Source of the DNA: Norana najaformis
Lineage: Eukaryota > Annelida > Clitellata > Crassiclitellata > Hormogastridae
Assembly: GCA_964023275.1 (NCBI GenBank)
Contig: OZ029922.1
Span: 4,611,196-4,675,195, forward strand
Direction: 5' to 3'
Length of the DNA: 64,000 nt
The position numbers were made by a program, and so were the translations under genes. The notes beneath the pieces are model-generated. The model was not told the DNA's origin. It was given only the letters and a program-made list of their open reading frames with translations, and searched no databases. Of this stretch, positions 1 through 64,000 are shown in pieces. The stretch's first letter is position 1; each line of letters begins with the position of its first letter.

Positions 1-1468
1 CGGGGCAGTGATCAACTAAAGGTGGATTCATTCACGATGCATTTGTAGGGCTTCATCTCTTGCGTTCTCTTTACCTGCCAAGGTTATTCGTGAAATTGCA
101 TAGGCTTCTAACTTAGGTTAGGTTAGTTGATATAAGGTTACTTCAGCTTAGGTTACGCTTACTACAGAGTAAGATCAGAAGCTACTGTTTGAGAGAACTT
201 GCCAGGTGTTTGGCAACCTCTGTAAGATTATTTACCAAACTTAAAGATCAGAATTATCCCCTGCCCGTTCTTAACAGTAGAGTTAAAAAGAACTCTGCGT
301 TATAATTTTCAAACCAATTGCAGCCTTGTAGAAAGCATGTAAGCAGTTTATTAGAAAGGTGAACAGAGTTTCTTTAAAGTCTCTTTTTTCTGTTATCATT
401 AAAGTTGTTTTTTGGTCTGAAATGTGAGGTGATGCATCTGGGTAATGAGTTTTGCTGTTTACAGTATTTTAGAGCAGAATTTCACACAGCAGTTTGCATT
501 TTTTAAACTGTTTTAATGGTCTGAAACAGAACAGAGCCTGATGTCAGTGACATTCTTTCTGGCTTTGCTTATCCACTGTTGCCTGTCTTGTTGTCTCCCT
601 GACCTCATGAGGAATGTTTGGATCTGCCTAATGGAATATGACCTGAATATGGCCATGAGAATGACTGGACTCTAGACAACTATGCATTGAAGCAACCATG
701 CATAGATGGATGTGATAGAATTGCTATAGAAGTTTCTCGATAGATTCTGTCACGGATTTACTGAGCGTGTGATAGGTTGAAAGTGGCCTGTGAGAAAATG
801 AAACTGTAGATTCTTTTTGATGCACAAGATAAGCGTTTTCCTGTTCCATTATACTGGAACATCGGAGATCAGGAGATCACGGTCATTTGAATTATTAGAG
901 TTCTTGTGCAGAAATATCAGTGGTGTGTTGTCATTCGTAAATAAATAAGTAGGGTCACACTCTGAGATAACTTTGGCTAACAGCAGACATTGGTATATAC
1001 ATGAAGCATGTAGACAAAATGTCTGATGTCATTACTACAAAAGGACACATTACCAGTTAGCTACTGGCCACAGTGATAATGAGGTATAGAGCATACATTT
1101 TGTCCGTCTTTTGGCTAAATTAGTGCCTCCTGTTCCCAGACATTGCTTTTTAAAGTTGAGCTTATGATTTTTATGTCACTGATCTGTTTGCTTATTGGTG
1201 ACTTGTAGGGAAACTAATATCACCTAACAGTGCATCTGATTGGCTTCAGTCCTTCGCTGTTTGAGACTTTGTTAATTTTTATGCTTTATGTGGATGAGTT
1301 GGCATTTTATCTGCATTTATTTTTAGAGTGAAATTACCTGCTGGCTGGCTGTCTGAATGCCAGACTCAGCTGAGTGAATTGGTATTAAATTCAAGTCAAG
1401 GATTTCTTTGTGCTGGTTATTCAACCACAGAAATGGCTGCTGGCTGCTGCCAAGGAATGAATGCTATG

Positions 1469-1823
1469 TCACATTGGTTTGTTGGCCAACCCCTTTCTAA
1501 CTTGGTTGGGAGGAGTAGCCTTAACAGCCAGGCCTATGGTCACATTGGTTTGTTGGCCAACCCCTTTCTAACTTGGTTGGGAGGAGTAGCCTTAACAGCC
1601 AGGCCTATGGTCACATTGGTTTGTTGGCCAACCCCTTTCTAACTTGGTTGGGAGGAGTAGCCTTAACAGCCAGGCCTATGGTCACATTGGTTTGTTGGCC
1701 AACCCCTTTCGAACTTGGTTGGGAGGAGTAGCCTTAACAGCCAGGCCTATGGTCACATTGGTTTGTTGGCCAACCCCTTTCTAACTTGGTTGGGAGGAGT
1801 AGCCTTAACAGCCAGGCCTATGG
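1469..1823. repeat. 71-bp tandem repeat, five near-identical copies
   Basis: Copies begin at 1469, 1540, 1611, 1682 and 1753, each starting TCACATTGGTTTGTTGGCC and ending AGGCCTATGG. I noticed a single difference between copies (CTTTCGAAC in the fourth against CTTTCTAAC), so the amplification is recent. It produces spurious open frames on the plus strand. Confidence 0.95.
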
Positions 1824-2229
1824 TGTTTGGGTGCAACAGTTCATCCTTGACTTATGTTAATGAATGTGCATTTGAATTGTTGCTCATAGGGTGCGACTGA
1901 TCTGAGGTGTTGGCCATCGCCTGTTTTAAAAGCTCCTGGATTCAGACATTGTGTGAAATAGTATTCTGGTGATTTATATGGAATTTGTAGCTGACTTGTG
2001 CTATTTCTGCAAAATTGTCAAAGTTCTGATGAAGTTCTCTTTGACCTTGAAGACTGTAGTGCTGATGGGGCCTTTCCATTTACTACCTGCACTCTGTGCA
2101 AGCCGTAGACAAAATTTGTTGGATTTCTCTTGCTGTATTTGCTCATACATTTTGATATTGGGAATATATACAACAGCTTAGCAAAGAAACTACTTCTGAA
2201 ACAGATGAGCTGTTAGAGCAAGATGGTTA

Positions 2230-2348
2230 TGTTAAGGTAAGAAGAGGTAAGATTCGTTAATTAAGGTAAGAAAAGGTAAGATTTGTTAAGTAAGGTAAGA
2301 AGAGGTAAGATTCGTTAATTAAGGTAAGAAGACGTAAGATTCATTAAC
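2230..2348. repeat. Tandem repeat of ~31 bp, about four copies
   Basis: Units of the form AAGGTAAGAAGAGGTAAGAT followed by TYGTTAATT repeat about four times with small changes. AGGTAAG inside the unit resembles a splice-donor consensus, but nothing around it looks like an exon. Confidence 0.8.
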
Positions 2349-2447
2349 TATAAACATTCGTTCTATTTCTGTGAATTTGTCCCAAGAAACATTCTCTTCG
2401 TTAGTCAAGACTTACTTGTTTAAATTAACTGGGCAGCCATGTTCACA

Positions 2448-2515
2448 GCGCTTTTGAGAGGTTCTTAAAATGCGCTATATAAAAGATTAGATACATACAT
2501 ACATACATACATAAT
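2448..2515. repeat. Dispersed repeat end with (ATAC)n tail
   Basis: Contains CTTTTGAGAGGTTCTTAAAA then TGCGCTATATAAAAG and a run of ATAC. The same block recurs near 7645, 53838 and 58226, always followed by an AT-rich or ATAC/CATA tail, as expected for the 3' end of a retroposed element. Confidence 0.6.
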
Positions 2516-3521
2516 CTCAAGTGTTATCAGAGATAGTCGTTGCAATTGTATTCCTGAAGTTGAAGATTCTTTTGGCTGAAGTGCAAACTTAACAATGACA
2601 ATCAAACAATTGGACAATGTCTTTTCTTTTGGGGTCATAGTTCATCAGAGAGTAAGCAGTTTTACTTGGTATGCTGGTTTGAACCCCAGAGGCAGCAATG
2701 AAAAACTGGTGGGTGCGTTAGCATTCAGCAACCTTGAAGCGATATTTAATGTATATTTGAAATGATCCACTGAAACTGCAGCTGAATCCATTTCTAACCT
2801 GGACACAGCTTTTAGGCTGTGGTCTGCCAAAATTTTTGGCAATCTGTCAAGGCTGAGTTACTTTACTGAGGGTTTTAAACAGCTTAAGGAGTTTGTGAGG
2901 TCTTTGTAATCATGTTACGCATAATTTGCTGATCTTGTAAATGAATGGAACCACATGATGTAGCTTGATATTTGTTTTCTAGATTCTTAGTTCATCTTTA
3001 AAGCATTAAAAGGTTGCCATCAAGTGGTTGAAATCTGGCATTAAACTGGTACTTCTGGGGTTCGAATCGAGTTGTGAAATGAGGCAGTTCGTTGTCAAAC
3101 CATAGAAGAGGTTGTCAGTTGCTGAATTACTGTTCTTTCAGCTGAATGATCTGGCAAGGACTTTGTGGGTGATGACACCTAATATCTATGCATTTACCTT
3201 ACTTTCCTTTACGTCATATCTAGATTTCAACTAAGAATGCACTGGGTGATGATGTGTGAATACTAGCAGGGTGAATAGGAATGTCCATTACAATATGTGA
3301 CCTGATATGAACAGTCATTCTGATCTGGGAACAAATATAAATAGTGACTTTGAATTGTGAGCAGCTACATGTATGAACAGTCAGTTTGATTTGGGAATGA
3401 ATATGCATATGGTTAGTCACTTTAATGTGTCACCAGCTATGATTAGTTGCATTGATTAAATTGGACCGTACATGTGTGAAAAGTCACTTTGATGTCTGAA
3501 CATGTAAATAGTCATTTTGAC

Positions 3522-3536
3522 GGGGGGGGGGGGGGG
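3522..3536. repeat. Poly-G run (15)
   Basis: Fifteen consecutive G on the plus strand; the exact length may be a sequencing artefact. Confidence 0.9.
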
Positions 3537-4159
3537 TACATATAAAACTGAATGTTGAAATCTATTCTTTAAAAGTGGATGTGCAGTTTGATAAGAAACA
3601 AAATATGAGAAAATATTACAGCTTCAAAATGGAACTTAAGTCATGAATGTTTCAGAAAGAAATATGTTTGCACTGTTGAATTCTGGCTGCTGTAGTGACT
3701 GGAGTGGATGGCCTGGACTTCAGCAATTTAATTCATAAGGTTCAGACTCTTCTTATGGAAAGTTCTGATCAGATTCAGCTACAAGCTATTCAGTACATTT
3801 GATATTGTGAAAGAACATGTGTGTAATTTTAAATTAAGCTCAGTGACTGCTAAATGTGTCATAAAAAACAACGGCTTTTGTGTGGTACTTCATAAACATA
3901 TAGAATATCATTTGCGAATGATGCAAAATCATGCTTTGTTTTGGTAAATGTTCTACAATGGCTTTTATCTTCACAAAGATCTGTGCTATGGGTCCTGTTA
4001 ACTGTGGCCTTGATATTAGCTGATGCATATTCATGAACCACTGAAGAGCTATTTAAGGCGGAGAGGCAGTCACATGACTGAGTGGAGAGCCACATACTGA
4101 ACTATTTAACATTCAGTTCACTAATGAAAAATGGCGGTTTTTTATGTTAAGGAAGTTGT

Positions 4160-4345
4160 TATGGAGTTGCTTCAGATTAATATTATTATTATCGTTTATT
4201 ATATATTGTTTTTACTTAAATATTATTTGTATTATTTATTATTATTATATTCCAAGGCATAATAATTGTGCATGTTGCTAATACTTTTGCTAAGTGTGCA
4301 TGATAATAATAACGTTATTATTATTATGGTTTTATTATTATTGTT
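4160..4345. repeat. AT-rich TTATTA low-complexity block
   Basis: Repeated ATTATTATT and TTATTATTATT tracts on both sides of a short unique piece. No coding signal. Confidence 0.7.
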
Positions 4346-4810
4346 TTTTATACCATTATTGTGGTGCGTTTTAATGTTTCCAGAAGGAACGAATGTCAGT
4401 TAATAAACTTTTAAAAATCTTCAGTCGCAGTTTCAAAACTTTTACATAGCAGAATTAGTTCAATACTGAATAAGCTATAACTTCATTGTTAACGATATCA
4501 GGGTATTCAGTTATCAGGTTATTACAGTTTGAAGACTGATGGAAAATCTTTAGTCTGCAGGCCACAGTTCTTTGTTGGCTGTGTGCTTAAGGTCACATCC
4601 GCTTCAACAGCTGGTTAATTGAGTTTTCGTTCAACTTAGATGATTACAGGGCTGTAAATTTGATCTTTTATTGAAGCCAGTTGCTTTTGCTGGAGTTTTG
4701 CAGCAGGAAAAAGCTCTAGAGTGGTTGTGGTGGCAGATTGCAAATGCATTTGCCTTGCACTGCCATGTCAGAGGTTTGAATCGCTGTGCTTTAGGACATG
4801 GTTTCAGCAG

Positions 4811-5116
4811 GAGGTTTCCGTATGACAAAGTTTCTTTATAATATGAGGTTTCATTATGGCGAAGTTTCTTTATAAGATGAGGTTTCATTATGGCGAAGTT
4901 TCTTTATAAGATGAGGTTTCATTATGGCAAAGTTTCTTTATAAGATGAGGTTTCATTATGGCAAAGTTTCTTTATAAGATGAGGTTTCATTATGGCAAAG
5001 TTTCTTTATAAGATGAGGTTTCATTATGGCAAAGTTTCTTTATAAGATGAGGTTTCATTATGGCAAAGTTTCTTTATAAGATGAGGTTTCATTATGGCAA
5101 AGTTTCTTTATAAAAC
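4811..5116. repeat. 34-bp tandem repeat, nine copies
   Basis: Copies start every 34 bp from 4811 to 5083 with GAGGTTTCATTATGGC and then AAGTTTCTTTATAAGAT. The first copy and the sequence after the last are more diverged, as expected at array edges. Confidence 0.93.
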
Positions 5117-6059
5117 AAGGTTTCATTACGAAATGTGGTTTCATCGTAAAATGACTATTCAAAATGATGATGTTTCTGTTCTAAAGCTGAATTGTGTGTT
5201 TGGCATCAGTGTCTCAGATTGTGTTACCTTAGAGGGCATGCTGTGGTGATGTGCATTGAAAGAAGGGTCAGTCTAGTGTATTTTAGACCTATCCTTATGG
5301 ACAGGCAGGCAGGCAGGCATCCAGCTGTTCTGTTCAGTACGGTGTGGGATGTCTGACTTACTTGATATTTTTTAAAGGTGGTGAGGGTATGATATGCTAC
5401 TAGTGCTTACCCTTCTGGCATGCTCTGAGCATTTGTTGGGACCCATATGAGACCTATGAGGGTCCTTTGTAGGAATAAGGTCCTATATTGGCCCGATGTG
5501 GGCATGCTGGCTGGGTGAATGGAAGAGAAGTTTCACTGCAGTTCTAAGTTCTGTTTTGCTAGTAGTTCAATTTGAAAGTGGAAGTTCACAGGGTTGATGA
5601 TGAGGAAGTGATGATGAGGAAGAAAATCAAAACTACTAACAATGGTCAGTGTGTATTGTCCTATTGATTATAGGAAGATAGATGGAAGTAAATTTGCCAG
5701 TGCCTAATGCATTTAGCCCAGATGGAGGTGGAGGAGGAGGAGGAGGAGGATGCAGAGGAGGAAGGGGAGGAATTGATCTTAGGGATGTGAGTTATACCAA
5801 GCAGAGGCATCTGTCATCTCCCACTGTTGTTGGCTTTGTCTTTTGATTGGCCTCCAGTAAGACAGAGACGGGCAACTGAGAGTGCTATTGATTGCACAGG
5901 CGGACAAAGTGTGATTGTCTGTCTCGGCTGGCTGCTTTGTTTGCCTCACTGTCAGCCTCACTGGCCCTGGAACCGGTTTCACCTTTATTACTGGCTGATA
6001 TGAGGAACGTTGACCACAATGCCAGGGATAGTGATCGAGTTCAGTCCCACAGAAACATC

Positions 6060-6175
6060 TGGATTATCTTCCATTTCTCTATGTCTCTCTGTCTCTGTCA
6101 CTCTATGTCTCTGTCACTCTGTCTCTCTGTCTCTGTCACTCTGTGTCTCTGTCTCTCTGTCTTTGTCTGTCTGTC

Positions 6176-6239
<64 letters not shown>

Positions 6240-6240
6240 A
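6060..6240. repeat. (TCTG)n/(TC)n microsatellite
   Basis: TCTCTGTCTCTG runs grade into uninterrupted TCTG and then TC repeats. The long Leu/Ser/Cys reading frames over it are simple-repeat translation. Confidence 0.9.
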
Positions 6241-8226
6241 GGGGAATGGGAAGTTACACAGGTATATGTAAATTTATACAGGTATATGTGAATTCATGCA
6301 GGTACATGTAAACAGCTCACCTGTTGCCAATTTATGGTTGGGTGTCTTGTTGGACAGAGCATAGACTCCTAATATAGCAGAGGAATTACCTGAACTCACT
6401 GAAAACAGACCAATGTTCCCAATGTTCTCCTCTGTGGTCAACGACTTAAGAGCATTGATGGCCTTGACTGACTGTAGGTGTTGGTTGCAGTGGTATGTTT
6501 CATTAATTATCTAAGAGTCTGATAAAAGCTGTATTTCCTTTGGAATGCGAGGTCTGGTAGAATGTTGGCATTCCATTTAACTTTGCCCCTTGGCCATGGA
6601 TTCCTTTCTGAGCGCTGTGGGGTTAGTACTTTTGCCCTAGGGTTATAAACCGCCCCAAAGCATAGTGATTGGAGTTACAGGGCATTCAGCTGCTCACTGT
6701 TTGTTTGAGTTTTAGTTGCTGGCTTGTAAACAGATGGAATTGGTGGAAAAATTCCATACAGAGGCATTCACAAAGCAGGTTAAAGCTCAGGGTCGTTGGC
6801 CTTGACAAGAGGTTAACTTTGGGAGACGACACAAGCCATCCAGATCTAAATACATGAATATAACCAATCAATAACCAGGAATAAATAGGAAGGATATTTA
6901 CACCTACATTCATAGACCTTTGTACAGTTTAGGGTCTGGACAAGCAGGCTAGGCAAGCTTTGACCAGTGCTGATCAAGTTTCCTAAAGGACTGTATGCAC
7001 AGCTGAGTATTTGCTTCAATCAATCAATCAAGCAGCACTCCAGATGGCCATCCAACAATCATGTACAAATTTTAGCCCAGTGCTTCCCAGAAATGCCCAG
7101 ACAGATGCCATGTAAGTGACCAGGTGAAGGCTACAAAAGGCCTTCGGTTTGGCTTTGTTTAGCTTTGGCATTGTTCCTCAACAAAACGTTGTTCGTAGCT
7201 TTAACTGACATGAAATTTGTTGGCTATGGTAACCGATTTAATTCTAAATAAGAAAAATCAGTTCTCATTTTTGCTGCCCCTGGTACCATTCTTAAACTCT
7301 TTTGGACTCGGGCAGAAAATATTTGGTTGCATGATTTGTGGAGGCAAAGCATTCAGTTCTCGAGAGTGAAGTTGGACAAGAAAAAAGGTAATGAAGTTGA
7401 TTGATGATGCAAATAGGACATGAATTGAAACAGCTGTGTCATAAGTACGTCACTCGCAGGCATTTACCAGTTTTAAAATTCTGTATATGCTATAATTATC
7501 TTCACTGACTGGTGACCTGGGTTGTGTGACCCAGTGGTTTGTGAACTACACTTGGTCTGAAGGAAGTGCAGCATTTCCCATGGCCTTTTCTAAATTCTCA
7601 CATCTTTGGTTAACATTTGGTTAATAGATTATCTGTTATGTTTGAAAAGGTGCTATATAAATCGCCAGATATATACAGACGTACATACGTTTGCTTCTAA
7701 AGAAATGCCATAAGATGCCATGTTTTTTGTTTCCCTCTGACAGCGCTTGTTACTGGCTGAACATTAGAGATAAAACTTCCTAATGTTTTCTTCCTTATCA
7801 GTTCATACAAGAAATTCCAGTGGAATGCCTAACTTTTGGATCATCCTAGATGCTTTTTTGGTGATTTCTTTAATTGGCGCTAATGTAGTTTAATAATTAA
7901 TGAATGATGACTGAACCAAATAATAAAATTAAAGTTGGTGCCGACTGTAGCTGTTTTGATCTTGAAGCCTGGTAGGAATTGAAGGTGCGGTGAGCTGTGG
8001 TTTGTATTCTCATTTGTATTTGGGGAGCTAGTGGGTAGTCGGCCCTCTTGTGACTGTGTGTGTGTGTGGGTGGCTATCTGTGTAGCTGTCTGCACTGTTA
8101 CGAAAGACAAATGGATGGAGAGAATTTGGGATCTTTTATCTTCTCCAGGAGAGAGGAGCACTTAGCTTTGGCCCAGTCTACCCATTAAATGACGTCACTG
8201 CCTTTGGGGAGCTGGCTGGTGGTGGG

Positions 8227-8242
8227 CCCCCCCCCCCCCCCC
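8227..8242. repeat. Poly-C run (16)
   Basis: Sixteen consecutive C. A similar run of fifteen is at 14429-14443. Confidence 0.9.
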
Positions 8243-9084
8243 GGCTCTTGATAACTGTTTTTGATAGTGGATCCATGTGTGAGATTCCAGGAGATTTTTG
8301 ATTGGAGTTGATGCTCAACAATAAAACAAATGTGTTTGTTGCTTTGGTCAGAGGCATCCGCTCGAAGAGGATAGGAGATTTCGTTCAAGGTTATGCTCTA
8401 AAAAGAACTGGGCTTGCTTTTGGCCATTGTTATTGGCAGCCGCCGCTGATGCCAGATTCCTCTAAGAGGAATCTCTTGCTGTCTGCTAACAGCGGGCACT
8501 TGTGTGGCTGAAGTGCCCATGTGCTTAATCTTTGTGTTCTCCAAACGTACTCCATGTTGCCTTCTGTTGGGAAATTGTGCCCTAAGTACTGCTAAAGTGA
8601 CGCGGCTGTCTGGCTTGAGGCTGTTTTACCAGCCATCATGTAAATGGTGTTGTGGCCACACTAGTGGCTGGTGCTTCCAGACGTTGCTTCTGCAAGGAGT
8701 GTAACAACGGCTTTGAGACTAGATCCATTTGCAGAGGTTTGATGTTTACTTTCTAAAAATAGACCGTGACGCAAATGATTGCGCCTTGTGTCGAGGACTC
8801 CAGTGGTTCATGTTGGGTCGTGGAATTTACACAGTCATTTGCAGTCATCAGATATGTTGTTGAAGCATCAAGTTAATGTCGTCGTTGTAAATCCATATTG
8901 TGGAAGTAAGGCAGCTCTGTTAGTGTAACCTGCGGGACCTTTAGAGTTCCCATCTTCACTTTGCTCTATTATTATCTCTGCATTTAGTGCACTTGAAACT
9001 GTCTGGCGTGCAACAAAGTATGTTTCAGTTCGGTTCATCTTTGGAGACTGATGGGTAACCTGTTGCTTTTACCCTGGAAATAGT

Positions 9085-9140
9085 AGGCTGGCTTGGGGTT
9101 TGGGTGGCTTCCGCGTCGGTTCGAGTCCTTGTGGGAAATT
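9085..9140 (+). repeat. tRNA-like SINE fragment (B-box GGTTCGAGTCC)
   Basis: GGTTCGAGTCC at about 9118-9128 matches the RNA polymerase III B box, with a loose A-box-like TGGCTTGGGGTTTGGG upstream. No cloverleaf acceptor stem is visible, so it is a SINE relic rather than a tRNA gene. Confidence 0.3.
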
Positions 9141-9784
9141 GGTAGTTTGTTTTTAGCCATGTGAAGCACAAGGAAAGGTTTTCTAGTTGTTGGAATATTG
9201 TTGTGTTTGCACTTCAGTCAGTAGAGCCTTGAACAGCAGGGCAGTGCCACTGAGTGGCGTCATGAGCAGTCGGTGTATCTGGAGTTTGGGTTGAGAGCTT
9301 CAGCGTTGGATAGAGAACTGTGTTTTTAGGATGGTTTGTTTACTTCTGTTGATTTCCTTGCTCTGCTGGCTGGCCTGCTTTGTAATCTGTTTCCCGGTTG
9401 GGTTTTGAGGGTTGTCAGATGATGATTAATTGTGATGCTGACTGCCAGGTTCCTAGGGTTCTTGTGCTAAATAAAGCTGGGATAGACAGGTCAGTGTAAA
9501 TATAGCCAGGATAGAGAGGTGGCTGGAATGAAAACCTCTACAGCTGTTTTGAATGACAGGTAAAAACACCGTTAGTTTGTTATAGATCTGCCTAGTTCAC
9601 AGGTGGCCAGAGAGATGTTTACATTCAGTAACAGTTTGTCGTCTTTGTCATTCCTTGAAGTTTTCACCTATGTGTTGTTGATGATACATTAAAAGAAATT
9701 TTCCAGATTCATTCATATTTTTTGGCAATGAACGATCTGCCACATGCCTCAGTGAGCTTGCTTGTTATTTTTGACAGCATGCAT

Positions 9785-9831
9785 GCAGTCACACACACAC
9801 GCGCACACACGCGCACGCGTGCGCACACACA
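9785..9831. repeat. (CA)n/(CG)n microsatellite
   Basis: Alternating purine-pyrimidine ACACACGCGCACACACGCGC and similar; potentially Z-DNA forming. Confidence 0.85.
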
Positions 9832-12800
9832 ATGGTGGCCAATCACTGGAAGCTTGGTCTTGCTCTCTGTGTTTTTTCTTTGCTGTGAATTGTTAACAAA
9901 CAACCAGATCACAGTGTGGTAAATTTGATCTTGTGTTTTGGTGGTTTCTTCTCTTTGTAGTGAAAGAGCATTTTACGAAAGCTACAGTTTTTGTCATTCG
10001 ATTGGGCAAATGTTGCTCTCGCTTCTAGACAGAATCGGTCTGGCTTCTTTTACTTCCTGATATGAAGAGCGTCTCTATTTCTGTCATAATTTTTCTGATT
10101 TTGCGCTTTGCTGATGCTTTAAAAATATTTTGCAGTGTTGCTGGTCTGTGTTTATTAATAGTGTTCATTCAGATCTGTAGCCATATAACTGTTTCAAGTT
10201 TCTTTGTAATTTATAATTTTTCATTATTGGGATTGTTGAATTTCAGTTGCAATGTGTGAACTTTAATCTTCAGAAGACCTTGGTTAGGATATTCGTAATT
10301 GGCCAGCTAACTTGTGACCTAAGTGTTTGCTAACTACTTGATAATGTGACTATGAGTAGTTGATGAATTGGTGCTTTCCACTTTGTGAATACTTGTTGAC
10401 TGCTTGATGAATAGTTGCTGACTGCTAGATGAATACTTACAGCAAGCACAAGAACTCCATGACCTAGGAGACTTTACCACCCAGCAGTTGTAGCTGGAGT
10501 GGTACACCCACCCACCACCAGATGGCCTGATGTTAGTAATGCCTTACCACCACAGAATGCACTGGGCAGCTGTGCTATCTCCATCTTATTTGGTTAGCCA
10601 ATCTTGCATGTATAAATATGTATACATGGATTATATACATACATTATACACACACTGTAGATATCTATGTCGAATAGATAGGCATACATAGAAGGCTGTT
10701 GATGGTAATCTTATCTTAGTTAAGGTCGGTGATCAGGCTATGATCGAGACATTCCAGTGGATACCCTGATCCAGTTCAGATTCAGATAAAGGCCGCTATG
10801 ATCTGGAGTATCAACTGGATGAAAACTAAACCTATCCCCAGCTGATGAACAGTCTATCTGTCGGGTTCGTGTTCCAGCTGAAGGCGTTTCGTTCAGGTAG
10901 AATAAGATGCCGATTGTGACGTCTGTTGACAAATGGGAATGCTTCCACCTGAAGCCGATTCTCTCTTTGTTCCTGATATCAACTTTTTTCATTTTGATCA
11001 GCTTACTTAGCAGCCAAAAATCTAATCAGCTTAATCTGTTGACTGGACCAAAGCACCATGATCAAAGGTTTTTAGTTCTTTCCATTAATCTAACCTAATC
11101 ACTTCACCTGCAACAAATTTCTATATGCGCAGAACAAAACTAGCAAAAATTGGAAAATTTACTTCCTTGGATGCCCAATCTGACATAAATTATTAAATAA
11201 TTAAAGTGATTCCAACGCAGAAATAGAATTACAAAAAGGTACACTGTGCAGCATAGCAGTCAATTTGGTAACACTTTTTCTGTAATCCAACGATTGCAGG
11301 TTTGAGTCGGCTTAATGGACTCCATGCAATGACACAGAACAAGGTTATTACACATGCTTGTCCTGCCCCATGGTTTCAGATTTTGTGACATCAGATATGT
11401 AATTAGTGCAATAAATATATAAATAATTTTTTATTTCACTGCCAGTAAACAAAGTCTGATTGAATTAGTGGTATATGAAACATTATCGTGTGAAACCTTT
11501 ATCTTCGCGTAAACTGAGCATGATTCCTGTGAAACACAGAGACCTTGCAGTGCATTTTTCATTGCTTGGAACGTCGCTTATAGCATGGCTGTTCAGTTTA
11601 TTTCCTTACATCACACGAAAGTTCATATTCTTTTGGTCTCTTTGCACTGATTGGACAGGTGGTTTTGATTTACTGCCAATCCACTCAGAAGAACAGAAGT
11701 AGAAAGAGAGTCTCATCTGGCTTCTAGTCATTAAATCAGTTTGCAAACAGTCGGGTCATAGCTAATAGTTCTGTTTAATGTCTAATTCCAAGGCCGTGAA
11801 AACTGAACTTGTAGCTTAGAAAAATAGCTTTAATCTTTCCCCTATTTATCAAAGCATTTAAAGTATGTATCCTGAAAATAATTGGGTGAAAAGGATGTTC
11901 GAACTGAATACTTTCTGTAAGTTGAATCACAATTCTTTTCCGTTCTGTCCAATAAAGTATGAAAATTTATTTGAATAATTTATACTGTGTCAAGCTATTT
12001 CGAATGTGGTTACCATAGCTGGCCCGACATTTACGATTTAAGTGATGTTGATTCGAGAAAGCAAATGTATTGTGCTTCCTGCTATCTATCTGTTCTTGTT
12101 TTCCAGGTGATAGGACATTGTTGAAATTGTGCTGGAGCCATTTTCTGAGCGAAATTTAGACAAGAGGAGAGTTAAGGAAGCATGGACATAGATAGACAGA
12201 CAAAGCAGTTGGATAGGCTGTGAATGCTGAAGAATGCTGTTCAAAGCTGTTTGAGAGCGTATTATATTATTAGTTCTCCTGCTTCTGATTAAACATTCAA
12301 GTGATTGCTGAATGAAGAGGATCTTTCTGTGGGTTATTGTTTTTGTGTTTATGCCAACGCCTCAACGGTTGCATAACACAGTTTTCGGCAAAATTTTGGG
12401 CTCAAGCAAAGTGCGGTGATGAAGAACAGGTGTCATTGGCGTCATTCTGTTGCAGTTACAACTGCCATATGCTTTAGGCTGTGTTTATCATCCACCAGTT
12501 CCGATCTTGACAAGTTCTCACCCTCTGCTGTCATCACAGACACATTTTTCAGACCAGTATTTCTGAAATCGTTGATCCGTGGTGGTGCTCAAGATAACCC
12601 AGACAGTTGTTGCTCTTAGATAAAGCCAGCCAGCCAGCCTTTGCTACCGATTATGTAAAGCCAGCCAAGCTTTGCTGGAGATTAGCTTTTGTCCTGTCTG
12701 CTTCACTTTGAACTGAAGACCTGAGAATATATTCTGCTGATTGTCTAAGCTGATTTATTGATCTGATGCCTTGTGAGATTCTCTTCAAAGTAACGATGAT

Positions 12801-13436
12801 TCTTGATGATTCTCTTTTGCTCGAGTTCACCTGTTTAATCCTGGATGAATTACCCACTGGCGTTATCTCCCCCATGAAACTGAGGTGGGTTGGTGATGGT
12901 GGACAGATTGTGCCTGCCTACTAGTGTGAGGTTATCTTCTTCTTATGCTTGTTAAATTTGACAGCTGCTGGCCTTTTTCTATCAGCCGTCAAGTAGAATC
13001 GCCAATCTTCAACCAACTGTTGCAACTGATTTAAAATACCTCTGAATAAGAAACAACAGATGCAGAATGAGATAGGGTTAGAGTAAGGGGAAGAGAAGAG
13101 AGACAGGCAGACAGGCAGGCAGACAGACAGATTGGTTCAACCACTGTTCTCCGTCTCCTAAGGGGTAGTGGAGTGTGCATTCTTATTTTATGTAGGATTT
13201 TACTGCCGTGGTTAATGAAGACTTCCTGACTTTCAAGAAAAATGTCCAGGGCTGGTTGACTTTGTCAGAGAAGTCGACTGATGATAATGGCCCTGAAATA
13301 AGAGTTTATACGTAGTTTCTGGATTAAGACTTGATCAGATGGAATTAGCAGATGTTGACCGGCGGATGAAATGGATTTCCGGTCTGTTTCTAGTACAGCT
13401 GTCTCTTTGGTTTTGTAATGGCAGTTAACTTTCTGG

Positions 13437-13660
13437 GACTGCTGGCTGACCAGCTGGTCATTTGACTGCTGGCTGACCAGCTGGTCATTTGACTGCTGGC
13501 TGACCAGCTGGTCATTTGACTGCTGGCTGACCAGCTGGTCAGTTGACTGCTGGCTGACCAGCTGGTCATTTGACTGCTGGCTGACCAGCTGGTCAGTTGA
13601 CTGCTGGCTGACCAGGGACCAGCTGGTCATTTGACTGCTGGCTGACCAGCTGGTCATTTC
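13437..13660. repeat. 27-bp minisatellite, about eight copies
   Basis: Unit GACTGCTGGCTGACCAGCTG plus GTCATTT, repeating every 27 bp from 13437, with a small insertion near 13615. Since 27 is a multiple of three, the minus strand shows an open 9-residue repeat (SNDQLVSQQ). CAGCTG is itself palindromic. No conserved flanking protein was seen. Confidence 0.93.
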
Positions 13661-14428
13661 TAAAGAGCTTTGTGTTGCTGTCACAGACCTGTGTTCCTTC
13701 TGAGTTGTTCTCTGTAGCGCAGTGTCATCTTCAGTGACCTCACTTGTTTTGGTTTAGCCAGTTCTGTTTCTGTCTGTTTGTCTGTATCTGTTTGCCTGTT
13801 GTCCCTCTATTCCGCCCTCTTTGTCTTGTTCTTTGGGTCTTGTTCTCTGTCTTGTGATTAGTCTCTCTGTCGTTGTATGTCTTTATGTCAGAGTAATGAA
13901 TATGGCTGCTGTGTCAATGTTATGTGCAATGTTGCCCTGATCTGCGTTGTTCAGCCCAGAGTCATGTTGTAGCAAGTCCTTACTCACTGAATATTGTGCT
14001 TCTTGTTCAGCCTTCGGTCTGAAGTAGCATTGTTAATAATCGCAGTCTGTTGGCTGGTCACTTGTGAAAGAGCTGAGGCACAGGCGCTGGTTGAAAGAGA
14101 AAGTTTAGTCTCGGAGCAGTTTTATTAAGGCTTGAGACTTTGATTTGCAGCAGTGGGTGATGTTCAGGTGTTGTCTGTTGTCGATGGGTGTTTGTGTGCT
14201 TTTATGATGCGTTTTTGTGTGCTGTGTCTGAACTTGCATTTCGCAACTTAATGCAGGCTTGGGCAAATGTTATGCTCTGCTATGGGGGTCTTTCAATGGC
14301 TCTCGTTTGTTGAGTGTGGGTTGAGTTGGCCCTGCAAGCTTTCTTGACCTCAAAGGCCGGCAGCCGTTTCGTTTTTGTTTGGTAGATGACGGCGTAGGTA
14401 GTGACTGTTCTTGTTGAGGCTGTTCACA

Positions 14429-14443
14429 CCCCCCCCCCCCCCC
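14429..14443. repeat. Poly-C run (15)
   Basis: Fifteen consecutive C; length uncertain. Confidence 0.9.
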
Positions 14444-14635
14444 GAGGTTCAGTCACATTATGAGGACAGACTGAATGGGGCTCATGTGGTGAATGGCGGT
14501 TGCAGCAGGGATTTACACAGCAGTAGAAATCAGATTCGTTTTTGATTTCTGTAGCCTCCAAAATATCATTTTATTGGTTCTTTATGAATTGACCGGTTGC
14601 TGGACTTGGGTGGGGATTAAAGACTAGGGTTGTAT

Positions 14636-14708
14636 GCTAGTCTGGTGGTTAGCATGCTGTACTGTCAGCTGAGAGGTAGGGAGTTCAAATCCCTGCCAGG
14701 ATGGAAAG
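14636..14708 (+). repeat. tRNA-like SINE fragment (tRNA-Asp-like)
   Basis: TGGTGGTTAGCATGCTG resembles an A box, CTGTCAG sits where an anticodon loop with GTC would lie, and GAGTTCAAATCCC resembles a B box. The T stem and acceptor stem do not pair properly, so a tRNA-derived element is likelier than a working tRNA gene. Confidence 0.35.
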
Positions 14709-15064
14709 ATGTTTCAAGATTTCTGTTTCACTTTTGCCACCTAGTGAGCTCAACTATAAAATAAATATACTGTCGGTGAAGAAGAGAACAGGCCTTCTGT
14801 CCTCGTATGCCGAGGCTGAGAAAATGAAGTCGTTAACACTTCATACTCATGGCTGCCTCTCAAGGCAAGCTTAAGGGACGGCTGTTCTTCTTAGGTAAGA
14901 CGTTCTAAGTAGATTTCATATTTAATGGCTGCTTGTATTACATTAATACTGCAGCCGTGGATTATTCAGAGGAGAGTGTTACTATGTTGCACTGCGTTGG
15001 GATTAGGTTGCCTGCTGTGTGGGAAAGAAGGATCAGGAAGACTTGGCCGAGTTGGTTAAACCAT

Positions 15065-15105
15065 AGACGTCGAGATAATCTAGCTGAATTATTATCTAGA
15101 CGTCT
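15065..15105. repeat. 15-bp inverted repeat with 11-bp loop
   Basis: Left arm AGACGTCGAGATAAT (15065-15079) and right arm ATTATCTAGACGTCT (15091-15105) are complementary except for one position. Similarity continues outward through TTAAAC on both sides. TGGCCGAGTTGGTTAA just upstream looks like a tRNA-Ser/Leu A box, but no B box follows. Confidence 0.8.
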
Positions 15106-15741
15106 GTGTTTAAATGCATCATTAGGGGGAGGCCAGTGGTGCAGCTGGAAACAGAAATTAACGAATGCAGACGTGAAGACCGTTCTTATTTGTCAACTGT
15201 TGTCCCTTAGTTTTTATGCTGATAAGTTTTCAAGCGGTTGCACCTGCAGAGGTCAGCGAGTGTTTTAGTGATGTCATTGGTTGGGTCATGGCCGTTCATA
15301 GCAGTTCTGTATGTAAATAAATCAAGGAATGCTATCAAATGGCAACTGGTAATAAATAATTGACTTAATGAGGACAGACTGCAAAAGAGTCAAGTGGCTC
15401 AGTTTGCAGATGCTTCTTAAAAGTCACTTAATCACTGTGAAACGACAACGTTCTACCTACTGTTCTACTTACGTGACCATAATTGCTTACGTGCTCCTCG
15501 TAAAGAAATCTCTTAAGTTGTGTGGCATTCAATAAATGCCTTCTGGCAGTTTTGGTGGGGTTGGAAGGGAGAGGTTTGTCTAGCAGCCTTACACATTGAT
15601 CCTCAACCAGGTACCTACCAGGTGTGGAAGACTATATGGCCAGCCCGGTCGGCTTCACGTGATTACATTTGTCTGTTACAAAATAAAATTTCTACAACGT
15701 GGTAAGTACACCTTGTTTGTTTGATGCAGTGTTATTGACTG

Positions 15742-16154
15742 AGGTCAAAGGCATTGCAAAGCTAGGTCAAAAACAGTGCAAGGTAAGGTCAGTGATAGTA
15801 CAAGGCAGGTCATTGACAGTACTGGGCAAGGTCAAAGGCAATGCAGGGCAAGGTCATTGACTGCAGACCAAGGTCAAAAAGCATATTGCAAAGCTAGGTC
15901 AGAAACAGTGCAAGGCAAGGTCATTGATAGTACCAGCAAGGTCAAAGATAGGTCAGTGCAAGTCACGGTCATTGACTGTAACCCAAGGTCAAGAGGCATA
16001 CTGCTAAGCTAGGTAAAAAACAGTGCAGGGCAAGGTCAATGATAATGCAAGGCAAGGTCAAAGGTAATGCAAGGCAGGTCACTGACAGTGCGAGGCAAGG
16101 TCAAAGGCAGTGCAAGCATCCCAAGGTCAGAAGGCGTATTGCGAAGGAAGGTCA
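15742..16154 (+). promoter_or_regulatory. Tandem array of 18 AGGTCA half-sites (10 as CAAGGTCA), ~22-bp period
   Basis: A degenerate tandem repeat in which nearly every unit carries AGGTCA on the plus strand. Starts: 15742, 15764, 15786, 15807, 15829, 15851, 15871, 15896, 15918, 15939, 15950, 15986, 16033, 16055, 16076, 16098, 16124 and 16149. Ten are extended to CAAGGTCA, and three of those to CCAAGGTCA (15868, 15983, 16121). Most spacings are 20-26 bp, about two DNA turns. NR5 receptors bind YCAAGGYCR as monomers; ERR-like receptors bind TNAAGGTCA. The array lies 8.7 kb upstream of the NR5B start codon. The motif positions are seen directly; a regulatory role is inference, and a minisatellite that carries the motif by chance is the main alternative. 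Confidence 0.45.
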
Positions 16155-17574
16155 GAGAAGACATTGTAGACCAGATCTCCTTTTAGCCAGAAAGAAATTT
16201 ATTTTATTTATTTTATTGGTATTTTATTGGTATTTTATGACTGCATTCCATTCTTTGGCTGATTCAGAACTTCAAAACAGTTATCTGGCTCCCTTCAGCG
16301 ATGTTTAATTAGGTGAGCAATGGCTTAAGAGTTTCTATGACCGCCAAGCTGTCCATGGCAATTCCGTGAGTAGTGTTTTTCTCAAGACCTACTGTAGATA
16401 AGTTGGGTTTAAGGCTTTTTTGTTTGTTATCATTTTGTAAAAATGACTGATTCCCTACAAAATAATGTATGATTCTCAAAATTACGACAGTTTTATAATG
16501 TTTGTTTGGTGAATTTTAATTGAGGTATGGATTATGTGAAAGAGACAGATAGATGTAGATCAGATAGCCAGCCAGGCAGACAGACAGACAGACAGACAAC
16601 TGTATTTAAGTTAGATTTCTAAACTGCTGTGTAATATTGCATCGACTTTTTACAGACATTGTGCTTTCTTTTTCCTGTTTTTATGCATTGTTGTATAGAT
16701 GGTATGAACATTTGTCTCATGCTTATACAGATTACTTACTTACTTCCTTAGATTTGACTCAAAGAATAAGTAGTGTGTCCTGAGACTTGTCTGGTTACTG
16801 ATTTGCATTTGATCGCCTGCTTGCAAGCAAGCGTTTTGCATCTGTTCACTGTCAAGTTAAAAGGAGCAACTGATTTAAGGGCGTTTTTCTTTAAAATGTC
16901 TGACTGTGATGCCTTGTCCGTTTGCTTGTTATGTACCACTCCAAGTTTTTGGGGAGCCATTGGTTGATACAGTCCTTTCTGTTGTCATTGGATGAAGAAA
17001 GAAATTTAAGCCCAAGTCAAGAATTTGTTAGAAGATTGAACTGAAGCATGTACCAGTATTTACAACTGGTTCCTTAAAAGTATTTCACCCAAATTTGTCT
17101 GATGACCAAAGACATAATTATGAGAAAGTCTGTGAGACTTAGCTGCAAGTTTTAATGGAGGTGGACTATTTCTGTTTTAAAATGGCTTTTGGCTGATTGT
17201 ATATTAAGATTAAATGACTGATTTGCTTCCAAGAAATAAACATCTGTGTTGTGGCATAGTGCTTGAATTTGCAATTTCATGCAGTGATGAACAAAGTAAT
17301 GATGGCAAATTATCCCAAGTTGAAGAGAAATCATTTTCATGTTACAGTGAACTTGTCTAGAATCATCAATGTTTTACTGTTAGATTAATAAAGCAGCTTT
17401 TGCTTATCAGTAATATAATGCAAAAAGAGCACCTTAAAGTCACTGTTTAAAATGTTTAATAGAGCCAAATAATTATCACCCTGCTTAGTCACAATAATAA
17501 TTATAATAGTATTATAAATTTAAATTTTAAAGTCCTGTTTGAAAAGTTTTTACAGTGTTAATTGTTCGTTTGCT

Positions 17575-17632
17575 TGTGTGTGTGAGAGAGAGAGAGAACA
17601 AGAGAGAAAGAGAAAGAGAGAGAGAGAGAGTC
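17575..17632. repeat. (GA)n microsatellite
   Basis: GTGTGTGAGAGAGAG then AGAGAAAGAGAAAGAGAGAG. A second short (GA)n is at 19848-19872. Confidence 0.9.
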
Positions 17633-18286
17633 GTATGAAAGTGAATTAATTTCGGTTGGTGAAGAAGTGGGCGGATTGGAGTCCTCAATGTCTGTTGGCT
17701 TTGCAAGACAAGGATAAATATTGATCTTCTTTGGCCTTTGAAGGAGCCAGGTCTTGTTAGCAAACAGTTTGATGACATTAGATAGAACGGCCCTCAGTCA
17801 AACAGCTCTTGGATTCAAAGTCATTTAAAAACACCAAATCTAATCTATGCTTGATATCGTTTGGTCTGCATTGATTGCGTTGGATTGGTTGACCAAATAT
17901 AGTTATCTGCTGCTTTATGCTCTAGTTGATTTGTAGATAATAACAAAGTTACCTTGCTTCTGACGACCATTTCTGGTCTACAGAGGCAAAACATATTTAG
18001 TGTTTTCTGCTTGAAATTATTGTGTTGCTATATAATTATTGTAGTCTTGTTATGAAAGCAAATATTGGCCATCAGTGTGTGTTCAGACTGTGCTTCAGTA
18101 TCTATGGTGGATAGAAAAGTGTTTAGCTCTATGGTGTATAGAAAAATGTTTAGCTGTGTTTGGCATTTGAGACAGTGAGGACTGATTCAGTGTGTGGGAA
18201 GCGTTTTCAGTGACTTGAACTGTTTAGAAATTCATTGCAACGCTTTTTGCAACTTGATTCACTTATGCTACCCGCTTGGTTGTTAG

Positions 18287-18394
18287 TGCACTTTCTATTC
18301 AGTGCACTTTCAATTCAATGCACTTTCTATTCAATGCACTTTCTATTCAATGCACTTTCAATTCAATGCACTTTCTATTCAATGCACTTTCAGT
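18287..18394. repeat. 16-bp tandem repeat, six to seven copies
   Basis: Unit AATGCACTTTCTATTC repeats with A/T changes at one position (TCTATTC against TCAATTC). Confidence 0.9.
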
Positions 18395-19964
18395 GTACTT
18401 CTGGCTGCTGGCATTCACTGTGTGTGATGACCTTTAGATGATTCAGTCTTTAGTGTACATGTTTATCGACTGTTTTGTCCATGATGTTTGGCTAAAGATT
18501 AAGTTTTGAGCCAAAACTCTAGACTGAGCCACTCCACATATTTGTTTTGAAAATACAAAGTGTTTTATTTTGTGTTTGAAAATACTTTTCTGAAGTATTT
18601 TATTTTAGTATTTCCAAAGTACTTTGAAATAAAGTATTTTATGGAATGGAAATACTTTTTCTCGAAATACTTTCTAGGTGGAGAGTGATTGGCATCGTCA
18701 GTTGCTGTTGATTGGTTATTTTCGATTGGCAGTATGATCCACTGGTATAATCCACTGGTATGGTCTGCTGGTATGGTCTGCTGCAGCTGGTCAACTGTTT
18801 GTCTGCCACGTGATTTGCTGTCATAGACTGACTGACTAACACAGACAATGCCACTCGAGAAAGACGCGTAGGATCATGCCATTGCCTTGATGTCAACTGT
18901 TCAGACATTTTATTAGTAGTAATTGTCATGTAATTCCATTAACGTTGGTGATGTAGCCTTTGTTTGTCAGTATCAACATTCGAATAGGAATGTTTCATAG
19001 TGTAATGTACAGTTATGTACCCTGCTGTGATGGACCGTAAATTATTTCCAGTAGTAGTCCCGGTTTGGACTTGCTTGATTCAGATTTTTAGCCTTTGCTT
19101 TGTGAGTTTACTCCATAGGCTAAAAATGAGGCTATAATTTTTTAGACAGTAGGCTTAGCTAGTAGCTTAGTTTATGCACTCATTTAATGTCAGTTTTCAG
19201 TATTTAACTTACGACATTATGTTCTTTTGACCTGACGTGTGGCCTAATGTCACTACAGTAGAATGGATTCTTACTATATTAGCTAATTATAAGATGGAAA
19301 CTTTTCTTGTGTTGGTGTAAATGTCTTTTGAAGATGTACTTCTTTATTTGTTTATTTAAAGCAAGCACACGGGGGTCATATGGTGTACTGTCACTTTACA
19401 CGATAGGATGAAGAAGCAAATGCGTGGGTTGGATGCATTCCTTCAGTGCATGACTAGGCTTCTGATATCTCAGAATTGATTTCATGTTGTCGGATTAGAA
19501 ATTATTTTGCAAATCTGTACAAATGAAACATCTGGGTCAATGCCTCAGGTAATCGCAGTTCTGCACATAACCTATTTTCTTTCTGAATGCTTGCTGATGT
19601 AGGTTGGCAGTGGCCTTGAGTTGACTTGTTCCAGAGCCGTTTTCTCTTCTCAAGCCCATAAAGATTAGTTTTGCAGCTTTTGTGTAGCCTTGGCTATTTC
19701 TGGTTGGAGCAAAACATTGGTCTCTACTGGTCGGTTTTCTTTTGCTTTGACGCAAACAACGCCTGTCACTTTGAAGGCGTATTTGATTATGGTTCCATTG
19801 TTTTCAAGGTGGAAGCTTTGGCGAAGATGAAGCCGTGAGTTTTGTTTGAGAGAGAGAGAGAGAGAGAGAGAGTGATATCATGTCTGGGCTGGCAATTGTT
19901 GATTCCTGAAGCTGAATGCGAAGGAAAACATTCAGCAGTACGTTGGCCAAATCAACATAAAAAT

Positions 19965-20005
19965 CAATGGTTGCTGCCAGTGACAGGACTCGAACCAGGG
20001 TCAGT
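19965..20005 (-). repeat. tRNA-like fragment, minus strand
   Basis: GACAGGACTCGAACCAGGG is the reverse complement of a B box (CCTGGTTCGAGTCC). No complete cloverleaf was found; probably a SINE. Confidence 0.3.
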
Positions 20006-20840
20006 CAGTCTGTGGCAGTCGAAGGCTTTACGGACTTTATTTACCAAACTAAATGTCATCCATATCATTGTGCTGTGATGGCAGATCGTCCGGTGTGTAT
20101 GCTTCTGCCTCCTGGGAAGAAAGTCAATTTCATTAATGGCTCGAGAATAACGCGTTGTTCATGAGGCATTCTTCAGAATTCAGTTTTTCAACTCTTGTTT
20201 GGATGCTATGAATTAATGCATTCTTTTTCACCCTGGTTTGTTGATCGCCCAGCGGGGAGGTGTTCAATTGGACTCGGTTAACCTGAGTGTTGTAAGCATT
20301 TTTGTGAGACCATAGCTTGGATTGGGTGGGGTGCTGGATGCCAGCCAGAAGCCCAGAGCCTTGGAGAATTTGACAAATGATACATTCTGTAACTTTAGAT
20401 TGAGTTCTGGCGGTGCTGAAAGTTTTTCTTAAATTTTTCTGTGTAGATGTATGGAAGTGACAGTAAAAATTCTTAATATGCACCGTGTGTTTACATATGA
20501 TGTGTGCTTGTGATTGATTTAAATGTTAGGTTGTTAACCTTTTGAATTTAATGATACTCTCAGAAAAGCTTGTGGATTTTTCTAGAGTTACTTTTTGTGG
20601 AAGATAATTTTTTTAAATTAAAAAGAAACATATGGCTTGCATAGTGAATCTAAAACATCATGTTTCCTTATTTTTTTCTGGCTATCTGAAGTGAGCTGCA
20701 ATTCTTAGTTTTTTCATTCCTTAGAATTATCATTTCAGTAGTTAAGAACTTTTCCTATGAGCCGAAACTACAGCTGGTGCAGCATGCCTATCACGATGAT
20801 ATGCTGCAGTCAGATGTTGTTTTTCTTTGCTGTTCAGGGC

Positions 20841-20870
20841 CAAGGTCGTCTTTTGCAAGGACCAAGGTCA
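20841..20870 (+). promoter_or_regulatory. Two CAAGGTC sites 22 bp apart
   Basis: CAAGGTCG at 20841 and CAAGGTCA at 20863, the same orientation and spacing as the array at 15.7-16.2 kb. They are potential NR5/ERR-type monomer sites; function is unproven. Confidence 0.25.
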
Positions 20871-21194
20871 CTGAGGCTCAGCGCTTCAGTAGTTTACAGT
20901 TTCATGTGTAGAATTAGTTTGCATCTTTACACAGAAATCGTTTTGATAATGCAATGCAAAGATACAGCCTAAGAACAAATTTATGAGTGTTTGTAACTCT
21001 GGTGTGTTTACTGTTTTAATAATTTATTCGTTTGCCGGTGTCAAGCCATGCGAAGCTGTGGAGTTTTTCATTCCAGCTCAGTTGATTTACCAGAGCTGGA
21101 ATGAAATTCAGGAAGTATGTGCTGGTTTTTGGCATACTTGATCAAAATGAAAATTAATCTGTAATCTTTTTTGTTTTTCATCCATGTTGTTTTA

Positions 21195-21400
21195 GACTGG
21201 ACAAGCTAATGTAACTAACTCGTTCTCAACTTAAGACTTACCTTTTCCAGTCAGCTTATCCGCCATAGGGTGTCTCTGTTTCAGTGAACTGATTCTTTGA
21301 GTATTGGCCTGACTGCAGCTTGAATTTGTCACACCGTTGGTTGATGCTTTGTGCATTAGACACCAGCACTATAGAAGTTGCTAATTAATTATTAATAATA
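21195..21400 (+). mobile_element. LINE 3'-end fragment (CR1/L2-like), first copy
   Basis: Matches the tail of the LINE in receptor intron 4: CTTACCTTTTCCAGTCAGCT, GTGTCTCTGTTTCAGTGAAC, GGTTGATGCTTTGTGCATTA then GACACCAGCAC and a TTAATAATA tail. Only the C-terminal coding end and 3' UTR are present (5'-truncated). Confidence 0.7.
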
Positions 21401-23602
21401 CCTGATTTGGCAGAATGACTGATGACCGATTGTCATGAGTAGAGTCTGATTGAAGACTGAATAATCTTAAGACTTACTCACTTTCTTACTCACAGAATTA
21501 TGGACAAATTCGATGTGCTTGCAGGGAATTCCTAGTGAGATAAGGCGATAGAAGGCAGCTGGAAGACTTAAATAGCCGGTGAGCAGTCTTCTGCTTTGAT
21601 GCTGGAACTCTTGATATGAAACGGTGTGTTAATGTCCAACAGCTGAGATGTTTAAGGCAGGTTAGAGATGATTGCAGCGGCGGTGATATGAAAAAATTCC
21701 TGTTTGGCAACAACTGAATTTGAAAAACAACAGAATGAATGAGATGATCACTGCCTGGTACCAGCTATGGGTCGTACAGATGAATCCTAGTGAGTAGTCT
21801 GAGTTAATAGCATTCTGTGTTGTGGGAGACGCCTGGGCAGCAGATGTGCCAGAAACTCAGTCCCACAAAAGCAAGGATCTAGGTCTTCTCTGCCACCCTG
21901 TGTCTCTTTCCTCCGACAGCCAGGACAGAGTGTTTGCTGTTTAACAGTGGGGCACCCTTATGAGGACAGCGCTTGAGGTTTTTGCTGATTTAAGGGAGTT
22001 TCAAGCTGGTCTGTATGGATTTTATAGATTCCAAAGGCCAGATTATTTGGCTCAGACACTTACTTACCTGTTGATAAATCATTTTTACATTTCAGTGGCA
22101 AAGAGACAGTAATCTGTAGGTGATAGGCAGTGAAAACAGATCGAAAGTGCAACTCATCTTAAGAATAAAGACTCAACTGTCCAGGCATAAAACACATCCA
22201 CTTGCTCTGCCTAGCTGCACCTGCCTCTCATCATTCAGTCAAAGACTCTTTAGATGAAGATTCCTCTTCCAGCTTGCCCATCCACTTGACACTGCCTATC
22301 CATCCCACAGGACCAGGAACTAAAAGGTGCTTTACTAGCAGCTGATTCTTCCCTGGAGACAAGGTTAACATGACTGAATGAAAGCCATGCACAGAACACT
22401 TTTGAGAGAGAGAGTCCTGAGCCACCACTACTCAGATGGTCTAAAGCCAAAAATCACCCTGCAGTGGTCATCAGCTGTTACTTTAATTCTGGGGAGTTTG
22501 AGTGGGGGTTCCAGTCCAATAGTCTGCAAGTCTCAGTTCGGATTGAGTTTCTAAAGGCCCGCAGGGGAATTGTTTCCAGGATCTAGATTGTTATGTGACC
22601 GTAAAGTAGGTAAATATTTTATAACGCCTTTTTAGCAGGTCTCAAAGGCACAGCAGTTGTATGATTGTTCATTATTTGTTTAGAATGTCTATTTTTAGTA
22701 ACATGTGAGGAACTGTTTGTTGTCAGCTCAGTGACATGAATGCCATTTGCGTTTAGTTGATGTTGATCTAAGTTAAACTTTATTTAAAATAGCATAGTTC
22801 AATGCATCTTGCTTAGCTATTTGGTCCGGTGTTAAATGCAGGTTCTTGTTTCTGGCGGACTTGCACTTAACCAAGCACTCAAAGCCAATGAGTCACAACT
22901 GAGTAACATAATTTGTTCAACAAATTCCTAAAACAAATTGTGCAGGACTGTGAAAATGATGTCTAGATTTTCTTCATCTGTGCTGCTTCTGATGTACGTA
23001 AGCATCTTGAACCGGCATTCCAGACGACGTTTTTAATGTGTACTTTAGCAGTGCATTCGGCTTAACTCAAGCAGTAAATTGTGGAGGTAACATATTTACT
23101 TGCTTGTGTATAGGAACGACTCAGACGCATGACCTTGACATTCCATGGATAGTCATCTGTCCAAGTACTAACTAGGATCAACGTTGCCGAATTTCATTGT
23201 GCTTCCCAGTGTTGTATCAGCAGCATCAAGCTGTCATGCTGGAATGATGGTGGTAATAATAATCGTGGGTTTTTTCGTGTGTGAGTAGCTGGCAGGAATG
23301 GATGTTATTACATGTAGTAAAATTTGCAGCTGCCTTTGATCTGTTGCTGGAGTCATTTTTGATTGAGTATAAACATGATTCTGGTGGAGATGGTTCACGG
23401 AAGAAGTGGGAGGGAGGTCATTAACCTGGAAAGGGATCCAGGAACGATGAGAAGTCGTCCCAGAGAAGCGTCTTCTCTTGAGGTTGGGCTCGCTGGATAG
23501 ATGATTCTGCTGGTGAATTATTTAGGTGGCTTCTGAAATTTGACCTGTTTTCACTGGACCCAGTTGTTTTTGCTGATTGTTATGTTGCTTGTCAAGAGAG
23601 GC

Positions 23603-23668
23603 CGTGTGTGTGTGTGCCTGTGTCTGTGTGCGCCTGTGTCTGTGTGTGTGTGTCTGTGTGCGCCTGTG
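23603..23668. repeat. (TG)n/(TGTCTG)n microsatellite
   Basis: GTGTGTGTGTGCCTGTGTCTG and similar. It creates a Cys/Val-rich frame that is not a protein. Confidence 0.85.
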
Positions 23669-23951
23669 GCCGAGTCTGTTGGTCTGCCATCGGTTCCTCT
23701 ATCTCTGTCTTTTGACAATCTCTGACTTGGCAGACAAACTCAACCTTTCTGGCAGTCTGAACTTGGTCTGGCAGTCTGAACTTGGTCCAGCTGCCAGAAA
23801 AGCACCTATTGTTGTTAGCCTTCTTATCTTGATACTCCTACCAACCTTTGAGGCTGTTCAACGCCATGTATCAGCAAGGTCATTTTGTCTGACTTCAGAT
23901 TACTTGAAGAGAAACCTGGCCATGGCTAGTTCGGTTTTGTTTTTCATGCAG

Positions 23952-24171
23952 TAGATCTAGTAGGGGGTCACTTGCTGCATCTGGATTGAGTCAGGCCGAG
24001 TTCTGTGCGAAAGCCATGACCAGTGGAAAGCTGGCCTGTATTGTGAGAACGGAAGATGGCCGACTTAGAACGTTCAAGGCCATAAAATTTCCAGGGTACA
24101 AAGATTATGAGCGTATGGTAGAGAATCTGTTACAGTTCTTCCTCGGTGAAAAGATGGCTGAAGATGTGTGA
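23952..24171 (+). CDS. Unrecognised open segment, possible exon
   Basis: A frame open from a splice-acceptor-like TTTTCATGCAG (ending 23951) to a TGA at 24169-24171. It contains LACIVRTEDGRLRTFKAIKF followed by PGYKDYERMVENLLQFFLGE and ends KMAEDV. Its composition is unusually protein-like for this region: mixed charged and hydrophobic residues, with no low-complexity sequence. I do not recognise a domain. It could be an alternative or terminal exon upstream of the receptor, a piece of an unseen gene or mobile element, or chance. Confidence 0.25.
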
Positions 24172-24830
24172 GCTAAGAAACGTATGGTCTGTGCGTAATG
24201 AGCAATGTGTTTAATTATATCTTGACAGAAGAATTAGGTGACTGCATTACTGGAAGAACTATGAACGATATGACTTTGATGTTGTCTGTGGAATGGATTT
24301 TATCTGATCAGCAGAGGTTTGGAGACGTTATGTCAGAGAGCGAATGCACAGTCAGATGAGTCAGTTGTAATGGATGGTTAAAGTTGAAAACTGGGTTACG
24401 TTGATGGTCATGTTTGCAATTAGGTTTCAGAAACTAACGGTTGTTTATCTTTGAAAGCAGATCAAAAGGGGACAGAGACATGTGGGAAAGAGGCTTCTTT
24501 GGATGTTTGCCATGTATTATTGGTGGTCACGACTGTACATCAGGGCAACATAATGGCTTCAGCAAAATACTTTATATTAGCAAAATACTTTATATTAGCT
24601 GCAGTATTTCTTCTCTGTCCACTTGGATTTTGTGGGTGAGTGCATTTATGTGGTTTATGATATTTTATGTTGCCAAGTGTTGTCATAGTTAGATCCCCAT
24701 TCAGTGCTTGCCATGTGTCCATGTTATAAACATTGCTTGTGTACAGAGAGATAGTGAGGCATTCAAATGTTTGACTTCTGAACTTTACCATTTCCTGTCT
24801 AGTGATGGTCAGTCTTGTTGTGGCTGTTTG

Positions 24831-24938
24831 CAGATGATCGTTTACGATGTCAACCAATGGTGGCAATGGAATATCGCCCGTCCTTCTGGCTATTGCGGAG
24901 AAGCTGTCTTCCGGTGGCAATGGAGCAGTCTCGCCTAA
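24831..24938 (+). promoter_or_regulatory. Splice acceptor and overlapping upstream ORF at the receptor start
   Basis: GGCTGTTTGCAG ends at 24833 and is a plausible acceptor. The base after it begins an ATG (24834) that opens a 34-codon frame ending at 24938. This overlaps the receptor's own ATG at 24847 in another frame. If the spliced leader starts here, scanning ribosomes would meet the 24834 ATG first, which would tend to lower receptor translation. The sites are visible; use of the acceptor is inferred. Confidence 0.35.
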
Positions 24939-27900
24939 ATCCACGGAACTCGCTTCCAGCAGCACGGGATTGAACGCGCGTCCTGTCTTCACGCTCAAAG
25001 TACGGCTTCCGTTTTCACGACTGTCAGATTTGCTGAATCTGAAACCATATTATTGGAAATGTTGAATATGAAAGGAACTATTTATGTGATCTGTTTTTTA
25101 CTACTCCCGTTAAAGATGGCCTTTAATTGATTTTTATGAGACTGATTTTTATGATTTTTTTAAGGGTTAGGGTTGTTGATGAACCTGTGTTAGATTGCAG
25201 ACATTGCATGAATTGGAAGAAATTGCCTGGCTAGAGTGAAATGGATGCCTGCTGGTGACCGAATGTATATAGAAATTTTGCAGTGGAATTACACTGGTGA
25301 CGTCAGGTTGCGGGCCAGATGGCCACCATTAGACTAGTTGTGCTTGTGTTGTGTTTACGTGTTTTCTCCACGGAACACCCGGATCGTGACCTGTAAATCA
25401 CTTAAGCTTGGCAGCTGAATGAGTACACTTTAAAGTAGTTTTTGGAAAGTGACCTTGAGCTATTTGTAGTTTTTTTTAAGAACCTGGCATCAGCTGAAGT
25501 ATTCCCTTGGCTGATTCACTTTGTCGAATGCGTGGCAGGAAGTCAGTCTTTGTCTCTGTACGAGTTATTACTTAGTCAGTTGCCAATGGTTTCTGATAGT
25601 CCATGGATTCTTTGGACTGATAGAATCCACCATTGTAAGTTCAATCATTGGTTTAGCTGGCTCTTTTCCTGGCAAAGCTTGAGTTTGAAGTAGAAGTCGT
25701 AAGCCAAGACCTGATGTGATGGAACAGCTGTGGAATGTCTAACTGCATCACATCTGGTCTTCAGTGAACTCCTCGAAATAAATGATAGAAGACGAGATTT
25801 AGGTTACATACTAAAACCGTCATTGGTTCATTAGTAATGTCAATATAATGACATGTTTTCCAGAAAAATATCTAAAATTGTAGCAGAATATTTATATTTT
25901 AGGAAGGACAGACAATCATAATTGTTCAGAACTACCATCCGGAAGACCGAGCGGAGGATGGTGGGTCGACGGGAGAACGCAGTGAGGGTGAAAGCGGAGA
26001 CCTGGCAAACACAACTTCACCAGATGGCTTGATTTGGGATCAGCCAGGCAGACCATTCCGAATAATGAGTGGCGGACTTCACACAAACGGTGTTACGCTG
26101 TTGGTTCAGTCCAACGATGTCGCAATGGCTTCACCAGCACAAAGTGGTTCTCTCAGTGACCAGAAACATTCCAGCGGGGAGTCGTACGAGCCTTGTCCAA
26201 TCTGCGGTGACAAGGTTTCTGGTAAGACCTGGGTGCAGCTTCGTATCTGGAATTTAATTGCTGTTGTTCTGAATTTGTTCATGTTTAAAATGATGTTTAG
26301 CTGTTTTAGTCATGAAGATTATTAAACTTACGTAATGTAACAAAGTTACCTAATGTGTACCATGTATTTGCATTTGTAGTACAATTTTATCTTAGACGTG
26401 TCTCGCCCTTTAGGGATACTGAATGAATGATATATGCTCGTACTTTGTGGAGTTTTTGTGACGAGAGTTTTTAACGCTGCAGTTTCTCTGCCAGAGAGTT
26501 TTTAACTCTGCAATTTCTCTACCAGACAGTTTTTAACTCTGCAATTTCTCTGCCAAAGAGTTTTTAACTCTGCAGTTTCATCGAAATAAGACTTTTAGAG
26601 GTGATGGCAGGCAACAATGGCAATGATCCAAGCAGCATGAATTGGCTGGGGAAGTCAAGCCAGAGGAAGGTCTGAAATGCCTGCTTCTGTGTACATCCCA
26701 GATAAAATATTAAGTAAACCTATGTACGAAACTGATGTGTTTGAAGAATGTTACACAGATTTGTGTCAGCAATTTTCTGCAGTTAATGAAGTGTTTTTGC
26801 AAACGTAGGCTACCACTATGGGATCTTTTCCTGCGAAAGCTGTAAGGGCTTCTTCAAGCGAACAGTCCAGAACGGCAAATCGTTCACGTGTCGTCACAAG
26901 GGCGAGTGTTCAATTGCGATAACAAACCGCAAGAAGTGCCCTGCATGTCGCTTCAGGAAATGTCGATTGGCTGGAATGCGACTCGAAGGTAAAGAGCTCT
27001 TGCTAGTCGATCCAAACACTTTAGGCTGTCAGTCTGTCTTCTTAAAGATTTTCGGTAACATCAAACTCACTGTCAAGTTGTCTGCAGATTTTCTTTGTCA
27101 TAATGTTATTTCTTTATAGTGAAAAGGAAATTGCTTCTCTGCTTCATGTTTGCAGTATTTGGCAAAGGAAACACATTTTCACATCTGTATATAATAAAAG
27201 GCTTTGACACATATATGGTCCCTGGTCCATTTAGTACTTTTAGAGCAGATGAATGATAACGCTATCGCCATCTTGTAGAGGACTTGAAAACAAAGTAATT
27301 TCTTTGCATATGGCCAGGGAGAGGGAATGGGGGTAGGGGAGGGAATGGAGGGCTAGGGGAGGGAATAGAGGGCTTGGGAGGGACAGTGACAGAAGGGACA
27401 TTTTGGCAAAATCGTATGCAGATGCTTTGCACAGGATTGGCTAGTTTGAATTTTGGTGTCACCGTTTTGTGAGTATTGCTTGCACTGTTCCTTAAGCCTT
27501 AACTTAACAATAGTGATGTACGTATGATTATTTCTGTCTGGCACCTTTAAAGAACCCCTTTGTCTTCCTTAGACGGGGACAGACTGGGCTACTGCAGGTT
27601 TTAAGAATAAGATTGTTGGTGCGAGAATCACAAAACGTGAGATTTAATTCATTTAGTGCTTTAGTTGAACTAGGCTTATTAGAGCAGAAGTTGTTGCTAA
27701 TGAGCTATCACCTGATCATCTGCAATTCTTATGCGCTCTGCTGCCTCAGGCATCTCTCATCTGCATTTGGAAATCATCCTTTATTTATCTAAGAGACGCG
27801 TAGTCAAGTTGCAAACGCTTTCAAATAGGTTGCATAAAAGGAGACTGCTTACATTTTTTGTGGTAGACTGTTACAATAGAAATTTCTTGGAGCCTCTGGA

Positions 27901-30900
27901 GTACTGCATACAGTCAGTCTTCTCAGCAGAGCATTGTGAGCGATGAGAAAAGGTTGCGCATATAGTCGGCATCTGCAGAAAAGAGCTTTTCATGATTGCA
28001 TTTGATTGATAGACCTTTAGATGTGCTGTCATGCATGTATCTGTGCTTAATGTACCACCCGATCCAACAAATTAGATGGAAATGGCATTGTTTCAAGTAG
28101 AGTAAAGGATGGTTTGTAGTCTACTATTTATAGCTGCTAGTAAACAACTAAATTCCTGTCTTCATTTATTTTTGCAACTCCAAGCGGTTAATCTGTTGCT
28201 GGTAAACAAGTTAGGTCATCTGAATCCAGATGAATTAAGGCTGCTGGTGTATCTTGTAGGTCTGACCAGTGCTTCAGTATAGCGGCTTAATGGTAATGAA
28301 ATTCACCCCTCATCCGCACAGTTGATATTTCCTTTCCTTGTAACAGAAACACTTAATTTCATGAAGCAACCTTTGATTAACTCCATTCTTAGCCAGTGGA
28401 AGTAGACAGACCCAAATAGGGTTGTCTGAAACTGATGTTTCTTGATTATTTTTATTAATTAGAAACTTTATAGCACCTTGATTATTTTTATTAATTAGAA
28501 ACTTTATAGCGCCCGTGTCTTATGCTCAAGGCATCAACCGATGGCACACCAAATTCTAGCCTCAGTCAGATAGGCATCCAGAAAATCAGTCCACGGAAAC
28601 AGAGAGGCGGCCGACAGTGGATGAGCCATCTGAAAAAATTCTGATTTGTTCAGAATCAGATCAGTCAACAGTTGCTGAAGCTTAGCAGCCAGTGAACTTG
28701 TGTGGGTGTTGATGTAATTCAGCCACTGGTTGTTTATTTGTAGCAATTCGTCCCGACAGAACTCGCGGTGGACGAAGCAACTACGAGGGTTGCTACACGC
28801 GAACCCAGCCAAACAGTTCAGAACGGGTCGCACAGCCGTCGCCGCCCTCCCAGTCTCTCCCGGTTAAACGCAGCATCAGCGGAATCCCTCGGCCGTCGTC
28901 CAAGACCCTCAATCACTCGTCGTCCTCTCCCTCTTTGGCTTGCTTCAACTCAGTGCCTAAACCAGACAAGCCTTCCTCTCCCGGCCGGTTGAACAGCTTT
29001 ACGCAGGTCCTGGAAGATCTTCTGGCGGCCGAGTCACTCGTAGAGGACGAAGAAAATACAGAGATCGAAAATCAGGTGTCGCTCACGAGCAACGATCCCT
29101 TTGAGTCACTGTTCCGTCTCATAGATCATTGCCTCTACAAGATTGTTCGCTGGGCACGAAACCAACGGGATTTTGCAAACATATTGGTAAGCTCAACTCT
29201 GGAACCAACCCCTTCTTGCCTATCGATTTTCTTTTGACTGACTGCCTGTGAATAAGCTGCTTCCCACAACTTAGCTTTCATTGGATGCTGTAGAAATCTC
29301 AACATTACGATGGAGTGTTATTCTAATGGCCAGAATGACTGATTCCTAGGCAATTCCTAGGCAACCGACTGCTATTTTTTAGTAGGACACCATTAAAACA
29401 TGAGTTTTTATATCAGTCAATCAGCCCCTTTACGGATATAATTGCAGTGCCACTTGAATCAGTGCCACTTAATCATTTTACGGATATAATTGCAGTGCCA
29501 CTTGAATCAGTGCCACTTAATCACTTTACGGATATAATTGCAGTGCCACTTAATCACTTTTACGGATATAATTGCAGTGCCACTTGAATCAGTGCCACTT
29601 AATCACTTTACGGATATGTTTGCAGTGCCACTTAATCACTTTTACGGATATAATTGCAGTGCCACTTGTATTCTTTTATATGTTAGCCTATCTGTATGAT
29701 TTCAGATCAAATCAAATGATTGTTCGCTTGTCTGCCTTTGTGTAATTTAAACTGAACCTTTTAAGAGTCACAGAGAAGGGAATTATTTCTTAAGGGTTGT
29801 CCATTAAGGACGTCTGCAAAGAGAGGGGAGGAGGAGTCACCCAAATGCGGACAAGGGGAGGGAGTTATTCCCAATGCAGACATCCACATCTAAATTTGGT
29901 ACATCCAGTTATTTTGGTACAGTCTGTACTGCATTGAATCTGATTAGAGTCCCTTTGTTGGAAATGGCATTGTAAAGAAATCCCACACTGTAGCAAAGTT
30001 AGCCTGCAAGATACATGTGCCTTAATTCATCTAGGCCTTAGAACTCCTTTGGAGTGCGGACGCCCGCAAAGGGACTGGGGAGGGTAGTGCACCACATTGC
30101 GCCATTAGGATACTGCTCGACGGTCATTCACTGGGATGTCATTTCTATGCTGATGATACCCAAATTTACAGTTTGTTTGACAGTTTCTCTTGTCACTCGT
30201 CTGTGCAGCTGTTGTCTGATGCCTTTGAGGAGATGCAGTCTTGGATGGTGGCAAATAAACTCCCCCTTATCCCATCAAAAACTGAACTTTTGCTACAGGG
30301 CACTCCGCAGCAGCTTAAGAAGTTTGAATGGCTTAAATTGTTAAATCTTGCTGACTCGCTTGTTGAGTTAACATGGTGCCTGTGACTTGGACATTGTTTT
30401 TGATTCTATGTCTCTCACCGACTATGTAAATGATGTTTAAAAATCATCGTATATGTATATTTGTGACATATGCAGAATTAAGCGTTATGCCCCATGTCTT
30501 CAAGGATATCTCTGGCAAATGTATTGGTCTCCCGTCACCTTGATTGCTGTAACTCGCTTCTTACTGGTATTACAAAGTAAAACATGCAGAAACTACAGCA
30601 AATTCAGAACTCCTTTGCTAGAGTCATAACTGATGCATCCAAATATGAGCACATAACCCCTGTACTTAAATCTGTGCAATGGTTTTCTGTTCAGCAAAGG
30701 ATTTTTTCAGTTGAGGCCTATAGTTTTTTAAAACATTGAACTCTGGCCAACAGCAGTACTTAAAATCAGTCCTCCCTCCCCAGACCTCTCATTATTATGC
30801 AACCAGGTCGTCTGATTGTCTTTCTCTGTGCCAAAAACTAGAACTGTTCTAGGTGGATGAACTTTTTCGGTAACTAGACCTAAATTTTGAAGCTCTCTTC

Positions 30901-33535
30901 TTGCATCTGTTCGTTCAGCTCAGTATCTTTTGTCGTTTCGTTCTCAAGTGAAGATTTACCTTTTTGAGTTGGCTTACCCACCGCAGGCTGCCTCTGTTTC
31001 AGTGGACTGAAATTATTTGTATTGAACTGATCACAGCTTGGTTTTGGTGGGCCATCGGTTGATGCCTTGTGCGTTAGACAACAGCACGCCATAGGAGTTG
31101 CTGAATTATTAAAAATAATAAATGTAGACAGTGGGGAGGGGTACACAGTAGGTCATTTTTTTGGGATGTCCTTTATGGATGACCTCTATGCATTGTTCAG
31201 AATTGTCCATTTCATAAACACTTGATTTGATATACTGAATGGCTCCTTTATGGTCAGTAGTACCTGTTCCAAAGCCTGTCTCTCTCCTTGGACTGACCTT
31301 CTAGATATTGACCTGATTGCACCTTGGCTTTGATGCACCACTGGTTGATGCTTGTGCATTAGACACCGGCACAATAGAAGTTATTAATTACAATTACAAA
31401 GCAAATCCAAGGTAGATACATGCATTTAGCTGGAAGTTCAAAGCTTGCTGTCACCAGTGAATGTCTTCAGTTATAGCACAAACTGTGGATATCGTCTGCT
31501 TATATACAAGCCTTTTCTAGTTTGTTTTTTCTGTATTTACGATTTTTTTTAGCAAATTATGAGCAAGAACCGAAAATATGTAATATCACAACGACTATTA
31601 ATTTTAATGTTTACATTGCAGTAGCAATTTCTCATGGAAAATTTTTTATTCACTTCTAAACTTTTTACAAAGTTTGCCTTGAAATTACTGTTGTAATTTA
31701 AAAAGTAAACTATATCTGCTTTTATATTAATTATTTTAAGTTCCTTGTGGTGATGTGCAACTTGTGCGCTCTCACTGCGCCAATCTGTGTAGTATGCTCT
31801 GCTCCCTTAAGTTCAGCCTTGGTAGTTTGACCTTTATTTACTGTCTTGGGCCTGCCCAATCCTCGCAAATTTCTTTCTTTCAAGGCAGAAACTTCCATAG
31901 CTCAAGAACTCTGGTTGCTTTTTGAGCAATTTTGTTGTAATAAATCAACCTATATATAGGGTATAAAAACATCTTGGATATGAACAAACTTCTGCTGCTT
32001 ACCTCTCCGTCTAGACACAGACTGACTAGCTTAAGTAATTTACAGATGTTTTGTACGAATTGAACAGTTTCAGTAGAACATCACCTTTCACTGACTGTGA
32101 ATGCAAATCATCTCAGTAACATTAGTAAGAAACTAAATACATCCAACTGCAGAGCAGTGCATGCAGTCTGCATGTACGGTTAGGCCTTAGGCCCACACAC
32201 ATGACATTCCTACTATAGATTTCTGATAAAATTCAATTTGTGCTTTATGGCTACAAAGCATGATATATTGCAAATTTTAGTGATGCAATTAATTCAATTG
32301 AAATCAATGCCTGCTTGTAGTTTTTTACGCAAATTTCAATAATTTGCCGTGTTTGGTTGTTTACAGACGGATGACCAGATTGTTTTGCTACAGAACTGCT
32401 GGGCAGAGCTGTTGTTCATCAACTGTTGTTGGAAGTCACTGAAGGTTGCTGATGGTCTCCACGTCGGCAAGGATCACGTCATCACGACGGAGATGGCCAA
32501 GGATATGGACATAGAAAAAGTAACACAGCGTCTTCTCGACTACACAAATTTTCTACGGAATTATCAGGTGGACATCTATGAAATCGTTGCCCTAAAGATG
32601 TTGCTTCTTCTGTCACCAGGTTAGCCATTAAATTTTTTCCATCTGAATCCATCTGCTTTCTTTGTTTCGTGTATATGTATTCAGAGATAATGTAATGCCA
32701 TGATGACATCAACCAACGAAGCCAAGCTATTGTGCATTAAAGACTTTCTCAAAGTTGCGATAGAGTGACCCCAGGAACACTCAAACCTGCACTCTGCATA
32801 AATCTGATCTGATCTGTAAGCTTCTGTAGCACCTTTATTGTAACACTGTTTCCAGTCATCTGGTACAATACATTACAGTACATTGGGGCATCACTTGAGG
32901 ATAGTCACATTCCAAAATGATAATTCTTTGGAAAGAACCAGTCATATCTATTACAGACCTGTGAGTAACTAACCAATGAGCTGAAATCTGAAAAAGTCAT
33001 GTAGTGACTAGGAAAGATCCTGTATATAAGTGTAATTCTGCATGATTTGAATTGTAAAAACAAAGCCAAAATCATACAGGAATTTAACCTTGGGACATGG
33101 CACAGAACTTACATTTGGCAATATGTTAATTTGTGCTTGAAAGGGCAACATGCAGGAATTAATGTTGGATGATATATGTTTAATCCCATACTGGGTGTTT
33201 GATAGGGTTTTCTAGTTTGCAAGTTGAATAGTGTGTTTTGTGGATCAGGCATGTGCTGAGGTGAGATATTCTTCATTTTAGATGTTGACAACTTGAGCGA
33301 CCCCGATGGAGTGAAGGCGTACCAGGAGCACATGCTCGACATATTCATGACGTATACCAACGAACACTATCCTCACATACCAAACAAATTTGGACATCTG
33401 CTGGCAAAGCAGGCTGAACTGTCGCGTACGTGTTGTATGGCAAAAGAACTACTGATTCCACACGAGAGATCGGGCAAGGTTCCAGATAAAAGCCTTCTGC
33501 ACGAACTGCTCAAGGGAGACATTGCTCTTCACTGA
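24847..33535 (+). CDS. HR39: NR5B-type nuclear receptor (HR39-like / FTZ-F1 family)
   Basis: A DNA-binding transcription factor of 533 aa. Exons: 24847-24999, 25903-26221, 26809-26988, 28744-29186, 32367-32619 and 33282-33535; all have GT/AG borders, phases agree and the total is 1602 nt. The two zinc fingers span about residues 149-215, with P-box CESCKG and second finger [20 protein letters not shown]. The FTZ-F1 box [14 protein letters not shown] follows directly; in this family it reads the bases 5' of an AGGTCA half-site. After a Ser/Pro-rich hinge, the ligand-binding domain begins near residue 335 ([20 protein letters not shown]) and ends with an AF-2-like helix, [30 protein letters not shown] and RKKCPACRF resemble Drosophila HR39 (NR5B) more than FTZ-F1 or SF-1 (NR5A). 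The ATG at 24847 is chosen because an in-frame stop lies at 24835 and a good acceptor (TTTGCAG) ends at 24833. Non-coding 5' exons are probably upstream. Family is nearly certain; the NR5B assignment is likely. Confidence 0.93.
26465..26580. repeat. 36-bp tandem repeat, about three to four copies, in receptor intron 2
   Basis: GAGTTTTTAACTCTGCAGTT then TCTCTGCCAGA repeats with few changes. GAGTTTTTAACTC is itself a near-palindrome. Confidence 0.8.
27317..27384 (+). other. G-rich tract with G-quadruplex potential in receptor intron 3
   Basis: GGGAGAGGGAATGGGGGTAG continues as further GGG and GGGG runs with loops of one to seven bases on the coding strand, meeting the usual G3+N1-7 pattern more than once. 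Confidence 0.6.
28436..28512. repeat. Direct duplication of ~37 bp next to a dispersed repeat
   Basis: CTTGATTATTTTTATTAATT then AGAAACTTTATAGC occurs twice in a row, the second copy running into GCGCCCGTGTCTTATGCTCA. This is the end of the dispersed family also seen at 52560. Confidence 0.75.
28505..28640. mobile_element. Dispersed non-coding repeat, copy in receptor intron 3
   Basis: TTTATAGCGCC then AAGGCATCAACCGATGG matches the end at 52580 (TTTATAGCGCC then AAGGCTTCAGTCGATGG). It carries no coding signal and is cut off shortly before exon 4. Confidence 0.5.
29200..29315 (+). mobile_element. SINE-like dispersed repeat (copy 1)
   Basis: AACCCCTTCTTGCCTATCGA, GCCTGTGAATAAGCTG, GCTTTCATTGGATGCTGTAG then AAATCTC match the element at 63,770-63,890 with moderate divergence. 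Confidence 0.7.
29425..29668. repeat. Tandem repeat (36/48-bp units) in receptor intron 4
   Basis: TTTACGGATATAATTGCAGT then GCCACTTGAATCAGTGCCACTTAATCA repeats about five times; some units lack the GAATCAGTGCCACTT block. Confidence 0.85.
30040..31110 (+). mobile_element. Decayed LINE (CR1/L2-type) with reverse-transcriptase remnants
   Basis: Frameshifted coding pieces of a non-LTR reverse transcriptase: [14 protein letters not shown] (catalytic YADD, 30140-30181), [19 protein letters not shown], a region like [33 protein letters not shown] and, near the end, [20 protein letters not shown] 3' UTR with GGTTGATGCCTTGTGCGTTA and a TTAAAAATAATAAATG tail follows. Several frameshifts and stops make it inactive. 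It sits in the same orientation as the receptor inside intron 4. Confidence 0.85.
31225..31392 (+). mobile_element. Second LINE 3' tail in receptor intron 4
   Basis: GATTGCACCTTGGCTTTGAT, GGTTGATGCTTGTGCATTAG then ACACCGGCAC and TTATTAATTAC match the tails at 21,400 and 31,100. It is a separate, 5'-truncated insertion about 120 bp past the larger copy. Confidence 0.7.
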
Positions 33536-35249
33536 TAATATTGCCCTCGCTCGTCCTGCTACTGCTCCTGCTCTTTGCAAACCTCTTGTGCCTGTAAATG
33601 CATCCGGAAGTCGGAGAAGTGGCTGGGTGTCTGGTTCTGTTGACGACAGCAGCACGAAGGGTAGTTTCTCGTCCCTCTGCCTTCAGCAGGATGTGCCTCA
33701 AAACACCAGGATCAGTTTCATGTTCCAGCTGTGCAAAACGCTCTTGCAAAAGAATTATTCCAGTTTCTGCTTCTGTCCTTCTCGCCTTCTGGTCAGCGCT
33801 TAACGACGTGACTAGACTGTGACATTTGTGGAATTTCTAGATAAGCCTTTTAGAAATATCAAAGCCGATTTTATTTTTCTGGGATGTGTGATGCATCTGA
33901 TCAGATGTTCTTGGTGTCCGTTCAAGTTACATGACACATTTCTTGCTGTAGTGATCGCATGACGTATGCACTCATTTTGGAATGTTTGTGAAATTTTGTT
34001 AGATACTGAAGTAAATGAAATGAGAGTTATCAGTGTTTGTTCAAAAGTCATATTCTGTTTAAATAATGAGTTTTACCTGGTAAATAGATGGACCAATTTT
34101 TGTCTCTATGTGCTGACCGTAGCATTTTGGCGTATATTGTATTGTAAAAGTAATCGCTTGCACTATCATGTTAAGGGGTTTTAGCAATGAATTTTATAAT
34201 TTTATGATGAAATTCTTTGCTTTTATATATTTAAGGAAATTTTTAAAGTCTTGTGTAAAGTTTGCGTGAGTCAGATTGTGTTGTCACCAAGTTTTGTAAC
34301 TGCAATGATCTGATATTTTTGACTGGTTTGCTGACCCATTTTACTGAAAAATTTAAGTTACAAGACTTCCCATTTGCTTTGACGTTTGTGTTTAAGGGCC
34401 AAGGGTCTGCAGTTCTCTCCCGTGCCTGACCCATAACTAACGCTTGATTTCCTGTTCGTAGAATACTAAGAGTCAAATCTCGAAGAAGGTTTTCTGATTT
34501 AAAGTTTTTAAAAGGTGACATCGAAGTGATCAGTGTGGAGAAATTGATTCGTCATTACTCGGACATGGAAGGGGTTTCTCTCTCATATCTTCAGAGATAA
34601 AATCCCGACTCGACATGAACCTTTCTAAAAACATTCCAAAAATGTAACACTGAATTAAGGTAAATGAAGACCTTTTGGTTATTACAGTCAAATACGCTTT
34701 TGATGACAGTAGACACACATCCCGCATCATCAAAACTGCCACTTTACACACCTTGCTCCCATATAAATTGTAACTTGTTGCCTGTTAGAGAGACCCATGT
34801 AAATATCACGTAAGATTGTGTTGAGAAATGCCCAAGCAGTTGGATGTGGTTACAGTTTTTGACTAGCTAGATATTTTGGTGCATGTCGCTTTTTGTGTTC
34901 TGTTTGGCATTAAACAAGAAATACTACCATAGAAAAACCCGTCTTTTTTGCATACAAGCTCATCGATTAAGGAAGCAGACAAGGCTAGATAGAAGTTCAA
35001 GAAATGGCACAGAACAGAGAATAGCACAGTTGGATTCCTGGACCTGCGTAGAGGCAGAACACTGAATTATATGAAGAACAAGCTCATGAATTTCTACCAT
35101 TGTTGTAAACTTTCATACAAAATTTAGTTCTGCATGGCCTCCTCTCTTGAGGTTTTACTGACAACAAATTAAATCAATCCAAACTGTGCAGAATCCTAGG
35201 AACAGAACTGCCATGTAACTGAACATGTACTAAGTCCACTGAAGTACAT
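33536..35249. other. Convergent intergenic region between receptor and PSMB1
   Basis: Holds the receptor 3' UTR on the plus strand and the PSMB1 3' UTR on the minus strand. The first 250 bp after the receptor stop are open in several frames but match nothing. A plus-strand ATTAAA at 34909 is a candidate polyadenylation signal. I see no other gene. Confidence 0.5.
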
Positions 35250-35255
35250 TTTATT
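35250..35255 (-). terminator. PSMB1 polyadenylation signal
   Basis: TTTATT on the plus strand is AATAAA for PSMB1, about 80 nt downstream of its stop codon. Confidence 0.55.
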
Positions 35256-35332
35256 TGTTTATCCAGTCACTTTTCGTTTCCAAAAAACTTGAATCTAACA
35301 TTGAAACGGTAAAATGTCATATTCTGGACAGC

Positions 35333-38300
35333 CTAATCTTTACGCAGAGGAAATTCCTCTGCCCTTACACCATCTCTGGTGATGATGTTAATGTGCAGGC
35401 TGTCTCCAGTGTAGATGTCCCTCTCGGCTGCTGAAATGAAGACGTCTTTGACCAGTCTGACGGCCTTTTCCACTGTCAAAGGCTCTCTATGGACACCGTG
35501 TTGGTTTTTGTAACCAATCTGCAGCATGCAAACAAATCAACCGATCAGTTTTATCATGTCTAAATGACCAGGAAATGAAAACTTCCGAACAAAACCAAAA
35601 TGTCACTTAATCGAGATGCATAAAAACACATTTATTTTCACAGCCTTTGAAAAATCTGTCATAACGTATATATGCACATATCAAGATTCTTAACATAGCA
35701 CCCTAGTGTCGCCAAAGTGCATGAGTAATAAAACAGAAGCTAACGTCTGAATGATGACCATCATAAAAAGAACAACTAAAACTACACTGTAATTTAGAAA
35801 AAAATTAAATTTTAATCAGACAGTACTTCTCGTAAATTTTCTTGTCAAATCTAAATAAGTTTCTCTGCAGATATTTTCAAAAATTTAAAGAATACCTGCT
35901 GCCTAAGTTAACGAAGGGAATTCATAGTGTTTTTCCAATAACCGAATGACGGCACGGTAACATGTATGCACCCTTACAAAAGTTGACTTTGTACACATAT
36001 CTTGAATAAATGGGCAAGGTCAAAGTTCAAATGGAGACTTCAATCACTGACATAGCCCACTTACTTTGTACGTGTATCTGGACATTGAATTCAAACGTCA
36101 TTATATGAAACAAGGACATTCGTATTGACAGGTTTTTCAAATGCAAATATCCCAATACATAAATACCTCTCCAAGAAAAAATTACTACCGCTAACTCCGA
36201 AATTATTCCAACATTTTAACTTCTTGAACAGCTAAGAAAGACAAGATAACAATTTCATAACCATTTCTTTCAAGCTCTTATTATCAGAAACTACATTCAC
36301 AATAAACCTTGAAAATAAACCTGACAACAAAATTACTGATTACTGACTACCGCTTTACCTGATTATCCAGAAGTGGCTGCAAGATTGCTCCAGCTGACCC
36401 TGCAGCTCGATACTGCTCACGCTCATATGAACCAACCGGGTCAAAACTGTACACACAACCCTTACCTAAAAACCAAAATTTAGCAGAACAACTTAAAGAA
36501 CAGCAACAATGCATGATGATTCTTTAGTCACATACAACAATACTATCCACCTTGTGACTTAATGTGCATGCGTACGCATAGCTTTAGAGAGGTGGACACA
36601 TGTGGACACTGACATACATACAACTCACATGACATGTAATAGTTTTACTAGCACATTGCAAAATATTACATTTTTAATTATGAAAATAGAGACAAAAATC
36701 AAGAAGTTGATTTTGGGTGTGCATTAGTTTGGAAATCATGCCATAATCATAACTGCACATTTACAGCATCTCTTCAACAGGCAATCCTCCTCCAAAGCAA
36801 TCCCAGCCACCAGGGTCATGCTTAGTTGTGATCAAATACAAATAAGAAACCACCAAGAGTCTGTCCTGAAAACTGCATACACCCTGACCGTGAAGATAAC
36901 ATTTTTTCAACTATGTGAAACGCCAAAAACAGCTGAAAAGTTGCACCATTAATCGTATAAGCAGATGTCGAAATACCTTGTTCGTCCAAGCCTCCAATGA
37001 TGTTATATGTGTAGTAGGGAAAGAACCTTCGGTAGTAGAGGATTGTTGAAAGCATTGCTGCAATGGCACCAGATGCCATCTTGCTCTGGTGCTCATGCTC
37101 ATACATCTGCAACCACATTCAATTCAAATGCTAACAAACTTGCATCATCAATGTCAACATATAAACCACCAACTGCCTTCATCAGCCTAACGACATTGAC
37201 TGCCTTCATCTGCCTAACGACATTGACTGCCTTCATCAGCCTAATGACACTGACTGCCTTCATCAGCCTAACGACACTGACTGCCTTCATCATCCTAATG
37301 AGGCTGGACAATCTCTGTCACCTAGACAGAATGAGAACTTCAGCTAACCCAGTCCATAATTTTTTTGGCTCTTATGTTTATGGTAGTACACCTGAACATA
37401 TGGAGAAAACTATTACAAACAAGACACTGAAAGATGTTTGCAGCCTGTTTTGGTGACCGGTTTATGATATTGGGGCTATCACAGCTAATGTACCCTTGCA
37501 TTAACAGTAGACCTATACATACCAAAAAACTTTTATAACATATTTTAAGATTCTCAAAAAGGCACTGCAACATGACGATCTAGCAGTTCCAAAAGGTGCA
37601 TCTTAAGATAGGCTGAGAATGTTTCTTGAGCCGTTAGAGGAGGAAGAGTTTGAATTTCCAGTGGAAGACTGTTCCAGAAGGACAGTCCGATGCATAAGAA
37701 AGCACGATGTGCCCAAGCTGTTGTATGGGAACAGGGAACTACGAAACCTCAATGCGCCGCAGAAAGTAGCATTTGACCCGGTTAGCTCATGACAGGAATA
37801 AGAAGGTCCCTGATGTATTCTGGGGTTCAACCGGCTATCGAGGTCCCCCTAAGAGTAGAATCTTGAATTTAATTTTCCTCTCAACGGGAGCCAATGCAGT
37901 GTATCTCTCACAAACAGTTCGAAATATGCAAAAATTTTGGCAAGTTGGTCACCATTCAGATGGTGCAGCTGAGCACAGACTAAAGATGGCAAATTCAAAA
38001 TTTTCTTTGCACAAGAGTCACTGCTGCATCATATGATAAATTATGCCGAGTGACTCTGATCTGGTGCAGTTCATAAAAGCAGGACCTGCAGCGAGAATTG
38101 ACATGCGCCACAATTGACAGATCTCTATCCAAGGTTCTGGATTACACGTAGTGAGTCCCAACTCAGGAATGCCACCACTACCATCTCTTTGTCTATCTTT
38201 GATCACATCTGTCAAGAGCCAAGCCACATGAACTGCATTTTTAACAGACTCAAATGTTGCCTATCACTAGCAACAATCTCTGACTTGTATCTATAGCGGA

Positions 38301-40788
38301 GAAATCTATTCCTGTCCAGAACTGTTCTAACCCTATTAACTGTAAGACTTAATTCACAAAGCACAAATTTATTACAGACATTTACTAACCTTTAGCCTTG
38401 CTTCTAGAAGCTTGGTCAGTGTTAACACATCACCATGGAAACCAGCACAAGCTAATACAGTTGTCTCAGTTCTAAAAGTATCGCAAACAACAACTCAGTT
38501 ATTTCCTAGTCACAGAAATAATATCAGACTAATGAATCAATGAATCCATTCAAAGTCACTTGAAACTAAGAACAAACCCTTCAGCGACAAAACATGTGAG
38601 GAACCCCTTCTTTATCAGACAAACAACTGAACCAAAATATGACATTTGGCATAGAACCACTGCGGGTCGTTCTTAAATTGGAGGGGTTAAAGCCTTGTGT
38701 AAACAGCAAAACATGACAGAGCACAAGGGGACAACAGTTGCAATCAACCACTGTGTATCCCATATCCAATTATGATACTCAGTTTTAACAGTTTAGGTCT
38801 TAGGTAGAACATGCCTGCCATGATTTTTGCAACAGTTTCAAAGTGTCATACAGTGAACCATATTCGTGTGCAAATGACATACATTTATACGCATCTTAGC
38901 TTTGTTACTCTGACATGACAGTAAGGTGATCAAGCGGATGAGCACAAGCAACTGGGGGTTGAGAAATGTGGACAAACTGGAAAACGTGGATAAAAATAAC
39001 CATGATATTTTTGCAAATGTCCATTATTCGTACAGCCTAACAAAAGCTTCCCTATTTAAAATTCATTCGAATGAATTTTGTATGGCCATATGCAATGCAG
39101 AGGGTTTCAAAGCAAAAAAAGCAAAAGTCAAACTAACAGATGTGAGTCAAATGTGGAAGGAGTCCACAGCACTTACAACTTATATGTTTTGGGACAGTCT
39201 CTGGTATGGATGGAGAATCCTTCACTCAGGCGAGTGTCTGAAGCCACAACAGAGAACTCATCACCAGCAATGGCCAGAATTGTACTGTAAACACAAAAAA
39301 TTTCAACTGGGAGACAAAGTTATTACTCCAAAAACTTTGGAGAAAAAAAACTCAGTCCTTTCAACAATTCCAAGAAGCACACATGGGTATGAAGTGTCAG
39401 GCAACTTCATTTTCTTAGCCTCAGTGTCTGAGAGAAGGATCCCAGTCTTACGCCTCACAGTCTGATCCTCCCATTAGCAAAGTACAGTCAGTGTGCTCAA
39501 TCAAATTCGTTAAACGGCACTAGTGGAACAGATATCTTGAAATGTTTTTCTGTTTTTACGGGGACATGAACCTTGACCTCAAGGTAAAACCAAGCTAACC
39601 ATTGAATCTGCGCTCATTCTGCAAGCTTAACACACACAAGTTAGCCCTTAATTGCGAACATAACTGCAAGTCATGAAATGCTGTGCAGTACTCAGCAGTA
39701 AGTGCATTAACACAATAAAAATTATACAATTTTCGTTGAATTACTTGAAAGCCTCAAGTGAGATTCAGTCCCTTGTCCCTCTTTTCACATGACCAAAACA
39801 ACGAAGCCCTCACTCAAACAACTTTATCCAGCAGCATTGTTTTCTTGTCCAAGGACTGCCTTGCTTCTTTACTTCCAATTGTTTATAGATATTCCTACAA
39901 ATTTCTGTAGCCAACTTATTTCTGTTATAAGGATTCTTCTCTCATTTTGCTTTCTCACTGCCCAGTATTCTCATCTGTACAGGAATACGGAAGCAACATC
40001 AACCCATACATGGGTCATTCCATGTCAACTCAACCAGTGGTCCTCACCTTGCTGTCTCTGATTTTGATCAATTTTGTCTGGTATGTATATAAATATTTAT
40101 CATGAAGGCCTGCAAAGTTTCAGATCTTAATACGTAGTAGTTCCTGAGATGTGAGGCTTACAATACACCTGGGCAAGCCCGGTCATCAGTGCCCTGGCAA
40201 ACTCCATGTTTTTTGTTGTGTGTTCCGTTCACTGTATTTCAGTGGCTACTCCACATAAAGCGTGAACACAGCTTCACTTCAGTTATTCGATTTAGTTTTC
40301 AGAAACTGCAAAATGCTTAGCTTTACTTAATATATTTTGAATATATAGTGTGTCAAACATACTACTTTGCAAAAATTTAGTAAAAATAGGATCGATAGTT
40401 CTGCATGACATATAACCATTAGCATACAATCAAATTCTTGCAACAATTTTTCCCATAATCCTACACCAGGTGGAGTACTTAGTGTCTAATTTGTGCTTAC
40501 CTACAATAGTTATTTGCTTCACAGATTAGGTTCGGTTTTAAATCCGAAATTTCAGGCACGAATTTCGGTGACTTTTCTGTATGAGTTTATATGACCTTAT
40601 GGCTTGGTTTGGCGCTGCAGAAAAGCTGTACAAATTCTTTTAACTAATTCTGCAGTGCTTCGTCATCACCGCCAAGGGGAATAGAAAAACTCCTCAATAA
40701 CATTAGCACAGTAAAACAGCCGCTTCTAACTGATTAAGAAACTAAATACATACCCTCCGTTAAAAGCGTACGGATTAAAACGAGCCAT
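35333..40788 (-). CDS. PSMB1: Proteasome subunit beta type-1 (20S beta6 subunit)
   Basis: A non-catalytic beta6 subunit of the 20S proteasome core, 215 aa. Exons in transcript order: 40788-40754, 39284-39177, 38471-38390, 37106-36977, 36465-36359 and 35518-35333; all borders are GT/AG and the total is 648 nt. The protein opens [20 protein letters not shown] and continues with [77 protein letters not shown] and [20 protein letters not shown], ending PLRKD. These blocks align along the whole length of animal PSMB1. From memory, human PSMB1 is 241 aa with a short N-terminal prosequence; here nearly all of it is missing, and an in-frame TAA lies four codons before the ATG. The gene converges with the nuclear receptor and is head-to-head with the CH/filamin gene. 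An AATAAA on the minus strand lies about 80 nt past the stop. Confidence 0.95.
37150..37295. repeat. 27-bp tandem repeat, five copies, in PSMB1 intron 3
   Basis: GACTGCCTTCATCAGCCTAA then CGACATT repeats five times starting just upstream of exon 4. Being a multiple of three it keeps frames open on both strands, but it is intronic. Confidence 0.9.
37600..37960. mobile_element. Probable dispersed repeat in PSMB1 intron 3
   Basis: ACTGTTCCAGAAGGACAGTC and CAACGGGAGCCAATGCAGTG resemble blocks common in animal interspersed elements, and the reading frames across it are shadows. I could not define its ends. Confidence 0.3.
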
Positions 40789-41445
40789 ATTTCTTACTTA
40801 ATTTATTTTTAATGTAAATATACTATTTCTTCAAATCGAAGAATGATTCTGCAAACTCTATCACTCTTATTATGTATTCTTTCGTTGCAAGGGAATGGAG
40901 GCGATTTGACAGTTATGAAACTGGTTTTAGGTGACTTCTCTAAAACCTGTTTCAGCGACCACTATATTCTAATACTAGAACTGAAGCTTCCATCGATTGC
41001 AATAAATATTGAATGGAGAAGTGAGCCTTGTTAAAACTAAACGGTTCACTCCTGTTTCAAATATTTACGCTAGAGTGTTGGGAAATCGAACAGATCGAAC
41101 TTGCTGAGACTTATAGCTTATATAGACCTACTGCCTTTGACGTCCTTGATTCTGAGTTCATTTTCGAAGTACCGAAAAATATAGCCCTTGCCTGTCGACA
41201 GGTATCATTGTCTCAGTACCTCATTCATTCAGAACTTCAAGTGTAGCAATTGTTCTTCTCGAAGCCTTGGCCAACAATAACAGCTAGCTGGTCTTGACGG
41301 GCGATCTCAGCATCCACTTCAAAGTTCTAGCGTCGGCCTACGTCGACGTACTTACCCACCCATACCTCTGGTGGCTCACTAACCCAGCCAGAACACACCA
41401 ACAATGTTGGGCCAAGGCCATAAACACTACTGGTGAAGGGACACT

Positions 41446-41545
41446 ACTGGTGAAGGATCTCACCCGATAAATTCACTGAAAAATTAGCAGGGTCGAGGCC
41501 ATACGGTCGCTATAGAAAAGCATGTACATTTACATTTACTGATGA
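41446..41545 (+). mobile_element. SINE-like repeat fragment (copy 2, plus)
   Basis: GGTGAAGGATCTCACCCGAT then GAGGCCATACGGTCGCTATA and GAAAAGCATGTACATTTACA. The first of these blocks recurs reversed at 41,930-41,975 and the second also at 58,425; the element at 63,700 has a diverged version. Confidence 0.7.
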
Positions 41546-41899
41546 ATGGTCGTATATGTGACGAAGGCCTACAACGTATTTGAAATCCGGTCCAAAGTTT
41601 GGTTAATAACGCCTTCGGCAACAGTACCATGTGACCACAAGACCCACACAAAATGCATCAACTGAAGAATAGGATAACTACAAGATACTCTCTCTCTCTT
41701 CAACCGTCCTCGGTACGAGGGTTGGTCGATTGTAGACGATTCTTTTCCATCCACTCCTATCCTCGGTTCCTCTCAGCAACTTCTCTGTGGCTATACCGGT
41801 CCATTCGCCGATGTTGTCCATCCACAAGATACTACAACAGCGGAAAGACGTCATAACCACCAGACAAAACAGTAATTTGGATGACGGCAGCCACTGATG

Positions 41900-42180
41900 T
41901 AGACAGACAAACGCAAATGTACACGTTTTCTATAGCGACCGTATGGCCTTGAATTTATTGGGTGAGGTCCTTCACCATCGCTGCCAGTTTAAATGTGCGC
42001 CATGCCATTTAAGGTCCCCGTGCACGGACCGTACTAGTGTACATAGTAGGCTAAATCGTAATCGTAATTCCGAGATTTCTACAGCGCCCAACGAAAGCCA
42101 CGTCGCGGGGACAAGCTTATTCACAGGCGCTCAGTCAAAACAAAATCGATAGGCAAAAGGGTTCGGTTCCAGGTCAAGAT
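41900..42180 (-). mobile_element. SINE-like repeat (copy 3, minus)
   Basis: On the minus strand it reads GATCTTGACCTGGAACCGAA, then CTTTTGCCTATCGATTTTG, CCGCGACGTGGCTTTCGTTG and TAGAAATCTCGGAATTACG, the same order as the element ending at 63,890. The GAGGCCATACGGTCGC block is also present, in a different relative order, so it may be two nested copies. Confidence 0.7.
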
Positions 42181-42463
42181 ACAAAAATCAGACGGAGAGA
42201 CAACGTGGCAGCTATGGGGGAGTGTTTGGGGTTGGAGAGGAGAGAGAGAAAGAGGAAGAGGGGGTGTAAACGAGCCGTAATTACATTACGTTACCTGAAT
42301 GCAGGTAATGCAGGTGCCGTCGATCGGTGCAACGTGCATAAGGCGTCGATCGGTATAATTATTTGTGGGTGTTGGCTGTATCGGCTGCACCTGGATTATA
42401 TGTTTACCACAGCGCCGTTTACCTGTTTCGCTTGGCAGATGCGCTTATTATGAATGCGCCAGG

Positions 42464-42465
<2 letters not shown>

Positions 42466-42498
<33 letters not shown>
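42466..42498. repeat. (GCT)11 trinucleotide repeat upstream of the CH/filamin ATG
   Basis: Eleven uninterrupted GCT triplets, 205 bp before the start codon, probably in the promoter or 5' leader. Confidence 0.92.
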
Positions 42499-42639
42499 AG
42501 GGATGAGAATGGGATGAAGAGGTCTGCAGTTGGTCGTTGGTCAGAGTCTGATTGCGAAAGCGGTTGCTGCTGTAAGTAGCGGTGGTGCTACCTGTCGCAA
42601 GTCCTCCTCTATTCCATCCATCAGTCATTCCGTCCGTCC

Positions 42640-42688
42640 TTCCGTCCTTCCGTCCGTTCATCCATCCATCCATCCATCCATCCATCGA
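42640..42688. repeat. (TCCG)n/(TCCA)n microsatellite
   Basis: TCCGTCCTTCCGTCC grades into TCCATCCATCCA, ending 15 bp before the start ATG at 42703. Confidence 0.9.
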
Positions 42689-42702
42689 TAGCAAAGGTAG
42701 TC

Positions 42703-44260
42703 ATGGCGTCCAGAAGAGCCAGAAAAAACAAATTCTCAGGTAATTTCAAAGTTTTCAAACGAAATCATTCGCGTCACCAAATGTACTCAATGTAATCATT
42801 ACATTACAAGCGCTGTTTAAAACAACAAGGTGGCGACCCCTGCTGTCACAGGGATTTAAGCTGTTAAGAATAACTCGGGGCAAATTTCCTGTGGGGTTTA
42901 TAAGGGCAAAGATCATTCTCAGACAGCTGCATAGGAAGTCACGGTTAGCGTATATTTGAGCACTACTGTAGGCTTTGTGTCAATTTATCGGTTGAAAGAA
43001 ACTGCAAAATACGTTGAGCAATGTTGTATTTTATGGCCTCGTCAGATAAGCAGGTTGTTTTATGGTTGAGTTCAGCTCCAGGAGATCAGAAAGGGCCTCC
43101 GAAAACTAGCAGTTGTGCATACACATACATTTTGGTGTATATATAATGCAAACAATGCTAGGTGTGAGATATATAGCTTGATAAGGATTAGACGGGAGGG
43201 CAGTGCAGGACAAGAGAACAAAAAAGGACTAAGCAGGACATAACAAAGCATAACATAAATGAAGAGTCTTATAAAGCGCAACTTCAAGAACAAACTCATC
43301 AGTAGCGCTCCCGATCAGTCAGAAAAGACCCGCAGTCAAACAGGACGGATTTCAAGCTCTGGCGGAACAAAGAAGGTGACAGGCTGACTAGGACAGAACA
43401 GAAGAGAGCGGTACAGGACAGGACATGTAGGAGAACAGAGCAAAGGATACGAAAAGATGGCAATGGGCATCACTGAGCTCGTAGCTGGTCCACATTATGG
43501 ACTACTAGTGCCCAGCTAAGATGTGGGCCCAACGAACTAAGGGTCAATAATGGACCCAATGTTCATAATGGCCCCAATGATCTAAGGGTCCATAATGGGC
43601 CAAATAAACTAAGGGTCCAATGTGGGCCCAACGAACTAAGGGTCCAAAGTGGGCCCAACAAACGTGATTGGCCGAATATAAAGTCGAGCGTTTGCGTTGC
43701 TCTTGCAGCCGGCATAACCTGGAAGGAGGTGAGGCGATCGTTGAAGGGCTTCTTGGCTTGGTTTCTGCGGGTGACATGGTTTCTGGATTACATCAATCCG
43801 TTCCAAATCTACACCAGATGGCGTCGCCAGGGCTGCGTCTTCGACTCCGACGGAAGTGTCGTCATCTTTAATCAGACGTTCTTTCAGAGGATCAAAGACA
43901 CGTTCGTTACCGGTAAAATCACATCCCCAGCTCAGTCTATTTGCATCTGTTTTAGTGTAGTCTCAGAACACGCATTTGCAAAAGTACAGGGGCCTTGCCG
44001 AGTCTCCGTTCCTTACAGTCATATATATATCTAGAAAGAGTATGCATAATATATATATATATGCATATATAGAGATATAGATATTGATATAGATATATAG
44101 ATTTTGATATAGACGTAGATAGAGGGAGGGAGGAAGGGAGGGAGAGTGGGAGGGTAAGATAGTATGTCTTGGTGTCTGCCTGTGTCTTTGTATCTGTCTG
44201 TGTACCTGTGTGTGTCTCTATAGCTAGCTATTTGTCTAAGAGTGTCTGTATGTCCGCCCA

Positions 44261-44293
<33 letters not shown>

Positions 44294-47200
44294 CTGTCTG
44301 TCTCTCCATTTCTCATTATGTGTAAATGTATATGCTTATGCGTGGATACATTTGACTGAATACAGAGACTGTGCGTAAGCGTCGTCTGTTGGAATGGGTT
44401 CAGTCGTTGGTTCCAGCGATGGACATCAACGACTTCAGCACCAGTTGGACGAACGGAGTCGCCCTCTGCGCCCTCATGGACGCCCTCGTTCCCGGCGCCT
44501 GTCCGGAACTGGCCAAGCTCAAACCCTACCACAAACTCCATAACATCCGAATGGCGCTCAAACTCGCCAACAAATTCTTCGCGCTTCCTCTGGTCAGTAT
44601 TCGTCCGACTAACATCATCAAATGCATCGGTCGACTTCGTGACCTTCACTGGCTTTCCGTTGAATGGCGGATTAAGTTTCAGATTGCATGCTTAACCTTC
44701 AAAGCCAAGAATACCAGCTTTCCATCTTATTATACATTGTTAACACCATTTCGTCTTCCTAGATTGTTGCGTCCTTCTGTTGCTAGAAACTATGTGTAGT
44801 TGCTAATGCGTTCTGAGGTGTTACAGAAATGTTCAGATGCAAGCATTTATAGCATTTTCTCGCCTTTTCACGAATTCCCACCCTGATCCAGTGAATCCAC
44901 AGCCTTCCCATTTATCTCAGTTTAAACACAACCCACCTTAACAGCTCCTCTCCCCATTCTCTCTCTGGCCTTCTGGTAATCGGACTTGGTTCTTGATATA
45001 AGTGGGATAAAGGATTTTTCATTTACTGGTGTCAAAGGACTTTTTTTTATCAACTACGCATGCGAGCGATTGATTCGTGGAAACATAACATGACATTATA
45101 TATCATAACTTACCTCGTTCAGTCTGTTTAAGGTTCTTAACGTTTCCTGTTTCCCGGCTTCAATGTGCATTTCGGACAACATAAGGAGAGCATTATTAAA
45201 TATTTATAGTTGTATTGTGTATTGTATTGTATAGGCTGAGATTTGAGTTGTTCAGAAGACGTTTAATCTGTGGTAGAACCACTGCTAAATCTCTGTTAGA
45301 ATCATGTCTCATACTAAAAACTGCATGCATGCTTTGTATCAGAATGTTGTTTAAATATATAGACTGCCTTTCGAGCGGAAGAAATTGCGACGTACGGCAG
45401 CCATCACGACAGGAGAGTCTACGAACTGTTGATTGTCATCCGGATGCTTCACCTAAGGGCCCATCCCTCTGAAGGTGCACGCGCAGCCTGGGAATTCGGA
45501 CGAACCCCGAAGGACTCGGGCAGCAAAGGAGGAGAAGGCGGAGCACTGCCTGCAGCCGAGGACGAACAAGCGTCCTCGATGGCCTACTACCGGAACATTG
45601 CCAAGCTATGTCGCGTAAGGAAGAGTGGGCATCAGACGGGGATTGTCGGAAAGACATACACATTCGATGTCTGGTTTCCGGATGGACTCAACCCAGACAG
45701 GATTCGCGTAGATGTCTTTCCGCTGGAGGACGTTGACGGATTTTCCTTGGATGAGCAGAGATCTTCGGTTGATGTACCTGATCATGCTCTCTGCAGCGGA
45801 ACGTCCGTTGAATTACCGGACTCAGCGATGAACGAAGGGCTGCCACAGTCGCCTGATGACCAGACAGACGAATCCACTGATCAGAATCTCAGTTTAGCGG
45901 AGGTTGATTCGAAAGCAACTCAGCACGATGGCCTGGTTTCGACGTCTTGTAATGAAAGCGGCCAAACGGACAACACAAATCCTCAGAAATGCCAAGAAAT
46001 CAAAACCATACCAGTCGTTTCCGCGCTAGAAAACGGTCTACGGAGAGTCACTTTCTGTCCGAAGTTCGTCGGCAGCTACCAGGTGAGTGCGACCTTTGGC
46101 AAGGCCGACATCATGGGAAGTCCAATGGTCGTCAGCGTGTCTCCTGATTTCGGAAGTCAGTCTTCACTGGACGAACTGCCTCGCAAGAGACTCACTTTTG
46201 CAGAGGCAGCGGAAATCATCATCACCAAGGCGAGGAGCTCTCGCATCTACAAGCAGCTGTTGCAGAACGAACGTGTTTCAGCCAAGAATTCCCTCTACGA
46301 TGTCGCAACGGCAGTCCTTCGACGTACAAGCAAGGTCAAGCGGACCTTGACCTTTCGAGGCGGCGGCCATAGCCAGTCACTAATCAACTCAGAGAAGACG
46401 GTCGTTAAGCGGAGGAAGATTCTTAAGCAGACGATCACCAGAGGTGGTCAGGAAATCGTGATTGAACAGCCATCCATTAGCATCGATGAATCAACCAACT
46501 GGTCAGCTGCAGCAGCCAATGCCTCCGTCGGCGTTTCCACTGCCTCCGAGCTCTCCAGAAATTTGCGGACTCTCCCAACGAGCACGTCCACTAACCGTAC
46601 AGCGGATGAAGCTATTGATGATGGAGAGAGTAACTCAAGTAATAGCAACAAGTCAAGGTGCTCTCTGTCGGCTCCAAGATCTAGTGACGCTGTGTTCAGT
46701 TGCAGTCCACTGTCGTCTGTCATCGAGAAGCCTCAGAGTGGAGACCTACTCGAAACGGAAGACATGGTGTGGTGGTCAGTCGAACCAGAAAGTCTCCGCT
46801 TCACTTCGTCCACCCATCCACACGTACAAGAGTTCAGTGACTCGAGAAACAGGGATGGGATAATCCAGCACAACGAAGACGCATCCAAAGATAATAATCC
46901 TGTGAGCATCTGTTCTGGAGCGCAGTCTGCAATCGAAGCTGCGGAGGATAACGAGATTGCTAAGGATGCTATTGTTGCGTTGAGTGGCAAGAAAGATCAG
47001 AACGAGAAGAAGAGAATCGATAAACAGCCAGACGATTTGGAATTCAGAAGGACGCCAGTTTCACAGGCAGACGTCGGAAGCAGACGACATCAGTTCAAGA
47101 TGTCTTCAGTCACAGGAAGTAATCTTGAAAAATATCGGCAACCAGCAGTGGGTATTAACAACGACACTTTTCTGATGGGCATCGACTCAGTGGACGGCGA

Positions 47201-50200
47201 CACAGAAAGCAGATGGCAAAGACCTGGCAAATCATTGTCTTGCGATCGAGTAGTTGCTGTTCTAGATCAGACGGAAGACTGCATCGAAGATTTCAGCACG
47301 AACAGACTCCTCCACCCAACGAAACCACTCGAAAGAGACCCATCACCATCGATTACCACCAAAAGGAAGAATTACAAAGAACGCCGATCACCCAGTCCGA
47401 TTGAAGATCACCCAACAGAAGACGACCTCAGTACGAAGAAATGCTCGGAAACCCTCATTTCTCGCAGAGGCAGTTTCGCCCGACAAGAAGCTGTCCTATC
47501 CCTGAGACCTGACACACGCGGTGCGACCGTTTCACCCCAGCGAGAAGGACACATCAGCGGAACGGAAGAGGAACTGAAATACGAAGCACGGAAGATCCTC
47601 GGGGATCCAGAGCAGGAGGAAGGGCAGCCACAGCCAACGACATTGAAGGAAGTTTGGACCACAGGAAAGACTCCAACTCAGGATGTTACGAATGTTTTGA
47701 TGGTGGATCGTTGGACTCAGGTGAAATATGAAGAAATCAAGGAGGAGACGGGTTGGAAGCGACCAGTAAGACGAGTATCGCCTCGGAAACGCACCGAACT
47801 GGCACAAGAAACGAAAGAAATTCACAACGATGAAAATGAACAGAATATTTTCGAAGGTCCAGGTAGGAAACTCAAGAACTGCAAACCCATCTGTAGCATT
47901 TGTAAGCTTCGTATAAACATTGGTGACTTCTGTACTGGATAGCATGTTTTAAGAATTGAAAGAAGAGCAAATCTTTTATTGGCAAAATAAAGAGATTAGA
48001 CAGAGGCTTAACTTACAGCTGATTTCTGATCCTCAAGATTTTAATTACGACAAAGCTTCTGGCCTTAACATAGGCCTACTGCGTAGAATTAAGGAATATG
48101 ATTGCTCTGTTCTGACTGACTGACTGACTGAATGAATGAATGAATGACCGAATAGATGAATGAATGAATGAATGGATCATTTGAATTGATAAATGCACTG
48201 TGTGTATGTCAGGGCGTCGTGCAGTCGACCTCATTAGTGAAACTCCGATGCTTTGCATGAAAAATTCCAGCTCAGAAGACGACAACCGTTCATTTACAGC
48301 TCAACAACAACATCAGCAACATGTTGGCAACAACGAACAACGAAACGCCGGAGAAGACGAACGAACGGCGAAGATATTATCATGCTTAACAGATGTCGCT
48401 GTTTCAGAATCCGCTCGCAGTAGCAAGACTCCCACTGATGCAAACCCAGGCAATGAGCGCCACAGGCCAAGTAAGAAATCAAAATTCCTCCATGACAAGG
48501 CAAACACCAACCGCGATACTCATAAAGTCTCCAGAGTAAAGCCAACTACGTCATCGGATGATCCGAAACCTCGGTCTATACGCGAAGCTGTATCTGTAAG
48601 TTCTGTCAAAGAAATCAACAAAGGAAGACGATGCCGGGATCTGAATGCGGAGTTCTACGGAGATCTCGAGAGGCCGCATCCATCGGCAGAACAGCAGCAA
48701 AGCACCACCAGCAACAGCAGCAGCAGTAGAGCATCAGTCAGAGCATCCGGTGACGCATTTTCATCGATCTATGGATTGGGGTTGTTTCCAGTTAGCAAAA
48801 GAAAGGCATCGACGCAGTTTGATCAGCTTCCGGAGGGATCAACGGTCAGAAGCGATCAAGAGTCCTCTAAAGACGATGAAGCCGAAGATGAAGACGACCA
48901 TAACACCAATTGCTTTGTCGGTTCTAATGAGCTGCCGAAACTCGACAACTTCTTCGCGTTTCTCGATGAATTTTCCAGTAGTCAGACTTCGGAAACGAGA
49001 GAAGAAATCGCCAGATGCCTCTCTACGGAATCCTCCGGGAAAGAGAGTTTTACGGACAAAACCGTAAAGAAATGTAATGTCGGAGAAGACGACGATGTTC
49101 CATCAAGCGAGGATTTCTTGTTCCAACTCAGAGGAGGAGATAGCGAAGAAATGCATAACTCTCCGAGTTCCTCCGCAAACCAGAGCCAACCTCCGAATAG
49201 CGATCCAGATGATGAAGATGCCACTGGTTTTTCCATTTACCGGACGTGTACTGCATTTGGACCGGGTTTGAATGAAGGGACGGTGGGCCGCCTAAACTAT
49301 TTCCAGGTAGGCCCGATTCATAAAGCTCAACACTTCAAAACGATTCGATCATTGTCTGTCTGGCGCGATAGTCTGTCATATCTTCGCGTGTTTGAGGTTC
49401 ACACCTCGCCCCAATAGCAACATTATATGTAAGACATTTGAAGCCCACGTGACAATTTTCCCACGTGAGCTTCATATATGTCGTATATATAAGAAAGTGC
49501 TTTTCGGCTGTGTGCAGTTTGTACATCTCCGTCCATCTGTGGGCGCGAGGTTGCAATATTTGAAAGCTGATGTTGTATTGTTGTGAAAAGGTCAGTGAAC
49601 CATACTTGCAACTACACCGTATCATTAGACATTACGAAGACAGAGGCAAGTGTACGCAGCTGTGTACGCTCATACGCAGCCCTGAATCCGCTACCGTTAA
49701 GCCATAAGGCATGTAGTTTACCTACCAGACCATTCATGGCTTCGCATACATGTAGACTTACTTATCGAGTGCAACCTTACATCATCTTTCTCCGACCTTA
49801 ATTTTCTGACCTTATTCTATATTCGTTACACGATGCATTAAATCACCCCATTTACAAGTGACCATCAGGCGAGGTCACTGCGCCTAGGTCATGACTTCAT
49901 TATACCCTCCATGAGATACGTTGGAAATATAGAGCTCGGTAGATATCTGTTCGGTATAAAATCTGTCTACCGGCGCTCATGACATCCTCTCGTGAGTCCC
50001 TTACAACTAGTATACGTAGACTTGGGGCTGTAGAAATCTCGAGATTACGATTAGGCCATATGCCCACATGGTTGACTAGCTCGTCAAGCATCGAACGATT
50101 GAGTCAGTTTAGTTCCGAATCCAATGTTACCGTTACCGTCTGCAGATTCCGGTATGGACAGGCCGACGGTTAGCCTGTGGTAGATGGTGTTTGGAGTTGA

Positions 50201-51079
50201 AGCGCCTATGGGAAGGCAGCCAGGAAAGTAAGGTGGAGCTTAAGCTGGTTGCTTTAGTTTGTATTGAAAGGCATTAGAATAAATGGCAAGAGGGAAAATA
50301 TGGTTAGCTGAGAACTTGAATCTGCAAAGAGGATCTGCGTTTGCCAAATTCCAGTCACACTCATCTACCGCGGCGTACAACCAGTTGACTGATAACCAAA
50401 TGGCGGATTTAGCTATAGGCATGGGTCGGTTCCCTCCGTGCCCCTCTTGGTTATATGCCGGTGCCCCTCAAACCAGGCCCGTGCATGTTGACTGCTGGAA
50501 TGTGGCGCCCCTCTGGAAACGCTCTTGCACCCACGCAAGCAATCCTGGAGCCGCCATTGTGCTTATATCATGATTTTCCCACTACCTATGCCTACATTTC
50601 TCCCCATCCCATTTCTTTTCCTTCGAATATTATTTCTTCATTCCTGCCCCTACTTTCCCGCGTCTTCCATTTTATTCATTTTATTGCACTTATTACGCGC
50701 GCAGTCCAGTGCACATGAAGCCAAGGCGCGAGAGAATTGTGTGCGAACAGCGGAGTTCTCTCATCAGGATCGAACCTGCAATCGTTGGATTATTGGCCCA
50801 GCGTGCTACCGAATGAGCCACTTTACTGCACATAGGTCTCTAGTTGTGTTGTTTGTTACATTGCAGGTTCGCATCCGGACAAAATGTCAAGGTCACCTCA
50901 CAGTCGAAATGTCGGGCCATAGACGTCATTCAGTCCTTGAGCAGAACGTCACGTACATCGGTGACAACGTGTACGACGTCACGTATGAAGTGTTGAGTCC
51001 TGGCGTTTACGTGATCGCAGTCAAATGGGCGAATTGCCACATACAAGGAAGTCCTTTCGTCTGCACGGTCTCCATGTGA
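42703..51079 (+). CDS. Single-CH-domain protein with two filamin-type repeats and long disordered linkers
   Basis: Predicted cytoskeletal or scaffold protein of 1,424 aa. Exons: 42703-42739, 43709-43912, 44366-44592, 45363-47862, 48213-49306 and 50867-51079; phases agree at all five introns and the total is 4275 nt. Residues 1-81 are a hydrophobic/aromatic N-terminus (LKGFLAWFLRVTWFLDYINP) that I do not recognise. Residues about 82-186 form a CH domain like the second CH of filamin (LLEWVQSLVPAMDINDFSTS, GVALCALMDALVPG, ending VYELLIVIRMLHL). A first filamin-type repeat (about 229-418) is split by a disordered stretch of roughly 100 aa; its C-terminal half ends GSYQVSATFGKADIMGSPMV. A long Ser/Glu/Lys-rich region follows. 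The C-terminal repeat (about 1330-1422) starts FGPGLNEGTVG and ends YVIAVKWANCHIQGSPFVCT. CH domains commonly bind actin, and filamin repeats mediate dimerisation or partner binding. The family is not named here; jitterbug-like or filamin-related proteins are the nearest I know, but those have more CH domains and many more repeats. Confidence 0.85.
43255..43330 (-). mobile_element. LINE 3'-tail fragment in CH/filamin intron 1
   Basis: CTTATAAAGCGCAACTTCAA then GAACAAACTCATCAGTAGCGCTCC matches the tails at 54,616-54,662 and 59,980-60,020. On the minus strand this is the end of a LINE coding frame and its short 3' UTR. Confidence 0.55.
43500..43665. repeat. ~30-bp tandem repeat, about five copies, just before exon 2 of the CH/filamin gene
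   Basis: GGGCCCAACGAACTAAGGGT then CCAATGT repeats with substitutions. The array ends about 45 bp before the exon 2 splice acceptor. Confidence 0.8.
44030..44320. repeat. (TA)n, GGGA and (TGTC)n microsatellite cluster
   Basis: ATATATATATATGCATATAT, then AGGGAGGGAGG-type purine runs, then TCTGTCTGTCTGTCTGTCTG. It lies in intron 2 of the CH/filamin gene; the open frames over it are simple-repeat translation. Confidence 0.9.
44600..44960 (+). mobile_element. LINE reverse-transcriptase C-terminal fragment in CH/filamin intron 3
   Basis: Directly after the exon 3 donor a frame reads RLRDLHWLSVEWRIKFQIAC then LTFKAKNTSFPSYYTLLTPF, the conserved DLHWLPV/FKI..LTYKA signature near the end of CR1/L2-type LINE proteins. 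It is 5'-truncated, and the frame is lost after 44800. Confidence 0.75.
48108..48178. repeat. (GACT)n/(GAAT)n microsatellite in CH/filamin intron 4
   Basis: CTGACTGACTGACTGAATGAATGAATG and similar, about 35 bp before the exon 5 acceptor. Confidence 0.9.
50755..50822 (-). repeat. tRNA-like pseudogene/SINE head (Ile-like), minus strand
   Basis: On the minus strand TGGCTCATTCGGTAGCACGC is a good A box and D arm, CCAATAA fits an anticodon loop with AAT, and GGTTCGATCC is a B box one base short. The T stem and acceptor stem fail to pair, so it is a pseudo-tRNA or SINE head lying 45 bp before the last CH/filamin exon. Confidence 0.45.
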
Positions 51080-52245
51080 CAGTTCAACCGATGGACGGAT
51101 TTACTGAAACTGAGCCGCATCAAGAGAGACTTAAGTATTCAAGAAAATGTCGGTCAACAGCTGGCAAGAGATTTGGACGAAAGCCATGCCGCAGAACTAG
51201 ATGTCGACCTTCTTAATCAGTGTCACTTTTCTTGCTTTAACAATTCCTAAACATTTAAAGTTAGGCTTGTATTTAGACTTTGTATTTCTTCAAGAAGAAA
51301 AAGTTTAGTATTCGTGTGATATGTTTGCAGATTACTGCAGATTTTAAAAAAGACCAGTGGATGTAGATTTTAAAAAACACCAGCGGAGGTAGATTTTAAA
51401 AAAGACCAGTGGAGGTAGCAGTTTTATGAAACTAGTTTAAAATTAAATCCAAAACCTTTGGAGATTTGAGTTGCGCTTTTCTCGTGTAAACATCGACCAA
51501 GCTCAGGTGTCAGTTTTTGTTCATAAGCTGTTCTCTTTCGCCTGGGCTGGACTAGGAGACCTACAACTTTAAAGGGCACTACATAAATGCTTTGAATGAA
51601 TGAATGATTGAATTAATTAATTAATTAACACCTGAAAATTTGTCATGAAAATTTGCCACTAGACTAGAGAATGGCCATGGATGAGTTAGTAAGGGAAGTA
51701 TGCAGCTGATTTTGATGCACGAATAATGCGGAATTGTACTGCAAAAGTGTATCCTATCCTCACTCACCTTCTTCCTTTTGTCCCTCTTTCCCCTCCAATC
51801 CCAAACATCACCCACCCATGCTGTCTCTCTGCCTGACTCGTGGATCTTGACCTTGAACCGAACCCTTTTTGCCTATCGATTTTGTTTTGTCTGAGAGCCT
51901 GTGAATAAGCTGGTCCCTGTGACGTGACTTTGGTTGGGCGCATAGAAATCTGGGGATTACGATTACGATAGAGGTCATAATCGTTGGCATCCCCACTTTA
52001 GGAATATGTCAGTCCGCCTCACAAGTGTTGGGGCCGTTGGTAAATACGGGAATAAGAGATCAAACTTTATTATCGTTATTTGTTATTATTTGGTATTATC
52101 AGTACTATTATTATTTTCACAGCGTGTAACATGTGAATGTGCTACATAATATTCAAGAGTCAGCCAAAGGTCGTTGGGTTAAAAGTTCACAGTTAGCATA
52201 TGGTAGATCAGTGCGCGGTTGTTGATTTTGGAGAAAGTTTTCAAA
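51080..52245. other. Intergenic region between the CH/filamin gene and FAH
   Basis: Contains the CH/filamin 3' UTR with a 28-bp x3 tandem repeat (51,340-51,420, unit GATTTTAAAAAAGACCAGTG), a possible polyadenylation signal ATTAAA at 51442, the SINE-like copy at 51,835-51,985, an AT-rich block at 52,065-52,120 and the FAH promoter just before 52,246. No gene was seen. Confidence 0.6.
51835..51985 (+). mobile_element. SINE-like repeat (copy 4)
   Basis: GGATCTTGACCTTGAACCGA, TTTTGCCTATCGATTTTGTT, GCCTGTGAATAAGCTGGTCC, GTGACGTGACTTTGGTTGGG then GGGATTACGATTACGATAGA, collinear with the element at 63,770-63,890. Confidence 0.8.
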
Positions 52246-55200
52246 ATGTCGACCTTTGTGGAAGTCAGCGCTGACAGTCATTTTACAATTCATAATCTTC
52301 CGTATGGCATCTTTTCTACGCCAGATAACGTGAGACATCCACAGTAATTTATCGGATACCGATAATTGGTTGCTGTTGTTGCTAGAAGTAGATAATGGTC
52401 GGTGACCCCAGTGGCTTATGCAAACCAGACTTCAGTCATTGGTCGGGTTTCGTTGATCGGTGTATTTGGGCACAATCGACTGCTGCTTGGAATTTGGTTC
52501 GCGCTTGACATCGAGGATACTCCATGTCGACATGGGGTAACCCAGCGCCTGGCAGAATCTGATCTAATCTAATGACTTTTATAGCGCCATTATCATAATG
52601 CCCAAGGCTTCAGTCGATGGTCGCTTCAAGTCAAAATCGCAATCCAAAATCATAATCAGTTGGAGAAGCTGGATCGATTTCCGATAGGGCAGAGAAACCA
52701 GAAGCTAGGCTATGGGGGGTAAGCAGGTTGAAAGAGATGAGTTTTAAGTTTAGACCTGAATGACATCACAGAACTGACAGAACGAATTGAACTTGGCAGC
52801 GCATTCCAAAGCTGTAGACCAGCAGCAGAGATTCAACACAATTCTGATACGAGGGATAACAAGAGCCATAGTGTGTATTGATTGAGCGTGGCAGGTCCGC
52901 CCCTCAGGTTGCCATTCAGTTGAAAATCCTGCAGACCCGAGTGAGCGAGAGGAAGGAGACAAGGGGTTTGATTTCAAAGGGAAATTGAAGGTTGGGATAC
53001 TTAATATCCGCACTCTTCTGGAACCTGGTAATGCCAGACTGGATGAGCTTGAGGCTATGAATAGAGCCGTCATGGGCCTTCAGGAGATGAGATGGACTGG
53101 TGGAGGAGAGACGACCATCAGGACGTACAGGGTACTCTGGTTGACCCCCACAGAAGGTAACATCGGACAAGGGAGGGTGGTTCTTGACATTAGTAGGGAG
53201 GCTTCAAGTGCGCAACCATCTGGCACCCCATCAATGACAGTGCACTAAATTATTCCATATGTTAGATTATGTCGAAGATGAAAGTTGTCTGTTAGTGTTT
53301 GGCCAACTACGTAGAACATGTGCTGTAAAATTAGCTTGCTGTTGTTTTGTTTTTTAGCCAAAGCATCGGCCTGGAGTGGCAATTGGGGACAAGATTCTGG
53401 ACTTGAGTGTGATAAGCCATCTGTTCACAGGACCACTGCTCTCTTCACAAACCCATGTGTTCCAAAAAGTATGCATTGCCTGCTTCAGTCGACGATTTTT
53501 TAAAATAGAAACCTGTCTTCTGGCATATCAGTATATATTGCTTTAACATTTTTGTATTTTTTGATGTTTTTGTAATGTTTTTGTTGTTGAAATAGAAAAT
53601 TAATCCACAGGTATCAATCACAGGCACAAATGGCAGTAAATTTAGGGGTAGATTATTTGTCTAAAACTGTATCTAAGACAGATGATAAAGTACTGGAATT
53701 AAAGATATTTTGGCATAGTTTCCACAACTAGTCTTGAGTACATAAAGACTTGACCTTGGGATGCATTCATAATAGGACTGAGATTTAGTGCCCAAAGTAA
53801 ATTCATCAGACGACTCAAGAAACGTTTCAGCTTCAGCGCCTTTGAGAGGTTCTTAAATGGTGCTAAATAGCATAAACATAAACATTTCGGGCAAATAATA
53901 TACTGTATATATATACAACAATATATAACCAGATACATACAGACATGCTCATTATAGAAACCTTGAACTCATACGTCTATATGCTTAGGATCATGTTGAC
54001 TATATGTTCACTTCATCTCTTCTGGAGAAAGGAGAGAGAATTTTTACTCAGTGAGTACTTCTTGGTTTTTGCAAGTCATAACCAATGAAATTACAAGCAA
54101 GTGAAACTTTAAAAAAGATTTTTTGAGCTGAATTTACTAAAGCTGTAACCGGTACTGCTGAATGCCAAAACATTTTTAAATAAGCACTTCATGTACAGAT
54201 GTTAATGAGGATTTACTGAATGATTAGTTATGTCTTTTGTTGATTTATTTCCAGGGTGTCCTGAATGATTTCATGGCACTAGGGTACGGAGCCTGGAGAG
54301 AGGCAAGGAGTCGACTGCAACAGCTGCTTAGCCCTCAGTGCGAGGAACTAAAGGGCAGTGCAGACCTCATGTCCAGGTGTGGTCATCATAATTCGTTGTC
54401 AGGCTCCTAACTGTAAAGAAATCTGTTGGATTGCTCTTGATGAATTGCTCTTCAGCTGAATGACCCCTTAGCACCCTATGACCATTTGTCTGAAGTCTAA
54501 TGTTGAGAGAGGAGGGTAATGAATGAGCAATCATTACCTCTCATTACCTTACCTTCACGAGGGTGAACACCTGCTCTCATTTACTTACTTATTATCGTAA
54601 TCGTAATCATAATCAAAAACTTATAAAGCGCCACTTCAAGATAAAACTCATCAGAGGCGCTCCCTGCCCAATTTCCCATGAGTATTGGGGAATAACACGG
54701 TCTTCAAACGCTTGCGGAAAATAGAGGGAGGAAGAGAGAGGAATTCCCGCCTAAGGTCACCAGGCAAGTTGTTCCATGAGGCAGGACCAACAACAGCGAA
54801 GCTGTGACGCTGTGCAGTAGTAGTGCGAGCCATAGGAACTACCAGGTCTTATGTGATTTAACTTTCAACTTTGGCTGTCATTTTGCTGGTTACGTGAAAT
54901 ACCTTGTAGTCATTTTAGTCTTCGTTCAGTAAAAACATAACATCTCTTCTAATTTGTTTTTAGAGCTTTTGTTTCAATGAATTCAGCAACTCTTCACTTA
55001 CCTGCAGACATTGGTAAGTTTCATGCTGATGAGTTATTGATTATTCACTGATTAATTGTTGAAAGCTTGTTTTTAGAATCTTTATTCGCCAAATGATTGA
55101 AATTTGTTTGTGAACAATAGCTTTCATTTCCAGATGATTAACAATTCAACAAGTGATACATATTTAAAATCGTTTCATTTATTATGTAACCAATTACCCA

Positions 55201-58200
55201 GTTCTCCCAGTACAAACTGCTTTATCATAGAATTTCATATTGACGTCATGTAATAGATGTATAACTTACAAAACTTACTGTTAACTCCAAAACCTCTAAA
55301 CCTTTGTAGATTATCATTTTCTATGCGCATCATGTTTGTTTAATTAAAACTTTGATATTTGTTCCTGATTGAGGTCTTGATGTGTTAAGTGAAATTGCTG
55401 TTCTCTACAAAGAAGATATGCCCTGCAAGGAAAGGTTACAATTTTGCTTGACTGTCATATTGAAACATAGGACGAAAGGTCTTTAAGTTCTGGGACCACT
55501 ACATTAGGGGAGTGGAATTTAACAGGTAAGATATTGTTGATGTGACTCCATCATGTGATGGTATGTATTGATATGTTGATCCTTGATGCAGGTGATTACA
55601 CGGACTTCTACTCGTCTATCTATCACTCCACAAATGTTGGAATCATGTTTCGTGGCAAAGACAATGCGCTGATGCCAAACTGGTTAGTGCGGTTCAAAGA
55701 CTGGCCAGACGAACTGTTTATATTATTGGATGTATGATAATCAAAGGGCTTCTGTAACACCAATATCTTAATTCCTGGGCAGACCTTTCTCCCATAATAT
55801 GATAATGTCGAACTGTTGTCGTACTGTATGGACAGACAGAGATTCTGTAGACATGTTTAAACAAGTGTTGCCCTTACCTTTAGTGCTTTTAGGTGACAGA
55901 TTGCTGATGAGTTTGACATTCACAGCTGCATTTAGGGCAAAGTCATTATAACACTATCTCTGGAAACCATGTCGAGAACGGTCTTGTAACAAGGTCGTTT
56001 TGTAACAAGTTTATTTTCTGTAGAGGAATTAGTTTTGGCATCCATGTCCTTGACCTCGTTACATCAGAATTTGTGCTCTAAAGAAGCACGTTTTAATGAG
56101 TCTTTGGTGTACCATGTAGCTTGTAAAGAAACACTATCCAGTTGTGGTAAGGTGCAAGTAACACTTGTTTATAATATATCTCTGTCGTAGTGCATGCACT
56201 TAGCCAGAAAATCTGTTAATCCAAAGACCATGAGAATTGCTGAGAGACACTAGTCACAAATGAACGATTATTAATAGCCTTGCCTTACCTTTGTTCATGC
56301 CACAGACTTTGATCTTCATTTATTATTCTCTTATGCCTCCAGTTAGACCTTGTTTAATGTCCTAATGGCCAGGATGTTTTTGAAATAACACAAAGTTCAT
56401 GTTTTGTAGTTATATATAAAACTTTATTTACAAGACGTCTTTTACGCGTTATCCATGAAACATCAGCAGAAATCTATTTGAAATTTGATCGCGTTATGCA
56501 GAACGTTCCGACACATACCCCGTGCAGTCACACTTGCTGCCCCGTGCTCACTCCAACAGTGTTATGCCAATCCAATATATATATCCCTGCCTATAAGTAA
56601 GCACTTCTCACATCGGGTTAACACCCCTCCATCTGTTCCATCGAAGATCAGACGACAATTACCACGAATCCACTTTTCATGATGATTTTGTGGTTTATTT
56701 GTATGTTGTGTTGATAATTAGGAAGCATCTTCCAGTTGGGTACCACGGTAGAGCTTCATCTGTTGTTCTTTCTGGAACGCCAATCAGGCGCCCATTGGGC
56801 CAGATTGTTCCGGACGAAAGTTGGTATCAGTTCTTGAATTCAGTTGTTGTTGATTTCAAAGGTTTAGTGTTGTTTTGTAAACTTAGGTTCGTTTCAGCTT
56901 TATTGCACAGCGGTGTGATATTAGAAAACATCCATTATGTTAAGAGTTTTAAGCCATCTGGTTTGCTGTCTGTTACTTTACAGATGCAGAGTAGGGCAAT
57001 TGTTTTTGAAAATTAACCTTTCCAGCCTTGACAGTATTAGCACCATTATCCTGATGCAAAACAAAACAGTAGAAAGTCAGAAGTAAAATGCAACCTAGAC
57101 TATGGTGGATAAACAAGTTGAAGGCAGTGAGTTTTAAGTCTGGGTCTGGATGACTTCAAATATCTGATAGCGGACAACTGGGCAGCAAATTTAAAAATGT
57201 TGATCTAGAAACCAAGAAATCCCAAGATGCTGCCTCAGGTCCTTGTTTGAGGTATGACAGGAATCAAATTGTTGAAAGGTCAGTTATATGTTGCACTGAT
57301 AGGTGAGCGATGAAGAAGGATAGGAAGCTGGTTTAAATGTAAACTTTAAGATAGGTTTTGAACAGGTCTCTGTTCAACAGCTAACCACCCAGTGTAGCGG
57401 TTGCAGTGTGGATGTGAGATGCTGATGTGTTTGAATCTTTGTTATGGCTCTGGCACAGTAAAATAAATTGGTGCACAAAGTATTATAATGTATGCATGTA
57501 TTATAATTTATGCACATATTATAATTTATGCACATATTATAATTTATGCACATATTATAATTTATGCATATATTATAATTTATGCTTGCATTATTTATTG
57601 AAATGTGTGCTTATGTGAGTTGCTGCCTCATTTAGAAAGACTGAGAGCTTTAAAGCTCTGCAGATGTGCAGTTTGAGTGAAATCATTATTGAGGTTTCAT
57701 ATTGAGCTCAAGATAGTTCAGTGAAATTCCAAACAACGGTTAAGGTGAGCATGTTTTATTATGAAGTAAAGAGATACTGCGTTAAAGGTTTCTGTGTTTT
57801 TTTTAGTTCCATACTTGCAAAGCTTTCTTGGATTTTCAGCTACTTTGAACTCATCTGCAAACGAATTGGTTTTGCAGATTTCAGAACTTTTGGCCATTAT
57901 GATTTGACTGTGGCAAATTTATTAATTGCAAGTTTTTTGGTATCTGGTCTATTCAGGCAAACCTCCGATTTTTGATGCTTCAAGGACTCTGGACTTTGAG
58001 CTGGAAGTGGCATTTTTTGTTGGTCCAGGCAACGATCTTGGACAACCGATTCCAGTTAAAAGGGCACATGAACATATCTTTGGATTTGTTCTAATGAATG
58101 ACTGGAGTGGTCAGTGAAAGTTTATTAAATATTTCTGACTATTGTCTTGTGTTTTTTGCAGAAATATGATCTTTTATATCTGTGCATTGTGTTTCAAGAC

Positions 58201-61200
58201 CCTTGTCTCACAAGAAATAGGTTCTTTAGTGCCTTTGAGAAGTTCTAAAAATGTGCTATAGAAAATAGGCATATACGTACATAAAATGCCTACAATACAC
58301 AAATTAGATAGCACCATTCAAAATATTTACCAGAGGTGCTGTTTTGTTGGAAGAACATTTCTTTGTTGGAATTTCTTAGCAGAAAATATGATAAGAATTC
58401 CTGACACCAGAATGTGGGAAAGCATGAGGCCTTGCGGTCGCTATATAGAAAACGTGTACATTCACATTCATCAGTGATGGGTGAAATACTTCTGAAATGT
58501 CGTGAAAAGTATTTAAAATGGTTGTGCAGATTACAGGTCCAGACGTATTAAAATACCATTTAAATGCTTTTCAAAAGTATTCTACTCATCACAATTCAAA
58601 ACCTTGTGATAGAAAAGTAGAACAGAATTTCTGTATTGTAGCCCGTGATATTCAGAAATGGGAATACGTGCCGCTTGGACCTTTTCTCGGAAAGAACTTT
58701 GGTACAACGATATCTCCGTGGATTGTTCCAACCGATGCCCTAATGCCATTTGTTGTTGCCAACATGAAACAGGTAAAACTCATGCCAGGCAAACATAAAT
58801 ACTTGAGAAGGCCAATAAACATGTAGTTTGTGTTGCCAACTTCAGTAAAGCCAAAAGTAAACAATTCTATAAAATAATACATATGCATAATACATATGCA
58901 TATTGAGAGAGAGGAAGGAAGATTGAAATGGAGGGGAGACAAGCAGAAATAATTTTTTAAAGCCACTCTTGAGAGGCTGCTGTAGGCATGGAGTGTTTGT
59001 GACTTCATTTTTTTAGCCTTGGGACATGAAGGCTGGTACCAGTCCTCTCTTATGCTGACTCTTATTCCCACCGACATTTTTTGGTTGATGTACTCATTTT
59101 ATAATTGAACAGAAATCTTTAAATATTGATTTTTCCTGGCAGGCATTTGAACCTCTTATTTGACAGTTCAGCGTGCTGTTCACTTTATGATTTCATGGCA
59201 TATGTACTGTTAATGCAGTTAAGCTGGTATTGAAATTCTTTAACCACTTAACATGGGTGTTATATTTTAAAAGTTAAGTTATTTTCTTGATAGGAACCTG
59301 AGCCACTGCCATATCTACGCCACGAGGATCCGTTTAACTTTGACATCCAGCTTGACATTCTTCTGAAAGGTAAAAACAAAAAACTGTAATGGTCAGATTC
59401 TCTTTAACAATCGGTTTCTGCCTTTATTTATTACAAATTGTTTTATAACACTTTGGTTTAAGTTCAACTGAGTCAGATTTATGTGAGAGGAAAGTTCTGG
59501 CCCATAAGTTGTAGCTTTTTACATGAACACTCAGGAATGCATCTGACTGAAAGGAGCGACTTAAGTATGAACTTTCAAATGAATTTCTGAAATTCTGTGC
59601 ACATGACTGGGATTTAGTTTCAGGCGGTCCTTAACTGTACAGAATGCATTGCTACTAGGTTTTGGCTTATAAATAAATTACCAATAAATCAGTTTTATAT
59701 TGACTAAAACTTAGATTGTTAAGTTTTGAGATTTGCATAAACAGATTGTTAAATTACAATTTACATTCTGCCTTTTCATTTTGAACAGTCGACGGTTTGC
59801 CTCAACCAACCATAATTTCAAAAAGCAACTACAAGGTAATAGACTTAAACTGTGCTATTATGATAAAGCACATGGTGTACTAGTCAATAGTTGCTCATGT
59901 GGGGTGCTATAAAGACTCTTTATAGTGCCCCACATGAGCTTTAATAGCTAAAATCATTTAAGATTGTAACTGTATTAAGAAATTTGTAAAGCTCCACTTC
60001 AGGGTAGCCTCTTCAGAGGTGCTTCTGGCCCATTGACTCATCTCCAATGATTCAATCCTTAGAGACAGGGAAAAGCTGAGAAGAGAAATGCAACCTACAT
60101 TTAAGCTTTATGCTTAGTCTGAGCCTCAAGGCCAATACAGAAGGCTAAAGAAAAATAAGTTGGAAGAGAAATGGATTGTGTGTAGCCAGTAATGGAAATG
60201 GTATGCCCAAAAGAACAATGTTTATGGATGATACAGTTGGAAGGAGATAATGAAAGGTTCTTGTGGAATTATGAAAAGTTGATGAAGTCTGAAGTAAGCT
60301 CAGCACAGAAATAGAGAGGCTGGCCAGAATGCATCACCTTCTGTTCACAAGTCAATTCCAGTAGTTTTTTTTAGCCAAAAATCACTTATATTGTAATTGT
60401 GTAAGAGTTGTGGCTTGTATTCCTATGCTTTGCAGTTTCTAACTGCACACTGAACAAGTTAGGCTTGCGAGTTGCCGTTTTGCCACCTGAAAATTTGCCA
60501 TAACTTTTGAAATATAAATCCCATTTACATTTCTGAAAGGCTAAAACATCAGTCATTCAGCAATCAAACAACCCACAGTCAGATAAGCGTATAAACTAGT
60601 ACTGATATTTGCACATAGTTTATTGGTTGTTATTAACTGAAATAAGTTTAAAATATTATATAGTGCATGTGCATTTTTTTGAGAGATCAAGGTAGGGACT
60701 GAGGGCGATGAGTGTAAGAGACAAGGAGGTACACTTTTTTAGCTAACACAAAACAAGTTCTTATTTCAAGAGTAGTTTTCTGCTAGTGTCAAATCTGTTT
60801 TGTTTTGCCTAGTACCTGTATTGGACGGCGAAACAACAGTTGGCGCATCACTCCATCTCTGGTTGCAACTTAAGACCAGGCGACCTTCTCGCTTCTGGAA
60901 CTATAAGTGGACCGGTAAGTATAAGAAACTTCACAATTTTCTTTAATAGCTGTAATATTTATTTGGGTTTCAATACTGGCTGAACCGTTAAAATGAAAGA
61001 AAGATTCTGACGTATGATACTACAAGCAATCTATCAGTGCTGTATGAAAAAGTGGAAAATTGGAATTTACCCATGATAACATCGGTATGTCTCTTCTCTC
61101 TAGTAAGACTGTTATATAACACAAAATGCTAAAGCTACAAATTGGCATTTTATTCTCTTATTCTCTGTTTCCCCAAATCAGAGGAGTACTAACCACTAAC

Positions 61201-62373
61201 TAATTCACTTCCTACATTTGCCTAATGTGCCAGTTCTTTGATGGTCTTCAGGTCCAGAATCAAAATCTTCTTTGCCAACTTCTTTTTCCACAGCCGTTTA
61301 TGTCTCTGATCTTAAATTTATCATTCCAGTGGATTATGCGGTTTACTTTGAAATAGCCGTAAGCTGATGCCTCATCGAATATGGTGAACTGGTAATAATA
61401 ATATGATCTATTTCAGTCTTCAGCTTAGTTTAGATCAGCTGCAAATCTGTATTAGATGCAAATGATGGAGAACTTTATACTAGTTGAACAACGTTTTTTA
61501 CAGAACCACTGTGTTATTTTCAGACACCAGACTCCTATGGAAGTATATTAGAGCTGTGTTGGAAGGGAACAAAGACTATTGATCTTGGAGGTGGAATCAC
61601 GAGGAAGTTCCTGCAGGATGGAGATGAAGTCATTATCAGAGGTACAGCTTCAGTTCAACATTTAGACAAACAATGTAATAACTGTTAGACAATATCAAAT
61701 CTCTGATACATAAGCACATATGTAAGTGTGTATGGACTTTTAATCACTTGACATTTCATCACATGACACTTCATCTCCTGCACTTAATGATGCAGACAGG
61801 TAATCATATGACACTTAATCACGCTGACATTTAATCACACAACACTTAATCAATTCGGCATTTTACCATGCAACAATTAATCACATTAGTAAGCAGTAAA
61901 ACTGAGAGAAATATTATGTCAAATGCTTTAAGAAATTTAGGAAAATGTTAAGTTTTGTGTCATTTCCATTTCTCCATTTGTGAAATATTGATAATACTGT
62001 ATTAGCAGAATTTTATTCTTAAAAATGGCCAAAAACCTCCTGCATATCTTAATTTTCAATATGAGCATGACTACTATGTGATTAAGTGTTGTGTGATTAA
62101 ATGTCACCAAACCATATGTACTTACATACATATGTTGCAATGCAGGTTCAAGACTTCATTTAGAATCTATTAGAAACTATTTCTAACTAATGCTTGGAAA
62201 ATTTTTTAATGTGTGCTTGAAGATGCAATATATATAGTCCTTTACAGGATAAAATTTTTTATATTAATATTAACATGCGGTTGGTCAATTTTTCAGGTGT
62301 CTGCGAAAAAGACGGTGTTCGTGTTGGGTTTGGAAACTGCACTGGCAAGGTCTTGCCCGCAAATCCTCTGTAG
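52246..62373 (+). CDS. FAH: Fumarylacetoacetase (fumarylacetoacetate hydrolase)
   Basis: Cytosolic enzyme of the last step of tyrosine catabolism; it splits fumarylacetoacetate into fumarate and acetoacetate. Thirteen exons: 52246-52329, 53358-53468, 54255-54376, 54964-55013, 55592-55682, 56722-56819, 57957-58109, 58642-58772, 59294-59369, 59789-59835, 60813-60914, 61524-61641 and 62297-62373; total 1260 nt, 419 aa, the length of human FAH as I recall it. N-terminal SH3-like part: [33 protein letters not shown]. Catalytic domain: [20 protein letters not shown] (metal Asp and active-site His), [35 protein letters not shown] (metal Glu pair), [20 protein letters not shown] (metal Asp), [18 protein letters not shown] and [14 protein letters not shown]. 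No expected active-site residue is missing. Exon 1 (28 codons) was located by its peptide match and lies 1 kb before exon 2. Introns hold LINE and SINE fragments and two strong inverted repeats. Confidence 0.96.
52555..52900. mobile_element. Dispersed non-coding repeat in FAH intron 1
   Basis: GATCTAATCTAATGACTTTT then ATAGCGCCATTATCATAATG and, later, TTGAAAGAGATGAGTTTTAA and GCGCATTCCAAAGCTGTAG. Parts recur at 28,505-28,640 and 57,060-57,300 (GAAGGCAGTGAGTTTTAAGT). Confidence 0.6.
52985..53165 (+). mobile_element. Non-LTR retrotransposon endonuclease fragment in FAH intron 1
   Basis: The frame [20 protein letters not shown], then [20 protein letters not shown], matches the N-terminal endonuclease of RTE/CFDP2-like elements (N-x-RTL and LQE-x-RW motifs). 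Only this small part is present, so the copy is dead. Confidence 0.7.
53838..53895. repeat. Dispersed repeat end (GAGAGGTTCTTAAATGGTGC)
   Basis: GCGCCTTTGAGAGGTTCTTA then AATGGTGCTAAATAGCATAA matches 2448 and 58226. It lies in FAH intron 2. Confidence 0.5.
54612..54840 (-). mobile_element. LINE C-terminal fragment in FAH intron 3
   Basis: On the minus strand a frame reads [20 protein letters not shown] then [12 protein letters not shown], the typical end of CR1/L2-type LINE proteins (F-x-V-x-GP-x-x-WN-x-LP then F-K-x-x-L-K-T-x-L-F). A short tail to CTTATAAG follows. It is antisense to FAH. Confidence 0.8.
57040..57330. mobile_element. Dispersed repeat in FAH intron 6
   Basis: AACAAGTTGAAGGCAGTGAG then TTTTAAGTCTGGGTCTGGAT parallels the copy at 52,720-52,760; diverged. 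Confidence 0.5.
57484..57592. repeat. 18-bp AT-rich tandem repeat, about six copies, in FAH intron 6
   Basis: Unit CACATATTATAATTTATG repeats with small changes. TTATAA inside the unit is self-complementary. Confidence 0.9.
58226..58285. repeat. Dispersed repeat end in FAH intron 7
   Basis: TAGTGCCTTTGAGAAGTTCT then AAAAATGTGCTATAGAAAATA with a CATATACGTACATA tail. Confidence 0.5.
58415..58480 (+). mobile_element. SINE-like repeat fragment (copy 5) in FAH intron 7
   Basis: GAGGCCTTGCGGTCGCTATA then AGAAAACGTGTACATTCACA, related to 41,490-41,540. Confidence 0.65.
59893..59939. repeat. 23-bp foldback (near-perfect hairpin) in FAH intron 10
   Basis: Left arm GCTCATGTGGGGTGCTATAA then AGA (59893-59915) pairs with 59917-59939 across a one-base centre. 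The only two departures are adjacent and become G-U pairs in RNA, so the transcript would form an unbroken 23-bp stem. Confidence 0.9.
59975..60330 (-). mobile_element. LINE-derived repeat in FAH intron 10
   Basis: TAAAGCTCCACTTCAGGGTA then CCTCTTCAGAGGTGCTTCTG and CCATTGACTCATCTCCAATG parallels 54,620-54,690 (LINE tail read on the minus strand), heavily diverged. Confidence 0.5.
61745..61885. repeat. Degenerate tandem repeat (~19 bp) in FAH intron 12
   Basis: CACTTAATCACATGACACTT-like units with many substitutions. It contains the left arm of the inverted repeat at 61825. Confidence 0.7.
61825..62106. repeat. 28-bp perfect inverted repeat around ~226 bp in FAH intron 12
   Basis: 61825-61852 (TGACATTTAATCACACAACA then CTTAATCA) is the exact reverse complement of 62079-62106. 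It could be the terminal inverted repeats of a small DNA element or an inverted copy of the neighbouring tandem repeat. Confidence 0.88.
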
Positions 62374-62930
62374 GCAGGCGATCTCAAATCCAGCAACTGT
62401 CTATTTTCAACAGATTATCAGATCTGAAGTTTAATTTTTACATATCAGTGCATAACTTCTGTGATCTTTTGAAGCTGAAGGAACAGTATTACACATATAC
62501 TCATCTATACACGTGCAATGTTATTTTTAAGGTTCATTTATCATGAAAGGATTTTCTTCGATTTAATTTTTTTTTAAATGAAAGCAACCCCTTGTCAGTT
62601 CATTTGTTTTCATACACCAGATATATGCGTGTTCAGCATGTGGCTTCCTTTAATGGAAGAAACTTGTAAATCAAAAATTTGGTTTTTTTTCATGTTGTTT
62701 TTGTTAGAGCAAAATGCATAAGAGGTATGATAAGCGGCTGAGTTTTGCATCTGTAAACTGAATTTTTCAACGCAGATAAACGTACATTTACATTTGCTGT
62801 AGGCCTACACTTTTGGAATCTGTGTCAAAGAGCTGTCATAACACAAATACTTACCTATTCAAAACCTTGTTTGGGCTTAGTATGTAGAGCACAATCCTTA
62901 AATTGAAGATGTTTTGCATTTGTTGCTAGC

Positions 62931-63072
62931 AATAAATTTGTTGATTTTGCTACCCTAATTAGCATATGTCAGTCCTGCTATAGTTTGCTGTTATATGATT
63001 AAACCAATGATAAATGTACATGTTTTATTTTTAGTGACCGTTTGACCTCAGCCCTGCTCATTTTTCAATAAA
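62931..63072 (+). terminator. Candidate FAH polyadenylation signals
   Basis: Two AATAAA hexamers, 558 and 694 nt after the FAH stop codon; no better signal was noticed closer to the stop. Confidence 0.4.
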
Positions 63073-63129
63073 TTGATCGAGTAAGATGCTTCACATCTAC
63101 CCTTTTGAATAGGTGTCACCATGGGGGGT

Positions 63130-63175
63130 TATATATATATGTAAAATATATATATATATATATTACACAGTATAT
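63130..63175. repeat. (TA)n microsatellite
   Basis: ATATATATATGTAAAATATATATATATATA-type sequence. Confidence 0.9.
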
Positions 63176-63544
63176 ATCTAGTGCCACGCCATAATGGCAG
63201 TTTCCGACTGATACCAATGGACTGATACAAGAACCTAGGTGCCTGATTGACCATGTAAGTTGAAAGAACCACCAATAGCTCTTTAAAACATGCTGGTTAA
63301 AGAAAGAATCAATTATTTGATGATTTTGGGTTGCAAGTTGGTATGCACAGGTTGTTACAAGATAGACAACTGCTATGTAAAGTGAATGCATATGTTAGGA
63401 GTCGCAGTGACGAGCATCAGTAGAAGAAAAGGAAAAAAGCTGTAACTTTGACTAAAGAAAATAATCATAAAATTTGAGCAAAACTGTATGTTAATGCAAA
63501 TCATCTTAGTTTATTATAAGTTTAGAAATGTTCGTTTCCATAGA

Positions 63545-63910
63545 ATCTTGGCCCAGTTAGCTACATCGGTACGTGCCAAGGAGCCTTAGTGCATGAGGAT
63601 CCTCGGTTCACAACCTGAAGGTGGCATATTTCAGAGATTTGAATCTCGGGCTAACATCGTGCACGGGGACCTTAAGTGGCGTGTCATCCATTCAAGCGGA
63701 CAGCGGTGGTGGAGGATCACACCCGAGCAGGATCGAGGTCATACGGTTGCTATGACTTTTGGATCTTGACCTGGAACCGAACCCCTTTTGCCTATCGAGT
63801 TGGTTTTGGCTGAGCACCTGTGAATAAGCTGGTTCTCGTGACGTGGCTTTCGTTGGGCTCTGTAGAAATCTCGAGATTACGATTACGATATAGAAAACTA
63901 TGTAATTCAC
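63545..63910 (+). mobile_element. SINE-like repeat, longest copy (copy 6)
   Basis: Begins near CCCAGTTAGCTACATCGGTA, contains AGAGATTTGAATCTCGGGC (B-box-like), ACACCCGAGCAGGATCGAGG, GGATCTTGACCTGGAACCGA, TTTTGCCTATCGAGTTGGTT, GCCTGTGAATAAGCTGGTTC and ends TCTCGAGATTACGATTACGA. It has no coding capacity; RNA polymerase III-type origin is inferred from the B-box-like piece. Confidence 0.75.
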
Positions 63911-64000
63911 ATTTAGTCAGTCACACGATGACGCTCGTCACTAATATCACTGAGAGTGGATTCTCAATATGTAATCTGGGTTAAAGCGAAGGCTGCGTGT

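Follow-up and report, generated by a model that had tools for sequence, protein, structure and literature searches.

A degenerate AGGTCA minisatellite beside a putative NR5B receptor gene in Norana najaformis

The array of AGGTCA hexamers at 15742-16154 is an old, degenerate minisatellite with a higher-order repeat. Judged by its letters, what it has retained is the bare half-site and not an NR5 site. Coincidence is the likeliest reason for its place beside an NR5-type receptor gene, and this proximity offers no more than a weak lead. On balance, we lean towards an ordinary old minisatellite whose unit held AGGTCA by chance, in a minisatellite-rich genome. The first-pass annotation of this DNA had named a minisatellite with a chance motif as its alternative to an enhancer, and this alternative fits at least as well as the enhancer does.

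The array contains 18 exact AGGTCA in 413 bp, all on the forward strand, from 15742-15747 to 16149-16154. Ten of them are CAAGGTCA, and 14 of the 17 spacings between neighbours measure 20-26 bp: in these three counts we agree with the first-pass annotation. The remaining spacings are of 11, 36 and 47 bp, the two longer ones because two units hold one-letter variants of the hexamer. Read from hexamer to hexamer, the array thus comprises 20 hexamers, 18 exact and two variant (CGGTCA and AGGTAA). Many copies of a site within a short stretch are one feature of a homotypic cluster of transcription-factor sites. The window, by which we mean the whole 64-kb stretch of DNA analysed, holds 66 AGGTCA against a shuffle mean of 35.6, a number reached by none of 100 shuffles; the 48 hexamers left without the array are ordinary among permuted hexamers.

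Table 1 Features of the array, of the dispersed NR5-type sites and of the receptor gene.
Feature	Position	Strand	Description
Degenerate minisatellite	15742..16154	+	Unit length 11-26 bp, 22 bp being commonest; TRF and hexamer reading
Higher-order copy A	15764..15895	+	132 bp; alignment, TRF period-115 row
Higher-order copy B	15896..16010	+	115 bp; holds variant CGGTCA at 15966; alignment
Higher-order copy C	16011..16148	+	138 bp; starts with variant AGGTAA; alignment
YCAAGGYCA sites	2042, 4005, 6459, 6797, 19611, 20862, 23130, 24074		Motif count, outside the array
YCAAGGYCA sites	25450, 41412, 41944, 50887, 51848, 53751, 60126		Motif count, outside the array
Five dispersed YCAAGGYCA	19611..25458	.	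At 19611, 20862, 23130, 24074 and 25450
Receptor, first modelled coding exon	24847..24999	+	Spliced model
Receptor exon 2	25903..26221	+	First half of zinc finger 1 at the exon's end; spliced model
Receptor exon 3	26809..26988	+	Remaining DNA-binding domain; PF00105, E 2e-22
Receptor exon 4	28744..29186	+	RGGR-type C-terminal extension, hinge, start of ligand-binding domain
Receptor ligand-binding-domain exon	32367..32618	+	PF00104, E 4e-8; end uncertain by a base

TRF reports a period of 22 bp with 16.9 copies and 65% matches, and a second period of 115 bp. Such head-to-tail units lie within the 10-60 bp or so of minisatellites. The alignment reveals the higher-order unit, a block of 5-6 monomers and 115-138 bp present in three copies; as it varies with program options, three variants of it are given here. 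Copy B includes an 11-bp unit (15939-15949), a pair of hexamers with a 5-bp spacer that we take to be DR5-like.

The array may have started from a 22-bp monomer that held AGGTCA by chance and gave rise to head-to-tail duplicates. Next, 5-6 monomers would have been copied together as a block until three copies of it stood in a row, and the spacers would have decayed afterwards by substitutions and small indels. Blocks and decay are both visible in the alignments, and the order of events is our reconstruction. With its duplicated blocks, its decayed spacers and a head-to-tail unit close to 22 bp, the array resembles other degenerate higher-order minisatellites, from which it differs in having one hexamer unusually well kept. 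Turnover could itself retain the hexamer with no protein involved, if units sharing AGGTCA kept recombining or slipping. We consider this very improbable: unit lengths do vary while the hexamers stay whole, and gaps the size of a monomer distinguish the higher-order copies, but six bases are short as an anchor next to entire 22-bp units.

A location within a mobile element was rejected. Two pairs of inverted repeats occur within 14500-17500 and neither flanks the array on both sides. Against the rest of the window, blastn with the array gives short matches only (best E 0.087) and nhmmer gives none. The first-pass annotation had proposed to look for other copies of the 22-bp unit in the genome (608 Mb in 17 contigs): a search with the array, skipping simple repeats and common words, retrieves the array alone. 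We also discarded a coding array, as Pfam gave nothing above cut-off on the two frames that run through it. No RNA or tRNA genes were reported, the tRNA scan being set for the bacterial code.

The sites had further been described as helically phased, a claim that has to be withdrawn. At 10.5 bp the phase coherence of the 18 sites is R = 0.14, below the mean of 0.21 for random placement, and 68% of 5000 random placements are as coherent or more. R amounts to 0.36 at 10.4 bp and 0.23 at 10.6 bp; across 9.0-12.5 bp it peaks at about 0.5, at 10.8 and 11.2. Many neighbours stand 22 bp apart, which deviates from two turns by about 34 degrees; this drift, together with the indels, loses the common face of the helix.

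The next gene found downstream of the array is an NR5-type receptor, with its modelled ATG at 24847, 8.7 kb past the array end. Here the first-pass annotation was right, as confirmed by the zf-C4 match and the modelled start. The four best PDB matches of the zinc-finger exon are SF-1 and NR5A2. The assignment to NR5 follows from this nearest relationship, the RGGR extension and the ligand-binding domain. Spliced together, the five exons modelled, as far as the ligand-binding-domain exon of Table 1, give one stop-free frame of 449 residues. The open frame of exon 4 has no match in Pfam and weak matches to RXR ligand domains, at best with E 0.13. An acceptor-like AG at 24832-24833, just 5' of the modelled ATG, suggests a further 5' non-coding exon, so that the array may lie upstream of the gene or in its first intron. 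No protein gene nearer the array emerged from Pfam on 18 open frames (1-25 kb, the array's two included), none being above cut-off.

After RGGR, the receptor's box resembles what we take to be that of Drosophila HR39. This likeness, with a departure of the box from that of group 5, makes the receptor likely a putative NR5B (HR39) and not an NR5A. The group-5 box, from which ours departs after RGGR, is quoted in a passage of PMC4388693 that names FTZ-F1 and HR39 together. Drosophila FTZ-F1 and DHR39 compete for one site, according to a passage of PMC4070562, which shows that site sharing between NR5A and NR5B receptors is possible. Within an intron of the gene, at 30035-30382, a stretch with YADDTQIY matches reverse transcriptase, though not above the family cut-off, and is probably a retroelement remnant.

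According to PMC11102866, NR5A2 is a monomer binder of TCAAGG(C/T)CA whose RGGR loop reads TCA. The array contains no such sequence. Its extended sites are CCAAGGTCA in 3 of 18 cases and GCAAGGTCA in seven, and TCAAGGTCA is absent. The first-pass annotation had read the ten CAAGGTCA as cores recognised by NR5 monomers: the ten are there, but the reading omitted the base at -3. This position is G in 14 of 18 sites, versus T of the NR5 motif, and mismatches only once in 14 comparisons between higher-order copies. CA at -2,-1 precedes 10 of the 18 hexamers; between pairs of higher-order copies these two columns mismatch in 8/28 cases and so behave like spacer. In the same global alignments the hexamer mismatches in 5/94 cases and offsets +6 to +15, summed, in 37/168.

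An autoregulatory enhancer in which the receptor would bind the array's CAAGGTCA as a monomer, as originally proposed, is thus unlikely in our estimate. Parts of the proposal hold: the array is real, the gene is NR5, and AGGTCA is retained; the ten CAAGGTCA and the RGGR extension, the TCA reader in that account of NR5A2, argue for it. The full NR5 motif, a preserved CA and the phasing at 10.5 bp are what it lacks. Since the NR5 extension is missing, the NR5 receptor 8.7 kb downstream is presumably not what the array was made for, even if receptors satisfied by a bare half-site may bind it incidentally.

A further point in favour of NR5 autoregulation lies outside the array, where the window carries 15 YCAAGGYCA, 12 of them TCAAGGYCA; one tally of 16 in the window includes the array's own tail. 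With tandem repeats masked, the motif alone among 2,100 CpG-free permutations of YCAAGGYCA reaches 15, and 2 of 6,300 permutations of TCAAGGYCA, the motif itself included, reach 12. In the unmasked window the excess is weaker (0.3% of 1,970 YCAAGGYCA permutations reach 15). A third-order Markov model yields 2.9 YCAAGGYCA per window on average and 8 at most in 150 runs. In twenty control stretches of 10 kb, taken at round coordinates on contigs C1-C15, the motif occurs 11 times over 200 kb in all (Fisher P 0.0003), and four flanking stretches are at background level, with 2 in 40 kb. Genome-wide there are 29,054 YCAAGGYCA versus 16,065 for the backward pattern, or 3.0 per 64-kb window, of which the 15 sites represent about fivefold (Poisson P 8e-7). 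The motif is clumped at the start of C1: over the initial 0.9 Mb of this contig, provided that its matches there are listed in full, the ratio of variance to mean is 1.6 (14 bins), and with this clumping applied about three windows in the genome are expected to reach 15.

The sites number 4, 0, 3, 2, 0, 2, 3 and 1 in successive 8-kb bins of the window, and so show no concentration at either the array or the receptor gene. The site at 50887 falls within an open frame with a filamin match, and those at 41412, 41944 and 51848 share repeat sequence in their flanks, which is not in register with them. As a calibration, 20 motifs were tallied against permutations. Those that stand out are YCAAGGYCA, its part TCAAGGTCA (7/3000 permutations) and CAGCTG, a palindrome and so counted twice; GGAATG (2/60) and ATGCAAAT (26/735) are mildly high. 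We regard the excess of dispersed sites as a lead for possible NR5 autoregulation, one that is independent of the array.

The array and the 15 sites could be combined into a locus-wide autoregulatory domain, with the receptor on the dispersed sites and bare-half-site partners on the array as a constrained multivalent platform in the 5' region or first intron of the gene; such a domain is improbable. The receptor sink raised in the first-pass annotation, a decoy array that would titrate receptor protein, is barely credible. Its 18 half-sites in 413 bp are few against the 29,054 YCAAGGYCA of the genome, which make titration by the array implausible, and we dismiss it on these numbers.

What remains to be accounted for is the hexamer itself. 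Setting aside the incomplete unit at the end, exact AGGTCA occurs in 17 of 19 units. Pairwise identity among these 19 is 0.96 in the hexamer columns; in the others it is 0.50 under one alignment and 0.62 under another. We compared this with a neutral simulation of a growing array with turnover, substitutions only and block duplications of 1-6 units, in which the best hexamer was taken over all phases and no detection bias was built in. A hexamer survives unchanged in 17 or more of the 19 units in none of 34,308 simulated arrays at a spacer identity of 0.46-0.58, in 6 of 11,153 at 0.58-0.62 and in 17 of 10,852 at 0.62-0.66. An earlier simulation with fewer phases gave 0/3,965 at 0.46-0.52, 1/3,874 at 0.52-0.58 and 6/5,374 at 0.58-0.66.

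The three higher-order copies point the same way. Variable columns are 2 of 30 among ungapped motif columns versus 25 of 69 among others (Fisher P 0.003; 0.001 and 0.00003 in the two alternative alignments), where a motif column is one with AGGTCA in any copy, a definition that somewhat favours the motif. When the motif mask is slid from -10 to +15 bases (26 shifts), the mismatch rate is minimal exactly at shift 0, and conservation falls at both edges of the hexamer, at offsets -1 and +6. Certain spacer columns, at offsets -3 and +11, are retained as well as the hexamer is. Within the array of this one genome, then, sites are retained over spacers, as in a homotypic cluster.

This contrast between hexamer and spacers is real, and its weight is limited, because a worn array without a core goes unseen and this array was chosen for its core. 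A retained hexamer keeps a worn array recognisable, so part of the contrast may be detection bias. A panel of the window and the 200 kb of control sequence contains other degenerate arrays that keep a hexamer, with fewer copies or simpler units: TACCTT at L019:4516-4776 (a simpler unit) and ACATCA at L006:5271-5350 (5.3 copies). In this panel no other non-simple array equals ours in copy number, spacer wear and strictness of the core together.

Receptors such as RXR and COUP-TF need just AGGTCA. A second possibility, of less weight than that of an ordinary minisatellite, is that the array forms a constrained homotypic cluster: such a receptor would occupy many of its bare half-sites weakly and regulate the NR5 gene or a neighbour, while selection would keep the hexamer and let the spacers drift. 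The identities, on which simulations, higher-order copies and shift control agree, speak for it, as does the drop of conservation at both edges, which a binder of the bare half-site would give. The well-kept spacer offsets and the detection bias left out of the simulation count against it, and so does the frequency of AGGTCA arrays in the genome, which show no clear link to receptor genes.

The pattern AGGTCA-N14-17-AGGTCA-N14-17-AGGTCA matches 1135 times genome-wide versus 441 times for its reverse, overlaps counted. Among the matches listed (C1 to C3:49.1 Mb), merging by hand left 35 distinct places with differing units, some of them 5-11-bp repeats. Ten of the 35, chosen for spacers that looked diverged, have 3-9 AGGTCA in 801 bases with variable spacers. 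A zf-C4 search of the genome gave 126 exon matches. The window's own array being excluded as the starting point, one of the 35 listed places lies within 10 kb of a zf-C4 match (expected 0.07, P 0.07) and one within 20 kb (P 0.13); at 60 kb the number rises to two (expected 0.38, P 0.05), and at 100 kb it is still two (P 0.13). Among the places listed, the link between AGGTCA arrays and receptor genes is not significant, suggestive only.

The nearest of those listed, C2:32426618 (L032, G000:C2:32426200-32427000), is a five-unit AGGTCA array with units like AGGTCATATGACRTATTACA. Some 7.4 kb separate it from another zf-C4 gene, on the 3' side of whose DNA-binding exons it is located, and as a second such neighbourhood it favours the constrained cluster. 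The first finger of this receptor, CESCKAFFRRNAM, is by eye not NR5-like. Nor, by eye, is C10:28920046, the sole candidate inspected for a second NR5 gene, which we set aside.

Several findings support the ordinary minisatellite. The array is tandem, with both a monomer and a higher-order period; the genome has AGGTCA arrays built from different units at many other places; neither 10.5-bp phasing nor the NR5 extension is kept; and other degenerate arrays also retain a hexamer. Moreover, the window has 22 non-overlapping tandem arrays (period of 12 or more, three or more copies), the AGGTCA array included, and the chance that at least one of 22 units holds AGGTCA is 0.28 if units are random window segments. 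Three of the other 21 hold another textbook core in at least 3/4 of their copies. Against this explanation stands the retention of the hexamer, which exceeds that of the usual neutral simulation and holds between higher-order copies.

Tandem repeats with a factor core in their unit can become enhancers, and many lookalikes are coincidence. GGAA microsatellites are enhancers bound by EWS-FLI1 (PMC2654724): these too are tandem repeats whose unit is a transcription-factor core. Binding was measured there; our array has long, diverged spacers. Mouse SINE B1 repeats contain sites for NR5A2 (PMC11102866), likewise NR5-class sites in repeat DNA; the motif is TCAAGG(C/T)CA there, of which the tandem array has none. 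Among the titles and abstract openings listed from open-access papers, none concerns an AGGTCA minisatellite at a receptor gene. The present case offers a way to weigh enhancer and coincidence from one genome, by the retention of core over spacers, the specificity of the flanks and the genome-wide count of arrays with the same core. Should the constraint hold across species, receptor binding would be what maintains this minisatellite.

The window shows some further features. At 29428-29668, between two receptor exons, is a tandem repeat of CAGTGCCACTTAAT-type units, each with what we take to be an NK2-like core, another example of a factor core in a minisatellite. A 27-bp repeat in eight copies occupies 13437-13659; its unit holds the palindrome TGACCAGCTGGTCA, an E-box with half-site-like arms. 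Farther downstream, an open frame at 44356-44796 has a calponin-homology domain (PF00307) and 50492-51076 a filamin repeat (PF00630), the latter also matched below cut-off in the 859-residue frame 45363-47939. These calponin-homology and filamin frames (44356-51076) are probably one downstream gene.
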